Positions 1 to 46,581 of a DNA stretch of 46,581 nucleotides are shown in pieces (positions within the stretch are counted from its first letter, which is position 1; the number at the start of each line of letters is the position of its first letter). The notes under the pieces are model-generated. The model had not been told where the DNA came from. It ran no database searches and was given only the letters and a program-made list of their open reading frames with translations. The position numbers were made by a program, and so were the translations under genes. The stretch is from a virus. The DNA is taken from positions 1 through 46,581 of the IMG/VR virus record IMGVR_UViG_3300044766_000022; one strand, given 5' to 3'.

Positions 1-127
1 AAATAGCTAATTGTTCGGATGTTAATTCCTGCAAATATCCTTCGTCTTGAGGTACAAATATATAATATCCAGAAGCTATTCCTGTACGATCAGGAAGTTC
101 GTTGATAATTGTTGTAATTTCTAATTC
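1..127. repeat. 127-bp exact terminal direct repeat (left copy)
   Basis: Bases 1-127 are identical to 46455-46581. A repeat of exactly 127 bp matches a common assembler k-mer length, so I read it as a circularisation overlap, not a biological terminal repeat. Joining the copies gives a circle of 46,454 bp and restores the gene spanning the ends. Confidence 0.95.
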
Positions 128-790
128 CGTGAGTTTATTATCACCAATGAATAATTGCTGGAAAGAATCATATCCTGTAATATCAATAGATGTTAGAAAA
201 TGAGATGATTGAGCAGTAATCAATACTAACCATCTTAAATTAGTTGCTATTACTTGATATTCATATAAGTTATCACTTCCAAAATAAATTCTTGTTATAT
301 CTCCTGCAAAAGAAAAAACAATATTATAAGTTCCTGCATCATAATGATGAGGAGTACTACAATAACCAGCATCAAAGTCAACACTATCAGAAGTACCATC
401 TCCCCAATTAACAAAACCCTTTCCCGTAAATTGGTCGTTATCTATCTCTAAATAAATAGTGTTATTACCTGGTCTTGTAAATAGCGTAAATCCTACTGTT
501 GGATGAATAATGTAAGTAAAACTTCTTACTGGTGGTGCTTCCTGAACAATGTAATTGCCATCTTCCGTCATTATGTAATCTCCATTCTCTGCAAGGATGG
601 CATTACTTGGGCCCGATGGTGTGCCTCCCCCCTGTGAGGTGTAGGGAGGGGTGTGGAGGGCACGCTGGACTGTACCGGGAACTACGTTACCTATGCCGTT
701 ACCCGAATAACGGACAGGACGGTGTACGGTTGATTGTGAATATGCCGTTATACACGACAACAAAAATAAAATAAGAAATAGCTTCTTCAT
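1..790 (-). CDS. Secreted PKD-like / fibre-type protein, 5' part (gene continues across the contig ends)
   Basis: The reading frame starts at ATG 790-788, stays open to base 1 and continues on the circle at 46454 down to TAA 46426-46428: 819 nt, 272 aa. It begins with a Sec signal peptide (MKKLFLILFLLSCITAYSQ). A Gly/Pro/Ser-rich linker and the motif ILAENGDYIMTEDGNYIV follow; that motif is common in phage surface proteins. The middle has a PKD-like strand (FVNWGDGTSD), and the end resembles bacterial surface-repeat proteins (LTELEITTIINELPDRTG). The start overlaps the stop of the 787-1203 gene by ATGA, so the two are coupled. It is the fourth of six consecutive signal-peptide genes. Role inferred: receptor-binding or surface protein. 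Confidence 0.85.
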   Translation of the reverse strand, partial: MKKLFLILFLLSCITAYSQSTVHRPVRYSGNGIGNVVPGTVQRALHTPPYTSQGGGTPSGPSNAILAENGDYIMTEDGNYIVQEAPPVRSFTYIIHPTVGFTLFTRPGNNTIYLEIDNDQFTGKGFVNWGDGTSDSVDFDAGYCSTPHHYDAGTYNIVFSFAGDITRIYFGSDNLYEYQVIATNLRWLVLITAQSSHFLTSIDITGYDSFQQLFIGDNKLTELEITTIINELPDRTGIASGYYIFVPQDEGYLQELTSEQLAI

Positions 791-1203
791 TTCGCTTTTA
801 AATTAAAAAACGACCTTGTAATATTTATCGTATCCTTGACCCCCAAATCAATATACAACCGGATAAACTTTTCGGGTAAACAAAAATCATCCCACATATA
901 AGTTCCGTTTGAAGATATTGTCACCGTGTCTGTACCCGGATAGGTATTCCAGTAAGTATTTGTGGTCAGTGTATTCGATACCGTGTCGGCAACCTGCATC
1001 CACGCTTTTACTGTATCTTGTGAGGATATACCACTTACTGTTACCGACCACGCCCAGGGAGACGATATAGACAACCCCGATTTAGATAAAACCAAATGAA
1101 TGGCAGTATCTTTTTTTAATGCCGTAACGACATTATATTGCGAAAATTGAGAATGCCCGACAAAGGATGCCAGGATTAAAATTGTTACAAATAGAGTTTT
1201 CAT
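787..1203 (-). CDS. Secreted protein of unknown function, 138 aa
   Basis: It opens with a typical Bacteroidetes Sec signal peptide (MKTLFVTILILASFVGHSQ). The mature part of about 120 residues is rich in Thr, Ser, Val and aromatic residues and looks all-beta (DTVKAWMQVADTVSN, DTVTISSNGTYMWDD). The style resembles the beta repeats of the 16108-17223 protein. Its stop overlaps the next start by ATGA. No family recognised; its place among fibre-like genes suggests a small virion-associated or exported surface protein. Confidence 0.75.
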   Translation of the reverse strand: MKTLFVTILILASFVGHSQFSQYNVVTALKKDTAIHLVLSKSGLSISSPWAWSVTVSGISSQDTVKAWMQVADTVSNTLTTNTYWNTYPGTDTVTISSNGTYMWDDFCLPEKFIRLYIDLGVKDTINITRSFFNLKAK

Positions 1204-1215
1204 TTTTTTAGATTT

Positions 1216-1998
1216 TTATTGTGCTATTGTTCGTGAAGTTTCTACCCATTGAATACCATTGGTGCAAATAAAATTAATTGTAAATATCTTTCCCGTTACG
1301 GTTCCTGTCGATAAAGTTCCTACTGATTTAAAGTTTGTTCCAAACGTAAGTACCCTTGCTGTTGTCCCTGTTGTTGTGATTACAAACGTAGTCCGGTCTC
1401 CTGTAACACCCCCTGTAGCATTAAATGTGCAAGCCCCGGTCGGTGTAATTGTAATAACAGATGCCGCCATAGTAACCGTCATTGCCCCCGTTGTGGCTGG
1501 GGCAACCGCCGCGATGTCTGCTAATTTTATCCGTATTGTTGTCCCGGTTTCATCCCCGGTGTTGGATCCGGCAATAGTCGGTTTGTTTAAAATCTGCCCT
1601 ATTCCACTACTGGCGTTCCAGTCTGAATTTACCTGAGCTGCTGGGATTTGCGGTTTGTCGGTTAACGAGTTATAACTTTTCTCTGTCAATTCGTTAAGTG
1701 CATGATTGTGCGATATTAAAGCATAAGGATGTAAGTGTTTTTCAGCAAAGTTCAACCCTACATAATACCTGGTAGCAATTTTCGATGTATCAACCTGAGC
1801 AGGAACACCAGTTACGTCGATCCTTGTATTGCCAAAATACAGCCCTCCGGACAATGGTGAATAAAGTTTATTCAAAGTAATACGAGGCGTAGAGGGTATG
1901 ATTTCGTAAGAGAGACTGCGAACACTCATAAACTCTTTTACCTGCCCAAAAGCTGGTAATGACAATAATAAACCGATGATTGAAAATTTAAGGTACAT
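1216..1998 (-). CDS. Secreted tail-fibre-like protein
   Basis: I take the ATG at 1998, which directly opens a signal peptide (MYLKFSIIGLLLSLPAFGQ), rather than the ATG six bases upstream. The centre carries the classic phage fibre/collar patterns HNHALNELTEKSYNSLTDKP and ILNKPTIAGSNTGDETGTT, seen in many adhesive tail fibres. The C-terminal 90 residues are Thr/Val/Ala-rich beta sequence resembling a trimeric fibre tip. About 260 aa. It overlaps the stop of the 1988-2875 gene. A Sec signal on a tail-fibre-type protein is odd, because phage fibres normally assemble in the cytoplasm. Confidence 0.8.
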   Translation of the reverse strand: MYLKFSIIGLLLSLPAFGQVKEFMSVRSLSYEIIPSTPRITLNKLYSPLSGGLYFGNTRIDVTGVPAQVDTSKIATRYYVGLNFAEKHLHPYALISHNHALNELTEKSYNSLTDKPQIPAAQVNSDWNASSGIGQILNKPTIAGSNTGDETGTTIRIKLADIAAVAPATTGAMTVTMAASVITITPTGACTFNATGGVTGDRTTFVITTTGTTARVLTFGTNFKSVGTLSTGTVTGKIFTINFICTNGIQWVETSRTIAQ

Positions 1999-2875
1999 GA
2001 ACAATCCCGTCTAATATTATAAACTGAAGCGTAGCGTCTAAATTGACAAGTGCTACGGTACAATACTCGTATTGGTGTAAAACAACCCCACCGGCTCCAT
2101 TGATTAAAACGGTGCCTGGCCCGGTAGCGGAAGAAAGCATCAAATCCGTTCCATCCATGTTGATGATCTTGCAGTCTCCGATCCAGTTAACATCATCCAA
2201 CGTTGCTGTTTTACCTGATCCTTTGAAGATATAAACCTGTGAAATGCCGTTAATAGTAGAATCAATCCCAATGGTTGACATATCTGCGGCGCCACCCCCA
2301 CCCCCGCCAATCACCGTACCGTTGCGGGTAGCAGGTGCCCAAATACGTCCGTCTTTCCACGTCGAACAGGTATATGTTTTGGCCTGAACGAATTTTGACC
2401 AGTCAATTACGATTTCAGCAAACACGCCCGAATTGGAAATAGGCCCGAGGATAAAGTTTTCTGTTGTAGTTTTGAAAGATGCTACCGTAATTGTCTTAGA
2501 ACACACCACCGCCCCCGGGACCAGTAAGGGGGCATAACTCATTTCTACTTTGTATCGCTTATTACCACCGTCTGCAACGCCGGCTTCGATCTTTGAAATA
2601 TAATAAAACGATCCGGTCGATAACGGGACTATGTACATTTGTTTTATGCCATAAGCAAATTCAGGATATTTATAACCCGAAACCGGGCCAATCTCCGTAG
2701 GTACAGTATCGGAGTTTATCATTACCTGATCTGCATTAGATGTTAACCGATAGATAGACCCCCGGTAAGCCCCGCCGGGCCGTTTGAATTTAATGGTATC
2801 TTTCGTTATATTTTGTCCTTGCGGAAAACATGTGATCCAGGCAAAAAGAAAGATAAATATTAACAGCTTTTTCAT
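1988..2875 (-). CDS. Secreted beta-rich protein, probable tail-fibre or surface component
   Basis: 295 aa with an N-terminal signal peptide (MKKLLIFIFLFAWITCFPQ). A six-glycine linker (about residues 190-195) separates an N-terminal beta domain from a C-terminal domain with short hydrophobic strands (VLINGAGGVVLHQYEYCTV) like those in fibre tips. It is the first gene of the signal-peptide cluster. A promoter-like sequence at 2880-2909 would place transcription initiation almost on the ATG. No catalytic motif seen; a role in host binding is inferred from context. Confidence 0.75.
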   Translation of the reverse strand: MKKLLIFIFLFAWITCFPQGQNITKDTIKFKRPGGAYRGSIYRLTSNADQVMINSDTVPTEIGPVSGYKYPEFAYGIKQMYIVPLSTGSFYYISKIEAGVADGGNKRYKVEMSYAPLLVPGAVVCSKTITVASFKTTTENFILGPISNSGVFAEIVIDWSKFVQAKTYTCSTWKDGRIWAPATRNGTVIGGGGGGAADMSTIGIDSTINGISQVYIFKGSGKTATLDDVNWIGDCKIINMDGTDLMLSSATGPGTVLINGAGGVVLHQYEYCTVALVNLDATLQFIILDGIVHVP

Positions 2876-2879
2876 ATTA

Positions 2880-2909
2880 TAAATTTACAAAATTTACAAA
2901 ATTTGTCAA
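2880..2909 (-). promoter_or_regulatory. Candidate Bacteroidetes-type promoter before the secreted fibre cluster
   Basis: On the minus strand: TTGACA, 19 bases counted from TTG, then TAAATTTA (7 of 8 to TAnnTTTG). It fills the gap between the 2910-3986 stop and the 2875 start. The predicted initiation site falls almost on the ATG, so the mRNA would be leaderless or the promoter weak. The region is also a repeat (AAATTTAC twice), so the match may be partly compositional. Confidence 0.4.
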
Positions 2910-3986
2910 CTATTGAGCTATTGCCGTCCACTCAAATGAGCAATTATCGGCAGGAGTTAGCGTAAATCCGGTTGTTAGCTTATTGGTTATCGGGCAATCC
3001 ACCGGGTTATTCATGGCATCCCAGGCGCGCAACGAGATAGAATATAAGTTGTCACCAAAAGGATCACCGTCAAAAGTTATTATCGAAGGAACCGTAATAA
3101 CCCCCGTACCATGCCCTGTTTTCAGCGTACCGGAGCCGCCGGTTACGGATGAACAATTACAGCCCATTTCTTTAAAGTTTAGTTTTTTGATAATAATGTC
3201 ACCTACAAACCGTACTTCTAATTTAGCAAGCGACCCCTTAAGCGGTTCCTGCCATTCGGGTTCTTTTATCTGTACTTCTTCATAGGTATAACAAACCCCG
3301 TCGATGTAAAGCCCTACGTTATCCATCAACGGTAAAAGCATCAAAGCGTCTACGGTATATTCATTAACAGCTAATAAATGAAGCAAATCAACCTTTGCCA
3401 GCATTCTTTTCTCGAACACCATCAACCCGTCCCGTTTTTCGCCTGTGTCTTCGCGCAGATATTCAGGTGCCTTCAACCCGGCATCCACCCACATCCATTG
3501 AATAAATGCAGCCATTATATTTGATAACTGAAGATCGTTCGAAAACTGTAAGCGTAAATAATTCGGATTGCCTAATTCTGTCAATGCCGAGGTATCACAA
3601 ATTCTTACTGTCTCCGAATACCAGTCTTTTGAAGAAAATGTATCTGTGATCTTAAAATAAAAATTTCCCTTTGGAAGCGCTGTAACCAATGCCGAGCCAT
3701 CAAAAATAATATAATCGTAATACGTTCCCGTAGTGATTGTAAGTTCTCCCGCCGCATCGATATAAGGTGCCATCGCATCGCTTAACAGCTCTACGTCGTT
3801 TGATTTGTAGTAAGTATGCCAAACCAGATCACCGACAACCCCGGCGCTGTGAACCCTGCGAATTAAAAAAGGTACAACAGTAGAAGGATTTGCGACAACC
3901 ATACAATCACGTTCAGCATCTTCGCGGTAGCGTTCCTGCTCGGCCTTTGTGTCGTACCAGGGCAATACTGTATTTAGGTTTTTCAT
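2910..3986 (-). CDS. Tail-tip / minor structural protein, 358 aa
   Basis: It follows the large tail protein gene with an ATGA overlap and precedes the fibre cluster. The N-terminus (VLPWYDTKAEQERYREDAE) is followed by beta-rich sequence, a Cys pair (MGCNCSSVTGGSG) and a C-terminal part with a Gly/Thr linker and Ig-like strands. No signal peptide, unlike its downstream neighbours. I recognise no family; its position after the tape measure and tail-tip gene supports a baseplate or distal tail role. Confidence 0.7.
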   Translation of the reverse strand: MKNLNTVLPWYDTKAEQERYREDAERDCMVVANPSTVVPFLIRRVHSAGVVGDLVWHTYYKSNDVELLSDAMAPYIDAAGELTITTGTYYDYIIFDGSALVTALPKGNFYFKITDTFSSKDWYSETVRICDTSALTELGNPNYLRLQFSNDLQLSNIMAAFIQWMWVDAGLKAPEYLREDTGEKRDGLMVFEKRMLAKVDLLHLLAVNEYTVDALMLLPLMDNVGLYIDGVCYTYEEVQIKEPEWQEPLKGSLAKLEVRFVGDIIIKKLNFKEMGCNCSSVTGGSGTLKTGHGTGVITVPSIITFDGDPFGDNLYSISLRAWDAMNNPVDCPITNKLTTGFTLTPADNCSFEWTAIAQ

Positions 3987-5908
3987 GGATAAAGCAATGT
4001 TATCTTAATAAAATCTGTCTCAGTGTTTAATTCTGCCGCCTCCGTAAATCCGTCTCCGAGTCCTGTTGTTACAAGTTTCATCGGGTCAAATTCTGCAAGC
4101 CTGGGAAAACTAAGTTCAACCTGTTTTCGCATCGGGACTACGGAATCAAACACTACGGTAGTTCCTGTTACCTTACCCGATGCCAGTTGCCGCCCGTAAG
4201 TATGCCAATCCCGTATTACGTTATCCCAGAACAGATCGCCGTTCTGTACGTTGAGATACGTTGCCGGTACTACAGCCCCGCGTGAGTACCCTCTTCTAAT
4301 AGCATCACGGGTGTACATGACGTCAGATACATCGGCGGCAATAACAAACAGCCCGTCATCCTGGACCGTATCTGGAGAAAGTACCAGGACATAAAAATCA
4401 CACATAAAATTACGCACATCGTAATCTGTTTTCTTACCAGGCTTTACAATTTTTGAAGTATATTCTATTATCCCCGGAGATCCGCCGCCATCGCGATAGT
4501 TAAATTCTTCCCATTGGACATAATCACCGCCGGGATAAGAATAAGAATTCGAATTAATTTGCTGGTCAATATCACGAGAATTTAATACTGCATATTTTTT
4601 AATCAGGTACGTAGTATGGTCTGTCAGGTCAACCCCTACGGGCATCGGTACTGTATAACTGTAGTCGTTTTCAAAAAACTTACGATGTTCAACAACTAAA
4701 TTAGTGCCATCTATGTACCAAAAAACATTGTACTGAACTGCTAAGAATTTAAAATATTCAGCTAAAGTCATTTCGTAAACCAAAGCATCACCGCTGTGAT
4801 CCACCGTAACGTAGTAATTTTTAACAGTCAGGATAGGTGCTAGGCATACGTTCAGGGTTCGGCTGGCGACTCCTGTTACCGGGTTTGTGGCAGCGCTAAA
4901 GTATTGAGATACCACTGTAAAGGTTTGGTTTGCCCGGTAAAGTAATAGGTTAAGCACCCCGTTTGCTGTAGGGTAATCGCCTGTTTTGATTATATTCCTT
5001 GCGAAGTCTGTCAGTTTATTTCCGGCAATCGGGGTTACGTCGTTACCATCAACAAACCAATGCGAGCTGTCGCAGTTCGTTGCACCTGTTACCTGTGTAG
5101 TTACGTTTGGAAAATCCGTATCATAAATATCGTTTCCCTGTGTATATCCAGTAACAGGTACATCGGTCTGAGTTTGCCCCCAGGAAGCATGCAAGGTAAC
5201 TATCTGCCAATAAGTAGCCCAGTTGGCTCCCGTAACAGGTGCCTTTGCGGCCGCTCCGGTATGTGCTGATATACATTTATAATAACCTCCGTCAGACCCT
5301 AAACACCAGCCCTTATTTCCCCATCCCAGCTCCTGCGCTCCCGGTGAGTAACTTTGTCCGATCACATAGGTATCCGGCGGTCCGGCGGGGCGTACGTATT
5401 CCGACACATCAGGATCTTCAACCGATGTATCAAAATAAAGACGATATAGAACCGGATGCCCGGTATAGGTTATCGGTTTGAACGGAATATCTATTAATAT
5501 ATTAACTTTCTGATCTTTATATTCATCGTACCAGGCATAAGCATCTTTTGGTTCAGGTGTGAACCGTATAACCCCTGAATCTTCATCTATGGCCAGCCCG
5601 TTGATAGGAATAATGCCTGTAAATTCGTTATAAGAAAAGGTTTCAAAATCTTCGTAACAATCTATTTTTACTTTGATTTCATCGGTGATCCCGTCAAGGT
5701 CTGTCAGTAGAACCAATAGGGCGGCATACACTACTTTGTTTTCATAGAACATCAACTTCCATTCGTCTGATTTTTTGCGGAAAAACCATTGTTCTTTTTC
5801 TTTTACCCGTTTAATCACAGATCGTTTGACAGGGTGAACCTCTGTATAGATAGACCCCCCGTCGGTAGAAAGATAAAATCGGTGCTTATATGACTGACAG
5901 ATTCTCAA
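3983..5908 (-). CDS. Large tail-tip protein with a carbohydrate-binding-like module
   Basis: 641 aa. The start is TTG at 5908, overlapping the tape-measure stop as TTGA, which supports it. The N-terminal 150 residues resemble distal-tail/tail-associated proteins. Near residues 180-240 a chitin-binding-like (CBM5/12 type) segment ends in YYKCISAHTGAAAKAPVTG and a WATYW motif, typical of carbohydrate-binding inserts in phage tail proteins. The second half is a long beta-rich region. Role inferred: tail hub or receptor-proximal protein directly below the tape measure. Confidence 0.75.
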   Translation of the reverse strand: MRICQSYKHRFYLSTDGGSIYTEVHPVKRSVIKRVKEKEQWFFRKKSDEWKLMFYENKVVYAALLVLLTDLDGITDEIKVKIDCYEDFETFSYNEFTGIIPINGLAIDEDSGVIRFTPEPKDAYAWYDEYKDQKVNILIDIPFKPITYTGHPVLYRLYFDTSVEDPDVSEYVRPAGPPDTYVIGQSYSPGAQELGWGNKGWCLGSDGGYYKCISAHTGAAAKAPVTGANWATYWQIVTLHASWGQTQTDVPVTGYTQGNDIYDTDFPNVTTQVTGATNCDSSHWFVDGNDVTPIAGNKLTDFARNIIKTGDYPTANGVLNLLLYRANQTFTVVSQYFSAATNPVTGVASRTLNVCLAPILTVKNYYVTVDHSGDALVYEMTLAEYFKFLAVQYNVFWYIDGTNLVVEHRKFFENDYSYTVPMPVGVDLTDHTTYLIKKYAVLNSRDIDQQINSNSYSYPGGDYVQWEEFNYRDGGGSPGIIEYTSKIVKPGKKTDYDVRNFMCDFYVLVLSPDTVQDDGLFVIAADVSDVMYTRDAIRRGYSRGAVVPATYLNVQNGDLFWDNVIRDWHTYGRQLASGKVTGTTVVFDSVVPMRKQVELSFPRLAEFDPMKLVTTGLGDGFTEAAELNTETDFIKITLLYP

Positions 5909-8589
5909 TTCAATATCGTTGTTTGGTTGCCCTTAACAATATAAGTTTTCCCGTCCTTTTGAAAAGAATAGGCTTCTTGTTTTGGTTTACGCATTTCCTC
6001 GTAAGTTTTGCGCTGCCATTTGCTATCTACGTTCACCACGTTGATCGGGGCAAAGGCTTTTTCAAACCGCATGGAATTTATCGAGTTGAACACTTCAGGC
6101 AACAGATCCCCGTATTTTTGAGTAGCCGGACGGTTGATAATACCGGCCCATTCGCCGGCCTCGGCCGTACCCAAAGCACCCAAAGAAACGCCCCCCTGAT
6201 TATGACGTTTGCCCTGAAGCATCTTACCTTCGATTCCCACAAACCCGCCTTTTTCAAATTTCTGTGAAGCAATGGCAACAACTTCCAAAGCACCCAAAGC
6301 GGCATTAATGATTGCCCCTGCGATATTATCTTTTGCCAGTGCAGCCGTTACTCCTAAAGCCGTATTAATGATGGCCTGGATGATTGCCATTATTTGGGCT
6401 TTCTTCTTTGATTCTTTTTCAAGTTTTAGTTCTTCCTCTGCCCTTCTTTTTTGTAAAGCATCTTTCTTTTGATTATAGACTGCTTCCGAAATCTGCTTAT
6501 GCTTGTACTGATCGTCCAGCGCTTTTTCTTCAGCATTGTATTTTTGAGTAACAGAATTCATTTCCTCCTGATCCGACTGTTTAATTATATCGGTTATCTT
6601 CCCGTAGGCCTCGCTGACAAACTGGACGTATTCGTTCAGTTTCTCCATTTTTGCCATATACCCATAATCTTTATTTCCGCTTAAATCAACGTCCGGCTGG
6701 TTCATCGGACCAGTGGGTGCGTTCGTGGGCGTAAATTCCTCCGCTGGCGCGGCTCCTTTGGTTGAAGATTGCAGGGCGTTTTTATAAATAGACTTTATCG
6801 CATCGGCTTGCTGTTGGGCCGACATTTCGGAAAACTTCACGGCATCCATTTGCTTTTTCATCTCATAAGCAAATATCTCATCCTGTGTTGCCTTACCTGC
6901 CTGGAGTTTTATTTTGTAAAGTTCATCGTCTGCCTTTTCCTGACCTTTTATCCAGTCATCATAAAGTTTTGCCTGATCTTCGGCGTTTTTATTAGCGGCG
7001 GCCCAGAACGCCGTATCCATAGCCGCTTTCTTTGCTGCTAAATCGGCGGCCTTTTGTGCTTTTGCAGCGGCTGCATCTTGTTTTTTATCGAGCAGTTCGC
7101 CTTTGGTCAGTGATTTTTCAACCGAAAGATTATATTCATGAGTTACATTGTTAACAGCAACCCAGGAGTCCTCCAGTGCCTTCAGCGATCCTGGTCCTTC
7201 TTTTGCGGCCTTACCCATTGATTCAGTAATATGAGCAAACCCCTTCGCCTGTTCGTTTGTATTATCTATGATTATTTTTAATTCATCTCTTTTTTGTTTA
7301 TTAAATTCATCCCCGGTTTCAAGTGCCCGTTTTGAGTAATATTCATAATTTTTTACAGCCGTATTATAATCTTCCGCTTGTTGGATAAGTGGAGAAAAAG
7401 CACTGTATTGTTTTACATAATTTTTAATAATACCTTCGCTTAACCCTGTTAATCGTGAAACATTTCCCAACTCTGTCTTAAATAATTTGTCAGCATTTAC
7501 CAACTTTTCATCTGCCAGTCCTTTTTCTAAAGATACAAGTTTATCAATATGTACCTGTCTTTCAGTAGTCGTAAGATTGACATTTTTTAAAGCCAATCGT
7601 TCCTTGTCAATAGCATTATTTAATTCTGATTCCCGAATTGAAACAGAACGAACACGCTTTTCAAGATCATCCAGCGTGCGGGCATATTCCTGTCCTGCTT
7701 TTATAGCTTCGTTCATCCTGTCTGTGAAGTTGGAAAAGTCCCCGGTTGCAAATGATCGTAAAAGCATATCCCATCCAAACTGCATTCCGGTTGTCATTTC
7801 CTTCCAGGCATCGGCTGTCGATTCTGTTGACGCAATAACGTCTTTACCAAACTTTATCAGCCCTGCGCTGGCAGCGACAACGGCACATATCCCGGCGGCA
7901 ATACCAATCCACGCTCCTTTTATTCCCTGTGATAGATTTGTGAATCTTTGATTTATAGTTTGGGTTTGGGTTATTTCCTGGTTATATTCATTGGTAACAG
8001 TTATGTTTTTCTTAAACGAGTTTGCGATCTGGGTTAATGCTGTATTCATTGCACCGGAATTTTTGGGATAATTCCCTACATTCCGCTGGTGATTACCAAG
8101 CGAATAATCATATTGTTTTAATTTATCATTGGTTTGTACTATTTGTTTTGAGAGTTTTTCAAATGCCGCTGTACCTACTTCTGTCTTTTTATAATCTTCC
8201 ATTAAAGCCTTCATCTTTGCCGAAAGTTCGGCATAGGTTTTACCTTGATTCTTTAAAGCATCATCATGCTGCTTTTGTAAGCGGGTTTGCTTTTCAAGTT
8301 CTGTGCTTTCCTTTTGCATTTCCTTGATCCGCTGCTGACCTATCGCTTCTAACTCCTTTTTGGCCTTTAATGTATCCTGACTGGCCTTTGTGGCTTCCTT
8401 GTATTCTTTGTTTAACCGGATAACCTCTTTTGTTTCCTCTGCGGATAACGTGTTTTTTTTGGCTAAGTTCGAGGCCAGGTCTTTGTCCAGCTTTATAAGT
8501 TCCTGGTATTTATCAATCAGGACATTGAGCTGTTCGTTAAGTTTTGAAACCTGAAGTACGTCTTCGTGGTAAATAGGATTTCCGGCCAT
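5905..8589 (-). CDS. Tail tape measure protein
   Basis: 894 aa, the longest gene. The N-terminal 200 residues are a Lys/Glu/Gln-rich coiled coil. A hydrophobic segment follows near residue 225-245 (GAWIGIAAGICAVVAASAGL), as in many tape measures. More coiled coil leads to a second hydrophobic stretch near residue 740-770 (IMAIIQAIINTALGVTAALA), and the C-terminus has the Bacteroidetes tape-measure pattern FEKGGFVGIEGKMLQGKRHN. It sets tail length and may form a channel during DNA entry. It follows the frameshifting assembly chaperone pair, the standard siphovirus order, and has a candidate promoter at 8604-8634. Confidence 0.92.
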   Translation of the reverse strand: MAGNPIYHEDVLQVSKLNEQLNVLIDKYQELIKLDKDLASNLAKKNTLSAEETKEVIRLNKEYKEATKASQDTLKAKKELEAIGQQRIKEMQKESTELEKQTRLQKQHDDALKNQGKTYAELSAKMKALMEDYKKTEVGTAAFEKLSKQIVQTNDKLKQYDYSLGNHQRNVGNYPKNSGAMNTALTQIANSFKKNITVTNEYNQEITQTQTINQRFTNLSQGIKGAWIGIAAGICAVVAASAGLIKFGKDVIASTESTADAWKEMTTGMQFGWDMLLRSFATGDFSNFTDRMNEAIKAGQEYARTLDDLEKRVRSVSIRESELNNAIDKERLALKNVNLTTTERQVHIDKLVSLEKGLADEKLVNADKLFKTELGNVSRLTGLSEGIIKNYVKQYSAFSPLIQQAEDYNTAVKNYEYYSKRALETGDEFNKQKRDELKIIIDNTNEQAKGFAHITESMGKAAKEGPGSLKALEDSWVAVNNVTHEYNLSVEKSLTKGELLDKKQDAAAAKAQKAADLAAKKAAMDTAFWAAANKNAEDQAKLYDDWIKGQEKADDELYKIKLQAGKATQDEIFAYEMKKQMDAVKFSEMSAQQQADAIKSIYKNALQSSTKGAAPAEEFTPTNAPTGPMNQPDVDLSGNKDYGYMAKMEKLNEYVQFVSEAYGKITDIIKQSDQEEMNSVTQKYNAEEKALDDQYKHKQISEAVYNQKKDALQKRRAEEELKLEKESKKKAQIMAIIQAIINTALGVTAALAKDNIAGAIINAALGALEVVAIASQKFEKGGFVGIEGKMLQGKRHNQGGVSLGALGTAEAGEWAGIINRPATQKYGDLLPEVFNSINSMRFEKAFAPINVVNVDSKWQRKTYEEMRKPKQEAYSFQKDGKTYIVKGNQTTILN

Positions 8590-8603
8590 CGGGAGGGTTT
8601 ATT

Positions 8604-8634
8604 GCAATTTACAAAATAAATCGAGTTTTGTCAA
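8604..8634 (-). promoter_or_regulatory. Candidate late promoter for the tail module
   Basis: Minus strand: CCTATTGACAAA, then TAAATTGC with 20 bases between TTG and the box. The 12-mer CCTATTGACAAA is shared exactly with the promoters at 19997-20026 and 22321-22351. The TAnnTTGC box matches the 22.3-kb promoter. The tape-measure ATG lies about 10-15 bases downstream of the expected initiation site. Confidence 0.6.
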
Positions 8635-8640
8635 TAGGGG

Positions 8641-9419
8641 TCAAACGGCATTCAGCGGGCGTGGCTTTTGCTCTTTAATGTAAGTTATCAGTGAGTAAAA
8701 TTCCTTCGTAGTCAGTTTTTTAATGGGTTGATAGGTATAAGATTGCAACACGATGCAAAGGCGTTCAAAGTCTTGCTCTATTTTTAACTCCTCTGACTGT
8801 TTGCCCGTAAACTTACGAGGTTTTATCTGTGCAATGAACCATTTATTTACTTCTTCAATGTCGGTGGATAAATCAACATCTTCGATTATCTCCGTTAACA
8901 TTGCATCGGTTAGCTTCTTTAGCTTGTAGTTGTAGAATTTTTCCTGTGTGTTATTGTCTGCATAAACCGCCGGAAACATTGCATCAATTTGCTGATAAAA
9001 GTGAATGCGGATTTCCTTGCTTTTTTTTTTAATGCCGCTTGTGTAAACCCGGCTTTGTTTAACTCAATCAAAATCTCTTTTAACCCGGTTTCCGAATAGT
9101 CCTTAAATTCCCGCCCGTTGATCGAGTGTACCAAACAAGCAAATGATAACTGATTTGGCAAGACTGCCTGACCTATAAAATCAAACAACTGGCGAAAATT
9201 ATTTAACTCCTCTGTGATCTTATCTTTATTGCCTTCCTGTGCTAAGGCATAGAGATTTTTCAAGTGTTTTTCGTCTAAGTCTTTCAGCCCGGACCCGATA
9301 GAGCTATCGATTAACTGGTATTTATTCCATAGCGAATAATTACCTACAGGCAAATTATCCGGATCGTCGTACAGCGTCACGGTGTTCCTGTCCAGGAACC
9401 CACATTTAACGGTTTGCAT
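8641..9419 (-). CDS. Tail assembly chaperone, long -1 frameshift product (G-T type fusion)
   Basis: The upstream frame (from ATG 9419) and the downstream frame (ending at 8641) overlap and are joined by a run of ten A on the coding strand at 9021-9030 (TTA AAA AAA AAA G). A -1 slip there puts the ribosome exactly into the downstream frame, which is open from the slip to its stop. The predicted fusion is about 259 aa: 133 residues of the first frame plus 126 of the second. An overlapping two-frame chaperone gene directly before the tape measure is the classic siphovirus arrangement (lambda G/GT). The chaperone would coat the tape measure during tail assembly. Confidence 0.75.
8919..9419 (-). 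CDS. Tail assembly chaperone, short product
   Basis: 166 aa in the zero frame from ATG 9419. It is mostly helical (LKDLDEKHLKNLYALAQEG, LKEILIELNKAGFTQAALKKK), as expected for the G-type component. After the A10 slippery run the zero-frame tail is Arg/Phe-rich (FISKLMQCFRRFMQT) and low in similarity to the rest. The start overlaps the end of the glycosyltransferase gene by 14 bases. Confidence 0.75.
   Translation of the reverse strand: MQTVKCGFLDRNTVTLYDDPDNLPVGNYSLWNKYQLIDSSIGSGLKDLDEKHLKNLYALAQEGNKDKITEELNNFRQLFDFIGQAVLPNQLSFACLVHSINGREFKDYSETGLKEILIELNKAGFTQAALKKKARKSAFTFISKLMQCFRRFMQTITHRKNSTTTS
9021..9030 (-). promoter_or_regulatory. A10 slippery site for -1 ribosomal frameshifting
   Basis: Ten consecutive A on the coding strand, read TTA AAA AAA AAA GCA in frame 0. 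A -1 shift gives AGC AAG GAA and enters the long downstream frame ending at 8641. Homopolymer runs can also shift by transcriptional slippage or sequencing error, but the position between the chaperone frames and before the tape measure favours programmed recoding. Confidence 0.7.
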
Positions 9420-10266
9420 ATACCAGTACGTTTTTATTGTTTGCTACTTTTGCGATCTTCAAATAGCTTTTATTTTTTGTCAGGTGATATAGGAGTGTAT
9501 AGGCTTCCGACATATCCGGATTAACGATTAATGCTTTTGACAGCGATTCAATCGAACGGTGATTTAACCCCACTCCGATGTAAGCCTTACCCAGACAAAG
9601 GTAAATATCTGCCAATTCACGCCCGCCGCCGTACATAAAAGATGCTTCGTTCAAATAAAATATAGCCATTTCGTTCGATCCCCGGTATAGGTATTCTTTG
9701 CCCAGATAGTAGGTCTCACGTGGCGAATTTGGGGACTTCTTCAGAAAGGCAGTCAATATCCTTATTCCCCTGTCCGGATCGTTCCTGCGGCCCCATCCGT
9801 CGTTCGTTGATCGGATTTCAATAGAAGAAACCGTGTCGGCTTGCGTGTTTAAACATTCGTGATAAACACCCCGCCAAAAGATAGATTGTTTACGCCTGTA
9901 AAGACGATTTTGTAAACAGTTTTCTTTTTCGGTTACAACGTTAACCGATATTACCTGGCGTTTCTCCAGGCAAATTTCCCTTATCTCTTTCGGTGAAGAT
10001 ACAAGGTATTCGTCGGCATCAATTGAAAGTACCCAATCACCGTTGCAATAAGTCAGTAACTTGTTTCGCGTTTCACCAAAATCATCATCCCAGATCGAAT
10101 GATAAACCTTTGCACGGTTGTTGAAACAAATATCAATTGTCGCATCCGTTGAGCCTGTGTCTAATACAACAATCTCGTCAAATCCTTTTAGTGATTTCAA
10201 ACAGCGATCAATACACCCCTGCTCGTTGCGGGCAATAATAGCAGCGGTTAAAAAAGGCTTTTCCAT
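9406..10266 (-). CDS. GT2-family glycosyltransferase with C-terminal TPR-like repeats
   Basis: Start taken at ATG 10266 (MEKPFLTAAIIARNE), which shares one base with the preceding stop (TAATG); 286 aa. The GT-A fold is clear: IIARNE near residue 9, LDTGSTDAT for nucleotide-sugar binding, and SIDADEYL with the metal-binding DxD near residue 80. The C-terminal third has TPR-like helices (YYLGKEYLYRGSNEMAIFYL, LGKAYIGVGLNHRSIESL). This GT2-plus-TPR layout is known from protein glycosyltransferases such as the SunS type. Because it sits inside the neck/tail cluster, glycosylation of a virion protein is a reasonable inference; host surface modification is the alternative. Confidence 0.88.
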   Translation of the reverse strand: MEKPFLTAAIIARNEQGCIDRCLKSLKGFDEIVVLDTGSTDATIDICFNNRAKVYHSIWDDDFGETRNKLLTYCNGDWVLSIDADEYLVSSPKEIREICLEKRQVISVNVVTEKENCLQNRLYRRKQSIFWRGVYHECLNTQADTVSSIEIRSTNDGWGRRNDPDRGIRILTAFLKKSPNSPRETYYLGKEYLYRGSNEMAIFYLNEASFMYGGGRELADIYLCLGKAYIGVGLNHRSIESLSKALIVNPDMSEAYTLLYHLTKNKSYLKIAKVANNKNVLVYANR

Positions 10267-11186
10267 TAAGGTATTTGGGTTATTGTTAATGTTCCTGTAT
10301 TCGTTACCCTGACCTTCCAACGGTATCCGTTTGGGCTTCTTAAAATAAAAGCTGCCGTTGAATCTATACCTTCAATCGGGGCCGTTGATTTTAATACCGT
10401 ACTGTCAAGCGTTACGGTTTGGAAATCATCTCCGAAATTGTAATTTGCGTTTAAAATGATTTTATTGCTACTATAAAGATTTATCAATCCATCATATCCA
10501 TTTGATGAAGAAACCCCGCTTTGAATAAGAACAGACCCGCCGTTGCCGTTATCAGAATTGCCGGCTGCTAAATATATCTCACCGCCTACGCCCTGATGTT
10601 TTGCATCGCCCCCAAATAATCTTACCGGCCCACCATCACTGTTATCGTATTTTAATCCGTCACCGCCGTTTAACTGTACCTCGCCGCCCGCTTGTCCGGA
10701 TTCATAACTATCTGCACCTACTAAAATAACGTGGCCTCCCCTCCCCATGCAGATTGAATCATTTTTTACCTCACCTCCCATTAACCATAAAATACCTCCA
10801 TCGTTGCCGTTACTCGCACCGGCTTTTATTTTCAACTCCGTACCCGGCCTGCCAGGTGTTACGGTATCGTATATAGTTTGATCTTTTACGGTTATATAAC
10901 GACCTGTATTATTTAATGAATCTATTGCAGTAAATACAAGGCTTCCATTGATGGTTAATGTAGTATCAACAATATTCCATAAAGCACCCCCGACCTTGCT
11001 TGCAGAATCCAGCTTGCTACCATTAAAATAAAGCCTGTGATTCAGGTTGTAAAGTTTGTCGGTTATAACCGTAGGTATTGTATGTGGTGTTACCTGGTAC
11101 CATTGCCCTATAAAACCAGTCTTAGTATCAGCCGTTTGCCCGAATATAGCAAAAGGAAACAGCAAAAGAATAAGTATCTTTTTCAT
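10266..11186 (-). CDS. Secreted fibre-like protein, 306 aa
   Basis: I choose ATG 11186, which overlaps the preceding stop as ATGA and opens a signal peptide (MKKILILLLFPFAIFGQ). The mature part has many Gly/Asn-rich short strands (GGEIYLAAGNSDNGNGGSV, GGPVRLFGGDAKHQGVGGE) typical of phage spikes or beta-solenoid fibres. The C-terminus (FILRSPNGYRWKVRVTNTG) resembles small fibre caps. It is one of two signal-peptide proteins lying outside the main fibre cluster, just before the glycosyltransferase. Confidence 0.78.
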   Translation of the reverse strand: MKKILILLLFPFAIFGQTADTKTGFIGQWYQVTPHTIPTVITDKLYNLNHRLYFNGSKLDSASKVGGALWNIVDTTLTINGSLVFTAIDSLNNTGRYITVKDQTIYDTVTPGRPGTELKIKAGASNGNDGGILWLMGGEVKNDSICMGRGGHVILVGADSYESGQAGGEVQLNGGDGLKYDNSDGGPVRLFGGDAKHQGVGGEIYLAAGNSDNGNGGSVLIQSGVSSSNGYDGLINLYSSNKIILNANYNFGDDFQTVTLDSTVLKSTAPIEGIDSTAAFILRSPNGYRWKVRVTNTGTLTITQIP

Positions 11187-12139
11187 ATCGAACGGTATAT
11201 AAAACAAACATTTAAAATTGCCCCATTAAAAGTGTCACCAGCACCGGCGTGATTAAGATAAACTGAAGTAGCGTTAAAAAGATCGTAAACAGATTCGATG
11301 GTCAGCGTGTTTAGTCCGGCAATAATAGGTAAAGATTGCACAACTTCGGTCCCCCCGGAGGAAGTACCTAAACTCACCTGGCAGGCTTTATCCGATGTGA
11401 TTTCGGCATACAACAACATCATCCCTGCGGGTACAAGCGAAGTAAAAACCTGGTCAGTGGAAACGGGAGGAAAACATTTTTTAGTACCGGCGTTGATTGT
11501 TACCGGGGTTGTTGAGGATTCGTTACATTGCTCTTTTACCGTAAGCTCACCTTCGAAGCGAAAAGCAAACATAGGGTATTGAAGGTATTGCCCGTCTGAT
11601 TCGTTCAGCGTATAGCCTTTAAAAACATCTTCAATCTTGTTCTGATAAACCGATTGTATGTTAAATGTCCCGTTCATCAGTTTCATTTGACGGCTTAAAA
11701 TCCCTATGATTTCATCTTGTATCGATTGTTTAAAATAACGATAATCGAGATTAACAGTTCCTTTCGTATGGATAAGTTTATCCATATTGCCGTAGACAAC
11801 AAGCGATACATTGCGTTTAATGATACTGTAACGATTCTTTGACGCCTCCCCCTCAGGCTGCATCGGCTCGTACTTTGTAGGATCGTCGGCGTCCCAAAAA
11901 CCATAACCGGGCCACATGTCATTTGCCAGCAAATTTACAGGATCCTTAGTAACGGACTGGAAAAGTGCCGGGAATACTTTTTTATCCTTCGATGTTCGTT
12001 TCTCTACCTGGCAAAAGAATGTCATCGAATACGCCCCCCCGGCATTCAGCGCGTCGGTCATTCGCCTTACAGATAGGTTTACGTTGGTCTCCGATCCAGT
12101 TAAAAATGCTATTTGGTTAACCGGTTTTTTTTGGCTCAT
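11183..12139 (-). CDS. Structural protein of the neck/tail module, 318 aa
   Basis: No signal peptide. The body is mixed alpha/beta (VNLSVRRMTDALNAGG, NVSLVVYGNMDKLIHTKG), with a C-terminal beta domain of about 110 residues (VFTSLVPAGMMLLYAEITS). Located between the neck-type genes and the tail chaperone, with an ATGA overlap to the next gene. A completion, terminator or tail-associated role is possible; no family recognised. Confidence 0.65.
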   Translation of the reverse strand: MSQKKPVNQIAFLTGSETNVNLSVRRMTDALNAGGAYSMTFFCQVEKRTSKDKKVFPALFQSVTKDPVNLLANDMWPGYGFWDADDPTKYEPMQPEGEASKNRYSIIKRNVSLVVYGNMDKLIHTKGTVNLDYRYFKQSIQDEIIGILSRQMKLMNGTFNIQSVYQNKIEDVFKGYTLNESDGQYLQYPMFAFRFEGELTVKEQCNESSTTPVTINAGTKKCFPPVSTDQVFTSLVPAGMMLLYAEITSDKACQVSLGTSSGGTEVVQSLPIIAGLNTLTIESVYDLFNATSVYLNHAGAGDTFNGAILNVCFIYRSI

Positions 12140-12299
12140 TTTCCAGTTCTTTTATCCAGGCTCTTAAAACTTTTAACTTTTGACGGTGTGATCGGTATTG
12201 CTGCAGTATCAAAAGGATAGTTCCTTCATAAGAAATCAGATCTTCCTCCAGTGAGTTGATCTGTTCTTTAATTTGCTTCAAGCACTCTAAGTCGCTCAA
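12117..12299 (-). CDS. Small coiled-coil protein, 60 aa
   Basis: Start codon is TTG at 12299; no in-frame ATG precedes. Almost wholly helical (LKQIKEQINSLEEDLISYEG, YRSHRQKLKVLRAWIKEL). It overlaps both flanking genes by about 20-30 bases, as this compact genome often does. Function unknown; the unusual start and double overlap lower confidence. Confidence 0.55.
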   Translation of the reverse strand: MSDLECLKQIKEQINSLEEDLISYEGTILLILQQYRSHRQKLKVLRAWIKELENEPKKTG

Positions 12300-12699
12300 T
12301 TAATAAAGGTTTTACTTTTTCACGTAATAAATCCAGGTTTTCGTCGGTTAGTCCCGGAACATCGGAATACCGGCTCATTAATTCTAAGGTTTTACGGTCT
12401 GTCGATCCCAAGGTTATGCTGTCTCTGCCTGCTTTAACAAACCATGCTGCGTAAAAGTCCCCGGTATCTTTTAATGTCATGTGATCGTAACGCTGATTTT
12501 TTTCTTTTTTCTTTTTAACCGTGAACGGAGTATAAGGCGGTAAGGATTCCCCGGTTGTCTTTATCCCTTTTCCGAATAATTGGTCTAAGGTATTCATTTT
12601 TTTAATATCCTCGCTCAAAGAAATAAGGATTTCATTCAACAACTTATTAACATCCAATTGTTGAAGCTGCGACAAACGACGTTGTAAATCTTCGATCAT
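12268..12699 (-). CDS. Head-tail joining / virion morphogenesis-like protein
   Basis: 143 aa. The N-terminus is a helix (IEDLQRRLSQLQQLDVNKLL). The centre has a basic segment (VKKKKEKNQRYDHM), then TLKDTGDFYAAWFVKAGRDS and ITLGSTDRKT. The strand-rich DTG and GSTD pattern is typical of gp10/virion-morphogenesis type neck proteins. Its order after the 436-aa structural gene fits a neck role; homology search not possible here. Confidence 0.6.
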   Translation of the reverse strand: MIEDLQRRLSQLQQLDVNKLLNEILISLSEDIKKMNTLDQLFGKGIKTTGESLPPYTPFTVKKKKEKNQRYDHMTLKDTGDFYAAWFVKAGRDSITLGSTDRKTLELMSRYSDVPGLTDENLDLLREKVKPLLIERLRVLEAN

Positions 12700-14006
12700 A
12701 TTGATCCGGCTTTTATTCCTGCGTTTTTCTTTTTAAAACAAGGACTATCGAAGTCCGAAAAATCCATGTCTATCATTTCCAATTCACGCTTGTATTCTGA
12801 TTCGATGCCGAAAAAGTTACTCTCCGCGATACCTTTAAGATCAAGTAACACCTGTCTGCGTTGTTGCTCTGTGATTGCGTTCTGGCGGTTCGTATAAAGC
12901 ACCTGGTTTGCCATGCGGATGACCACTTGTTTTAACAGTGCCATTTTGAACCTTCGCTTTTCAGTGATCAAAAAGTCGGTTATATCACAGCAAACATCTA
13001 TTTTGAGGTTCATGCCAAAGTTAGAGTTCCAGACAAAACCTACTTTTTCGATGTCAAACATTGATGTACCTGACAGATCGCTGGCGTTTACGGTGATCGG
13101 CTCTACTTTTGCGTATTTGTTATATAGATTCTGTGACCAGACGTTATGCATGTCCTTGTTGCAGGTCAGGCATGGTACTTTCGAAAAGTCGTAATCTTTG
13201 TTAACGGCCTGACCTGTAATATCATCTTCAAAATAACCTACAAAATAACACCCTGAATCGGTTTGATTTGCTACCGTAGTCTGGTCCAGATTGTAATACG
13301 GGAGTAGTTTATCAACCGATATCCATTGAAAATTGTTTGCCCCGGCGGTCGTTACAACGGGTATAGTGTAAAGTGGTGTTGATTTTGATGAGTGGAAGAT
13401 ATAAAGATTAAAGTTTTGATTTTGAGTAAACTGGAAGCCTACAAAATTCAAACGAACGGCTATTCCTGCCTGGCGCTGCGGGGTCAGACGAAAACCAACA
13501 AATCTACCCTCCCTTATTATTGTATTAGGTATCCGGCCAGCCCCGTCAAATATCATTACAGAATCGTACAAAGCCTTAATGGAGTTGTTCATTTTCTTGA
13601 CCGTTAACCATTCCTCGATTACGGTCAGCGCAGCCTGATTTGTAATGTTTAACAATTCCTGCTCGAACTGTAAACGCCAGTAAGCAGACGTAGCCGATGG
13701 CGTGTTGCCGGTGTTTGGCGTTCCTACGGTTCCCGACAGCGAGACATAGGCTCTGGAGTTATAAAGTACCTTATCGCCGATAACATAAGCCCCGATAGCG
13801 CTATAGGTAGCAAACGCCAACGTATCAAAGTTATCTAGGCATGCATCCATCGTCTCTATGGATAAAAACGGGTAGGAGTCCTGAAAATAAAGCCCCGTAT
13901 CCGATGCGGTTAACAACGATGAAATCTGTGGAATGTCAGGATCCGATGGCTGGCGGTGTCCCACTAATCCCTGAAAAGCAGTTTTTATTCTTGTAACGTC
14001 ATACAT
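12696..14006 (-). CDS. Structural protein with a carbohydrate-binding-like insert, 436 aa
   Basis: It follows the major capsid gene across a terminator-like hairpin. Residues about 65-112 contain AYVIGDKVLYNSRAYVSLSG, a TGNTPSATSAYW ending and surrounding strands, which resemble CBM5/12 or chitin-binding modules inserted in virion proteins. The rest is beta-rich with several Cys (CLTCNKDMHNVW, VCCDITDF). The end is a helical, Arg-rich stretch. Likely a head, neck or portal-adjacent structural protein; exact role unknown. Confidence 0.65.
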   Translation of the reverse strand: MYDVTRIKTAFQGLVGHRQPSDPDIPQISSLLTASDTGLYFQDSYPFLSIETMDACLDNFDTLAFATYSAIGAYVIGDKVLYNSRAYVSLSGTVGTPNTGNTPSATSAYWRLQFEQELLNITNQAALTVIEEWLTVKKMNNSIKALYDSVMIFDGAGRIPNTIIREGRFVGFRLTPQRQAGIAVRLNFVGFQFTQNQNFNLYIFHSSKSTPLYTIPVVTTAGANNFQWISVDKLLPYYNLDQTTVANQTDSGCYFVGYFEDDITGQAVNKDYDFSKVPCLTCNKDMHNVWSQNLYNKYAKVEPITVNASDLSGTSMFDIEKVGFVWNSNFGMNLKIDVCCDITDFLITEKRRFKMALLKQVVIRMANQVLYTNRQNAITEQQRRQVLLDLKGIAESNFFGIESEYKRELEMIDMDFSDFDSPCFKKKNAGIKAGSI

Positions 14007-14020
14007 AACAGGTAGGTATT

Positions 14021-14058
14021 AAAAAAGGGGCGGCCGTAAAAAGACCAGCCCCCTTTTC
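14021..14058 (-). terminator. Intrinsic terminator-like hairpin after the major capsid gene
   Basis: On the minus strand a G/C-rich arm (AAAAGGGGGC) pairs with GCCCCTTTT across a loop containing GGTCTTTTTACGGCC, and the second arm runs into six T. It lies in the 69-bp gap after the capsid stop. Partial termination here would raise capsid mRNA relative to the genes below, which show no obvious promoter of their own. Confidence 0.7.
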
Positions 14059-14075
14059 GGATGAACATGAAAAGA

Positions 14076-15104
14076 TTAGGTTTTCGATAAACCGAATTTA
14101 TAAATCGTACCGGCATAGGTCGCAATATCCTGATTGTAAGCATGCAGGAACGAATAATCGAACGATATACCGAACGATTCTACCGGTGTAGCCTGATCGG
14201 CTGCGCCGGTTTCTGTTGAATTCTCTCCACAAGCGGCCTGGAAGTATAATTCTGCCTCGATACCAAGTAAAGGTAACGGAATAGTACCCCAACGTTCGGC
14301 GCCGGCGGTATATCCTGAGCGGTTCTGCGGATTGATCCACGACATAAAGGCCAGCGATCCCTCGGGCATCACGAACACGGTATCGCGGTCACTTGCTGCT
14401 ACGGTACAACGGTTCGAATAATGGAACTTCTTACCCGGGATCTGATAGGCTGTATTTGTAGCATTCCCCGATCCCTGGGCACCGAGGAAGTTAACAAGTC
14501 CTGCAAATCTCGGCGAGGCTGCAATATTGAACGGCCCCGTAAGGTCGTTCTGCCCCATCACTGCATCGAGTTCGTTGAGGAAATTATTGGCATCGGCTGC
14601 CGGAACACCTGAAATATAAGAAGCAACGGTATAAGGGTTGCCGTCGGCTGCATTAACCTGTGCCATGTAGGTATTCAAGTAAGTATAAGCCGCCGTATCG
14701 AGCGAGGTTAAAAAGGCAATCTGGAGATCCAGCAGCTTTTTGCGAAAGTCTGCCTCGTAGCTGATAAAGTTGTTGACGTACTGTCCGGGGACCATCGTAA
14801 ACCCATCAACAATTGTGGTCCACGAAGGTGTAACGAATGCCGATACAGCCGGCTTAGTCCAGGCTGCGCATTTACGTGTAGTAGTCGGCGTGAATGCGGT
14901 CTTTTTAATAACCGGGATTGTCGTTGCCCGGCTCGATGCCGTCCGTCCGGCTTCGATCTGCGCCGTTGGAATGAGGTTTGGGGTGTCTGTCATAAATGCA
15001 TCGAGACATCCGTACTGCGAAATCCTGTGTTCAAATTTGTCCAGATTCGATAAGGCGTATTCCGCACGGTAGGAATCCAGAACTGTTGCTGCTAAGTAGC
15101 TCAT
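14076..15104 (-). CDS. Major capsid protein (probable)
   Basis: 342 aa, directly downstream of the coiled-coil scaffold gene, with a G/T-rich untranslated leader and a strong hairpin after the stop, all as expected for the most abundant protein. The sequence is rich in Ala, Thr and aromatic residues, with low Lys and few charges (LIPTAQIEAGRTASSRATTI, LVNFLGAQGSGNATNTAYQ), consistent with an HK97-fold shell protein. No signature motif can be proven by eye; assignment rests on position, size and composition. Confidence 0.75.
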   Translation of the reverse strand: MSYLAATVLDSYRAEYALSNLDKFEHRISQYGCLDAFMTDTPNLIPTAQIEAGRTASSRATTIPVIKKTAFTPTTTRKCAAWTKPAVSAFVTPSWTTIVDGFTMVPGQYVNNFISYEADFRKKLLDLQIAFLTSLDTAAYTYLNTYMAQVNAADGNPYTVASYISGVPAADANNFLNELDAVMGQNDLTGPFNIAASPRFAGLVNFLGAQGSGNATNTAYQIPGKKFHYSNRCTVAASDRDTVFVMPEGSLAFMSWINPQNRSGYTAGAERWGTIPLPLLGIEAELYFQAACGENSTETGAADQATPVESFGISFDYSFLHAYNQDIATYAGTIYKFGLSKT

Positions 15105-15158
15105 TTTGTTTTGGTTTTAAAGGTTAATACTAATTTGTTCTGGCTTCTCCTAACCGGT

Positions 15159-16076
15159 TTATGCTATTTTTAATTCTTTATAGTGTTCACTGTAAGCAAG
15201 GTTGTATTCTTCCTGGCTGATCTGGCCGGTTTCCTTTAAGTTTGTGAGGAACGTGGTTAGCTTCATCCGGCTGTCAACAGTCGGAGGAATCGATAGTTTT
15301 GATTTTGGGGTATCTCCCTGCCTTACGATTGGCTTACCGTCTGCTCCCAGGCCAGGTTGCTGAATTCCTTTGTCAATAATCGGGGTCAGTTTTTCGGTCA
15401 AGAACTGGGCGGCTGTGATCGGTACCATTGTTTTCTGGTCCAGGATTTTGTTCCCGTTCTGGTCTTTGAAGTAAAGCACGCCGTGTTCATCGTAATCCGA
15501 AAGCTGCATGGCCTCTGCTATCTTAACCTCAATGTAGTTTTGACGTACATCCTCCGGCATTACTGATTTGTCGATGAACTTAAAGCCTAAGATAGCACTT
15601 GAAAGATCGCTGCGCTTGCGTATCTTGACAGCCGATTGCTTTTCTTCGGTCAGCTTTGACTCCCATGTCTTTTCTGAATCTTTGTGCAATTGGCGTACCT
15701 GTGCCAGATCCTTTTCAAGTTGATCGATCTTTGATTTTGTAACCCCATCGGTTACGCCGTCTTTGATTTGTTTTTCCAATAGATCAACCTTCTCCTGATA
15801 CGTTTTGGTTTCATCGGCACGCCTGCGAATATCCGGGCCAAGTTCCTGTAAAACCTTGTAAGGCTTTTTCCCTTCAGGTACTTCAATGCCTAAAATGTCT
15901 TTAAAATCCTTTGCATAAGCACTATGAATCTTAAACACTTCGGGTTTCATGGCAGTTTCAATAACCGTCTTTTTGTGATTTTCTAAAAATGTAGTCTCTT
16001 CGCCGGTACTCCTAACGACGAAATCTGTCTCCTTTGAATCGTTGATTAATTTTATTGCTTCTTCTTTTGTTGCCAT
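15159..16076 (-). CDS. Scaffolding-type protein
   Basis: 305 aa, Lys/Glu-rich, with a long predicted coiled coil around residues 90-160 (RRRADETKTYQEKVDLLEKQ, KIDQLEKDLAQVRQLHKDSE). It sits immediately before the capsid gene, the usual place of scaffold. No protease domain is visible. The C-terminal helices (FLTNLKETGQISQEEYNLAY) could be the capsid-binding end. Confidence 0.75.
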   Translation of the reverse strand: MATKEEAIKLINDSKETDFVVRSTGEETTFLENHKKTVIETAMKPEVFKIHSAYAKDFKDILGIEVPEGKKPYKVLQELGPDIRRRADETKTYQEKVDLLEKQIKDGVTDGVTKSKIDQLEKDLAQVRQLHKDSEKTWESKLTEEKQSAVKIRKRSDLSSAILGFKFIDKSVMPEDVRQNYIEVKIAEAMQLSDYDEHGVLYFKDQNGNKILDQKTMVPITAAQFLTEKLTPIIDKGIQQPGLGADGKPIVRQGDTPKSKLSIPPTVDSRMKLTTFLTNLKETGQISQEEYNLAYSEHYKELKIA

Positions 16077-16107
16077 TACGATTTTCTCCTTATCGTTTAT
16101 TGATTTG

Positions 16108-17223
16108 TTAATAAAGTTTATTCCAGACTTTTATGGTTGCTTTTACAGTCCACGCTCCGGTACCTGAGTTCACGCCTGATACACGAACATAGCGCCCCAG
16201 GTCTCCGGTTACGGTTGTCCATAACTTTGTACCTGTATCGGTAAGCGCCCCGGTGGTCTGTAGCGTTGTCCAGTTCGTGTTATCGTTTGAGGTTTGAAGC
16301 AAGCAGGTCATCGACGCCGTACCGGAAGTTTCTGTTGCGGCCACTTGTACCGAATACCCATAAACACCGTTTAGCTGTGATGGATATGCCCAGTTCGTAG
16401 TGGCATTGCTCCCAACGGTAACAGTATTGGCAAGCACGTATAAAGGTGGACCGGACCCAAAGTCAGCACGTGGATAGAGTTTCAAAAGTACGGTAAGGTT
16501 ATCAACACCGGTGCCTGAATGAACACACTTAACCTTTACATATTGTCCCAAATTCCCGGTAAGGCTTTCGTAAATAATATTACCTGACTTTGTGGGCGCA
16601 TAGGTTTGTAGAACTTCATAGCTTGTTCCGTCATTCGAGGTTTCCAGTGTACAGGTTGATGTTCCGTTTCCAGAAACCGAATCATTGATTATCTGAATGG
16701 CATAAGCATATACGCCTGATAAAATACCGGATACATAGTTATGCGTTACGGTATTGGTTTGTACGGCTGCGTTTGCGAGTTTTATAACAGCCAAACCCGG
16801 ACCGAAGTTTCTTTTTTGCGGAAAGATCATCCATTTGACATAATGGTACATCGTATCGGTGTTGCCTGTCTGTAGCGCGTAGGCGCGTATGTAAGTTGAG
16901 GCGACACCTGTCATATAAGCCGTCGTAGTACTCTTAGCAGCCGAAGCCGTATTGCCGTGCAGCGTGGCGTAAGCATACCAGTGTGTACCGTCCAGTGATT
17001 TTTGAACGTAAACAGTGTCCTGCGTCGCTGTAGTGCCTGAGTGTTTTGTCAGTACGTCCTGCAACGTGAACACGAATACAGAATGAATCTCTTTTGGATA
17101 GAGATATGTCCCGGTATCTGCCCCGACGAGCTTATCCAGTGCGTGCGCGTAATATACGTAGTTATCCTGCGAGAACCCCGCAAAGGAGAACAAAAGGAAG
17201 ATGATTGTGATTAGCTTTTTCAT
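16108..17223 (-). CDS. Secreted protein with three tandem beta repeats
   Basis: 371 aa with a clear signal peptide (MKKLITIIFLLFSFAGFSQ). Three homologous units of about 110 residues follow, recognisable by VQKSLDGTHWYAYATLHG, LETSNDGTSYEVLQTY and LQTSNDNTNWTTLQTTG, each ending in a strand pair with a YVxV or YIRAY core. Such TSNDGT-W beta-sandwich repeats resemble phage decoration or adhesive domains. It sits between the portal and scaffold genes, where a head-decoration protein would be expected. A Sec signal would send the protein out of the cytoplasm, in conflict with capsid assembly. Confidence 0.78.
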   Translation of the reverse strand: MKKLITIIFLLFSFAGFSQDNYVYYAHALDKLVGADTGTYLYPKEIHSVFVFTLQDVLTKHSGTTATQDTVYVQKSLDGTHWYAYATLHGNTASAAKSTTTAYMTGVASTYIRAYALQTGNTDTMYHYVKWMIFPQKRNFGPGLAVIKLANAAVQTNTVTHNYVSGILSGVYAYAIQIINDSVSGNGTSTCTLETSNDGTSYEVLQTYAPTKSGNIIYESLTGNLGQYVKVKCVHSGTGVDNLTVLLKLYPRADFGSGPPLYVLANTVTVGSNATTNWAYPSQLNGVYGYSVQVAATETSGTASMTCLLQTSNDNTNWTTLQTTGALTDTGTKLWTTVTGDLGRYVRVSGVNSGTGAWTVKATIKVWNKLY

Positions 17224-17570
17224 TTCTTTTTGGGCCTCCCGCCCTTGTTTTCCGGCTTTACCGGGGTTTCAGCTTCCGGCTGTACGGGTTCTGGTTGCAA
17301 TGTTTCAGCTTCCGGCTGCTTCTTTCCTTTTTCATAGGTAGGATCGTGCAGGATTACGGCTTCGGCATATCCTAATACGGACTGCATGTTGTCCTTTTTG
17401 AAGTTGCGGTAATCGGCAGGCGATATGATAGAAACATGCTCTGTTTCAACCGAACGCTTTTCGTTCGGAATCCAGGTACGGATCAGCAGTTTTATGTGAT
17501 AATTGCCCTGCGAGTTTTCGGGGATCTCATAACCCGGCGCCCTGTTAGCTGGTACTTTGTTCTGTAGCAT
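17220..17570 (-). CDS. Small portal-adjacent protein with a charged C-terminal tail
   Basis: 116 aa. Residues 1-75 form a compact beta domain (NYHIKLLIRTWIPNEKRSVE). The tail is a Glu/Pro repeat (QPEAETLQPEPVQPEAETP) ending in GGRPKKK. It overlaps the portal gene end by 26 bases and the next gene by ATGA. Function unknown; a head-completion or regulatory role is possible from its position. Confidence 0.65.
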   Translation of the reverse strand: MLQNKVPANRAPGYEIPENSQGNYHIKLLIRTWIPNEKRSVETEHVSIISPADYRNFKKDNMQSVLGYAEAVILHDPTYEKGKKQPEAETLQPEPVQPEAETPVKPENKGGRPKKK

Positions 17571-19203
17571 ACTCTTGAAATTTAGATTGCATTAATAATA
17601 AAAATGAGTTGTAATTTTTATCCGTCGGAATACCACCGAATTCAAGTTCAAACATCCGGTAGTACTTTTGATAATTTATTTTTTGTAAATAGGTTTCTTT
17701 GTTGATAACTCCGGCCTGAAAATTTAACAGCGCATCGCCGTCCGACATTCCGGGCAACGGGTCAAGGTCTTTCTGCAGGGTTGCCCTCATGCGGCCTTGT
17801 GGGTCGTTACGATAGACGGTATCTAATAATTGGTTCTCTATTGTATCAAGTATCAATGAAGACGCTCCTTTTGTTTTGGCATCGCTATAGAGAGTAATAA
17901 ATTCTGATTCATCGGTCAGGTAAAAATCCGATCCAAAGTCAATGTCTCCTTTTACAAAATACCCACCGTAGCGAAGCCTTGCAAGCGTGGTATTGGTCCA
18001 GAGTTTGGCCTGTCCGAAGTTACGGGCAACGATCATCAATACTTCTTCCCTGGACTTGAACCCTGATTCTACCTGTTTTTCATTGATTGCTGTTTTATTG
18101 ATTTCACCGTCGTAACCAACGATAGCACGGAAAATATCAACCCTTAATTTAGTAGATTTTTCCTCACAGAATTTACATGCTTCAACCTGTGCGCCTTCAA
18201 CCTGAAGGGGGTTTGTCATAAGGTTTGTGTCGCCGTTCATTACCGGGGCTGGCACTTCCATATACGACCCTGGTCCCATCAACGAACTACCGGCGTGTTG
18301 ATCTTTTTTTTCTTTTTCTGATCCCGTTGGATTGCCCTCTTCCTCTTCCGCTTTGTTGAATTTGTAGCTTATATAAATAGGAAAAGGAGCATAAAGATTC
18401 AAATACCGTTCGGCAACTTTCCAAAACAGATACCAGTCCAAATCAGAAAGCACATCGGTTATCGGTGAGCGCTTGTTGAAGTAATTTTCATCGGCCAGTT
18501 TATCTGACCAAAGCATACGGGCAGGGCAATAACCTAACGTATGGGGAACTTCAGCAATCAGTTTCCCGGGTTCGCCGTTTTTCTTTTCAAACTTTCTCAA
18601 CGAGGTATCGTCGTACACGGCGATGGTTTCGGGTTCCCCTTCCCCGGCTTCGCATTTAAAGATTATATACTCGACCTCGTTTTTGTTATTGACCTCAATA
18701 TCAATAATATCATCGGGTTCAAGGATATAAAAGTAAGGCGCCGGACGTTCCGTTGTCTGCTCCGATGGCAAGTCAATAACGATCACTGAATCAATAGCAG
18801 TTTTCATTGCTGACCAGGCTTCGACCCGCCATAGGTGATCTTCTTTTAAAGATTGCCGGTACAACTCGAAGTCCTTTTCAAACTCTTCCGATGTAAATGT
18901 ATATTTCTCGAAATAGTTTTTTGCATACCATACCCGCCCCAAGGCGGTCGATACGTCCTTCATTAACTCGTTCGTAGATACAGGAAATGTTAACAGCGTT
19001 TCAAATCTTTTAACCTTATCGGCCGGTAGTAAATTCTTGACCCATTGCAGGAAAACGTTATAATACCCGCTGGCATCCGTATTTCGCAATACGATGTCAG
19101 CATGAAATTTAAGCCTTGCGCAATGATTGCTACTTATCTGAAGTAGTGTCTTTGCCCCCGGGCTTTTGTGTTTTTCCTTTATTTGAGACTCCGATAAGTT
19201 CAC
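17545..19203 (-). CDS. Portal protein
   Basis: 552 aa from a GTG start at 19203, overlapping the preceding gene by 74 bases; a shorter start is possible. The size, the order (large terminase, a small structural gene, portal, scaffold, capsid) and the Glu/Lys-rich helical C-terminus fit a portal. Portal-like stretches include SALGRVWYAKNYFEKYTFTS near the N-terminus and KSTKLRVDIFRAIVGYDGE followed by KSREEVLMIVARNFGQAKLW, the long stem helices seen in Bacteroidetes phage portals. Confidence 0.82.
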   Translation of the reverse strand: MNLSESQIKEKHKSPGAKTLLQISSNHCARLKFHADIVLRNTDASGYYNVFLQWVKNLLPADKVKRFETLLTFPVSTNELMKDVSTALGRVWYAKNYFEKYTFTSEEFEKDFELYRQSLKEDHLWRVEAWSAMKTAIDSVIVIDLPSEQTTERPAPYFYILEPDDIIDIEVNNKNEVEYIIFKCEAGEGEPETIAVYDDTSLRKFEKKNGEPGKLIAEVPHTLGYCPARMLWSDKLADENYFNKRSPITDVLSDLDWYLFWKVAERYLNLYAPFPIYISYKFNKAEEEEGNPTGSEKEKKDQHAGSSLMGPGSYMEVPAPVMNGDTNLMTNPLQVEGAQVEACKFCEEKSTKLRVDIFRAIVGYDGEINKTAINEKQVESGFKSREEVLMIVARNFGQAKLWTNTTLARLRYGGYFVKGDIDFGSDFYLTDESEFITLYSDAKTKGASSLILDTIENQLLDTVYRNDPQGRMRATLQKDLDPLPGMSDGDALLNFQAGVINKETYLQKINYQKYYRMFELEFGGIPTDKNYNSFLLLMQSKFQEYATEQSTS

Positions 19204-19366
19204 CTTCGCCTTTTACTTTACCTGGTTTATATTCGTATGGTTCGCCTTTTTTTATTACCCAAACATCTTTTATCTGCGGGTTGCGTTCCTGAAATTGGAA
19301 TATACGTTGCGCATGGATAAGATCGTATTCGCGATCCTCGCCGTTGTTCTGTAATACTATACCCAT
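19130..19366 (-). CDS. Small basic protein, 78 aa
   Basis: Overlaps both neighbours (10 bases with the upstream gene, 74 with the portal). The first 50 residues look folded (YDLIHAQRIFQFQERNPQIK, VWVIKKGEPYEYKPGKV); the C-terminus is a Lys/Gly/Thr tail (KTQKPGGKDTTSDK). No family recognised. Long overlap with the portal is unusual, so either this C-terminus or the portal start may be shorter. Confidence 0.6.
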   Translation of the reverse strand: MGIVLQNNGEDREYDLIHAQRIFQFQERNPQIKDVWVIKKGEPYEYKPGKVKGEGELIGVSNKGKTQKPGGKDTTSDK

Positions 19367-19971
19367 TCCAGAGGATTGAAGTTTGCCAGCGGATTAACGA
19401 TTGTCAGATAATCTGACCAGTTTTCCTTCAGTGAAAACGAAAGCGTGTTTTCATCTAAGGCGTTAAAACCTCCGATTTTCTTATCGGTAACGAGCAGGGA
19501 TTGAACTTTAAACCCTGTGAATATCGTTCCCAACGGGGCTGTCGTACCTACGATGTAGCCGTCTTCCTGGACAAAATAACACATCAGGTTATCACCTTCG
19601 CACATCAACGCTTTCAGTGCCCGGATAATGGAAGCAGGGAATGAGCGTAATGTGATTGTGAACTTTGTGGGTTCTGTTCCTACAACCCTGGGAACGCCGT
19701 TAGGGACTTCGTTACCTGACCCGATGGCGATTTCCTTGCCGGGTTCCGATACCGGGTTGTCGATTACCGGAGTAACGACATGATGTGTTGCATCGGCGGC
19801 TGCGAAATAGGAAGTCCACGTTGCAGCGACAATAACGGCGGCGACATTGGCAAACGTGTTGCCACGCCGTGCGAATACGATTCTCTGGATCTGTCCTACG
19901 TTCTCAGGACATGATAAGGCTCCGATGTCTCCGATTGCGGTTTGAACGGGGCAGGTGCAGGTTATACTCAT
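19357..19971 (-). CDS. Abundant structural protein, possible major tail tube
   Basis: 204 aa preceded by the best-matching late promoter in the window (19997-20026). N-terminal Cys motif (MSITCTCPVQTAIGD), then a beta-rich fold (TKFTITLRSFPASIIRALKA, GFNALDENTLSFSLKENW). The closing strand-turn pattern resembles tail tube or decoration proteins of Bacteroidetes phages. Its place between the large terminase and portal is unusual for a tail protein, so a head protein is equally possible. Confidence 0.6.
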   Translation of the reverse strand: MSITCTCPVQTAIGDIGALSCPENVGQIQRIVFARRGNTFANVAAVIVAATWTSYFAAADATHHVVTPVIDNPVSEPGKEIAIGSGNEVPNGVPRVVGTEPTKFTITLRSFPASIIRALKALMCEGDNLMCYFVQEDGYIVGTTAPLGTIFTGFKVQSLLVTDKKIGGFNALDENTLSFSLKENWSDYLTIVNPLANFNPLEWV

Positions 19972-19996
19972 GGCTCAAAGGTTTTTAGTTATAAAA

Positions 19997-20026
19997 CAAA
20001 AATAAACCTTTTTTAAAATTTGTCAA
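19997..20026 (-). promoter_or_regulatory. Strong Bacteroidetes-type promoter between terminase and head genes
   Basis: Minus strand CCTATTGACAAA with TATTTTTG 19 bases after TTG, a full match to TTG-N19-TAnnTTTG. About 20 bases separate the expected initiation site from the ATG at 19971. It would boost head genes separately from terminase transcription. Confidence 0.75.
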
Positions 20027-20067
20027 TAGGTAGCCATGTAAGTAATTATGATTCAATATGTAACGGG

Positions 20068-21261
20068 TTAATTTACCTGTCTTATTCCTGTTTTGCGCCC
20101 GAACGTCATAACTCCGTATCGAATGGCCGCTATCCCGTCCGGTTCGTGTCCGTCGGGTTCAGGTATTATTTTGCCGTTACGATCTACTTTCCAAAAGAAA
20201 GACTCTATTCCTTGTTTTATATTTACTGAATTACGGGTCAAATAAAGCGTGTAACCGCGCAAAATTCTTAATCCTTCAATCACATCGCCGGGGTGCTTTA
20301 CGACACCGTGAATGTTATACCCGTGCTTTGAAAGGTCAACAATCGATGACCTGGCAGCGGAATCACCAATTATCATCTGTCCTTTTGGAAAACCAATCTC
20401 TTTCATTTTATCAACTATCGACATGCGTTCTGCCCCTTTGATTTTTTCCGGCATCAGGTTATTCATGCAGAAGCGCTCATTTGCATAAAGTTTATTGTCT
20501 TTCAGGTAAAGATCTATTAAAATAGTGGGATCCGGACTAACCCCAAAATCCATTACAGAGCATTGCTTCACAGCATCGCCAGGGATTGCATCGCAGAACT
20601 GGTAATTTAAGATTCGCCTTTCGGAATAATAACCAGTCAATCCCAAGCCATAGACCCGATACCAGCTTTCATTATCCTTGCGGCTTTCAATATAATCTAT
20701 TTCCGATTGAGGACACATTTCGTTATCCCGAAAAGTAACAATAATCTGACTTGAAATAGACTCGCCTTTTTCATTCTTTAACTTTGGAACTTCGGTATGT
20801 CCCCAAAACTCTTCATCGGGGTTGAAGTCAATGTAAACCTCCTCATGCGTACGCCCGATATAGGTTGAAGCAACCTCCCACCCTATTTTATTACCCTCGT
20901 TCAAATAAAGAATATCCCTTCGCTTGGACTTCCCGGCCTGTCGTTTTACATCGGAAATATAACGGAATTGAATTACAGAACCTTTAATATGAAGGTCAGA
21001 TTCATTTTTATTAAACGCCCGATCCCAATTTAAAACCCCATCGGAGTTCTCGAACAGGAATTGAAAGTCTTTAATTGAACCGTCGCGAAGATTGTCATAG
21101 GTATCAGAGCAGATTGTAATTAAACATTTCTTTTCAATAGCTTTCTGAATAAGTATTTGAGCAATGGCTACATTTTTACCAGCACCCTGTCCTCCCTGGA
21201 CGATCCTGACTTTAGATTTAAGTTGTTGAATTTTGTAATAAGATGAGGTAAAATGCCACAT
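20068..21261 (-). CDS. terL: Terminase large subunit
   Basis: 397 aa. ATPase domain: Walker A GGQGAGKN at residues 23-30 and Walker B ILYLNEGN at 117-124, the hydrophobic-N/E form common in phage terminases. Nuclease domain: Asp238 in VMDFGVSPDPT, Asp300 in MIIGDSAARSS and Asp375 in HEPDGIAAIRYG, the three metal ligands of the RNase H-like fold. It cuts concatemeric DNA and pumps it into the prohead through the portal. It follows the 50-aa gene at 21264-21416 by two bases. Length is typical of the shorter PBSX/Terminase_3 type enzymes. Confidence 0.96.
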   Translation of the reverse strand: MWHFTSSYYKIQQLKSKVRIVQGGQGAGKNVAIAQILIQKAIEKKCLITICSDTYDNLRDGSIKDFQFLFENSDGVLNWDRAFNKNESDLHIKGSVIQFRYISDVKRQAGKSKRRDILYLNEGNKIGWEVASTYIGRTHEEVYIDFNPDEEFWGHTEVPKLKNEKGESISSQIIVTFRDNEMCPQSEIDYIESRKDNESWYRVYGLGLTGYYSERRILNYQFCDAIPGDAVKQCSVMDFGVSPDPTILIDLYLKDNKLYANERFCMNNLMPEKIKGAERMSIVDKMKEIGFPKGQMIIGDSAARSSIVDLSKHGYNIHGVVKHPGDVIEGLRILRGYTLYLTRNSVNIKQGIESFFWKVDRNGKIIPEPDGHEPDGIAAIRYGVMTFGRKTGIRQVN

Positions 21262-21263
21262 TG

Positions 21264-21416
21264 TTAATTTCTACTTTCTTCAGGACGTGGAATGTGGAAT
21301 GTGAAAGATTCGTTTCCGGGAGTGAATTTTATTTCATATATAACACCAGGAACAGCAATGGTTGAATTTGGTGTATCAATTGATTTTACTTTGCAGATTT
21401 TCTTCTTTTTTGTCAT
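21264..21416 (-). CDS. Small protein between terminase genes, 50 aa
   Basis: ATG 21416-21414 to TAA 21264-21266, with the next ATG almost adjacent at 21261. The N-terminus is MTKKKKICKV, followed by a short beta segment (AVPGVIYEIKFTPGNESFTF). It fills a gap otherwise empty of genes. No family recognised. Confidence 0.6.
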   Translation of the reverse strand: MTKKKKICKVKSIDTPNSTIAVPGVIYEIKFTPGNESFTFHIPRPEESRN

Positions 21417-21477
21417 TTTTATATCTATTTGATATTGTTATGATTAGTTAGAAAGTTACAGCCTATGAAACACCGGA

Positions 21478-21786
21478 TTATTTCGGTACCATTCTTCGGA
21501 ATACAACCGTAAGAAAATACGATGCCACGCCGATTAAAAGGCCGTAGAATGAATGATAAATCAATAGGTAGCTAATCCAGAACAAGTGATACGAAAGGCA
21601 CTTAGAGCAGGTAATGGCCATAAAAAACCAGCTTGTTATTTGCTGAAAAGGATTTAATTTGTTTTGATCTTTGCCCTCAAAGTATCTGTTAATCAGTATT
21701 GTTTTGATCTTTTCAAGCGGTTCAATTTCTTCAGCCAGGATGATCCCCCATGCGGAACAAAGCAATATTAGGAGTAAATCATTCAT
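21478..21786 (-). CDS. Small membrane protein with a Cys-x-x-Cys motif
   Basis: I use ATG 21786 (MNDLLLILLCSAWGIILAEE), inside the end of the small terminase gene; 102 aa. About three hydrophobic segments: residues 3-18, a segment ending ITCSKCLSYHLFWISYLLIY, and LLIGVASYFLTVVF. The CSKCLS-x-W pattern after a helix resembles the DUF1360-like small phage membrane proteins. It lies between the terminase subunits. Function unknown. Confidence 0.7.
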   Translation of the reverse strand: MNDLLLILLCSAWGIILAEEIEPLEKIKTILINRYFEGKDQNKLNPFQQITSWFFMAITCSKCLSYHLFWISYLLIYHSFYGLLIGVASYFLTVVFRRMVPK

Positions 21787-22297
21787 CTTTGAACTGTTTA
21801 GATACATTTGCGAATTGGATGATACCCTTATTTGTTACGTCCGCATCGATCTTATCAACAAGCCCTAAATCCCTGGCAATAATATTCGGATTTAGCAGGC
21901 CAGCAGCGGCTCCTGAGAACTTTTGGTTATAGATTGTTTCACGTATACGCGATACGACTAAGGAAAAATCTTTCGATATTTGGTCGTTTTTTTCTTTTAA
22001 AGAATTTTCAAAGTCCGTGAAATACTGCACATTAACATCAAGGTAAAGGGTTAACCCCTGAATCGTAAATGCACGCATAAGAGAAAAGTTGTCATGTGTA
22101 ACAATTCCCTGAAAAGCAAATCCTTCATCCTTTAATAGTGGGTTATCTACACACCATTGGAAGTATTCACAGGCGGCTTCCCAAAGTAGATCAGAGCTTG
22201 CAAATAGTTTATCGCGCCCGTGTTTTGATCTTAATTCCCAGAAATTGTTTCCAATTCTTTTGTCGCCAGGTTTGGCTTTTGGTCTTTGCTGTTTCAT
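21779..22297 (-). CDS. terS: Terminase small subunit
   Basis: 172 aa from ATG 22297; the upstream in-frame ATG at 22324 lies within the promoter. The chosen ATG is preceded by GAGGAGAAAA, one of the few Shine-Dalgarno-like sites here. The sequence is helical and basic and ends in YNQKFSGAAAGLLNPNIIAR and DLGLVDKID, the pattern of small terminases of the Bacteroidetes/PBSX-gp3 type. It recognises phage DNA and loads the large subunit encoded two genes downstream. Confidence 0.88.
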   Translation of the reverse strand: MKQQRPKAKPGDKRIGNNFWELRSKHGRDKLFASSDLLWEAACEYFQWCVDNPLLKDEGFAFQGIVTHDNFSLMRAFTIQGLTLYLDVNVQYFTDFENSLKEKNDQISKDFSLVVSRIRETIYNQKFSGAAAGLLNPNIIARDLGLVDKIDADVTNKGIIQFANVSKQFKDE

Positions 22298-22320
22298 TTT
22301 TCTCCTCGAATGAACTACCA

Positions 22321-22351
22321 GCAAGTTAATACATTATTGGGATTTTGTCAA
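22321..22351 (-). promoter_or_regulatory. Late promoter in front of the packaging operon
   Basis: Minus strand CCTATTGACAAA and TAACTTGC with 20 bases after TTG. The CCTATTGACAAA element is identical to those at 20.0 and 8.6 kb. It lies just after the terminator of the upstream operon and about 20 bases above the terminase small subunit ATG, so it marks the start of the morphogenesis transcript. Confidence 0.7.
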
Positions 22352-22364
22352 TAGGTAAATAGAA

Positions 22365-22422
22365 AAAGCAGGCTTTAATGCCACTAAGCACCTTTACGGC
22401 TTTCTGATTCCGTGCCTGCTTT
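22365..22422 (-). terminator. Intrinsic terminator closing the glyco/recombination operon
   Basis: Minus-strand arms AAAGCAGGC (22422-22414) and GCCTGCTTT (22373-22365) pair perfectly over 9 bp and run into TTTTTCT. An inner ACGG/CCGT stem strengthens the loop. It begins right after the stop of the GT25-like gene and is directly followed by the packaging promoter. Confidence 0.85.
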
Positions 22423-22423
22423 G

Positions 22424-23134
22424 CTAAGTATTACATTTTTCAAACTCTTTCTGCATAGGGTAATTAACATAACTTTTTTCGATGTCTGAGTAGCTTTCCC
22501 GTTGTACTGCAACCATCGGGGAGCAAAGATAGACTTCCATTGTTGGCTGAATGAACTCCAGGTAAACCCGGTCTATCGGTTTGATGTACTGTTTGGCATA
22601 ACTCTGTAAAATGCAGATAACCGGATCGTAAACCGTATTGTGGTAAGCAATAGCGTGATTTGAAAATCCATAATTCAGTCGTAAGGTATTAGGATATACT
22701 TTCTGCAGGCGGTGTCTTACGGTAGCTCCTAAGTAAAGCATTTTCCAATCAGCGTAATGAATGTCGTTTATCGTTGCCAGTAGATTTACAACGGGTCGAT
22801 TAATGGTTTTTGTTCCAATTTTAGTACCTTTTTTATTAAATACATCTTCAACTTCTATTTTTCCCACAAACTGAACATCATCTTCTAATATCAACAGCTT
22901 TTCAATGTTTTGGGCTTTGGCCTGTTTTATCAATTTAAGGTTGGTAAGTAGTAACGACATTTCGGGCCTGGGATCCGGGACCGGGACAACGATATCAAAC
23001 TTCTTTAATCCTACCCGCTTAAACTCCTCGCGGCATTCCATTAACCTATCGGTGCGCCCGGGGAGATTGATAACCTTTATTGAATCGAACCAATCAAAGG
23101 GATTTTTACAAAGGCCGAGAGGGTATGCGGTCAT
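22424..23134 (-). CDS. GT25-like glycosyltransferase
   Basis: 236 aa. The N-terminus has the GT25 signature IKVINLPGRTDRLMECREEF, then KLLILEDDVQF near residue 80 with the acidic EDD used for metal and sugar-nucleotide binding, and aromatic strands (WKMLYLGATVRHRLQKVYPN). GT25 enzymes add sugars to LPS or collagen-like proteins. ATG 23134 overlaps the stop of a broken gene by ATGA, and a terminator follows. It sits beside an acyltransferase, suggesting surface-sugar remodelling of the host or virion. Confidence 0.8.
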   Translation of the reverse strand: MTAYPLGLCKNPFDWFDSIKVINLPGRTDRLMECREEFKRVGLKKFDIVVPVPDPRPEMSLLLTNLKLIKQAKAQNIEKLLILEDDVQFVGKIEVEDVFNKKGTKIGTKTINRPVVNLLATINDIHYADWKMLYLGATVRHRLQKVYPNTLRLNYGFSNHAIAYHNTVYDPVICILQSYAKQYIKPIDRVYLEFIQPTMEVYLCSPMVAVQRESYSDIEKSYVNYPMQKEFEKCNT

Positions 23135-23424
23135 AAGCCTTTTGACAGTTTTTTAATAATCAAGATTTTAAACTTTGCAATCGGGCTGAATTTCTTTGCC
23201 GGGAATTCATAACGGATTTTTACGTTATCATTGATCCAGGATTGCGACAACCATTCGGCGCCGGTCTTTTCTCCCAGGATCCGCACATAACCAGGGACCA
23301 CGTTTAGGATCGTCCATTCGGTATGCCATGCAACGCCCTGCGGCCTGTTTTACTCCCTGGCGGTGCGGAGTTCAACAAGGTACTTTTTGCCTTGCTGTAA
23401 TTCAATGTTTACAATTTCTACCAT
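23131..23424 (-). pseudogene. 97-codon gene interrupted by an in-frame TAA
   Basis: From ATG 23424 the frame encodes MVEIVNIELQQGKKYLVELR..., meets TAA at codon 25 (23350-23352), then stays open in the same frame for 72 more codons to TGA 23131-23133. The second half is protein-like (WTILNVVPGYVRILGEKTGA, IRYEFPAKKFSPIAKFKILI) and its stop overlaps the GT25-like ATG as ATGA. The start lies 23 bases inside the acyltransferase end. One base change from CAA, AAA or GAA would explain the stop, so this may be a recent nonsense mutation, a population variant or an assembly error. No family recognised. Confidence 0.7.
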
Positions 23425-24187
23425 AATACAACCAATTATTATAAGACGTTCCCTTCCAGGGCATCCCCCTGGAAAAATGATTCATCCAGGGATAATGTGA
23501 TTCACCAGGATGTTCATGGCTTTCTATATCTTCGATCTTCGATATTACTTTTGCCGGTGAACCTGCGATTACTACGTTTTTGGGCATCGGAAATAATCTT
23601 CCGACAACCGAATTAGCCGCTATTAAACAGTTCTCCCCTATTTTAACTCCGGGTAATATTATCGAATGAACGGCTATCTGTGTAAAATCTCCTATTGCGG
23701 GGCCTTTGCAGATATTTGAAGGCGGGTGCGGGTCGTTGGTTAAAACTACAAATGGATAGATGAAAACAAAATTACCTATCTTGGATTGTTGTCCTATATG
23801 AACATTGGAATGCAACCTGCAATAGTCACCAAAGGCTGAAAATCCCTGAATATCGGAAAGAGTACCTACCAAACAATGATTCCCCATAATCATGTTTTCC
23901 CGGATCGTTACCCGGTGTCCGGTTTGAAAATGATCTCCAAAAACTGATCCCGCATATATTATCGAGTGGCTTCGTATTAATGAGTTTGCCCCTATTTTAA
24001 GAACAGGATTTTTATATTCGGGGTTTGAATAATAATCATTTAAAGGTTCTCCAATCACGCAGTCGTTACAGATTATCGAGTTGTCCCCTATATCTACGTT
24101 GTCGTATATCACAGCGTTGTCTCCGATCTTTACATTCTGCCCTATTTTTGCAGCGGGACTTACCGAATACCTGTTGTTGAATTTCAC
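23402..24187 (-). CDS. Left-handed beta-helix acyltransferase (hexapeptide family)
   Basis: 261 aa from a GTG start that overlaps the preceding stop (GTGA). Tandem hexapeptide coils run from about residue 10 to 195: AAKIGQNVKIGDNAVIYDNV, GDYCRLHSNVHIGQQSKIGN, AIGDFTQIAVHSIILPGVKI. This is the LbH fold of LpxA/NeuD/WbbJ-type acyl- and acetyltransferases. A conserved-looking NDPHPP loop follows the FVFIYPFVVLT strand. The last 45 residues are Trp/Tyr-rich. It probably O- or N-acylates a sugar; the adjacent GT25-like enzyme suggests a common pathway. Confidence 0.88.
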   Translation of the reverse strand: MKFNNRYSVSPAAKIGQNVKIGDNAVIYDNVDIGDNSIICNDCVIGEPLNDYYSNPEYKNPVLKIGANSLIRSHSIIYAGSVFGDHFQTGHRVTIRENMIMGNHCLVGTLSDIQGFSAFGDYCRLHSNVHIGQQSKIGNFVFIYPFVVLTNDPHPPSNICKGPAIGDFTQIAVHSIILPGVKIGENCLIAANSVVGRLFPMPKNVVIAGSPAKVISKIEDIESHEHPGESHYPWMNHFSRGMPWKGTSYNNWLYYGRNCKH

Positions 24188-24312
24188 GATCTTTTATTTT
24201 TTTTGATATGTCTAACCATTGCCTCAAAAGCCATTTCTCCCAATGCCACCCAAAATAACACACATATAAAAATAACAGGGATCAGAAATATTATTACAGC
24301 AATTTTAAGCAT
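24184..24312 (-). CDS. Small membrane protein, 42 aa
   Basis: ATG 24312 to TGA 24184-24186. One long hydrophobic helix (LKIAVIIFLIPVIFICVLFW) and a short basic tail (VRHIKKNKRS). The stop overlaps the GTG start of the acyltransferase, indicating translational coupling. The hydrophobicity and coupling support it as real; function unknown. Confidence 0.65.
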   Translation of the reverse strand: MLKIAVIIFLIPVIFICVLFWVALGEMAFEAMVRHIKKNKRS

Positions 24313-24411
24313 TTTTTTGTTACCTGTTACAAATCATGTTACTTTTTTTCAACCCAGTTATCCCACCCCCGGATCAGGGAGTATTGTTACAGTCCGGGGT
24401 GCGGGGAGGGG
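24313..24411 (-). other. Structured intergenic element: strong hairpin and repeated GTTAC
   Basis: The arms 24364-24373 and 24393-24401 (CACCCCGGA against TCCGGGGGTG on the minus strand) form a 9-bp G/C-rich stem with one bulge and no T-run after it. Four copies of GTTAC (24319, 24326, 24338, 24386; plus strand) flank the hairpin. No gene fits. It could stabilise the mRNA or bind a protein. Confidence 0.45.
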
Positions 24412-24591
24412 TTAAATCTTTACAATTACCGCAGCACCCGCTATTTTCTGAATAGCTTTTATCGTGTCTTTGCAGTTCTTTTCGGTTGTATAGCCTTCGC
24501 TTTGAAGGACTATTTTACCGTTTTTTGCTTTCAGAACAAAGTAAAATTGATTGTTCTTTTCGCTTTTGCTGATTTCAAATTTTGCGTTCAT
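24412..24591 (-). CDS. DUF1508 (YegP-like) protein
   Basis: Start taken at ATG 24591, overlapping the preceding stop by ATGA, rather than 30 bases upstream; 59 aa. The pattern FEISKSEKNNQFYFVLKAKN followed by GKIVLQSEGYTTEKNCKDTI and a C-terminal helix is the DUF1508/UPF0339 domain, usually found as tandem copies in YegP-type proteins; here a single copy. The family's function is unknown. Confidence 0.82.
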   Translation of the reverse strand: MNAKFEISKSEKNNQFYFVLKAKNGKIVLQSEGYTTEKNCKDTIKAIQKIAGAAVIVKI

Positions 24592-25031
24592 GTTTTTTTG
24601 ATTAAATTTCCAGTTAAACAATGATAAAATTCATTGAAGTATTCCGTTACTTCTTTTGGCTTGTAAAAGTTTTCACCTCTGCTCATCAATGCAAGTGCCT
24701 TTTTAGTTGCAACACTACGATAATACAGTTCGTTTGTGATCTCTTTTACGATTGCTTCTTTTCGCTGGCATAGACCCTGATTTACTTTTAGGATGTGAGC
24801 GTTTTCTTTTTGGAGTTCGACACATTTGTCGGCAAGCATTTTATTTCCTTTATCAATTCTCACCTGACAATCTTTTAATATTTTGTTTTCACCCCGTAGT
24901 TCCTTAATAGTCTTTCTATCCCCGATCCAGGCCCCAATAAACCAACCAACAACTAAACACATGATTAGATACGCGACCCCGAAGGCGTTTTCAGTTAAAA
25001 AATCTCCGATGTTTTGTAAAATTGTTTCCAT
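24588..25031 (-). CDS. Membrane-anchored coiled-coil protein
   Basis: 147 aa. One transmembrane helix near residues 17-37 (GVAYLIMCLVVGWFIGAWIG) followed by a coiled coil (KELRGENKILKDCQVRIDKG, MLADKCVELQKENAHILKV). Lies between the nuclease and the DUF1508 gene. Function unknown. Confidence 0.72.
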   Translation of the reverse strand: METILQNIGDFLTENAFGVAYLIMCLVVGWFIGAWIGDRKTIKELRGENKILKDCQVRIDKGNKMLADKCVELQKENAHILKVNQGLCQRKEAIVKEITNELYYRSVATKKALALMSRGENFYKPKEVTEYFNEFYHCLTGNLIKKT

Positions 25032-25055
25032 TGGTTAAAAGTTTTCGTTCATGTA

Positions 25056-25973
25056 TTATTTCAGTAAAAACATTCGTGAACCGGGTTTGAAGAAAAGGTA
25101 TTGGTTGTAAACGTCCGGGAGTTCTGCCTTTAGTTTATCCTTGTCAAATGTTTCCTTTTGTTTTGTGCTTTTCCAGGTTGCTATTATCTCACTGCCACGC
25201 TGTAACACCTCTGCATCTTTCATGTATTCTTTGATCTCAAATTCCAGTGTGTCTTTTTTCTCTTCCAGCTTTTTGATTTCGATTTTTGCAGTTTTCAGGT
25301 CAATAACCTTACTCGATAGTTCATCTGGTAGGTCAATCGACTTTGCTATTATACCTACCGGGTATTTCGCCTTTAAATCATCATCATTCAGGGCCGGGGG
25401 CGGAATATCTTTTATAACAAACTGATTCCAGAAATATTCAGCTTTTTCAAGTAGATATTTGAAAAATTCGGGATCAAAATTAAAGGATTCGCTTTTAATC
25501 TGTAACGATGAATCAAACCAGGCAATCCATTGTTCATCCAGCCAATCGGGATAAATTGCCTTCATTATTCCTGTGTACCAGGTTACCTGACAATACCAAC
25601 CCCGATCAACTTCCGATATAAACCCCCTGGCAGTTTTTATTTCCAGATTTCCCCTTTTGCCGTTGATAATTACAAACCTGTCCGGGGACCCTTTGCAAAA
25701 AGGAAATAAAGGATGGGTGTAAAGTTTAGGATCAGGTATTTCAAGTTGCAGCCCTGTTTCAAGTTCAAAAAGATCAGCAATAGCAGGTTCCAGGATCGTA
25801 CCCCGACGGGTTGCCGGGTTATCAACGTTGGTATCATCCCGGCCCGTTTTGCGAAGCCATACCTTGTACGGAGAGGAATATTCCGATAGTCCCAATATTG
25901 CCAGGAGGTCGGATCCACCTATACCCTTGCGGCGTTCTTCGAGCCATTTCTGGCGATCAGATAAGTTTTCCAT
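25056..25973 (-). CDS. YqaJ-type viral recombinase exonuclease
   Basis: 305 aa. N-terminal motif RRKGIGGSDLLAILGLSEY, Glu62 in GTILEPAIADLF, Asp98 in KGSPDRFV, the E-x-K pair Glu111/Lys113 in NLEIKTARG, and Gln129 in WYCQVTWYTG. These are the conserved residues of the lambda exonuclease/YqaJ PD-(D/E)xK fold. The C-terminal part has a coiled coil (TAKIEIKKLEEKKDTLEFEI). It would resect DNA ends for phage recombination together with the upstream gene, whose end it overlaps. Confidence 0.92.
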   Translation of the reverse strand: MENLSDRQKWLEERRKGIGGSDLLAILGLSEYSSPYKVWLRKTGRDDTNVDNPATRRGTILEPAIADLFELETGLQLEIPDPKLYTHPLFPFCKGSPDRFVIINGKRGNLEIKTARGFISEVDRGWYCQVTWYTGIMKAIYPDWLDEQWIAWFDSSLQIKSESFNFDPEFFKYLLEKAEYFWNQFVIKDIPPPALNDDDLKAKYPVGIIAKSIDLPDELSSKVIDLKTAKIEIKKLEEKKDTLEFEIKEYMKDAEVLQRGSEIIATWKSTKQKETFDKDKLKAELPDVYNQYLFFKPGSRMFLLK

Positions 25974-26790
25974 TTCCGGTTTTATTAATTATATCATCAA
26001 TTTTATTTGCAGCCTCCTCATGTGCAGGGTCTGATTTATGAACATCCTTAACCCCTTTGAATGCGGATTCTACGGTTGTATCACCGTCTTTTATTGCCTG
26101 GCCTATCCCGATTAAAATAACAAGGTCGTCGGGTGTTATGTGATCAATTGCGGCCTTGCCAACTGCTGAGAGGATTTCCTTTTCTGTCAATTCGTAGGTA
26201 TCTTTCAACCCGTCAAATACCTGTTTGCGCCGGGCGATAAGTTTTGTCTTGTCGCTCACGTCGCCTGTGATCATTTGTTTTGAAGCGTTGTAAACCTTAT
26301 CAACTATTGCCCTGGGGATAACTGAAAGTATGGCATTACGTAGCGCAATGGCGGAGGCGGCATTTCCGGTAACGGTTATCATGTCGTCGTTGTATCTTCC
26401 CGACTTCCCGACAATAGACCTTTTTACCTGTGTTTTTATTGCAAGGTTTGTTTCCAGGTCAAAACAAACGGCTTCCGCTGTTACCTGTCGGGATTCAATT
26501 GATACTACCTTTGCTTCAATCCTTAAATTTCCCCATACCTGCGCCAGTATGCGCGCCAGGTGAACGGATGGACCTGTTATCGGCTTACTGCCCCTGGGAA
26601 CGGAATATGTGCAGGTTTGCGCCGTTTCCCGGTCAATGGTAACAATGGCGACCGCGTTTTCTGTTGATCTTTTAATATTGCGCGGGTATGCCTTTGCTGT
26701 TGATATTTGCACGTCAATGGCGGCGCGATCCTGGTTGTAAATTACCGATACGTCGGCGGTTTCGATTTTTTCTAATACTTCTGTTTCCAT
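25957..26790 (-). CDS. Candidate single-strand annealing / recombination protein
   Basis: 277 aa, directly upstream of and overlapping the YqaJ-type nuclease, the usual position of a RecT/Bet-like partner. Motifs include AKAYPRNIKRSTENAVAIVT, VHLARILAQVWGNLRIEAKV and MITVTGNAASAIALRNAILS, with conserved Arg/Lys in beta strands and a C-terminal helical region. I cannot assign it to RecT, Erf or Sak by eye. The partner role is inferred from synteny. Confidence 0.6.
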   Translation of the reverse strand: METEVLEKIETADVSVIYNQDRAAIDVQISTAKAYPRNIKRSTENAVAIVTIDRETAQTCTYSVPRGSKPITGPSVHLARILAQVWGNLRIEAKVVSIESRQVTAEAVCFDLETNLAIKTQVKRSIVGKSGRYNDDMITVTGNAASAIALRNAILSVIPRAIVDKVYNASKQMITGDVSDKTKLIARRKQVFDGLKDTYELTEKEILSAVGKAAIDHITPDDLVILIGIGQAIKDGDTTVESAFKGVKDVHKSDPAHEEAANKIDDIINKTGNGKLI

Positions 26791-26881
26791 TTTTATATCG
26801 TTTTTTAAATGTTCTTAAAAAGACCGCCACGTCACCCCCGGTATTACCCAGTCAGGTCTATGGCTTTTACCATAATCTCGG

Positions 26882-27040
26882 TCAGCGATCCGACTCGAAC
26901 GGAATACTTCTTTTTGTCATTTGACAATTTTCTTTTTCACTTTTGATTTTATCATCCGCAGCCAAAAGTTCATTGTTGAACTCTTCCGCTTGTTCTTCCT
27001 CATCGATCTGTGAGGGAGGGTAAAAATCGTCCCAGTTCAT
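26882..27040 (-). CDS. Small acidic protein, 52 aa
   Basis: ATG 27040 overlaps the preceding stop (ATGA). Sequence MNWDDFYPPSQIDEEEQAEE is acidic, then a more basic end. It occupies an otherwise empty gap before the recombination pair. No family recognised. The remaining 26791-26881 stretch shows no gene. Confidence 0.55.
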   Translation of the reverse strand: MNWDDFYPPSQIDEEEQAEEFNNELLAADDKIKSEKENCQMTKRSIPFESDR

Positions 27041-27366
27041 CTTTCAAGTTCTGAGTGACATTCGATAATACCATGTTCGTAAAGATCTTCCTGGTCATTT
27101 TCAACTGATTTCAGAAAGTCAGAAAGGGCGGCGGCGTATTCTTCGATAGGGATTTCTTCCATTTGTGCTATCTTATCAATATCCCAGGTTGCTTTCTGAA
27201 TGTAATGGAAACCCTCTCTTGTTTTCCAAAGTTGGTCGTGGTACTGTTTTGCGTCAACCTCGTAAAGTTTGTAAAGGCTTCCTTTGTTCTTTCGGAAAGA
27301 CGGGTTCGGAATATCAACCTCAATCTCTTTCGTTTCTGTTTGTTGGATTTGGATTTTGATTTTCAT
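27037..27366 (-). CDS. Unknown early protein, 109 aa
   Basis: I prefer ATG 27366 (MKIKIQIQQTETKEIEVDIP), which begins the folded region; an ATG 39 bases upstream is in frame but reads into the leader. Beta-strand N-terminus, then aromatic and acidic helices (ITKATWDIDKI-like region, EEYAAALSDFLKSVENDQED). First full-size gene behind the promoter at 27498-27527. Function unknown. Confidence 0.65.
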   Translation of the reverse strand: MKIKIQIQQTETKEIEVDIPNPSFRKNKGSLYKLYEVDAKQYHDQLWKTREGFHYIQKATWDIDKIAQMEEIPIEEYAAALSDFLKSVENDQEDLYEHGIIECHSELER

Positions 27367-27376
27367 CGCTATAAGT

Positions 27377-27475
27377 TTAAACCACACTAACCCGGCGGGT
27401 ACCATTCAATTCAACTTTTAGGGAGGAATTGCCCGCCGGGGTGTGGAGTTTGTGGATAGTTACGGTATTTCTCAT
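27377..27475 (-). CDS. Candidate 32-aa leader ORF
   Basis: ATG 27475 to TAA 27377-27379, MRNTVTIHKLHTPAGNSSLK..., right behind a perfect promoter and inside two mutually interleaved hairpins. The ATG directly follows the 5' arm of the first hairpin. It ends about 10 bases before the preferred start of the next gene. It could be a real small protein or a regulatory leader peptide; no homology known to me. Confidence 0.4.
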   Translation of the reverse strand: MRNTVTIHKLHTPAGNSSLKVELNGTRRVSVV

Positions 27476-27494
27476 GGCGTTGAACTGAATGGTA
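27391..27494 (-). promoter_or_regulatory. Leader RNA with two interleaved hairpins (pseudoknot order)
   Basis: On the transcript, arm A (27494-27479, TACCATTCAGTTCAAC) pairs with A' (27415-27400) at 15 of 16 positions. Arm B (27440-27432, CCCGGCGGG) pairs perfectly with B' (27399-27391, CCCGCCGGG). The order is A-B-A'-B', so the helices form a pseudoknot or compete. Arm A begins at the predicted transcription start. Confidence 0.6.
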
Positions 27495-27497
27495 ATG

Positions 27498-27527
27498 CAA
27501 ATATAATACTTATTTTTGATTTGTCAA
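27498..27527 (-). promoter_or_regulatory. Bacteroidetes-type promoter of the recombination operon
   Basis: Minus strand TTGACA with TATATTTG exactly 19 bases after TTG: a full consensus match. It lies between the zinc-ribbon gene end at 27556 and the structured leader at 27391-27494. Confidence 0.8.
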
Positions 27528-27555
27528 GTTTTTTACCGTTTATTTTTCATTTATT

Positions 27556-27786
27556 TTACAACGGGCAGCCGCAATGACGGCAAGTTGTTGATTTCCCGTA
27601 ACTATTTTTACCACAATACCCGCAATGTTTCCGGCATCGAACGCAAATATCTTCGCCGTTTGCCGCCATGTCGGTTATCGCCTGAGCGTAACCATTACGG
27701 AAATGAATTATTGACCTGTGATTAAAGGATGTTTTTAATAACCTCATCTTTCTAATGGCGCATATTGTGTTTAATGGCTTTATCAT
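27556..27786 (-). CDS. Small zinc-ribbon protein, 76 aa
   Basis: ATG 27786 overlaps the upstream stop (ATGA). The C-terminal half holds paired cysteines in ICVRCRKHCGYCGKNSYGK and STTCRHCGCPL, fitting a zinc ribbon that could bind DNA, RNA or protein. The N-terminus is basic. Position at the end of an early operon, before the 27.5-kb promoter. Function unknown. Confidence 0.65.
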   Translation of the reverse strand: MIKPLNTICAIRKMRLLKTSFNHRSIIHFRNGYAQAITDMAANGEDICVRCRKHCGYCGKNSYGKSTTCRHCGCPL

Positions 27787-28118
27787 TTTGAAGGATATTT
27801 CAGTTTCAGTTCATCTCTTAAATCGTACAACTTTTGCCAGTCTACGGTTACGCCTTTTAAGGCCATTTCCGCTGCATAGCGTTGCCGCTGATCCTCGGTG
27901 CCATTGTCAAACAAATGATGTTCAAATTCAGTTCCTAATACTACATTGGGGCGGGAAAACTTGTATTCGGGGTATTTGCCCTGCCCTTTTGCAAGTATGT
28001 GCATGAAATTTCCTGAAACCGGAATATAAATAGGAATTCCTGAAATGAAAGATACAATCGGTTTTTCCTTATCCAAATAATCCTGTAAAATTGATCGGTA
28101 AAAGTCAGTTAGGCTCAT
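27783..28118 (-). CDS. Unknown early protein, 111 aa
   Basis: ATGA overlaps on both sides. Mixed fold: helix YRSILQDYLDKEKPIVSFIS, strands IPIYIPVSGNFMHILAKGQG and a C-terminal helix VDWQKLYDLRDELKLKYPS. No family recognised. It follows the DUF1367-like gene. Confidence 0.65.
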   Translation of the reverse strand: MSLTDFYRSILQDYLDKEKPIVSFISGIPIYIPVSGNFMHILAKGQGKYPEYKFSRPNVVLGTEFEHHLFDNGTEDQRQRYAAEMALKGVTVDWQKLYDLRDELKLKYPSK

Positions 28119-28705
28119 AATTTCGATAAGAATTTTTCAAAGTCGTTTTCAATGTTTTCGATTATTACATGGTAGGTTTCATCATCAAACAAAGGCCGGA
28201 TAACCTGATCGAAAATAAAAGGTAACTGGTTTTTAACGTATTCACGGAATGTTTGTTGAGTCATTTTCCCGAACGCAATGGAAGGATATTCGATAAAATC
28301 CCGCTTACCGAATAAGGTTGAAATAACCTCAATATCCTGATACCTGATCCTGGTGTTATACTTTTTACGGTAATCCTTTAAAAACTCTGCAATTACTTTC
28401 CGTTTGTTTTCGTCTTTGAACGAGTAGATTATGTCATAATTTCCTTTTAAACCTTTGAGAAATTGGTAAAAATGATGCTTTGGTACTAATTTTTTAAATG
28501 CCGGGGTCAGGTAATCCCAAATGTAAGCAAGGAAAACCATGTAACAGCGATGGAATTTAAGATCCCTGGCGGTGATCTCTAACAGATCCACCGTAACGCC
28601 CCTTCCAAGTTGGTCCATTAACGACATAGCGTTGTCATTGACAGGTAACAACCCGGCGCCGTCATTAACAAACTCTAACCTTTTATCGTAGTCCTTGTCT
28701 GTCAT
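28115..28705 (-). CDS. DUF1367-like phage protein
   Basis: Start set at ATG 28705 (MTDKDYDKRLEFVND) because it overlaps the stop of the 59-aa gene by ATGA; the longer frame to 28792 crosses that gene. 196 aa. Pattern GLLPVNDNAMSLMDQLGRG, then VTVDLLEITARDLKFHRCYM and VFLAYIWDYLTPAF, matches the DUF1367 family (a segment around LxP, V-x-EI and R-N/D-x-x-x-H-R). That family is found in phage recombination/replication regions; its function is unknown. Confidence 0.7.
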   Translation of the reverse strand: MTDKDYDKRLEFVNDGAGLLPVNDNAMSLMDQLGRGVTVDLLEITARDLKFHRCYMVFLAYIWDYLTPAFKKLVPKHHFYQFLKGLKGNYDIIYSFKDENKRKVIAEFLKDYRKKYNTRIRYQDIEVISTLFGKRDFIEYPSIAFGKMTQQTFREYVKNQLPFIFDQVIRPLFDDETYHVIIENIENDFEKFLSKL

Positions 28706-28881
28706 TTGCCCAGCCCCCAAAAGACAATTAAAGCATCCTGAAAATTCTCTAAAGTTGTGTACGGGTTTTCCTTTTTGAATACATCGTACCACTCAGCGAC
28801 CTGATCCGGGGTCATTTTGATGATCTTCCGGGGCCTCGATGGGCTTTGAATTACCCATGTTGATAATGTCGGTTTTTTCAT
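28702..28881 (-). CDS. Small protein, 59 aa, upstream of the DUF1367-like gene
   Basis: ATG 28881 to TGA 28702-28704 with an ATGA overlap to the next start. MKKPTLSTWVIQSPSRPRKI, then a helix DQVAEWYDVFKKENPYTTLE ending in LIVFWGLGK. The overlap and protein-like composition support it. No family recognised. Confidence 0.65.
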   Translation of the reverse strand: MKKPTLSTWVIQSPSRPRKIIKMTPDQVAEWYDVFKKENPYTTLENFQDALIVFWGLGK

Positions 28882-28937
28882 ATCTTTGGTTTAATCCCCT
28901 GTATGGTTTCCGTAACAGGCATAAATTTTTTAACGAT

Positions 28938-29180
28938 TTAATAAATAGTCATATTACCACACCCCGAACATTCTAATCTTTCGCATTCAACTGGATGAAC
29001 AGCAACCCACTTATGGCTACATAGATCACATTTTACATGAGTGACTGCCCATTTACCATTGTTATCTTCTAACCACTTCTCGTATTCAGGGATAAGGGCA
29101 ACAAGGTCAAATAAATCTATTTGACCTATTCCTTTTATTTGCCTTACCCATGCACACAAATCTTCTAATTCGTCTTGCAT
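28938..29180 (-). CDS. Small zinc-ribbon protein, 80 aa
   Basis: The N-terminus is helical (LEDLCAWVRQIKGIGQIDLF). The C-terminus has CDLCSHKWVAVHPVECERLECSGCGN-like paired cysteines, a classic four-Cys zinc ribbon. Its leader contains one of four AACAATAAAGAA copies. Function unknown, perhaps nucleic-acid binding. Confidence 0.72.
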   Translation of the reverse strand: MQDELEDLCAWVRQIKGIGQIDLFDLVALIPEYEKWLEDNNGKWAVTHVKCDLCSHKWVAVHPVECERLECSGCGNMTIY

Positions 29181-29219
29181 TTGTTTCCTTTCTTTATTGT
29201 TGATTGTTAAATGCCATTT

Positions 29220-29492
29220 CTATTGTTTATTCATGTAGTTGTCACGCATATATTTAAGCCCACGCTTTATATCTGCGATCATCCAGTCGGGAGTGTCTTT
29301 ATCGGGTGCGGTGCTTTCTTTTGATAGCATTTTTGCAATTTCCTCAATTTCCTCATCCGTAGGTGGCTTTTCATCGTTTTGATAATTTGTAAACTCTTGC
29401 AATATGTCATTAGCCATTCCCAAATCTGACATATACGTAGATGATTTTTGTAGGATAGATACAATTCTGTTTTTAAGTTCTTCTCGTGTCAT
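29220..29492 (-). CDS. Small acidic helical protein, 90 aa
   Basis: Helical: LKNRIVSILQKSSTYMSDLG, NDILQEFTNYQNDEKPPTDE. The PPTDE-x linker also appears in the 30140-30751 protein. Ends in a basic helix (IADIKRGLKYMRDNYMNKQ). No family recognised. Confidence 0.6.
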   Translation of the reverse strand: MTREELKNRIVSILQKSSTYMSDLGMANDILQEFTNYQNDEKPPTDEEIEEIAKMLSKESTAPDKDTPDWMIADIKRGLKYMRDNYMNKQ

Positions 29493-29503
29493 TTCTTTAT
29501 TGT

Positions 29504-29800
29504 TTATTTTATTTTAATTATCACAGGTTCACTTGGTTCGTAGCAATGGGTGTGAAATTTACACCTACCATTTTTACCATTACGGGGTTGGTAATCATCA
29601 CAGGAAACACCACAGGTTCCTTCTCCATTTAAGCAAGCATCATCAATGGCACCGCACCAAAAGAAGTCGGTTGTAGGCATAATCTTTGCCTTAAATACCG
29701 TCATTTCTTTAATCCCGGCATCCTTCATGTCGGAAATGAAATAATCCCTTTCGTGGCATCTTTCAGAATCTTCATTGCGGAAAAATAGTTTTCTGCTCAT
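29504..29800 (-). CDS. Cys-rich small protein, 98 aa
   Basis: Start set at ATG 29800, just after AACAATAAAGAAG; the longer frame lacks this context. Contains cysteines in FFWCGAIDDACLNGEGTCGV, SCDDYQPRNGKNGRCKFHTH and CYEPSEP, perhaps a metal-bound fold. No family recognised. Confidence 0.62.
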   Translation of the reverse strand: MSRKLFFRNEDSERCHERDYFISDMKDAGIKEMTVFKAKIMPTTDFFWCGAIDDACLNGEGTCGVSCDDYQPRNGKNGRCKFHTHCYEPSEPVIIKIK

Positions 29801-29863
29801 CTTCTTTATTGTTAAATTATCTGTCCCCACCCGGCTCCGATAACCGGGTTACGGATTTGGGGG

Positions 29864-30082
29864 TTAATCAATGCGGGCAATTCTCTCTGTTAAAATTTGA
29901 GAGTAGGTCTGCATGGCAAAAAACTGAATATTCATCAACGTCATCTGAACAGGATCAATTTCTGCAAATTTTTCACTTAACTGAAATGCGTTTAATTTCT
30001 GCATCTTTTCTTCAAGATCGGATTTTTCTCTTAATAATCTGTCTTTGAAGGTTTCTTCTGCTTTTGTTGTTTCATTATCCAT
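29864..30082 (-). CDS. Small conserved-looking phage protein, 72 aa
   Basis: A single helical unit: TFKDRLLREKSDLEEKMQKL, KFAEIDPVQMTLMNIQFFAM, QTYSQILTERIARID. This compact DP-V-Q-x-x-L-x-x-Q-x-x-A-M-x-x-Y pattern recurs in small phage proteins of unknown role. Upstream lies a palindrome and an AACAATAAAGAA copy. Confidence 0.65.
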   Translation of the reverse strand: MDNETTKAEETFKDRLLREKSDLEEKMQKLNAFQLSEKFAEIDPVQMTLMNIQFFAMQTYSQILTERIARID

Positions 30083-30139
30083 TTTGCTTTGTATTTGATT
30101 GTTAAGGCAATATTGCCATTTCTTTATTGTTTAGGTGGG

Positions 30140-30751
30140 TTAAAAGTGTTTGTATTTTTCAATCCATTCCTGCGGGGTTACGTAACCATTGGATAGGCAA
30201 TATTCCATGTAATACTGCATATTTTCCCATAGATTGTGGTTTTGCTGTTCATCCGTAGGTGGCTTTTGTTCCTTTGGGGTGGATTGAAGAAGGGTTTTAA
30301 CGACTTTTACAAATGTTTCTTTTGTCATAGACATATTGCCATGAAACGGATTGTGATCTAAATGAATATTAGCGTTATTATCAAATTCCTGCTCAATCAC
30401 TGAATCGCTTACGGGTTCCTGTTCCTTTACCTTTTCGTTGGATTCAACAATATGGTCTTCTTCCTGCTCCCTTGGGGGTCCTGGCTGGCGGGAGAGAAGA
30501 TGTTTGATCATAATTTTAAATTTCTCATAACTCATAACAGAACCATCGGGATAGCAATACTTATTCCACAAATCATTTATCTCCTCCTCCGTCATTTCTG
30601 GCGGGGATTGGGAAGCGTATATCTCCGAAAGGATTTTATCAAACTTCATCAAAACTTCATTGCCGAGTGTACGTAATTCCTTGTTAGGTTTTGGCATTAC
30701 TTCATATAAGAAATGCAGAAATTCGGTTTTATAAGTTTCCTCTGTTTTCAT
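30140..30751 (-). CDS. Unknown protein with three related helical segments, 203 aa
   Basis: Segments PPEMTEEEINDLWNKYCYPD, MSMTKETFVKVVKTLLQSTP and PTDEQQNHNLWENMQYYMEY share an acidic-turn-helix style. The acidic linker (REQEEDHIVESNEKVKEQEP) separates two of them. Shares the P-T-D-E linker with the 29220-29492 protein. No family recognised. Confidence 0.6.
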   Translation of the reverse strand: MKTEETYKTEFLHFLYEVMPKPNKELRTLGNEVLMKFDKILSEIYASQSPPEMTEEEINDLWNKYCYPDGSVMSYEKFKIMIKHLLSRQPGPPREQEEDHIVESNEKVKEQEPVSDSVIEQEFDNNANIHLDHNPFHGNMSMTKETFVKVVKTLLQSTPKEQKPPTDEQQNHNLWENMQYYMEYCLSNGYVTPQEWIEKYKHF

Positions 30752-30754
30752 GGG

Positions 30755-31042
30755 TTATTCATTAAAAAGTAAAAATGTGCCTTTTGGTGTTGCAATTTTG
30801 TAATTTTCAGGATTGAAAACATCGTCTTCTCCGGTTGAATCATAACACTCTTCCAACAATTTAAGTGTTCCAACGTCTTCATTATCATCTTTGTTTACGT
30901 AAAAGTCTTCTTCCGTAATCTCTGAATCCACAATGCGGGTTACTGGGGTTTCTGAATCCTCAATATTATGAACCATTGCATCCTGATCTAATTGGGCTTC
31001 TGAAAGTCCATTCAGAATGTCCCGAAGTTGTCTGTATTTCAT
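30755..31042 (-). CDS. Small acidic protein, 95 aa
   Basis: Begins with a helix (MKYRQLRDILNGLSEAQLDQ) followed by an acidic region (EEDFYVNKDDNEDVGTLKLL). Acidic surface may mimic DNA, but that is speculation. Only 4 bases separate it from the next gene. No family recognised. Confidence 0.6.
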   Translation of the reverse strand: MKYRQLRDILNGLSEAQLDQDAMVHNIEDSETPVTRIVDSEITEEDFYVNKDDNEDVGTLKLLEECYDSTGEDDVFNPENYKIATPKGTFLLFNE

Positions 31043-31073
31043 ATTTTCGTTTTTAGGTTAATATCCTGTGTTT

Positions 31074-31304
31074 TCATCTTGTTTCCTCCTCTGAATTTAC
31101 TGAATGTTGGGGGTACTGATCTGGATAGAATATTCCTTTGAGGGTTTTCTCTACATCGCCCTCATCCTCAATATTATTTTTGAATAATTCTGGTTCATGT
31201 TTTTTTGCACAATCCACACACCAAAATATTCCGATCTCGCCTTTAGCATTCATTCGCTGAAAAGGCTTATCCATTACTGATATTCCACATTTAGGACATT
31301 TCAT
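31074..31304 (-). CDS. Small zinc-finger protein, 76 aa
   Basis: Paired cysteines MKCPKCGISVMDKPF and FWCVDCAKKHEPEL give a four-Cys zinc-binding unit in the first 45 residues; an acidic tail follows. One of three zinc-ribbon proteins in this region. Function unknown. Confidence 0.68.
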   Translation of the reverse strand: MKCPKCGISVMDKPFQRMNAKGEIGIFWCVDCAKKHEPELFKNNIEDEGDVEKTLKGIFYPDQYPQHSVNSEEETR

Positions 31305-31320
31305 TTCGTTCCTTGTTTAA

Positions 31321-31518
31321 TTATTTCCATTCAGATTGAAGTTTGCATATATCTTTAATGCTGGTATTACCCCCTTTATCTTCAATCAACTCTACCAAGT
31401 CAATGATTTTGTCGATCAGTGGCAGTTCTAATTTGATACCAGCCATACGCAGGGCAATATCCAGTCTTTCAACTGTTACCCGGTCAATTAATCTTCGATC
31501 TTGTTTTCTATAACTCAT
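31321..31518 (-). CDS. Small helical protein, 65 aa
   Basis: MSYRKQDRRLIDRVTVERLD and IALRMAGIKLELPLIDKIID form two helices with a C-terminal LIEDKGGNTSIKDICKLQ. No family recognised; coding call rests on composition and tight spacing. Confidence 0.58.
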   Translation of the reverse strand: MSYRKQDRRLIDRVTVERLDIALRMAGIKLELPLIDKIIDLVELIEDKGGNTSIKDICKLQSEWK

Positions 31519-31538
31519 CTTACTTTCCCTCCTGTTGT

Positions 31539-31760
31539 TTAAGTTTTGGTTATATTTAAAAGGGTTTCAAGTTCGTGAACATACTTTATTTCGGTATAAT
31601 TATCAATTTCGAGTATTTCGTAAAAACAATAGTCATACATTTGGATTCTGATTGGTAATTTCTCGTGGCAAAAAACAAACCCACCGATACCTTCACTTTT
31701 AAATCCAAGTTGCACTAATAGTAATTCGGTTATAGGCGTCTGATCGTTTTCATTTTCCAT
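31539..31760 (-). CDS. Small unknown protein, 73 aa
   Basis: ATG 31760 (MENENDQTPITELLLVQLGF) overlaps the end of the upstream gene; an ATG 9 bases further up is possible. Beta-rich middle (GGFVFCHEKLPIRIQMYDYC) and a helix ending in VHELETLLNITKT. No family recognised. Confidence 0.6.
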   Translation of the reverse strand: MENENDQTPITELLLVQLGFKSEGIGGFVFCHEKLPIRIQMYDYCFYEILEIDNYTEIKYVHELETLLNITKT

Positions 31761-32181
31761 GCAGTACATTGTCTAAAATGTGTATCTTTGTCCACAGTTC
31801 GTCACACTTATCTATTCTTCTTTTTTTATCGCTATTCTTTAGTTTACCCGTTGTTAGATTATAGTCGGATTCGTAAAGATCAAATATAGTTCCGTTCTTT
31901 TTTCTTTCATGGCGAAATTTATCTATTTGTTTTTTGATTTCAATTTTTCTGTTACTATAATCATCAGGGTCGGTGCTTGTTAGTATTGGTATATAATACT
32001 CCCATCCATTTTTGTAATTCCTAATTCTGAGTTTTCGTTCTTCCCCACGAACCCTACACATTATTGAGGTTGTATTAATATTAACGAGTTCTAATCTTTC
32101 ACATATATAAGAATGGTCGCCATCTTTACCCGGCTCTATTCTTGTGATTATTTCGCCCGGTTTAAATTTACTTATTTTCAT
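31750..32181 (-). CDS. Unknown protein, 143 aa
   Basis: Beta-barrel-like first half (FKPGEIITRIEPGKDGDHSY, LRIRNYKNGWEYYIPILTST) then a basic helix (RKIEIKKQIDKFRHERKKNG). Starts with an ATGA overlap. No family recognised. Confidence 0.62.
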   Translation of the reverse strand: MKISKFKPGEIITRIEPGKDGDHSYICERLELVNINTTSIMCRVRGEERKLRIRNYKNGWEYYIPILTSTDPDDYSNRKIEIKKQIDKFRHERKKNGTIFDLYESDYNLTTGKLKNSDKKRRIDKCDELWTKIHILDNVLHGK

Positions 32182-32450
32182 TTTCCTTGTTTTAGGTATT
32201 CATCAACAACCTTTTCTGCATTCCCGATATTATGAAAATGGTGTTTTAGAACAAACTGCACCATGCTTATCAACCCCTCCCTTGAACCCGTTTCAGATTG
32301 TAACGGGTTGACCGCTGAGGAAAGACAATAATCATATCCACTCCTAAATCCCTCTTCCCACAAATGGCGGTTAGGGCATTCGGTTGCGTAGGGGTTTTTA
32401 TTTTCAGATAGTTTTTTAAGTTCCTGATATTCAAAAGTCACGTTTTCCAT
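32178..32450 (-). CDS. Small unknown protein, 90 aa
   Basis: MENVTFEYQELKKLSENKNP, then PNRHLWEEGFRSGYDYCLSS and a helix (LISMVQFVLKHHFHNIGNAE). Coupled by ATGA to the following gene. No family recognised. Confidence 0.6.
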   Translation of the reverse strand: MENVTFEYQELKKLSENKNPYATECPNRHLWEEGFRSGYDYCLSSAVNPLQSETGSREGLISMVQFVLKHHFHNIGNAEKVVDEYLKQGK

Positions 32451-32451
32451 G

Positions 32452-32685
32452 TTATTGGGGGCTGTTGGTTTGTTTACTTAATTTGGATGCCTTTTTAAAA
32501 TTATGTCCCGTTTCGATGAATATAAGATCGCTAACATTTGTCCAAAAATTCTTATTGGTGTTACGGGTTTCAAGTCTTGCCCTATCTCCTTTTATTTCAG
32601 CAAGGACAAACCTCATACCTTTTGATTTTTGCCATTTGGTATGATAATTACACCCGATTACAAGGATTGGTGTATTTGCTTCCAT
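32452..32685 (-). CDS. Small beta-rich protein, 77 aa
   Basis: Start set at ATG 32685 (MEANTPILVIGCNYHTKWQK) because the longer frame overlaps the next gene without a start context. Strands ILVIGCNYHTKWQK and FVLAEIKGDRARLETRN look like a small SH3-like or OB-like fold. Function unknown. Confidence 0.58.
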   Translation of the reverse strand: MEANTPILVIGCNYHTKWQKSKGMRFVLAEIKGDRARLETRNTNKNFWTNVSDLIFIETGHNFKKASKLSKQTNSPQ

Positions 32686-32717
32686 TGTCTTTGTTTTAAG
32701 GGTTAAATCTGTTTGCC

Positions 32718-33506
32718 TTACCCTATCTTCCAATTCTTTTCTTTAGCTATTGCCACGAGTAACTTATAATCCGACATAATGGGTTTCCCTTTCTTCCACA
32801 ATTCACGGCTAATATCGAAATGATGTATTTGTCGTGTTATACAATCGGTATAGGGACAACTCCCACCTTTAGCCCACTCATCAAATTTTTTGGGATCGGG
32901 ATGAAACTGTGCATCCCGGCGCATAAGTTCCAATGTGATATTGTCGGGCAGTTTGCCTAATTGTGAGTGAAGTATATAAATGGTTGCTTGCATAAAGGAA
33001 CACTCCTTGGCAAAGGAACACCTCTCGGCAAAGGAACACCACTTGGCAAAGGAACACTCCTCGGCAAAGGAACACCTCTCGGCAAAGGAACACTCCTCGG
33101 CAAAGGAACACTCCTCGGCAAAGGAACACCACTCGGCAAAGGAACACTCCTCGGCAAAGGAACACTCCTCGGCAAAGGAACACCACTTGGCAAAGGAACA
33201 CCTCTCGGCAAAGGAACACTCCTCGGCAAAGGAACACCACTTGGCAAAGGAACACCACTTGGCAAAGGAACACTCCTCGGCAAAGGAACACCACTCGGCA
33301 AAGGAACACTCCTCGGCAAAGGAACACCTCTCGGCAAAGGAACACCACTTGGCAAAGGAACACTCCTCGGCAAAGGAACACCACTCGGCAAAGGAACACT
33401 CCTCGGCAAATACCCTTATATTTGAATAGTCGGTATTGCCCGGACAAATCTTTATACCATTTTCTATTGGTAATTCGTCAAACTCTTTTTGTGTAATTTT
33501 TTTCAT
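32718..33506 (-). CDS. Hexapeptide tandem-repeat protein (CSFAE-x), likely beta-solenoid
   Basis: 262 aa. After about 30 residues, 23 repeats of six residues follow (CSFAEE, CSFAEW, CSFAKW, CSFAER, CSFAKE), encoded by an 18-bp tandem DNA repeat at about 32996-33409. Variation is limited to the last two residues. The pattern resembles the FGEGCSFGE-type repeats of some bacterial and phage proteins, probably a parallel beta-solenoid with stacked Cys and Phe. A 90-residue C-terminal domain (LGKLPDNITLELMRRDAQF, GKPIMSDYKLLVAIAKEKN) follows. Repeat number probably varies by slippage. Function unknown. Confidence 0.85.
   Translation of the reverse strand: MKKITQKEFDELPIENGIKICPGNTDYSNIRVFAEECSFAEWCSFAEECSFAKWCSFAERCSFAEECSFAEWCSFAEECSFAKWCSFAKWCSFAEECSFAERCSFAKWCSFAEECSFAEECSFAEWCSFAEECSFAEECSFAERCSFAEECSFAKWCSFAERCSFAKECSFMQATIYILHSQLGKLPDNITLELMRRDAQFHPDPKKFDEWAKGGSCPYTDCITRQIHHFDISRELWKKGKPIMSDYKLLVAIAKEKNWKIG
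32996..33409 (-). repeat. 18-bp tandem repeat, about 23 copies
   Basis: Near-identical 18-bp units (for example CGGCAAAGGAACACTCCT on the plus strand) run head to tail with substitutions at three to four sites. Because the unit has no stop codon in most frames, long shadow frames open on both strands; only the minus-strand CSFAE-x frame continues into non-repeat coding sequence. There are no spacers, so it is not a CRISPR array. Confidence 0.9.
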
Positions 33507-33583
33507 ATTGTTGTTTTTTAAAGTCCAAATAAACTTTTATTGTGTTTACTAATCGAATCCCTGACCTGAATTTCCTTGTTATA

Positions 33584-34768
33584 TTAATGAGATTTGAAAT
33601 TGTACAACGGTTTAATAGTACCAATAACATCAACTGTGTCTGTAATTGCTGATCTGATTTCGTCAATTGATTTATAAGCCTGTGGAGCCTCATCTAATGT
33701 TTCGGTAACAACGGATGTGGTGTAAACGCCTTTCATTGTTTCAACAAATTCATCCATGTTAATCATTTCCTTTGCCTTACCTCGGCTCATTAAACGCCCA
33801 GCCCCATGAGGCGCTGAATAGTTCCAATTTTCATTCCCTTTTCCTACACACAACAATGAACCGTCACGCATATTTATTGGAATAAGCAATGTTTCACCAT
33901 TTTCAGCAGAAACAGCGCCTTTCCTTAAAATCATGCGTTTAAAATCAATGTAGTTATGTATTGTTTCAAATCTTTTAGATTCTTGCAACCCCGCTTCTTT
34001 AAGTATGATTTCAGCCATTGTTTCACGGTTTAGTGTCGCATACATTTGAACAATTGCCATATCATTCATGTAGTCAGAAAAATCATCTCCGGTTAAAAAC
34101 GCCAAATCCTTATCAGTTACTGGCTTTTTAATCTTTTTAATTTCGGATGAAATTTCTTTTTCCCTGCCCTCTTTCTTTAGTTTATCAATTGTATTTTGTA
34201 CAACCTTACTCATTTCATTGACGTTCTGAAAGGCTTTGTTTTGGTAATATTTACAAGTATCTCCGCCTAATTTCCTGCTTCCTGAATGTATAATTAAATA
34301 AAGTTCGCCAGTTGTATCATGTTTACCTATTTCAATAAAGTGATTTCCACCACCAAGAGAACCAATTGAATGTATTGCACGCCCCAAATCTACGTGTTTC
34401 TGACAGCGTAAATTTGTAAAATCAAAGTCTTTTTTAGGGGTTTCGTGAATACTAAAACCGTGTGGTACTTTGGTTTTTATAATCTCGTCAAGTTCTTTAA
34501 AGTCAATTTCTTTGTTTTTTAGTTTAATTGTCAGCATTCCGCAACCAATGTCAACACCAACCAAATTAGGGGTTATCTTATCGGTTATGAGTATTGTGGT
34601 TCCAACCGTACAGCCCTTTCCGGCGTGTGCATCTGGCATAATCCGCACTTTTGAATTTTCATAAGCACCAAAATTTACCAACTTTTTTATTTGGTCGTAT
34701 GCTTCAAATTCAAATGTTTCAGCGAATATCAGCGTTTCAACGCCTTTATTATTTTTAATTACCTTCAT
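33584..34768 (-). CDS. rtcB: RtcB-family RNA ligase
   Basis: Start set at ATG 34768 (MKVIKNNKGVETLIFAETFE), 394 aa, a full family length. Key residues are intact: Asp73 and Cys76 in GVDIGCGML, His143 in GGGNHFIEIG, His161 in IIHSGSRKLGG, and His321 in PHGAGRLMSRG, the guanylylated histidine. RtcB joins 2',3'-cyclic phosphate or 3'-phosphate RNA ends to 5'-OH, as in tRNA repair. In a phage it may restore tRNAs cut by host anticodon nucleases. It overlaps the preceding gene slightly. Confidence 0.95.
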   Translation of the reverse strand: MKVIKNNKGVETLIFAETFEFEAYDQIKKLVNFGAYENSKVRIMPDAHAGKGCTVGTTILITDKITPNLVGVDIGCGMLTIKLKNKEIDFKELDEIIKTKVPHGFSIHETPKKDFDFTNLRCQKHVDLGRAIHSIGSLGGGNHFIEIGKHDTTGELYLIIHSGSRKLGGDTCKYYQNKAFQNVNEMSKVVQNTIDKLKKEGREKEISSEIKKIKKPVTDKDLAFLTGDDFSDYMNDMAIVQMYATLNRETMAEIILKEAGLQESKRFETIHNYIDFKRMILRKGAVSAENGETLLIPINMRDGSLLCVGKGNENWNYSAPHGAGRLMSRGKAKEMINMDEFVETMKGVYTTSVVTETLDEAPQAYKSIDEIRSAITDTVDVIGTIKPLYNFKSH

Positions 34769-34982
34769 GTTTTTTATGTTTCGGTGTATAGCAGTTTCCA
34801 ATAGTGTCAGATTTCGGGCATAACCCCTGTATTGTCGTGTCCTTTGAACTAATAATATCCTTTTGAATGAAATATACGTCTAACAGGATTAAGTTCACCA
34901 CAAGCGAGATAACGAATAACCAGCCGTATAATTTGGCATAATTGATCTGTGGCTTGTAATATATTCCGGTTCGGCTTTTCAT
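34755..34982 (-). CDS. Small single-pass membrane protein, 75 aa
   Basis: One transmembrane helix (LYGWLFVISLVVNLILLDVY) with a basic N-terminus, and an outer part containing two Cys (GLCPKSDTIGNCYTPKHKK). Overlaps both the upstream YopX-like gene (ATGA) and the RtcB start. Function unknown. Confidence 0.68.
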   Translation of the reverse strand: MKSRTGIYYKPQINYAKLYGWLFVISLVVNLILLDVYFIQKDIISSKDTTIQGLCPKSDTIGNCYTPKHKKHEGN

Positions 34983-35344
34983 TTCAGGAGGTCTTTATTT
35001 TCGTGAATGTTCCCGATAACTTCAGCATCTTCCTTTGGGGAGTAATCAGTATACCTGCATTTCTCATTATCCCATTCAATTACAAATCGGGTTTGGTTCC
35101 TTGTTCCTTCAAATTTTGAAAAACAAAGAATATCCCCCTCGAAAATCTCAACACCTTTTTTATCCAGAAGTCCGGTAAACTGTTCATCTTCTCCGGGGTG
35201 TGCTTTATTGTTAGTTCCCGGCGAAATAAAACAATCTTTAGATGAATTTCCCTTGTGGTCAATCCTACCCCAAAAGGAATAATAAACGAATTTATTTGTT
35301 TTATCGTCAAACCAGGGAATCCGATATTTTATTTGTCTTTCCAT
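34979..35344 (-). CDS. YopX-like phage protein
   Basis: 121 aa. Signature QFTGLLDKKGVEIFEGDIL around residue 55-75 and AEVIGNIHENKDLL at the end are the hallmarks of the YopX domain, common in phages of Firmicutes and Bacteroidetes. The N-terminus (IKYRIPWFDDKTNKFVYYSF) also fits. Function unknown. Confidence 0.88.
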   Translation of the reverse strand: MERQIKYRIPWFDDKTNKFVYYSFWGRIDHKGNSSKDCFISPGTNNKAHPGEDEQFTGLLDKKGVEIFEGDILCFSKFEGTRNQTRFVIEWDNEKCRYTDYSPKEDAEVIGNIHENKDLLK

Positions 35345-35364
35345 TGGTCTGTTTTTAAGTTGTT

Positions 35365-35832
35365 TTAGATACTAACTCCTTTATAACCATGTATTACTAT
35401 TGCCATTGTTTCAGATTTAATCTTTGAAATTAAATCCAAACTGACCCGCAAAGCGACCGCATACGGCAACGGAGTTTCTCGTGTAACCTTTTGCAAGGCA
35501 TGGCCACCGTGTCCTGGAGTTGAGGTTGCACGGAATTTGATTGAGAAATACTGCTTATTAGGGACATTTGAGATGCTGTATTTTGTTTTTTGCTCGAGCA
35601 AGTCAGCAACGGAGGGGCAGCATCGGGATAACCCCCTATTTTGAGGGGTCTTAATCCTAATGTTACTGGTGTAACTAAGGGAGTTACCCGGCTGCCATTC
35701 AATACGGAATGATACTTTGGGAAATTCATTACACCAGTTATTAAAATTAAGACCTGATGCAAAGATAATCGAAAAAGTTGAAATAGCAAGTAAAATCTTA
35801 CTTATTTTCAAAGTATTTTTCACCTCAATCAT
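35365..35832 (-). CDS. Membrane-anchored unknown protein, 155 aa
   Basis: Start set at ATG 35832 (MIEVKNTLKISKILLAISTF), overlapping the lipoprotein stop by 8 bases. One N-terminal hydrophobic segment (ILLAISTFSIIFASGL), then an extracytoplasmic beta-rich domain (FRIEWQPGNSLSYTSNIRI, FSIKFRATSTPGHGGHAL). The gene follows a lipoprotein. Function unknown. Confidence 0.55.
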   Translation of the reverse strand: MIEVKNTLKISKILLAISTFSIIFASGLNFNNWCNEFPKVSFRIEWQPGNSLSYTSNIRIKTPQNRGLSRCCPSVADLLEQKTKYSISNVPNKQYFSIKFRATSTPGHGGHALQKVTRETPLPYAVALRVSLDLISKIKSETMAIVIHGYKGVSI

Positions 35833-36346
35833 TTTTAATCCTGAATTCCATCGTATGCGGCGCGGTTGGTTCACCGCCGAAATAAGGGTAACACTTCCAG
35901 CAAACTAATGGCTTGTGAGCCTGATCCATGCGAAACCGCTTACCATTAACCTCAACCGTGTACCCGTTTTCTTCAAAAGCAACACGACCCGAATATGCCT
36001 TACCTGGTTGCAGTGTGTCGAGTTCACCGGAAACGATATGCCCGTAAGAATGAATATAATAACCTACAATGAGCATACCCTCGGAGCACCGCCAGCCGAT
36101 CCTTACTGAGTGCTTACCATCGGATTCCTCCCAGCCTGCCAACTTATTCCAATGGTTATAATTCTCAGAATAGATGCAGTTTGGTTCAAACATAAAAAGA
36201 AATGAATATTTCGCTGGCACGATTTCGCCCCGGTAGGTATCTGAATAATGATCCCCGGAATTGACCTGGATTATACGCCAGCCGGTATCTGTTTTCTTAC
36301 AGGAAATAAGCGATATTAACAGGATTAACAAAAATAGCTTTTTCAT
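35825..36346 (-). CDS. Predicted lipoprotein, 173 aa
   Basis: N-terminal lipobox with Cys16 (LLILLISLISCKK). The mature domain is beta-rich with Trp and Cys (SFLFMFEPNCIYSENYNHW, VRIGWRCSEGMLIVGYYIH, PLVCWKCYPYFGG). Phage lipoproteins commonly block superinfecting phages at the host envelope; that role is inferred, not shown. Coupled by ATGA to the upstream gene. Confidence 0.75.
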   Translation of the reverse strand: MKKLFLLILLISLISCKKTDTGWRIIQVNSGDHYSDTYRGEIVPAKYSFLFMFEPNCIYSENYNHWNKLAGWEESDGKHSVRIGWRCSEGMLIVGYYIHSYGHIVSGELDTLQPGKAYSGRVAFEENGYTVEVNGKRFRMDQAHKPLVCWKCYPYFGGEPTAPHTMEFRIKND

Positions 36347-36552
36347 TTCTCTGTATTTTTAAGTGTGAAAAGTACCTCAACCGTAAACACACCCTCAGTT
36401 TCCGCTTTGTATTTCTTTTTGAAACATTCCTCAATCTGCGTGCGGTATTTTTCTAATTCTGAATCACATTTGATTTCCCTGTTATCTTCAAAGATTTCAA
36501 AATGATCGTTACCGTTGATTCTTTTGTGTACGTGGATAAATTGGATTGTCAT
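36343..36552 (-). CDS. Small unknown protein, 69 aa
   Basis: Strand-helix-strand layout: MTIQFIHVHKRINGNDHFEI, KYRTQIEECFKKKYKAETE, GVFTVEVLFTLKN. ATGA overlaps on both sides. No family recognised. Confidence 0.62.
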   Translation of the reverse strand: MTIQFIHVHKRINGNDHFEIFEDNREIKCDSELEKYRTQIEECFKKKYKAETEGVFTVEVLFTLKNTEK

Positions 36553-36773
36553 TTTTTCAGTTTATAAACCGCATACCCGTTACCGTTATGCTGCTCGGTT
36601 TCAATGTTCATTCCTTCGTTTCTTACCAATTCTCTGATGCGCTGCGACAAGGAATCTATACCGTACAAGCGAAGTGATCCCTGGGGTCCAAGTTTCTGAA
36701 TCCATCCGTGTTTTTCCAGGTGAGCCTTTAATTGCTCTTTTTGGGTAGGCATTTTGATTTCGAGTTGGGTCAT
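36549..36773 (-). CDS. Winged helix-turn-helix domain protein (HTH_39-like)
   Basis: 74 aa. LKAHLEKHGWIQKLGPQGSL, then RLYGIDSLSQRIRELVRNEG and MNIETEQHNGNGYAVYKLKK: the helix, recognition-helix and wing layout of the small phage HTH_39 family. It may bind DNA near replication genes. Overlaps neighbours by ATGA. Confidence 0.7.
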   Translation of the reverse strand: MTQLEIKMPTQKEQLKAHLEKHGWIQKLGPQGSLRLYGIDSLSQRIRELVRNEGMNIETEQHNGNGYAVYKLKK

Positions 36774-37132
36774 GGGTTAGGATTTAAAATGGTTTCTAAT
36801 TCCGTTCCTGTTTCAATAAGATCATCAAAAAAGGCTTTTAATGCAAGGTTTTTTGTGGCAATTTCAATCTGACTTTCTTTTTTATCACCTGTAATTGCAA
36901 TCGTATAAACCCCCTCAATATCGGTTTGATTGGTTGCCGTGTGAACAAATTGCGCCCATCGCTGGGGGGTAAAATTAACGTATCCTTTCTTTTTTAACCA
37001 GTCATAGCGGGTTCCGCCAAAATCAATAATTCTATGGTTCACACGGTATTCACGCCAGGCGTGAAATATTCCGTTTTGCATAATCTGTTCCCGTTCCTCA
37101 AAATTCGGGGTTGGTTGTTCATCAAACATCAT
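36770..37132 (-). CDS. Unknown replication-region protein, 120 aa
   Basis: Motifs NFEEREQIMQNGIFHAWREY, WLKKKGYVNFTPQRWAQFVH and a C-terminal helix (ALKAFFDDLIETGTELETIL). Sits between a DnaC-type loader and an HTH protein, coupled to both. No family recognised. Confidence 0.6.
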   Translation of the reverse strand: MMFDEQPTPNFEEREQIMQNGIFHAWREYRVNHRIIDFGGTRYDWLKKKGYVNFTPQRWAQFVHTATNQTDIEGVYTIAITGDKKESQIEIATKNLALKAFFDDLIETGTELETILNPNP

Positions 37133-37806
37133 TTTCTTTTGCTTTTGCCGGTTAATGGAATAACATTAAACATCTCTTTAAATCTATCATAAATACGATC
37201 ACCGTATAATTGTAAAAGTCCTTTTGTATCCAGGTTTGATGTCGCGTGTGTTAATTTCCGATGCCGGTCGTCGGTAAATAAATCATAGCGATCTATTAAT
37301 AGTTCTCCAATTACATCAACCGATTCACCGTAGTGCCTGGATTCTTTATTTTCCAATCCTATATCATCAATACACAAGGATTGTGGTTTTGCAACCCGCC
37401 CCCCGGTTGGTATTTGTTCGTAATTGAACGAGTATTTCTCCAGCCCTATATATTTGTCTTTTGAAAATTCACGTAGAATAATCCGGGCCTGTTCAAACCG
37501 GAATTGATTAGGGTTGTTGGTTGCCCTTAAATATTTTTGGATTATATGAATTGTACTGGATTTCCCAGTACCAACCGGCCCCATTAGTATAATTCCCTTA
37601 TTCAGATCCAAATTTGATTCTATTCCGTTAAAATATTTTATCAGTAATACGAATAAATCCTTTAATTCCTGGTCAAACACCCAATTTTCAGGTGCTATTG
37701 ATTGAATTATTTTAGGATGATCTCGTATATCAAACAATGACGGTGTAATCCTTGTCGGATAAATCCGCTCTGATTCCATCTTTTTGCAAAGTTCCTGAAG
37801 TTCCAT
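37129..37806 (-). CDS. DnaC-type helicase loader ATPase
   Basis: 225 aa AAA+ protein. Walker A GPVGTGKS at residues 76-83, Walker B SLCIDDIG at 143-150, and a sensor region in LTHATSNLDTKGLLQLYGDR followed by the arginine-rich IYDRFKEMFNVIPL. This matches DnaC/IstB-like loaders that place replicative helicase on phage origins. It overlaps the upstream initiator by 77 bases. No helicase gene is visible, so it probably recruits the host DnaB. Confidence 0.9.
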   Translation of the reverse strand: MELQELCKKMESERIYPTRITPSLFDIRDHPKIIQSIAPENWVFDQELKDLFVLLIKYFNGIESNLDLNKGIILMGPVGTGKSSTIHIIQKYLRATNNPNQFRFEQARIILREFSKDKYIGLEKYSFNYEQIPTGGRVAKPQSLCIDDIGLENKESRHYGESVDVIGELLIDRYDLFTDDRHRKLTHATSNLDTKGLLQLYGDRIYDRFKEMFNVIPLTGKSKRK

Positions 37807-38482
37807 TTCCTGTAAAGTTTAATCCTTTTTCTATTTTGTCTGACCGAGTAATAAATTCAGGTGTTAAGTATTTAAAGTTGTTTTCAATATGAAAACTATC
37901 TTTCATTAGGTTTTCGAGTGCGGTCAAAATCTGATCTTCTGTAAAACCATTTTTCAGGCGTTCATCAAATTGCCTTTTTGCCTTTTGGTCTTTGATTGTA
38001 AATTTTGATTTACGGATTAGGTTAAATTTCTGAATGAACTCAATATATTTATTTTCTTTATCTTTATCCTTATCTTTATCTTTAACCCCTTCCTTGTGGT
38101 CATCTTGACCACTATTTGACCTCAATTTGACCTCAAAAGTTGATGTATCTATATTATAGATAGTTAGTTCATTTAAAATGGATTTATGAACCCTATTGTT
38201 TTCGTTCAAAATCTTACCATATTGGAAGTGAATAAACCCGGTTAAATACCATTTTTCACAATCTAAAACCTCAATACGTTTTTTGTCAGAATTCACAATT
38301 TTTAAGAATTCATTTAGACCTAATTTTGACCCCAAAATGAACTCAAATTGACGTTTATTTACCCTCCATATTCCGGCATGGTTGCATTTATCCTTGACGT
38401 AAAACCAAAATAATTTAAACTCCGACGGCGAATCCAGAAACCAATCCTCTGACCATATATCGGTATCGGTAAACCTTTTCAT
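37730..38482 (-). CDS. Replication initiator-like protein (DnaD / phage replisome organiser type)
   Basis: Start set at ATG 38482, coupled by ATGA to the 38479-38610 frame; 250 aa. N-terminal winged-helix-like half (WFLDSPSEFKLFWFYVKDKC, WRVNKRQFEFILGSKLGLN), a Lys/Asp linker (VKDKDKDKDKENKYIEFIQ), and a C-terminal domain ending in NFKYLTPEFITRSDKIEKGL, the conserved phage replication C-terminal motif. It would mark the origin and recruit the loader encoded next. Confidence 0.82.
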   Translation of the reverse strand: MKRFTDTDIWSEDWFLDSPSEFKLFWFYVKDKCNHAGIWRVNKRQFEFILGSKLGLNEFLKIVNSDKKRIEVLDCEKWYLTGFIHFQYGKILNENNRVHKSILNELTIYNIDTSTFEVKLRSNSGQDDHKEGVKDKDKDKDKENKYIEFIQKFNLIRKSKFTIKDQKAKRQFDERLKNGFTEDQILTALENLMKDSFHIENNFKYLTPEFITRSDKIEKGLNFTGNGTSGTLQKDGIRADLSDKDYTVIV

Positions 38483-38610
38483 AAATAAAAAACCCTGATC
38501 CCTGTTCGTGTGTTGACAGCACAAATCACAAGCCGGTGTATGCGCCGGTTGAAATTACTTCCCAGGGTCAGGGATTTTGTTAAAGGTTCGTGTTTGGATT
38601 CTGCATACAT
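38479..38610 (-). CDS. Candidate 43-aa ORF in the replication leader
   Basis: ATG 38610 to TGA 38481-38479, the stop overlapping the initiator ATG as ATGA. Sequence MYAESKHEPLTKSLTLGSNF... is basic. It runs through a terminator-shaped hairpin, so the stretch may be a small gene, a leader peptide or an RNA element. The ATGA overlap, frequent among real genes here, favours coding. Confidence 0.45.
   Translation of the reverse strand: MYAESKHEPLTKSLTLGSNFNRRIHRLVICAVNTRTGIRVFYL
38487..38576 (-). promoter_or_regulatory. Terminator-shaped leader hairpin before the replication initiator
   Basis: Minus strand: outer stem CCCTGACCCTG (38573-38563) with CAGGGATCAGGG (38504-38493), one bulge, extended by AAAA/TTTT and followed by six T. 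An inner CCGG/CCGG stem (38548-38545 with 38536-38533) adds structure. It lies between the promoter at 38636-38664 and the ATG at 38482, so it could act as an attenuator. Confidence 0.6.
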
Positions 38611-38635
38611 AATGGTGAGTTGTCAATCTCAAAAG

Positions 38636-38664
38636 CAAAGATAATCAATTTTTCAATATGTCAA
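38636..38664 (-). promoter_or_regulatory. Early promoter of the replication genes
   Basis: Minus strand TTGACA then TATCTTTG, 18 bases after TTG. The same TATCTTTGC box occurs in the promoters at 40278-40307 and 41735-41764. About 150 bases of leader separate it from the initiator ATG. Confidence 0.75.
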
Positions 38665-38694
38665 GCGTTTTCTTTTGGAGTTATGAACAATATT

Positions 38695-38769
38695 TTAGTT
38701 TAAAATAAACTCCATCATCCAGTAACTTTTACCGGAAGCAATGAAAATGTGCTCGTAGCGTTTTGTCAT
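38695..38769 (-). CDS. Candidate 24-aa microprotein
   Basis: ATG 38769 overlaps the lipoprotein stop by ATGA and runs to TAA 38695-38697: MTKRYEHIFIASGKSYWMME.... Length is small and no family is known; the overlap is the only support beyond an open frame. Confidence 0.35.
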   Translation of the reverse strand: MTKRYEHIFIASGKSYWMMEFILN

Positions 38770-39065
38770 TTGATTATGTTTTTAGATTTGACGTTATTCC
38801 AGGGATTTGAAGGATTGAGAAGCCCGCATATTTTGTCATGGATCGTATCAACCGAATAAACACAGACAAGCGAAGGGGTGTTAAAGCTTACCGGGTAATT
38901 GATCGAATCACCGGGATTTAACCCAAACACAGAGCCGGTTTCCTTGATATGGATTTCTACCGTATCCGTTCGCTGGTTGTAGAACATAACCTTTTGAAGT
39001 CCAAGTTCGGAGTTATCCACTTTTTGACAGGAAACGAGTAACAGTAAAAAGAGTAGTTTTTTCAT
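38766..39065 (-). CDS. Small predicted lipoprotein, 99 aa
   Basis: Lipobox at the N-terminus with Cys13 (MKKLLFLLLLVSCQK). The mature domain is beta-rich (MFYNQRTDTVEIHIKETGS, YPVSFNTPSLVCVYSVD), like small beta-sandwich lipoproteins. Second lipoprotein in the early region; superinfection exclusion is a possible role. ATGA overlap with the upstream gene. Confidence 0.75.
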   Translation of the reverse strand: MKKLLFLLLLVSCQKVDNSELGLQKVMFYNQRTDTVEIHIKETGSVFGLNPGDSINYPVSFNTPSLVCVYSVDTIHDKICGLLNPSNPWNNVKSKNIIK

Positions 39066-39334
39066 TTCGGATTAACGTATTTTTTAATGTAACATTTCTT
39101 TGTATAACCGTCCGGGGTTTTCGGGGGCCGGATAAATCTGACTTCAACCATAACCCCTTTTATCGCTTCGATCCTCCCGATGTACCGTAATTTACCCTCC
39201 CTGACCCTGCACGGCGAGCCAGGCTGCATTTTCTTTTGAAATTGGTAGTATCGTACCCTTTCAATAATAAGCCACGTAGCAAAGGGAATACACATGATTA
39301 ACAGTCCGATTAGTCCAAGTGTAAAGTTTTCCAT
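39062..39334 (-). CDS. Membrane protein with an SH3-like tail, 90 aa
   Basis: Start at ATG 39334 (MENFTLGLIGLLIMCIPFAT) opens a transmembrane helix; an ATG 21 bases upstream is the alternative. After the helix, CRVREGKLRYIGRIEAIKGV and MVEVRFIRPPKTPDGYTKK look like a small beta barrel. Function unknown. Confidence 0.65.
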   Translation of the reverse strand: MENFTLGLIGLLIMCIPFATWLIIERVRYYQFQKKMQPGSPCRVREGKLRYIGRIEAIKGVMVEVRFIRPPKTPDGYTKKCYIKKYVNPK

Positions 39335-39338
39335 AGCT

Positions 39339-39521
39339 TTAAGGTTTTGTTTCAATAGTCCCGATAATTACCTTTCCTTTGTCGTCTGAAAGGGAAATAG
39401 TCATTACGTTTTCCGCACCGCCCTGCTTTAACTTTTCTTCGAGTTCGTGCATGATCTTGACTGCTTCCTTTTCGTTCTGATAAGGGAATTTAAGCCGGAT
39501 TAATTGGGTTGCGGTTTTCAT
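39339..39521 (-). CDS. Small unknown protein, 60 aa
   Basis: Helix then strands: LKFPYQNEKEAVKIMHELEE, KVIIGTIETKP. ATGA overlap with the alanine-rich gene. No family recognised. Confidence 0.6.
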   Translation of the reverse strand: MKTATQLIRLKFPYQNEKEAVKIMHELEEKLKQGGAENVMTISLSDDKGKVIIGTIETKP

Positions 39522-40105
39522 TTAAAATGTATTGACATCCCGTAATTTAATATTCTGACCTGCATTTCCTTTTTTGCAACAGCAGCATCAGCAGCAGCAG
39601 CAACAGCAGCAGCAGCAACAGCAGCAACAGCAGCAGCATAAGCAGCAACAGCAGCAGCATAAGCAACAGCAGCAGCAACAGCAGCAGCAGCAGCAGCAAC
39701 ATCAGCAGCAGCAGCAGCAGCAACATCAGCAGCATAAGCAGCAGCAACATCAGCAGCATAAGCAGCAGCATAAGCAACAGCAGCAGCAGCCTTTGTTTTT
39801 TTGTTCGGGGACTTTAAGTATTCCTTTGCGGCTTCAATAGCTTTCCGGGGCCGGTTATCTTCCGGGTAATTTTTCTCATAAATTTCAATTACCTGTTCGG
39901 CTGCGAAAATAGCATACATTACTTTCTGTTTTTTACTCATCAACCGGACAATAAGCCAGTTTCCCCAGTCTAATTTATCGGAAGAAATCAACTTATCCAA
40001 AAAGTCTTTAGCGGGTAATCCGATTAACCCGTTTTCCGTTACCCATTTCATTCCTGACGAACAGGCGTTATTGGATTGTAAGAATTTTTCTGTTACCTTT
40101 TTCAT
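39518..40105 (-). CDS. Alanine-rich Imm-5-like protein with CAG/CTG-encoded repeat
   Basis: 195 aa. The first 110 residues are folded (GLIGLPAKDFLDKLISSDKL, YAIFAAEQVIEIYEKNYPED) and lead to RPRKAIEAAKEYLKSPNKKT. That signature precedes Ala-rich repeats in the Imm-5-like putative immunity proteins. About 70 residues of Ala/Tyr/Asp/Val repeat (AAAYAADVAAAYAADVA) follow, encoded by interrupted trinucleotides at 39577-39791. The end is basic (KKEMQVRILNYGMSIHFK). Immunity function is only suggested by family naming. Confidence 0.78.
   Translation of the reverse strand: MKKVTEKFLQSNNACSSGMKWVTENGLIGLPAKDFLDKLISSDKLDWGNWLIVRLMSKKQKVMYAIFAAEQVIEIYEKNYPEDNRPRKAIEAAKEYLKSPNKKTKAAAAVAYAAAYAADVAAAYAADVAAAAAADVAAAAAAVAAAVAYAAAVAAYAAAVAAVAAAAVAAAADAAVAKKEMQVRILNYGMSIHFK
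39577..39791 (-). repeat. Interrupted CAG/CTG trinucleotide repeat
   Basis: About 215 bp of CAG/GCA triplets with CAA, CAT and AAG interruptions (plus strand). All frames on both strands stay open, giving poly-Gln or poly-Leu shadows; the minus-strand Ala frame is the one joined to coding sequence. A long, pure triplet tract is rare in phage genomes and should be length-variable. Confidence 0.9.
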
Positions 40106-40260
40106 ACTGCATCCTCCCCGATAATGTTATAAACCTGAGTCCTCGAAATGTGAAATTTCTTAGCCAGTTTTAAGGCCATTTTGTTTCGTTTCCGGGGTTC
40201 ACTTTTTTCCATCATTTCTTTGATGTAGTGGTTACGGTTGGTTCTTTCTTTGGTGTTCAT
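40102..40260 (-). CDS. Small helix-turn-helix protein, 52 aa
   Basis: ATG 40260 to TGA 40102-40104, ATGA-coupled to the alanine-rich gene. The C-terminal half KMALKLAKKFHISRTQVYNI is a standard HTH of the Hin/resolvase-like or transposase-like type. First gene after the 40.3-kb promoter, about 15-20 bases from the expected initiation site. It may regulate its own or neighbouring promoters. Confidence 0.78.
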   Translation of the reverse strand: MNTKERTNRNHYIKEMMEKSEPRKRNKMALKLAKKFHISRTQVYNIIGEDAV

Positions 40261-40277
40261 AATGTTTTTTTATTCAG

Positions 40278-40307
40278 CAAAGATAAACATTAAAATTGAA
40301 TTGTCAA
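40278..40307 (-). promoter_or_regulatory. Early promoter before the HTH gene
   Basis: Minus strand TTGACA with TATCTTTG exactly 19 bases after TTG, full consensus. Short leader, then the HTH ATG at 40260. Confidence 0.8.
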
Positions 40308-40672
40308 GTATTTAACTACTTATTTTGTTAAATTGTTGATATTTATTTCTGTTCTAAATAAAGTATTTACTAAATCATTGACATGGAAAGGTTTTCAGGT
40401 TCATCTTTAATAGAACCTACCTTTTAAAATTCAATCTTTTAAGAAAGAATCTTAAACTGACCTCGAAAACGCCCCGATCAGGTACGGGAATTTCGTTAAT
40501 TTACTGCCTAAGCAGGATGAACCCACCTGGTCGCACCTTTGAGCGTTGCCGGGAATTTGAACGAAATTGTTTCTTATGGTCTTTGGTATCCCGTTTTTTG
40601 TCGAGTTCGATATAATCAACTCCGTTGCTCTGGGATTTGTGAAGCAACTATTTTTCATTATAGTAATTTTTA
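40308..40672. other. Gene-free region with an RNA-like interleaved structure
   Basis: No convincing gene. CGATCAGGT (40475-40483) can pair with ACCTGGTCG (40525-40533) at 8 of 9 positions plus one wobble; AATTTCGTT (40489-40497) pairs perfectly with AACGAAATT (40560-40568). The order is A-B-A'-B', a pseudoknot. A CTGC/GCAG hairpin (40504-40515) lies between, CGGGAATTT is repeated at 40485 and 40550, and TCCCG-TTTTTT (about 40590-40600) resembles a plus-strand terminator. Could be a small RNA, 3' UTR structure or replication origin. No tRNA cloverleaf found. Confidence 0.5.
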
Positions 40673-40924
40673 TTATTTGCCATCAACAAAATTCTTTAGT
40701 TCAATATCCCTTAATTCGAGATTTTTCTTGAACTCAAAATTATGAACATCAAGTTTTATCTGGATGTCGGCCCGTTTCAATTCATAAGTTAACAAGTTGT
40801 TCACCTGTTTTGCAAGGTTGGCCTGTGCCTGTGCATCCTGTACCGTAATTTCTTTTTTATCCAGTTTTTCCATTTGGTTACAGATAAAATGGAATAAGGA
40901 TTTTGCATTAACTGGTGCGTTCAT
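40673..40924 (-). CDS. Small coiled-coil protein, 83 aa
   Basis: Helical: LFHFICNQMEKLDKKEITVQ, DAQAQANLAKQVNNLLTYEL, FEFKKNLELRDIELKNFVD. The layout resembles small phage proteins placed near regulators. It overlaps the upstream gene by 17 bases. Function unknown. Confidence 0.68.
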   Translation of the reverse strand: MNAPVNAKSLFHFICNQMEKLDKKEITVQDAQAQANLAKQVNNLLTYELKRADIQIKLDVHNFEFKKNLELRDIELKNFVDGK

Positions 40925-41621
40925 AATTTTCTGTTTTTTGTTTGTGTTTAATTTTTAATTTAAGAATATCACTTGCAATGTTAATTTTTTGATTGTCCGT
41001 TAATAAACCATATTTTAAAACATATTCAGGCAAAACACACGGCTGACTTCCCATATACCCACCCATGTATTTTATTTTTATTTGTTGTTTTAATGGTATA
41101 TCAATTTTACTAAAGTCAAGATTTAAAAATGATTTAATAGATAGGGAAACACTCAATACGTTTCCCCACCCAAATTCCATAATTACAAACTCAAATAACC
41201 CCTTTCCCAATAATATATCTATACCGTTACCTTCCGCCCCATTTGATTTATGTTTATCCAAAAACGATATTATTGATTTATCAATCAGTCCCATATTAAA
41301 CACAAGTATGTAAATATTTGTGGTAATATTTTCGGAATATTTAGGGAATAGAATATGATAAATACTATCACAAAAACCGCCATAGTCCCACAAATAAAAT
41401 TTTGGTATACCGAATTGTGATAAATCAATGCTTCTTTTAAACCAAAGTTCGGGATGTTTTAAATAAACTTCTTTACAATCAAAGACATATTCTTCGTTGT
41501 GTGAATTTATATATTTAAGTCCATCTATTATTTTAGACTTCTCAATAGTTTTCCATGCAGTAAACCTACCGTTTGGTATATATTCATTTTCAGATATTTT
41601 GATTAGTTCTGTTTTCTTCAA
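40908..41621 (-). CDS. Unknown early protein, 237 aa, TTG start
   Basis: Start is TTG 41621, since no ATG or GTG lies between it and an in-frame stop upstream. It falls directly behind a terminator-shaped hairpin. Recognisable stretches: YVFDCKEVYLKHPELWFKRS, DISQFGIPKFYLWDYGG-like segment and FEFVIMEFGWGNVLSVSLSI. Base composition is more A/T-rich than the structural genes. No family recognised. Confidence 0.65.
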   Translation of the reverse strand: MKKTELIKISENEYIPNGRFTAWKTIEKSKIIDGLKYINSHNEEYVFDCKEVYLKHPELWFKRSIDLSQFGIPKFYLWDYGGFCDSIYHILFPKYSENITTNIYILVFNMGLIDKSIISFLDKHKSNGAEGNGIDILLGKGLFEFVIMEFGWGNVLSVSLSIKSFLNLDFSKIDIPLKQQIKIKYMGGYMGSQPCVLPEYVLKYGLLTDNQKINIASDILKLKIKHKQKTENYERTS

Positions 41622-41628
41622 AGCAAAA

Positions 41629-41669
41629 AACCCTATCTTTTCGGGGTGCCGCCCTACTCAGATAAGGTT
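41629..41669 (-). promoter_or_regulatory. Terminator-shaped hairpin before a TTG-start gene
   Basis: Minus strand AACCTTATCT (41669-41660) pairs with AGATAGGGTT (41638-41629), 9 of 10 plus a G-U pair; an inner GGG-CCC stem fills the loop, and six T follow. It lies between the 41735-41764 promoter and the TTG start at 41621, mirroring the arrangement at 38487-38576. Confidence 0.6.
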
Positions 41670-41734
41670 TTTATTTCCTTGATTTCACGCCGGCACACGT
41701 GTAATCTAATCTATTTTTACTCCATTAGTAACTG

Positions 41735-41764
41735 CAAAGATAAACATTTTAAACCAAAAGTCAA
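41735..41764 (-). promoter_or_regulatory. Early promoter upstream of the 237-aa gene
   Basis: Minus strand TTGAC, 19 bases after TTG then TATCTTTG. Same box as the 38.6- and 40.3-kb promoters. Upstream lies the end of the lysis cassette. Confidence 0.75.
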
Positions 41765-41829
41765 TAGTTTTTTAAAATAAAAATTTCCGCCCCTGTTTCA
41801 CTGGCAGACCAACTATCTTACGTTTAACC

Positions 41830-42549
41830 TCACTTTAATATTGCTACTCCGATTCCAACTATTGCCGCCCCGCCGAGAATCCCCATCCAGGTATTACGGT
41901 TCTTAATCTTTTTATTCAACTTTTCAAGCATCGTATTTTCATCTTTTGAGATCAACAAGCACTTGTCAATATCCCTGCGAAGGTTCGTAATTTGATTGTC
42001 CTGGTCGGTTATAAATCCTTTTTGCCCGATAATCTTTACTTTTAGGATTGAATTGAGCGCGTATAACGAATCCTTTTCCGACTGGCAGTATAAACCCCCA
42101 ACCAATGCTTTATTGATCGCTACAACGTACGGGATGGATAACAGCGTCGAAGTATCGGCTTTAACGACAACCGCCAAAAGTTTAATAGGGGTGTTTTCCA
42201 GTTTTGTGAGCTGATCCGATAGGAATTTAACCGATTGAACGGCGTTTAAATCCTCCACCCGGCGAAGTTCCGCATCCCGGTAAACGATTAACTGATGAAT
42301 GCCGATCTCTTTTGACTTGATAATGCTGTCTTTTCGCTGATCCTCGCGCGTGAAATTGGACCGAATCAGTCCAAATGCAACGGAATCCGCTTTGACTTTT
42401 ACAGATAGAACCGCGATTTGATCTTTGTAATCGCTTATCGTTTCATCCCTGACGGTTGCCTTGTGATTTGAAACAAGGAACGCTATAAGTAATCCTATTG
42501 CCACTAACAGCAATAACAGGAACGGCCAGAATCTTTTTAAGAGGGTCAT
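41830..42549 (-). CDS. Spanin-like protein with terminal transmembrane segments
   Basis: 239 aa. N-terminal transmembrane helix (RFWPFLLLLLVAIGLLIAFL), long Lys/Asp coiled coil (DETISDYKDQIAVLSVKVK, QIVITNLRRDIDKCL-like), and a second hydrophobic segment at the very end (MGILGGAAIVGIGVAILK). A coiled periplasmic rod between two membrane anchors suggests a spanin that fuses inner and outer membranes in the last lysis step. The anchor arrangement differs from the classic lipobox-plus-TM u-spanin, so the call is tentative. Last gene of the late operon. Confidence 0.65.
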   Translation of the reverse strand: MTLLKRFWPFLLLLLVAIGLLIAFLVSNHKATVRDETISDYKDQIAVLSVKVKADSVAFGLIRSNFTREDQRKDSIIKSKEIGIHQLIVYRDAELRRVEDLNAVQSVKFLSDQLTKLENTPIKLLAVVVKADTSTLLSIPYVVAINKALVGGLYCQSEKDSLYALNSILKVKIIGQKGFITDQDNQITNLRRDIDKCLLISKDENTMLEKLNKKIKNRNTWMGILGGAAIVGIGVAILK

Positions 42550-42884
42550 ATAATTGGTTTTTCAGGTTCGGACGGTGTATCGGTTGTTACTGTCTTTTCA
42601 ATCTTTGATTCCGTAACGGTTCCGGGTGTTCCGGCCGGGGTTGTCGGGGTGGAATCGTAAAGCATCTGTGTTTTTTGATCCGACCCCCTGGAGGATCCCC
42701 ACTCGTAACCAGCAATACCAACTACACAGGTACCCAGAATACCGAGCATGATGTTTATTAAATCCTTATTCCCAGCAGGGACTTCTTTTTTTAATACAAG
42801 GATTAAAACCGCAAGGAACGCACCCACAAATGCGAGTTCTAAAACCCTGAACATAATAATAGCAATCATGTCCTTTGCTTTCAT
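42546..42884 (-). CDS. Holin-like membrane protein
   Basis: Start at ATG 42884, ATGA-coupled to the endolysin; 112 aa. Two transmembrane helices (LAFVGAFLAVLILVLKK, LINIMLGILGTCVVGIAGYE) followed by GYEWGSSRGSDQKTQML, a pattern seen in holins next to lysozyme genes, and a Thr/Pro-rich cytoplasmic tail. It would release the endolysin at a set time. Confidence 0.78.
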   Translation of the reverse strand: MKAKDMIAIIMFRVLELAFVGAFLAVLILVLKKEVPAGNKDLINIMLGILGTCVVGIAGYEWGSSRGSDQKTQMLYDSTPTTPAGTPGTVTESKIEKTVTTDTPSEPEKPII

Positions 42885-43390
42885 AATTCTGAATATAAGT
42901 AACTGTTTATGCGGTTTTTCCACCCTTTACGGAATCGTTCCTGTTCGGGATGATTTAAAATAAGTTCATTGATAAAAGAATACCGGGCCTCTTTTATCCG
43001 GTCGTGAACCCGAACCTGGTCCCATTCGTTAAGGATTGCTATTGTGATAGGACCTACCACACCATCATCATCAGTGTTTAAAATCCTTTGAGGAATGATA
43101 ATACCCCATTTCCCCGAACCCCAAACCCAATCTACCAGGATCTCTGCAACGGACTGATTAACGATTTCATCTGCCCGCCAGCGATCCCAATAGTACCGTT
43201 TCAGGACAATCATAAACTGCTCATCCGTCAAAGCCTTTAAATCTTCTACGGTTTTATCCTTGCCGAATACAGTCCGGAATGTAGCGATTGTAATACCTTT
43301 GTTTGTTGTCCCGCCCCGATCGACCGGATCGTTTACAAATCCGCCTTCCCATTGCAGGATCTTTGGTACTAATAGTTCAATGTTTGCCAT
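42881..43390 (-). CDS. GH108 endolysin (N-acetylmuramidase)
   Basis: 169 aa. Catalytic Glu15 in ILQWEGGFVNDPVDRGGTTN, then KGITIATF, and a C-terminal PG_binding_3-like region with LNTDDDGVVGPIT. These are standard GH108 features; the enzyme cuts the peptidoglycan sugar backbone. No signal peptide, so it relies on the adjacent holin. Confidence 0.94.
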   Translation of the reverse strand: MANIELLVPKILQWEGGFVNDPVDRGGTTNKGITIATFRTVFGKDKTVEDLKALTDEQFMIVLKRYYWDRWRADEIVNQSVAEILVDWVWGSGKWGIIIPQRILNTDDDGVVGPITIAILNEWDQVRVHDRIKEARYSFINELILNHPEQERFRKGWKNRINSYLYSEL

Positions 43391-43565
43391 TTCGTTTTTT
43401 CATTAAAAGTTCGTAAACCCTGCGATCCATCTCTTCAAATTCAAGTTCCTTTTTGACCCAATGTGTAAACTTTAACAGATTCAGCATTGTTTTGTATAAC
43501 CGTTGGTAGTTATTCTCAAATATCAGGTCTGCGATTGCCTCATCAATCGTTGTTGGAGTGTTCAT
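43377..43565 (-). CDS. Small helical protein in the lysis cassette, 62 aa
   Basis: Start set at ATG 43565 (MNTPTTIDEAIADLIFENNY). Helical: QRLYKTMLNLLKFTHWVKKE, LEFEEMDRRVYELLMKKRN. No transmembrane segment. Overlaps the endolysin start. Function unknown. Confidence 0.6.
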   Translation of the reverse strand: MNTPTTIDEAIADLIFENNYQRLYKTMLNLLKFTHWVKKELEFEEMDRRVYELLMKKRNGKH

Positions 43566-43773
43566 CGTTACAATTATGTTTACCATGTCCGGTTAGCATA
43601 TCGTGTTCTGTCCTCAATACAGCCTGATCCGTCACTAATTGTATTACGATTGCATTCGTGGATTTCTGCTCATCCCTTAAAGCCTTGACCATGTACATGA
43701 ATACCGTTATCAATACAACTATTATGGTCAATAGGACTGTTATAATGGTCAGCAGAGCCGTATTAGTTTCCAT
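43543..43773 (-). CDS. Small membrane protein of the lysis cassette, 76 aa
   Basis: One N-terminal transmembrane helix (ALLTIITVLLTIIVVLITVF) and a charged, helical C-terminus ending in His/Asn-rich HGKHNCNDEHSNND. Could be a second holin, pinholin or antiholin; not distinguishable by sequence alone. Confidence 0.65.
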   Translation of the reverse strand: METNTALLTIITVLLTIIVVLITVFMYMVKALRDEQKSTNAIVIQLVTDQAVLRTEHDMLTGHGKHNCNDEHSNND

Positions 43774-44035
43774 GTTCGTTATTTTTCAGATACAATACAT
43801 AATTTACAGAATCGAGTTTCCCAATGATCTCTTTTTGATTTTGAATTATTTTGTCTTTCACCGAATCATTACGGATCAATATCATTTTTGCGATTGCTTC
43901 CCGTTCATCGAGCCTTGCTTTTACTTTCACGGTGTCGATAAACATGTAACCAAGTATGCACCAGACAACTATTATCATTAATATGACTATCGTTACCATT
44001 ACTTTTAGAATCTTATAAGATAGCTCGAATGTCAT
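43763..44035 (-). CDS. Small membrane protein of the lysis cassette, 90 aa
   Basis: Transmembrane helix ILKVMVTIVILMIIVVWCIL near residues 9-31, then a charged coiled coil (ARLDEREAIAKMILIRNDS, KDKIIQNQKEIIGKLDSVN). Resembles small spanin-like or holin-regulator proteins. Overlaps the next gene. Confidence 0.65.
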   Translation of the reverse strand: MTFELSYKILKVMVTIVILMIIVVWCILGYMFIDTVKVKARLDEREAIAKMILIRNDSVKDKIIQNQKEIIGKLDSVNYVLYLKNNEHGN

Positions 44036-44036
44036 A

Positions 44037-44300
44037 TTATTTTACGTTTTTAAGTGAATCAATTATCTCCCGTTCCCGTTGTTTTTTATTGAGGTAATAA
44101 AGCATCGAATTATAGGTTTTGTTGTTCTCCGCCAGATCTGTCATAAACTCGTTAAGGTTCTTTTGGACTTCAGGAACCACTTTTACTGAATTATATATTT
44201 GTGTTAATCTTATCCCTATCCAACTCAATAAAGGAATAACGATAACCGCTATGATTATCTCTACAACCTTCTCCTTTATTTTATCCTTCCAGTCTGTCAT
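44037..44300 (-). CDS. Small membrane protein of the lysis cassette, 87 aa
   Basis: Amphipathic start (MTDWKDKIKEKVVEIIIAVI), one transmembrane helix (VVEIIIAVIVIPLLSWIGIR), then a coiled coil (VQKNLNEFMTDLAENNKTYN). Topology fits holin or anti-holin types. First gene of the lysis cluster after the secreted fibres. Confidence 0.65.
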   Translation of the reverse strand: MTDWKDKIKEKVVEIIIAVIVIPLLSWIGIRLTQIYNSVKVVPEVQKNLNEFMTDLAENNKTYNSMLYYLNKKQREREIIDSLKNVK

Positions 44301-44342
44301 GGTTAGTTTCCTATGCTTCCATTAAGACCTTTATATTGTTTT

Positions 44343-45731
44343 TTAGTGTACTACCTTCAAGAGATCACCTGTTCGATAAAAAGCCCCCGCTGTCAATCCG
44401 GCTGCAAGAGCTGTTGCATTATCTGCATATTCAACTAATCCCACTACTTGCAGTGGTGCTGTTGGGGTGGTCGTTCCTATTCCAACCTTGCCATTTCCTA
44501 AAATTCTTATTGCTTCGGTTAATGTGCCTAACCTCAAGGTTTGCAAAGCAATATATCCACTTGTTAATGCTCCATCGTTCCCTACTAAGATTTGAGACAT
44601 CCTTGCATTAGCCTGTAAATTTCGGAATACAATTACATTTGTTGTTCCATTTGTACCTGTTTCATTTCCTTGCATTTCCAACCAACTATAAGTTGAAACT
44701 GTAGGGGAATTGATTGTCAATCCAGTTCCACTATAACCTGAAATATTAGGAGTTGTTGTTCCGAGCGCTATATTGCCGCCTGTAAAGGCTGTTGATGTAT
44801 TTTTAACACTTAAAGCACCTCCTTTTAATTCAAGTGCATCTGAACCGTTAATTGATACAGCATAATTTTCGTCTCCAAGTGTAAGCAAATTTGCAGCTAC
44901 ATCAATAATACTCCTATACCCGTTTGGACTCCATGGCCCATAAAATCCAACTTTGCTACTCCCTGTAGCCGGAAGTAATAGTGGTTTTCCTAATATCGCC
45001 GCTTGGGATAAATCAATAGTCGAATTATATTTTGCCGGACCTGTTACCACAAGCCCTCGCGATGAATCAATAGCCTTTATACTAAGATACGAAATAGTAA
45101 AGGCACTTCCATCTGTTGTTGCCCCAAGAAGAAAAGAATTTCCGCCGTGTGATGTTATGTAAAATGTAAATGTTCCACTACTTACTATATCGTACAAACT
45201 GGAAATTGAGCCTATACTTGTTTGAAATCCTCCATTTGTAACCGTTGCTGTAATAACCACTTTATAAGTAGTGCCGGAAGAAAATGAAATAATTGTTGAG
45301 GCAACCCTGTACCCGCCAGCTGATGTTCTTACAAGTGAATTAACTCCGTAAGCCCATCCCGCATTTAAAGTCCAATTTGGAGCCGAAAGAGAAGGTGCAA
45401 GCTCTGCCCCAAGACTTGAATTAATAGTACAACCTGCACTTTGCGCCTCTGTCCCTATCCCCAACCTTTTATTTGTGTTATCCCAAAATAAATTTGAATT
45501 ATCCTGTGCAATGGTTGTGCCATTTGAAAAGAGCACCGATCCGGATGTCAATGATGGGAATAACAAAGAATCAGAAATCTTTTTTGTAACCCCCCCCTGA
45601 ACACCGACAAAATCTATGTTAGTGTTCAAGTCTGTTGCTGCGGGAAGTTCAGAGATTTTTTTACTTTGAGAATAACTGAATGATGTAGTCAACATCAAAA
45701 CTATAATGATAATAAATTTAATTGCTTTCAT
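44343..45731 (-). CDS. Secreted tail-fibre-like protein with an ISELP docking module
   Basis: Start at ATG 45731, opening a signal peptide (MKAIKFIIIIVLMLTTSFSYSQ); 462 aa. Then KKISELPAATDLNTNIDFVG and VQGGVTKKISDSL, the phage N-terminal module also present in the next gene and common in tail proteins. Long beta-rich domain with NKRLGIGTEAQSAGCTI and repeated GIGTTTP and GNGKVGIGTTTPTAPLQVVG, a chaperone/fibre-type ending often seen in phage fibres. Confidence 0.85.
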   Translation of the reverse strand: MKAIKFIIIIVLMLTTSFSYSQSKKISELPAATDLNTNIDFVGVQGGVTKKISDSLLFPSLTSGSVLFSNGTTIAQDNSNLFWDNTNKRLGIGTEAQSAGCTINSSLGAELAPSLSAPNWTLNAGWAYGVNSLVRTSAGGYRVASTIISFSSGTTYKVVITATVTNGGFQTSIGSISSLYDIVSSGTFTFYITSHGGNSFLLGATTDGSAFTISYLSIKAIDSSRGLVVTGPAKYNSTIDLSQAAILGKPLLLPATGSSKVGFYGPWSPNGYRSIIDVAANLLTLGDENYAVSINGSDALELKGGALSVKNTSTAFTGGNIALGTTTPNISGYSGTGLTINSPTVSTYSWLEMQGNETGTNGTTNVIVFRNLQANARMSQILVGNDGALTSGYIALQTLRLGTLTEAIRILGNGKVGIGTTTPTAPLQVVGLVEYADNATALAAGLTAGAFYRTGDLLKVVH

Positions 45732-45735
45732 ATTT

Positions 45736-46410
45736 TTATGGATAAACTCGAATTTCAATTGGGGTTTGATATAATAATCCATCTTTTGTGGCAAATGTTC
45801 CCCCGGTAAAATGCCTTGTTAAAAGTAGAATACTCCCTTCATCACTTACGGAAAAATCAATGATTCTTGCTTCGTTGGTATCATCTATATGCCCAGTTGT
45901 AAAAACTTTTTGGGTGTTAGTCCCAAATCCAACACACGCCATTCTGTAACTGCCAGAACCAATATAACTATAAACCACATCTGTGCCAAGTGCATTTTCC
46001 AATACAATAGCAGTAGGTTCTGCATGTGTAATATTATGTACCTCTGTCCAATTCAACCAGCTAATAGGACCTGTTCCTGTTGCAATAAATGGCACATTAA
46101 GACTAACAAATCCAATGTTAGAAAAATCATCTGATCCAAGCAGTTCATAAATAACATAGGTATTTCCAATGACTAAAGGAACCTCTGTTTGTACGCTGTC
46201 TATTTGTGTAACAAGTGCGGTATACACTTTATAAGGACGGGTAAACAAAGAATCTGATACTTTTTTAGTCACCCCTCCTTGAACACCGACAAAATCTATA
46301 TTGGTATTTAGGTTTGTTGCCACCGGAAGTTCAGATATTTTAACATTTGTCTGTGAATAACTAAATACAGTTATCATTATCAAACTCAGTGCAATTATTA
46401 TCTTTTTCAT
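45736..46410 (-). CDS. Secreted protein sharing the ISELP docking module, 224 aa
   Basis: Signal peptide MKKIIIALSLIMITVFSYSQ, then NVKISELPVATNLNTNIDFV and VQGGVTKKVSDSLF, nearly the same 45 residues as in its neighbour, followed by an unrelated beta domain (LVIGNTYVIYELLGSDDFSN, GSYRMACVGFGTNTQKVF). A duplicated N-terminal module with a different cargo points to a common anchor on the virion or host envelope. Confidence 0.82.
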   Translation of the reverse strand: MKKIIIALSLIMITVFSYSQTNVKISELPVATNLNTNIDFVGVQGGVTKKVSDSLFTRPYKVYTALVTQIDSVQTEVPLVIGNTYVIYELLGSDDFSNIGFVSLNVPFIATGTGPISWLNWTEVHNITHAEPTAIVLENALGTDVVYSYIGSGSYRMACVGFGTNTQKVFTTGHIDDTNEARIIDFSVSDEGSILLLTRHFTGGTFATKDGLLYQTPIEIRVYP

Positions 46411-46425
46411 GTTATTTATATTAAT

Positions 46426-46581
46426 TTAATCTGGCATCCAGTTTTTAGATGCTAAAATAGCTAATTGTTCGGATGTTAATTCCTGCAAATATCCTTCGTC
46501 TTGAGGTACAAATATATAATATCCAGAAGCTATTCCTGTACGATCAGGAAGTTCGTTGATAATTGTTGTAATTTCTAATTC
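46426..46581 (-). CDS. 3' end of the secreted gene split by the contig ends
   Basis: Reads in frame from the right copy of the terminal repeat into ...QLAILASKNWMPD and TAA at 46426-46428. Bases 46455-46581 repeat 1-127, so only 46426-46454 are additional. See the entry at 1-790. Confidence 0.85.
   Translation of the reverse strand, partial: ELEITTIINELPDRTGIASGYYIFVPQDEGYLQELTSEQLAILASKNWMPD
46455..46581. repeat. 127-bp exact terminal direct repeat (right copy)
   Basis: Identical to bases 1-127; an assembly overlap showing circular topology or a circularly permuted genome. Confidence 0.95.

Follow-up and report, generated by a model that had tools for sequence, protein, structure and literature searches.

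The fibres of tailed phages are taught as cytoplasmic products. In phages P2559S, P2559Y, PDS1, AS73P1 and TCUEAP2 the gene that follows the distal tail protein (Dit) encodes a fibre candidate with a signal-free N-terminal domain, and the tail spikes of Flavobacterium phage immuto carry no signals. According to one survey, phage DGR target proteins also lack signals (PMC6199706). PblA and PblB of the Streptococcus mitis prophage SM1 are tail proteins that occur outside the cytoplasm as well, their release being brought about by holin and lysin (PMC7600539). In the open literature we found no report of Sec-tagged tail fibres, a weak form of evidence, most subscription journals lying outside it.

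Here we compare with these systems a virus genome in which six consecutive genes and two outlying ones begin with Sec-type signals. If fibres carry Sec signals, either the virion is assembled partly beyond the cytoplasm, with host glycans possibly attached, or many phages use the fibre slot for exported proteins that act on the host surface. Either reading changes the annotation of receptor-binding genes in Bacteroidota phages.

The signal-bearing genes and their setting

The window (the whole stretch of DNA that was analysed, 46,581 nucleotides) is a virus record with a 127-bp direct terminal repeat, positions 46455-46581 repeating 1-127, and the genome is therefore circular. Judged by its structural genes it is a siphophage of the broad B40-8/P2559S family, with Bacteroides phage B40-8 and Croceibacter phage P2559S as distant kin. 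Homologues of the portal, head, tail, Dit and Tal genes stand in the same order as in B40-8/P2559S-like siphophages, and matches are found to phrog_7376 (2.7e-128), phrog_8193 (1.1e-52), phrog_7231 (5.5e-75) and phrog_8189 (3.7e-96). The window portal, compared by tblastn with 75 phage records, is 25-35% identical to that of cultured members; single-protein scans gave no close relatives. Signal-bearing genes are named in the text by their start positions.

20068-21261, minus strand: terminase
19357-19971, minus strand: major head protein
17545-19203, minus strand: portal
16108-17223, minus strand: 371-aa signal-bearing protein of the head module, tandem beta-sandwich (F5/8 type C)
10266-11186, minus strand: 306-aa signal-bearing protein of the tail module, beside a glycosyltransferase; seven D[ST]x motifs
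9406-10320, minus strand: GT2 glycosyltransferase in the tail module
5905-8589, minus strand: tape measure
3983-5908, minus strand: Tal-like baseplate/tail protein, signal-free; phrog_19383; profile A1 matched to the tail protein PDB 9wwc_B
2910-3986, minus strand: Dit-like distal tail protein, signal-free; phrog_35885 (2e-23)
1988-2875, minus strand: 295-aa protein encoded next after Dit; N-terminal Sec-like signal MKKLLIFIFLFAWITCFPQ, its cleavage site degenerate
1216-1998, minus strand: 260-aa protein; signal MYLKFSIIGLLLSLPAFG, cut before Q, then the phage tail-fibre motif SLTDKPQIPAAQVNSDWNASSGIGQILNKP
787-1203, minus strand: 138-aa protein; signal MKTLFVTILILASFVGHS, cut before Q; mature part with five D[ST]x motifs of the O-glycosylation type
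1-790, minus strand: 5' part of a gene for a 272-aa protein; signal MKKLFLILFLLSCITAYS, cut before Q; the gene crosses the contig join
46426-46581, minus strand: 3' end of gene 790, which ends at 46426
45736-46410, minus strand: 224-aa protein; signal MKKIIIALSLIMITVFSYS, cut before Q, then directly a KISELP virion-type domain
44343-45731, minus strand: 462-aa protein; signal MKAIKFIIIIVLMLTTSFSYS, cut before Q, then directly a KISELP domain
41830-44300, minus strand: lysis cassette, directly downstream of the six-gene block
44037-44300, 43763-44035 and 43543-43773, minus strand: small membrane proteins of the lysis cassette, including a weak holin match
42881-43390, minus strand: GH108 endolysin of the lysis cassette
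42546-42884 and 41830-42549, minus strand: membrane and spanin-like proteins of the lysis cassette

The Dit family profile A2 matches the distal tail protein PDB 9wwc_S (7.4e-135). The predicted structure of the window Dit was of low confidence and its fold matches uninformative, and it was the sequence profile that settled its identity. The C-terminal extension of this Dit is common to L140/L202, the nearest relatives found (Dit 37-38% identical to that of the window), in which the GT2 glycosyltransferase is also kept at the same place in the tail module (L140:4739-5590, L202:2974-3825). Elsewhere in the window, repetitive coding stretches with repeat-encoded reading frames on both strands lie at 32718-33506 and 39518-40105, the latter with a leucine-only out-of-frame ORF at 39547-39777. 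Two small lipoproteins at 35825-36346 (MKKLFLLILLISLISCKK) and 38766-39065 (MKKLLFLLLLVSCQK), outside the structural region, are candidates for superinfection exclusion or for an outer spanin.

All eight signal-bearing genes lie on the minus strand. Six of them follow one another closely, at intergenic distances of -11 to +34 bp, and fill the space from the Dit homologue (2910-3986) to the lysis genes (from 44300 downwards). All eight proteins open with K/R and then a hydrophobic core; seven of them have Gln at +1 behind a small -1 residue (YSQ, HSQ, FGQ, FSQ), Gln at this position being a hallmark of Bacteroidota signals. The eighth, that of gene 2875, reads ITCFPQG; its cleavage is doubtful, and may be poor, because Pro occupies the expected -1 position (with Gln after it). 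By sequence, seven of the eight read as canonical for Sec and signal peptidase I and one as degenerate. The initial annotation had proposed eight genes with Sec signals, and all eight starts exist. Its two outlying signals (11186 and 17223, in the tail and head modules) were found, and its six consecutive Bacteroidetes-type signals hold as canonical in five cases, that of gene 2875 being the exception. A transmembrane check, which it had also suggested, was run and gave no internal transmembrane segment in any of the eight proteins.

Signals were called by a home-made rule (K/R, hydrophobic core, small residue at -1 and Gln at +1). If Gln at +1 is not demanded, spanin membrane anchors pass as well, and our claims therefore rest on Gln-bearing cases and on inspection. 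Of 57 antisense ORFs the rule accepted 0, and of 14,200 proteins with shuffled N-termini it accepted 15; when the labels of the 71 genes, eight of them positive, were permuted, six positives in a row arose in 4 of 200,000 trials. Chance is excluded as the source of the signal run. Export of the eight through T9SS is rejected, there being no sorting domain, with no Pfam match to one at E<=1 in any of them. Also rejected is an internal start giving a signal-free form, since no in-frame Met follows just after the signals, except at residue 24 of 1998.

Fibre modules were recognised in three proteins of the block only. Gene 1998 carries the phrog_9729 tail fibre match (3.3e-13) and is 58-72% identical to cyanophage tail fibres over ~37-43 aa; 46410 and 45731 carry the KISELP domain, which in 45731 is followed by GIGT-type fibre repeats. 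The fibre-like character claimed for the whole set is thus borne out for these three, whereas in 2875, 1203 and 790 no fibre module was identified; none of the window's block proteins gave an S74 match. Over its first ~58 residues the 2875 product has a weak likeness to the start of the L140/L202 fibre (38% over 58 aa, E 0.021). The head-module protein 16108-17223 bears a signal, as claimed, but is a tandem beta-sandwich (F5/8-type) protein. Its predicted structure consists of tandem beta-sandwiches (pLDDT 65), and the fold matches were too weak to give it a family name.

Fibre slots and KISELP domains in other phages

When viral contigs were scanned twice with profiles for Dit and Tal, 142 distinct loci were obtained, a number of which share a contig. 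Where it could be read, the next large gene was signal-free, typically of the type M.W..LK.AV.AVIK.NGN.EITG; signal-free fibres stand there in about 100 related phage loci. Only in L072, L184 and L202 did these loci show a large signal-bearing protein with +1 Gln, plus L140, in which the signal-bearing fibre runs off the contig. The EITG-type signal-free fibre, typical of the family and not universal in it, was not seen among the window's tail genes, and by position the six signal-bearing genes occupy the tail-fibre slot.

By domain and profile matches, the signal-bearing slot proteins of the relatives are clear fibres. That of L202, 1655 aa long with a signal, has a Peptidase_S74 chaperone (6.6e-13) and matches tail-fibre and tail-spike PHROGs; that of L072 (1033 aa, with a signal) has a C-terminus common to Klebsiella and Acinetobacter phage fibres; and that of L184 is a signal-bearing KISELP-type fibre of 733 aa. 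A quick Tal-domain tree places the window, L202/L139 and L184 together and L072 near P2559S. This suggests that signal-bearing fibres were gained twice; the branches are long, and one origin may also fit the tree. Among the sequence sets searched, no cultured phage came up whose fibre matched and bore a signal.

Signal-bearing and lipoprotein-like proteins of other kinds were also seen in these genomes. A near-identical 246-aa lipoprotein-like protein lies between the fibre and lysis genes at L027:5909-6649 and L052:13304-14044. Among the tail genes of P2559S, a cultured family member, gp16 (L002:12432-12935) is a signal-bearing protein of 167 aa. In the genome of L072 (L212/L211, G003:C1:18597-19715), reading of the sequence indicates a signal-bearing subtilisin-like protease ahead of the terminase genes, with a transmembrane segment at its C-terminus.

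Contigs were also scanned with the N-terminal domain of 45731 and 46410. In other phages the KISELP domain is the protein's own signal-free start (MANVKISELP; MANVKISELPAATTTAGTDLFAIVQGGVTKQ). It is found behind a signal in two different phages, L223 (LSVNAQ followed by KKISELPVAT) and L224 (LTITAQ followed by KISELPAAT), the cut being predicted before Q. In 45731 and 46410 of the window and in L184, L223, L224 and L284 the domain starts 0-4 residues past the predicted cut, and the cleavable signal would therefore sit on a virion-type N-terminus. From its neighbouring genes, L224 appears to have a contractile-type tail, and its baseplate gene was used to find tail loci in Bacteroidota genomes. 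A signal-bearing fibre-like protein stands at the end of the tail module in 5 of the 30 loci sampled (L284, L285, L289, L304 and L306). A search of Bacteroidota genomes with a signal-plus-KISELP profile was set aside, as it mostly matched the signal part alone. On these predictions, Sec-tagged fibre-like proteins recur in several unrelated Bacteroidota viruses, beyond the window phage.

The head module of L202 encodes three signal-bearing proteins (133, 868 and 255 aa) between the portal and scaffold-like genes. The 255-aa protein, also signal-bearing, is the orthologue of 16108-17223, at the same place and 38% identical. Both signals are kept though their core residues differ, and at this level of identity their retention is the best sign in the comparison that selection keeps the signal.

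Fate of the exported proteins

We propose that the eight genes, six in the block and two outside it, code for fibre and decoration-type proteins with cleavable Sec signals. Given the Sec-type signals, and the KISELP domain after the predicted cut, it is very likely that all eight are exported to the periplasm late in infection and cut by signal peptidase I. Once the signal was removed, the mature KISELP proteins would start with their virion-type domain, or within a few residues of it. In this compartment the eight proteins would fold, oligomerise and probably be O-glycosylated at D[ST]x by a host system. The adjacent lysis cassette would break the inner and then the outer membrane, and tails assembled in the cytoplasm, with their Dit/Tal tip, would meet and bind the fibres, the particle being finished outside the cytoplasm. 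We give this whole chain, from export through periplasmic maturation to capture by tails at lysis, a probability of roughly 0.4. A wait in the periplasm before joining the particle is preferred because the proteins occupy the one fibre slot there is and have N-termini of the virion type; the position of the block in that slot, as one tight run between Dit/Tal and lysis, was also counted in its favour. A broader generalisation, to a class of Bacteroidota tailed phages with two-compartment assembly, in which capsid and tail are cytoplasmic and Sec-exported, host-glycosylated fibres or decoration proteins are joined only at lysis, is doubtful.

In Bacteroidota, proteins outside the cytoplasm are glycosylated at D[ST]-hydrophobic motifs, which are present in about half of such proteins and are nearly fully occupied (PMC12871550). 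In the window's eight signal proteins D[ST][AILMVT] occurs 22 times against 8.8 expected from composition (2.5x, z 4.6), or 1.01 per 100 aa as compared with 0.29-0.36 in signal-free proteins and in the fibres of cultured relatives. The signal proteins of L202, L072 and L184 have 47 against 28.9 expected, and 46 signal-free fibres of relatives have 0.42 per 100 aa (ratio 1.14). This analysis was conceived after the sequences had been seen; signal-bearing fibres from further loci, which had played no part in framing it, have 26 motifs against 12.5 expected (~2x, z 4.1). The motif is thus enriched 2-2.5-fold in most signal-bearing sets and not in signal-free fibres. Its distribution among the window proteins is uneven (at most one motif in each of 1998, 790 and 45731, and one protein has none), and a small sample of host exported proteins has no excess; both points were counted against capture by the virion. 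We regard O-glycosylation of the window proteins as a lead, not proof.

The proteins could instead be exported and never enter the virion, serving as adhesins, decoys, matrix-acting proteins or blockers of receptors or glycans, either in the periplasm or, once the cell has lysed, on cell surfaces and debris. They might then limit superinfection or the adsorption of progeny to debris, with signal-free parts such as the extended Dit binding the receptor; such a role is a close rival of capture by tails, and only slightly less likely. The initial annotation had offered both readings, exported decoys or adhesins and capture on virions after lysis. The Dit is 349-479 aa long in the window, L202 and L072, as against 283-297 in most relatives, and in four of the five contractile loci the signal-bearing protein comes after a short fibre-like one that has no signal. 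Receptor binding may therefore be served by the extended Dit, or by the short protein in contractile loci, without the exported proteins. After the fibre and before the lysis genes, L202 (16029-17356) encodes a GH16 lipoprotein and a cohesin-like signal protein, possibly polysaccharide-acting exported cargo; they look like non-virion proteins and were counted against capture by the virion. Bacteroidota chromosomes have clusters of exported fibre-like surface proteins of their own, and the lipoproteins at 35825 and 38766 suggest that the phage exports other proteins too. Proteins that stay off the particle are harder to reconcile with a block that replaces the canonical fibre and holds KISELP virion-type N-termini, and with the S74 fibre chaperone in L202. 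Moreover, a type-I signal alone would hold them in the periplasm until lysis, the T9SS sorting domain not being found by Pfam.

An improbable variant is a dual fate, in which exported fibres are mounted on virions and also coat nearby cells at lysis. PblA and PblB are such tail components and surface adhesins, freed by holin and lysin (PMC7600539), and the block adjoins the lysis cassette, but release of PblA and PblB depends on holin and lysin and not on a known Sec signal. That the hydrophobic N-termini do not serve export at all, being uncleaved anchors or assembly tags on cytoplasmic virion proteins, would suit the Pro of gene 2875 but is most improbable, given the small -1 residue and +1 Gln in the seven others and signals that persist in orthologues of 38% identity and stand before one and the same domain in phages that are unrelated. 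Capture by tails at lysis is, by a narrow margin, the reading we prefer; the sequences suggest either that the completion of some tail fibres takes place beyond the cytoplasm or that these fibres do not belong to the particle.

Comparison with known systems

Exported surface clusters of Chitinophaga, Tenacibaculum and Cellulophaga share with the window block the +1 Gln signals and, in part, the same short fibre motifs, but they sit among housekeeping genes and not in phage structural operons. Loci L095, L098, L101, L109, L117 and L127, around position 10000, are Bacteroidota chromosomal clusters with exported fibre-like proteins. XepA of the Bacillus prophage PBSX, a phage protein for which export has been described, appears in the list of weak fold matches to 16108-17223; the TM-scores are 0.24-0.32, and XepA comes from a Gram-positive defective prophage, with no sequence relation shown.

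Tail fibres with an S74 (endosialidase-chaperone) domain resemble the signal-bearing L202 fibre in the S74 and tail-fibre PHROG matches, and differ in that the L202 fibre has a Sec signal; the window block has no S74 match. PblA and PblB differ from the window proteins in having a Gram-positive host and in that no Sec signal is mentioned for them in PMC7600539. In gene arrangement the block resembles the fibres of B40-8/P2559S-like phages (P2559S gp25, PDS1 gp60), which occupy the same slot between Dit/Tal and lysis, within the same order of structural genes. Whereas gp25 and gp60 are single large proteins with a signal-free N-terminal domain, the window has six proteins in their place, each with a Sec-type signal.
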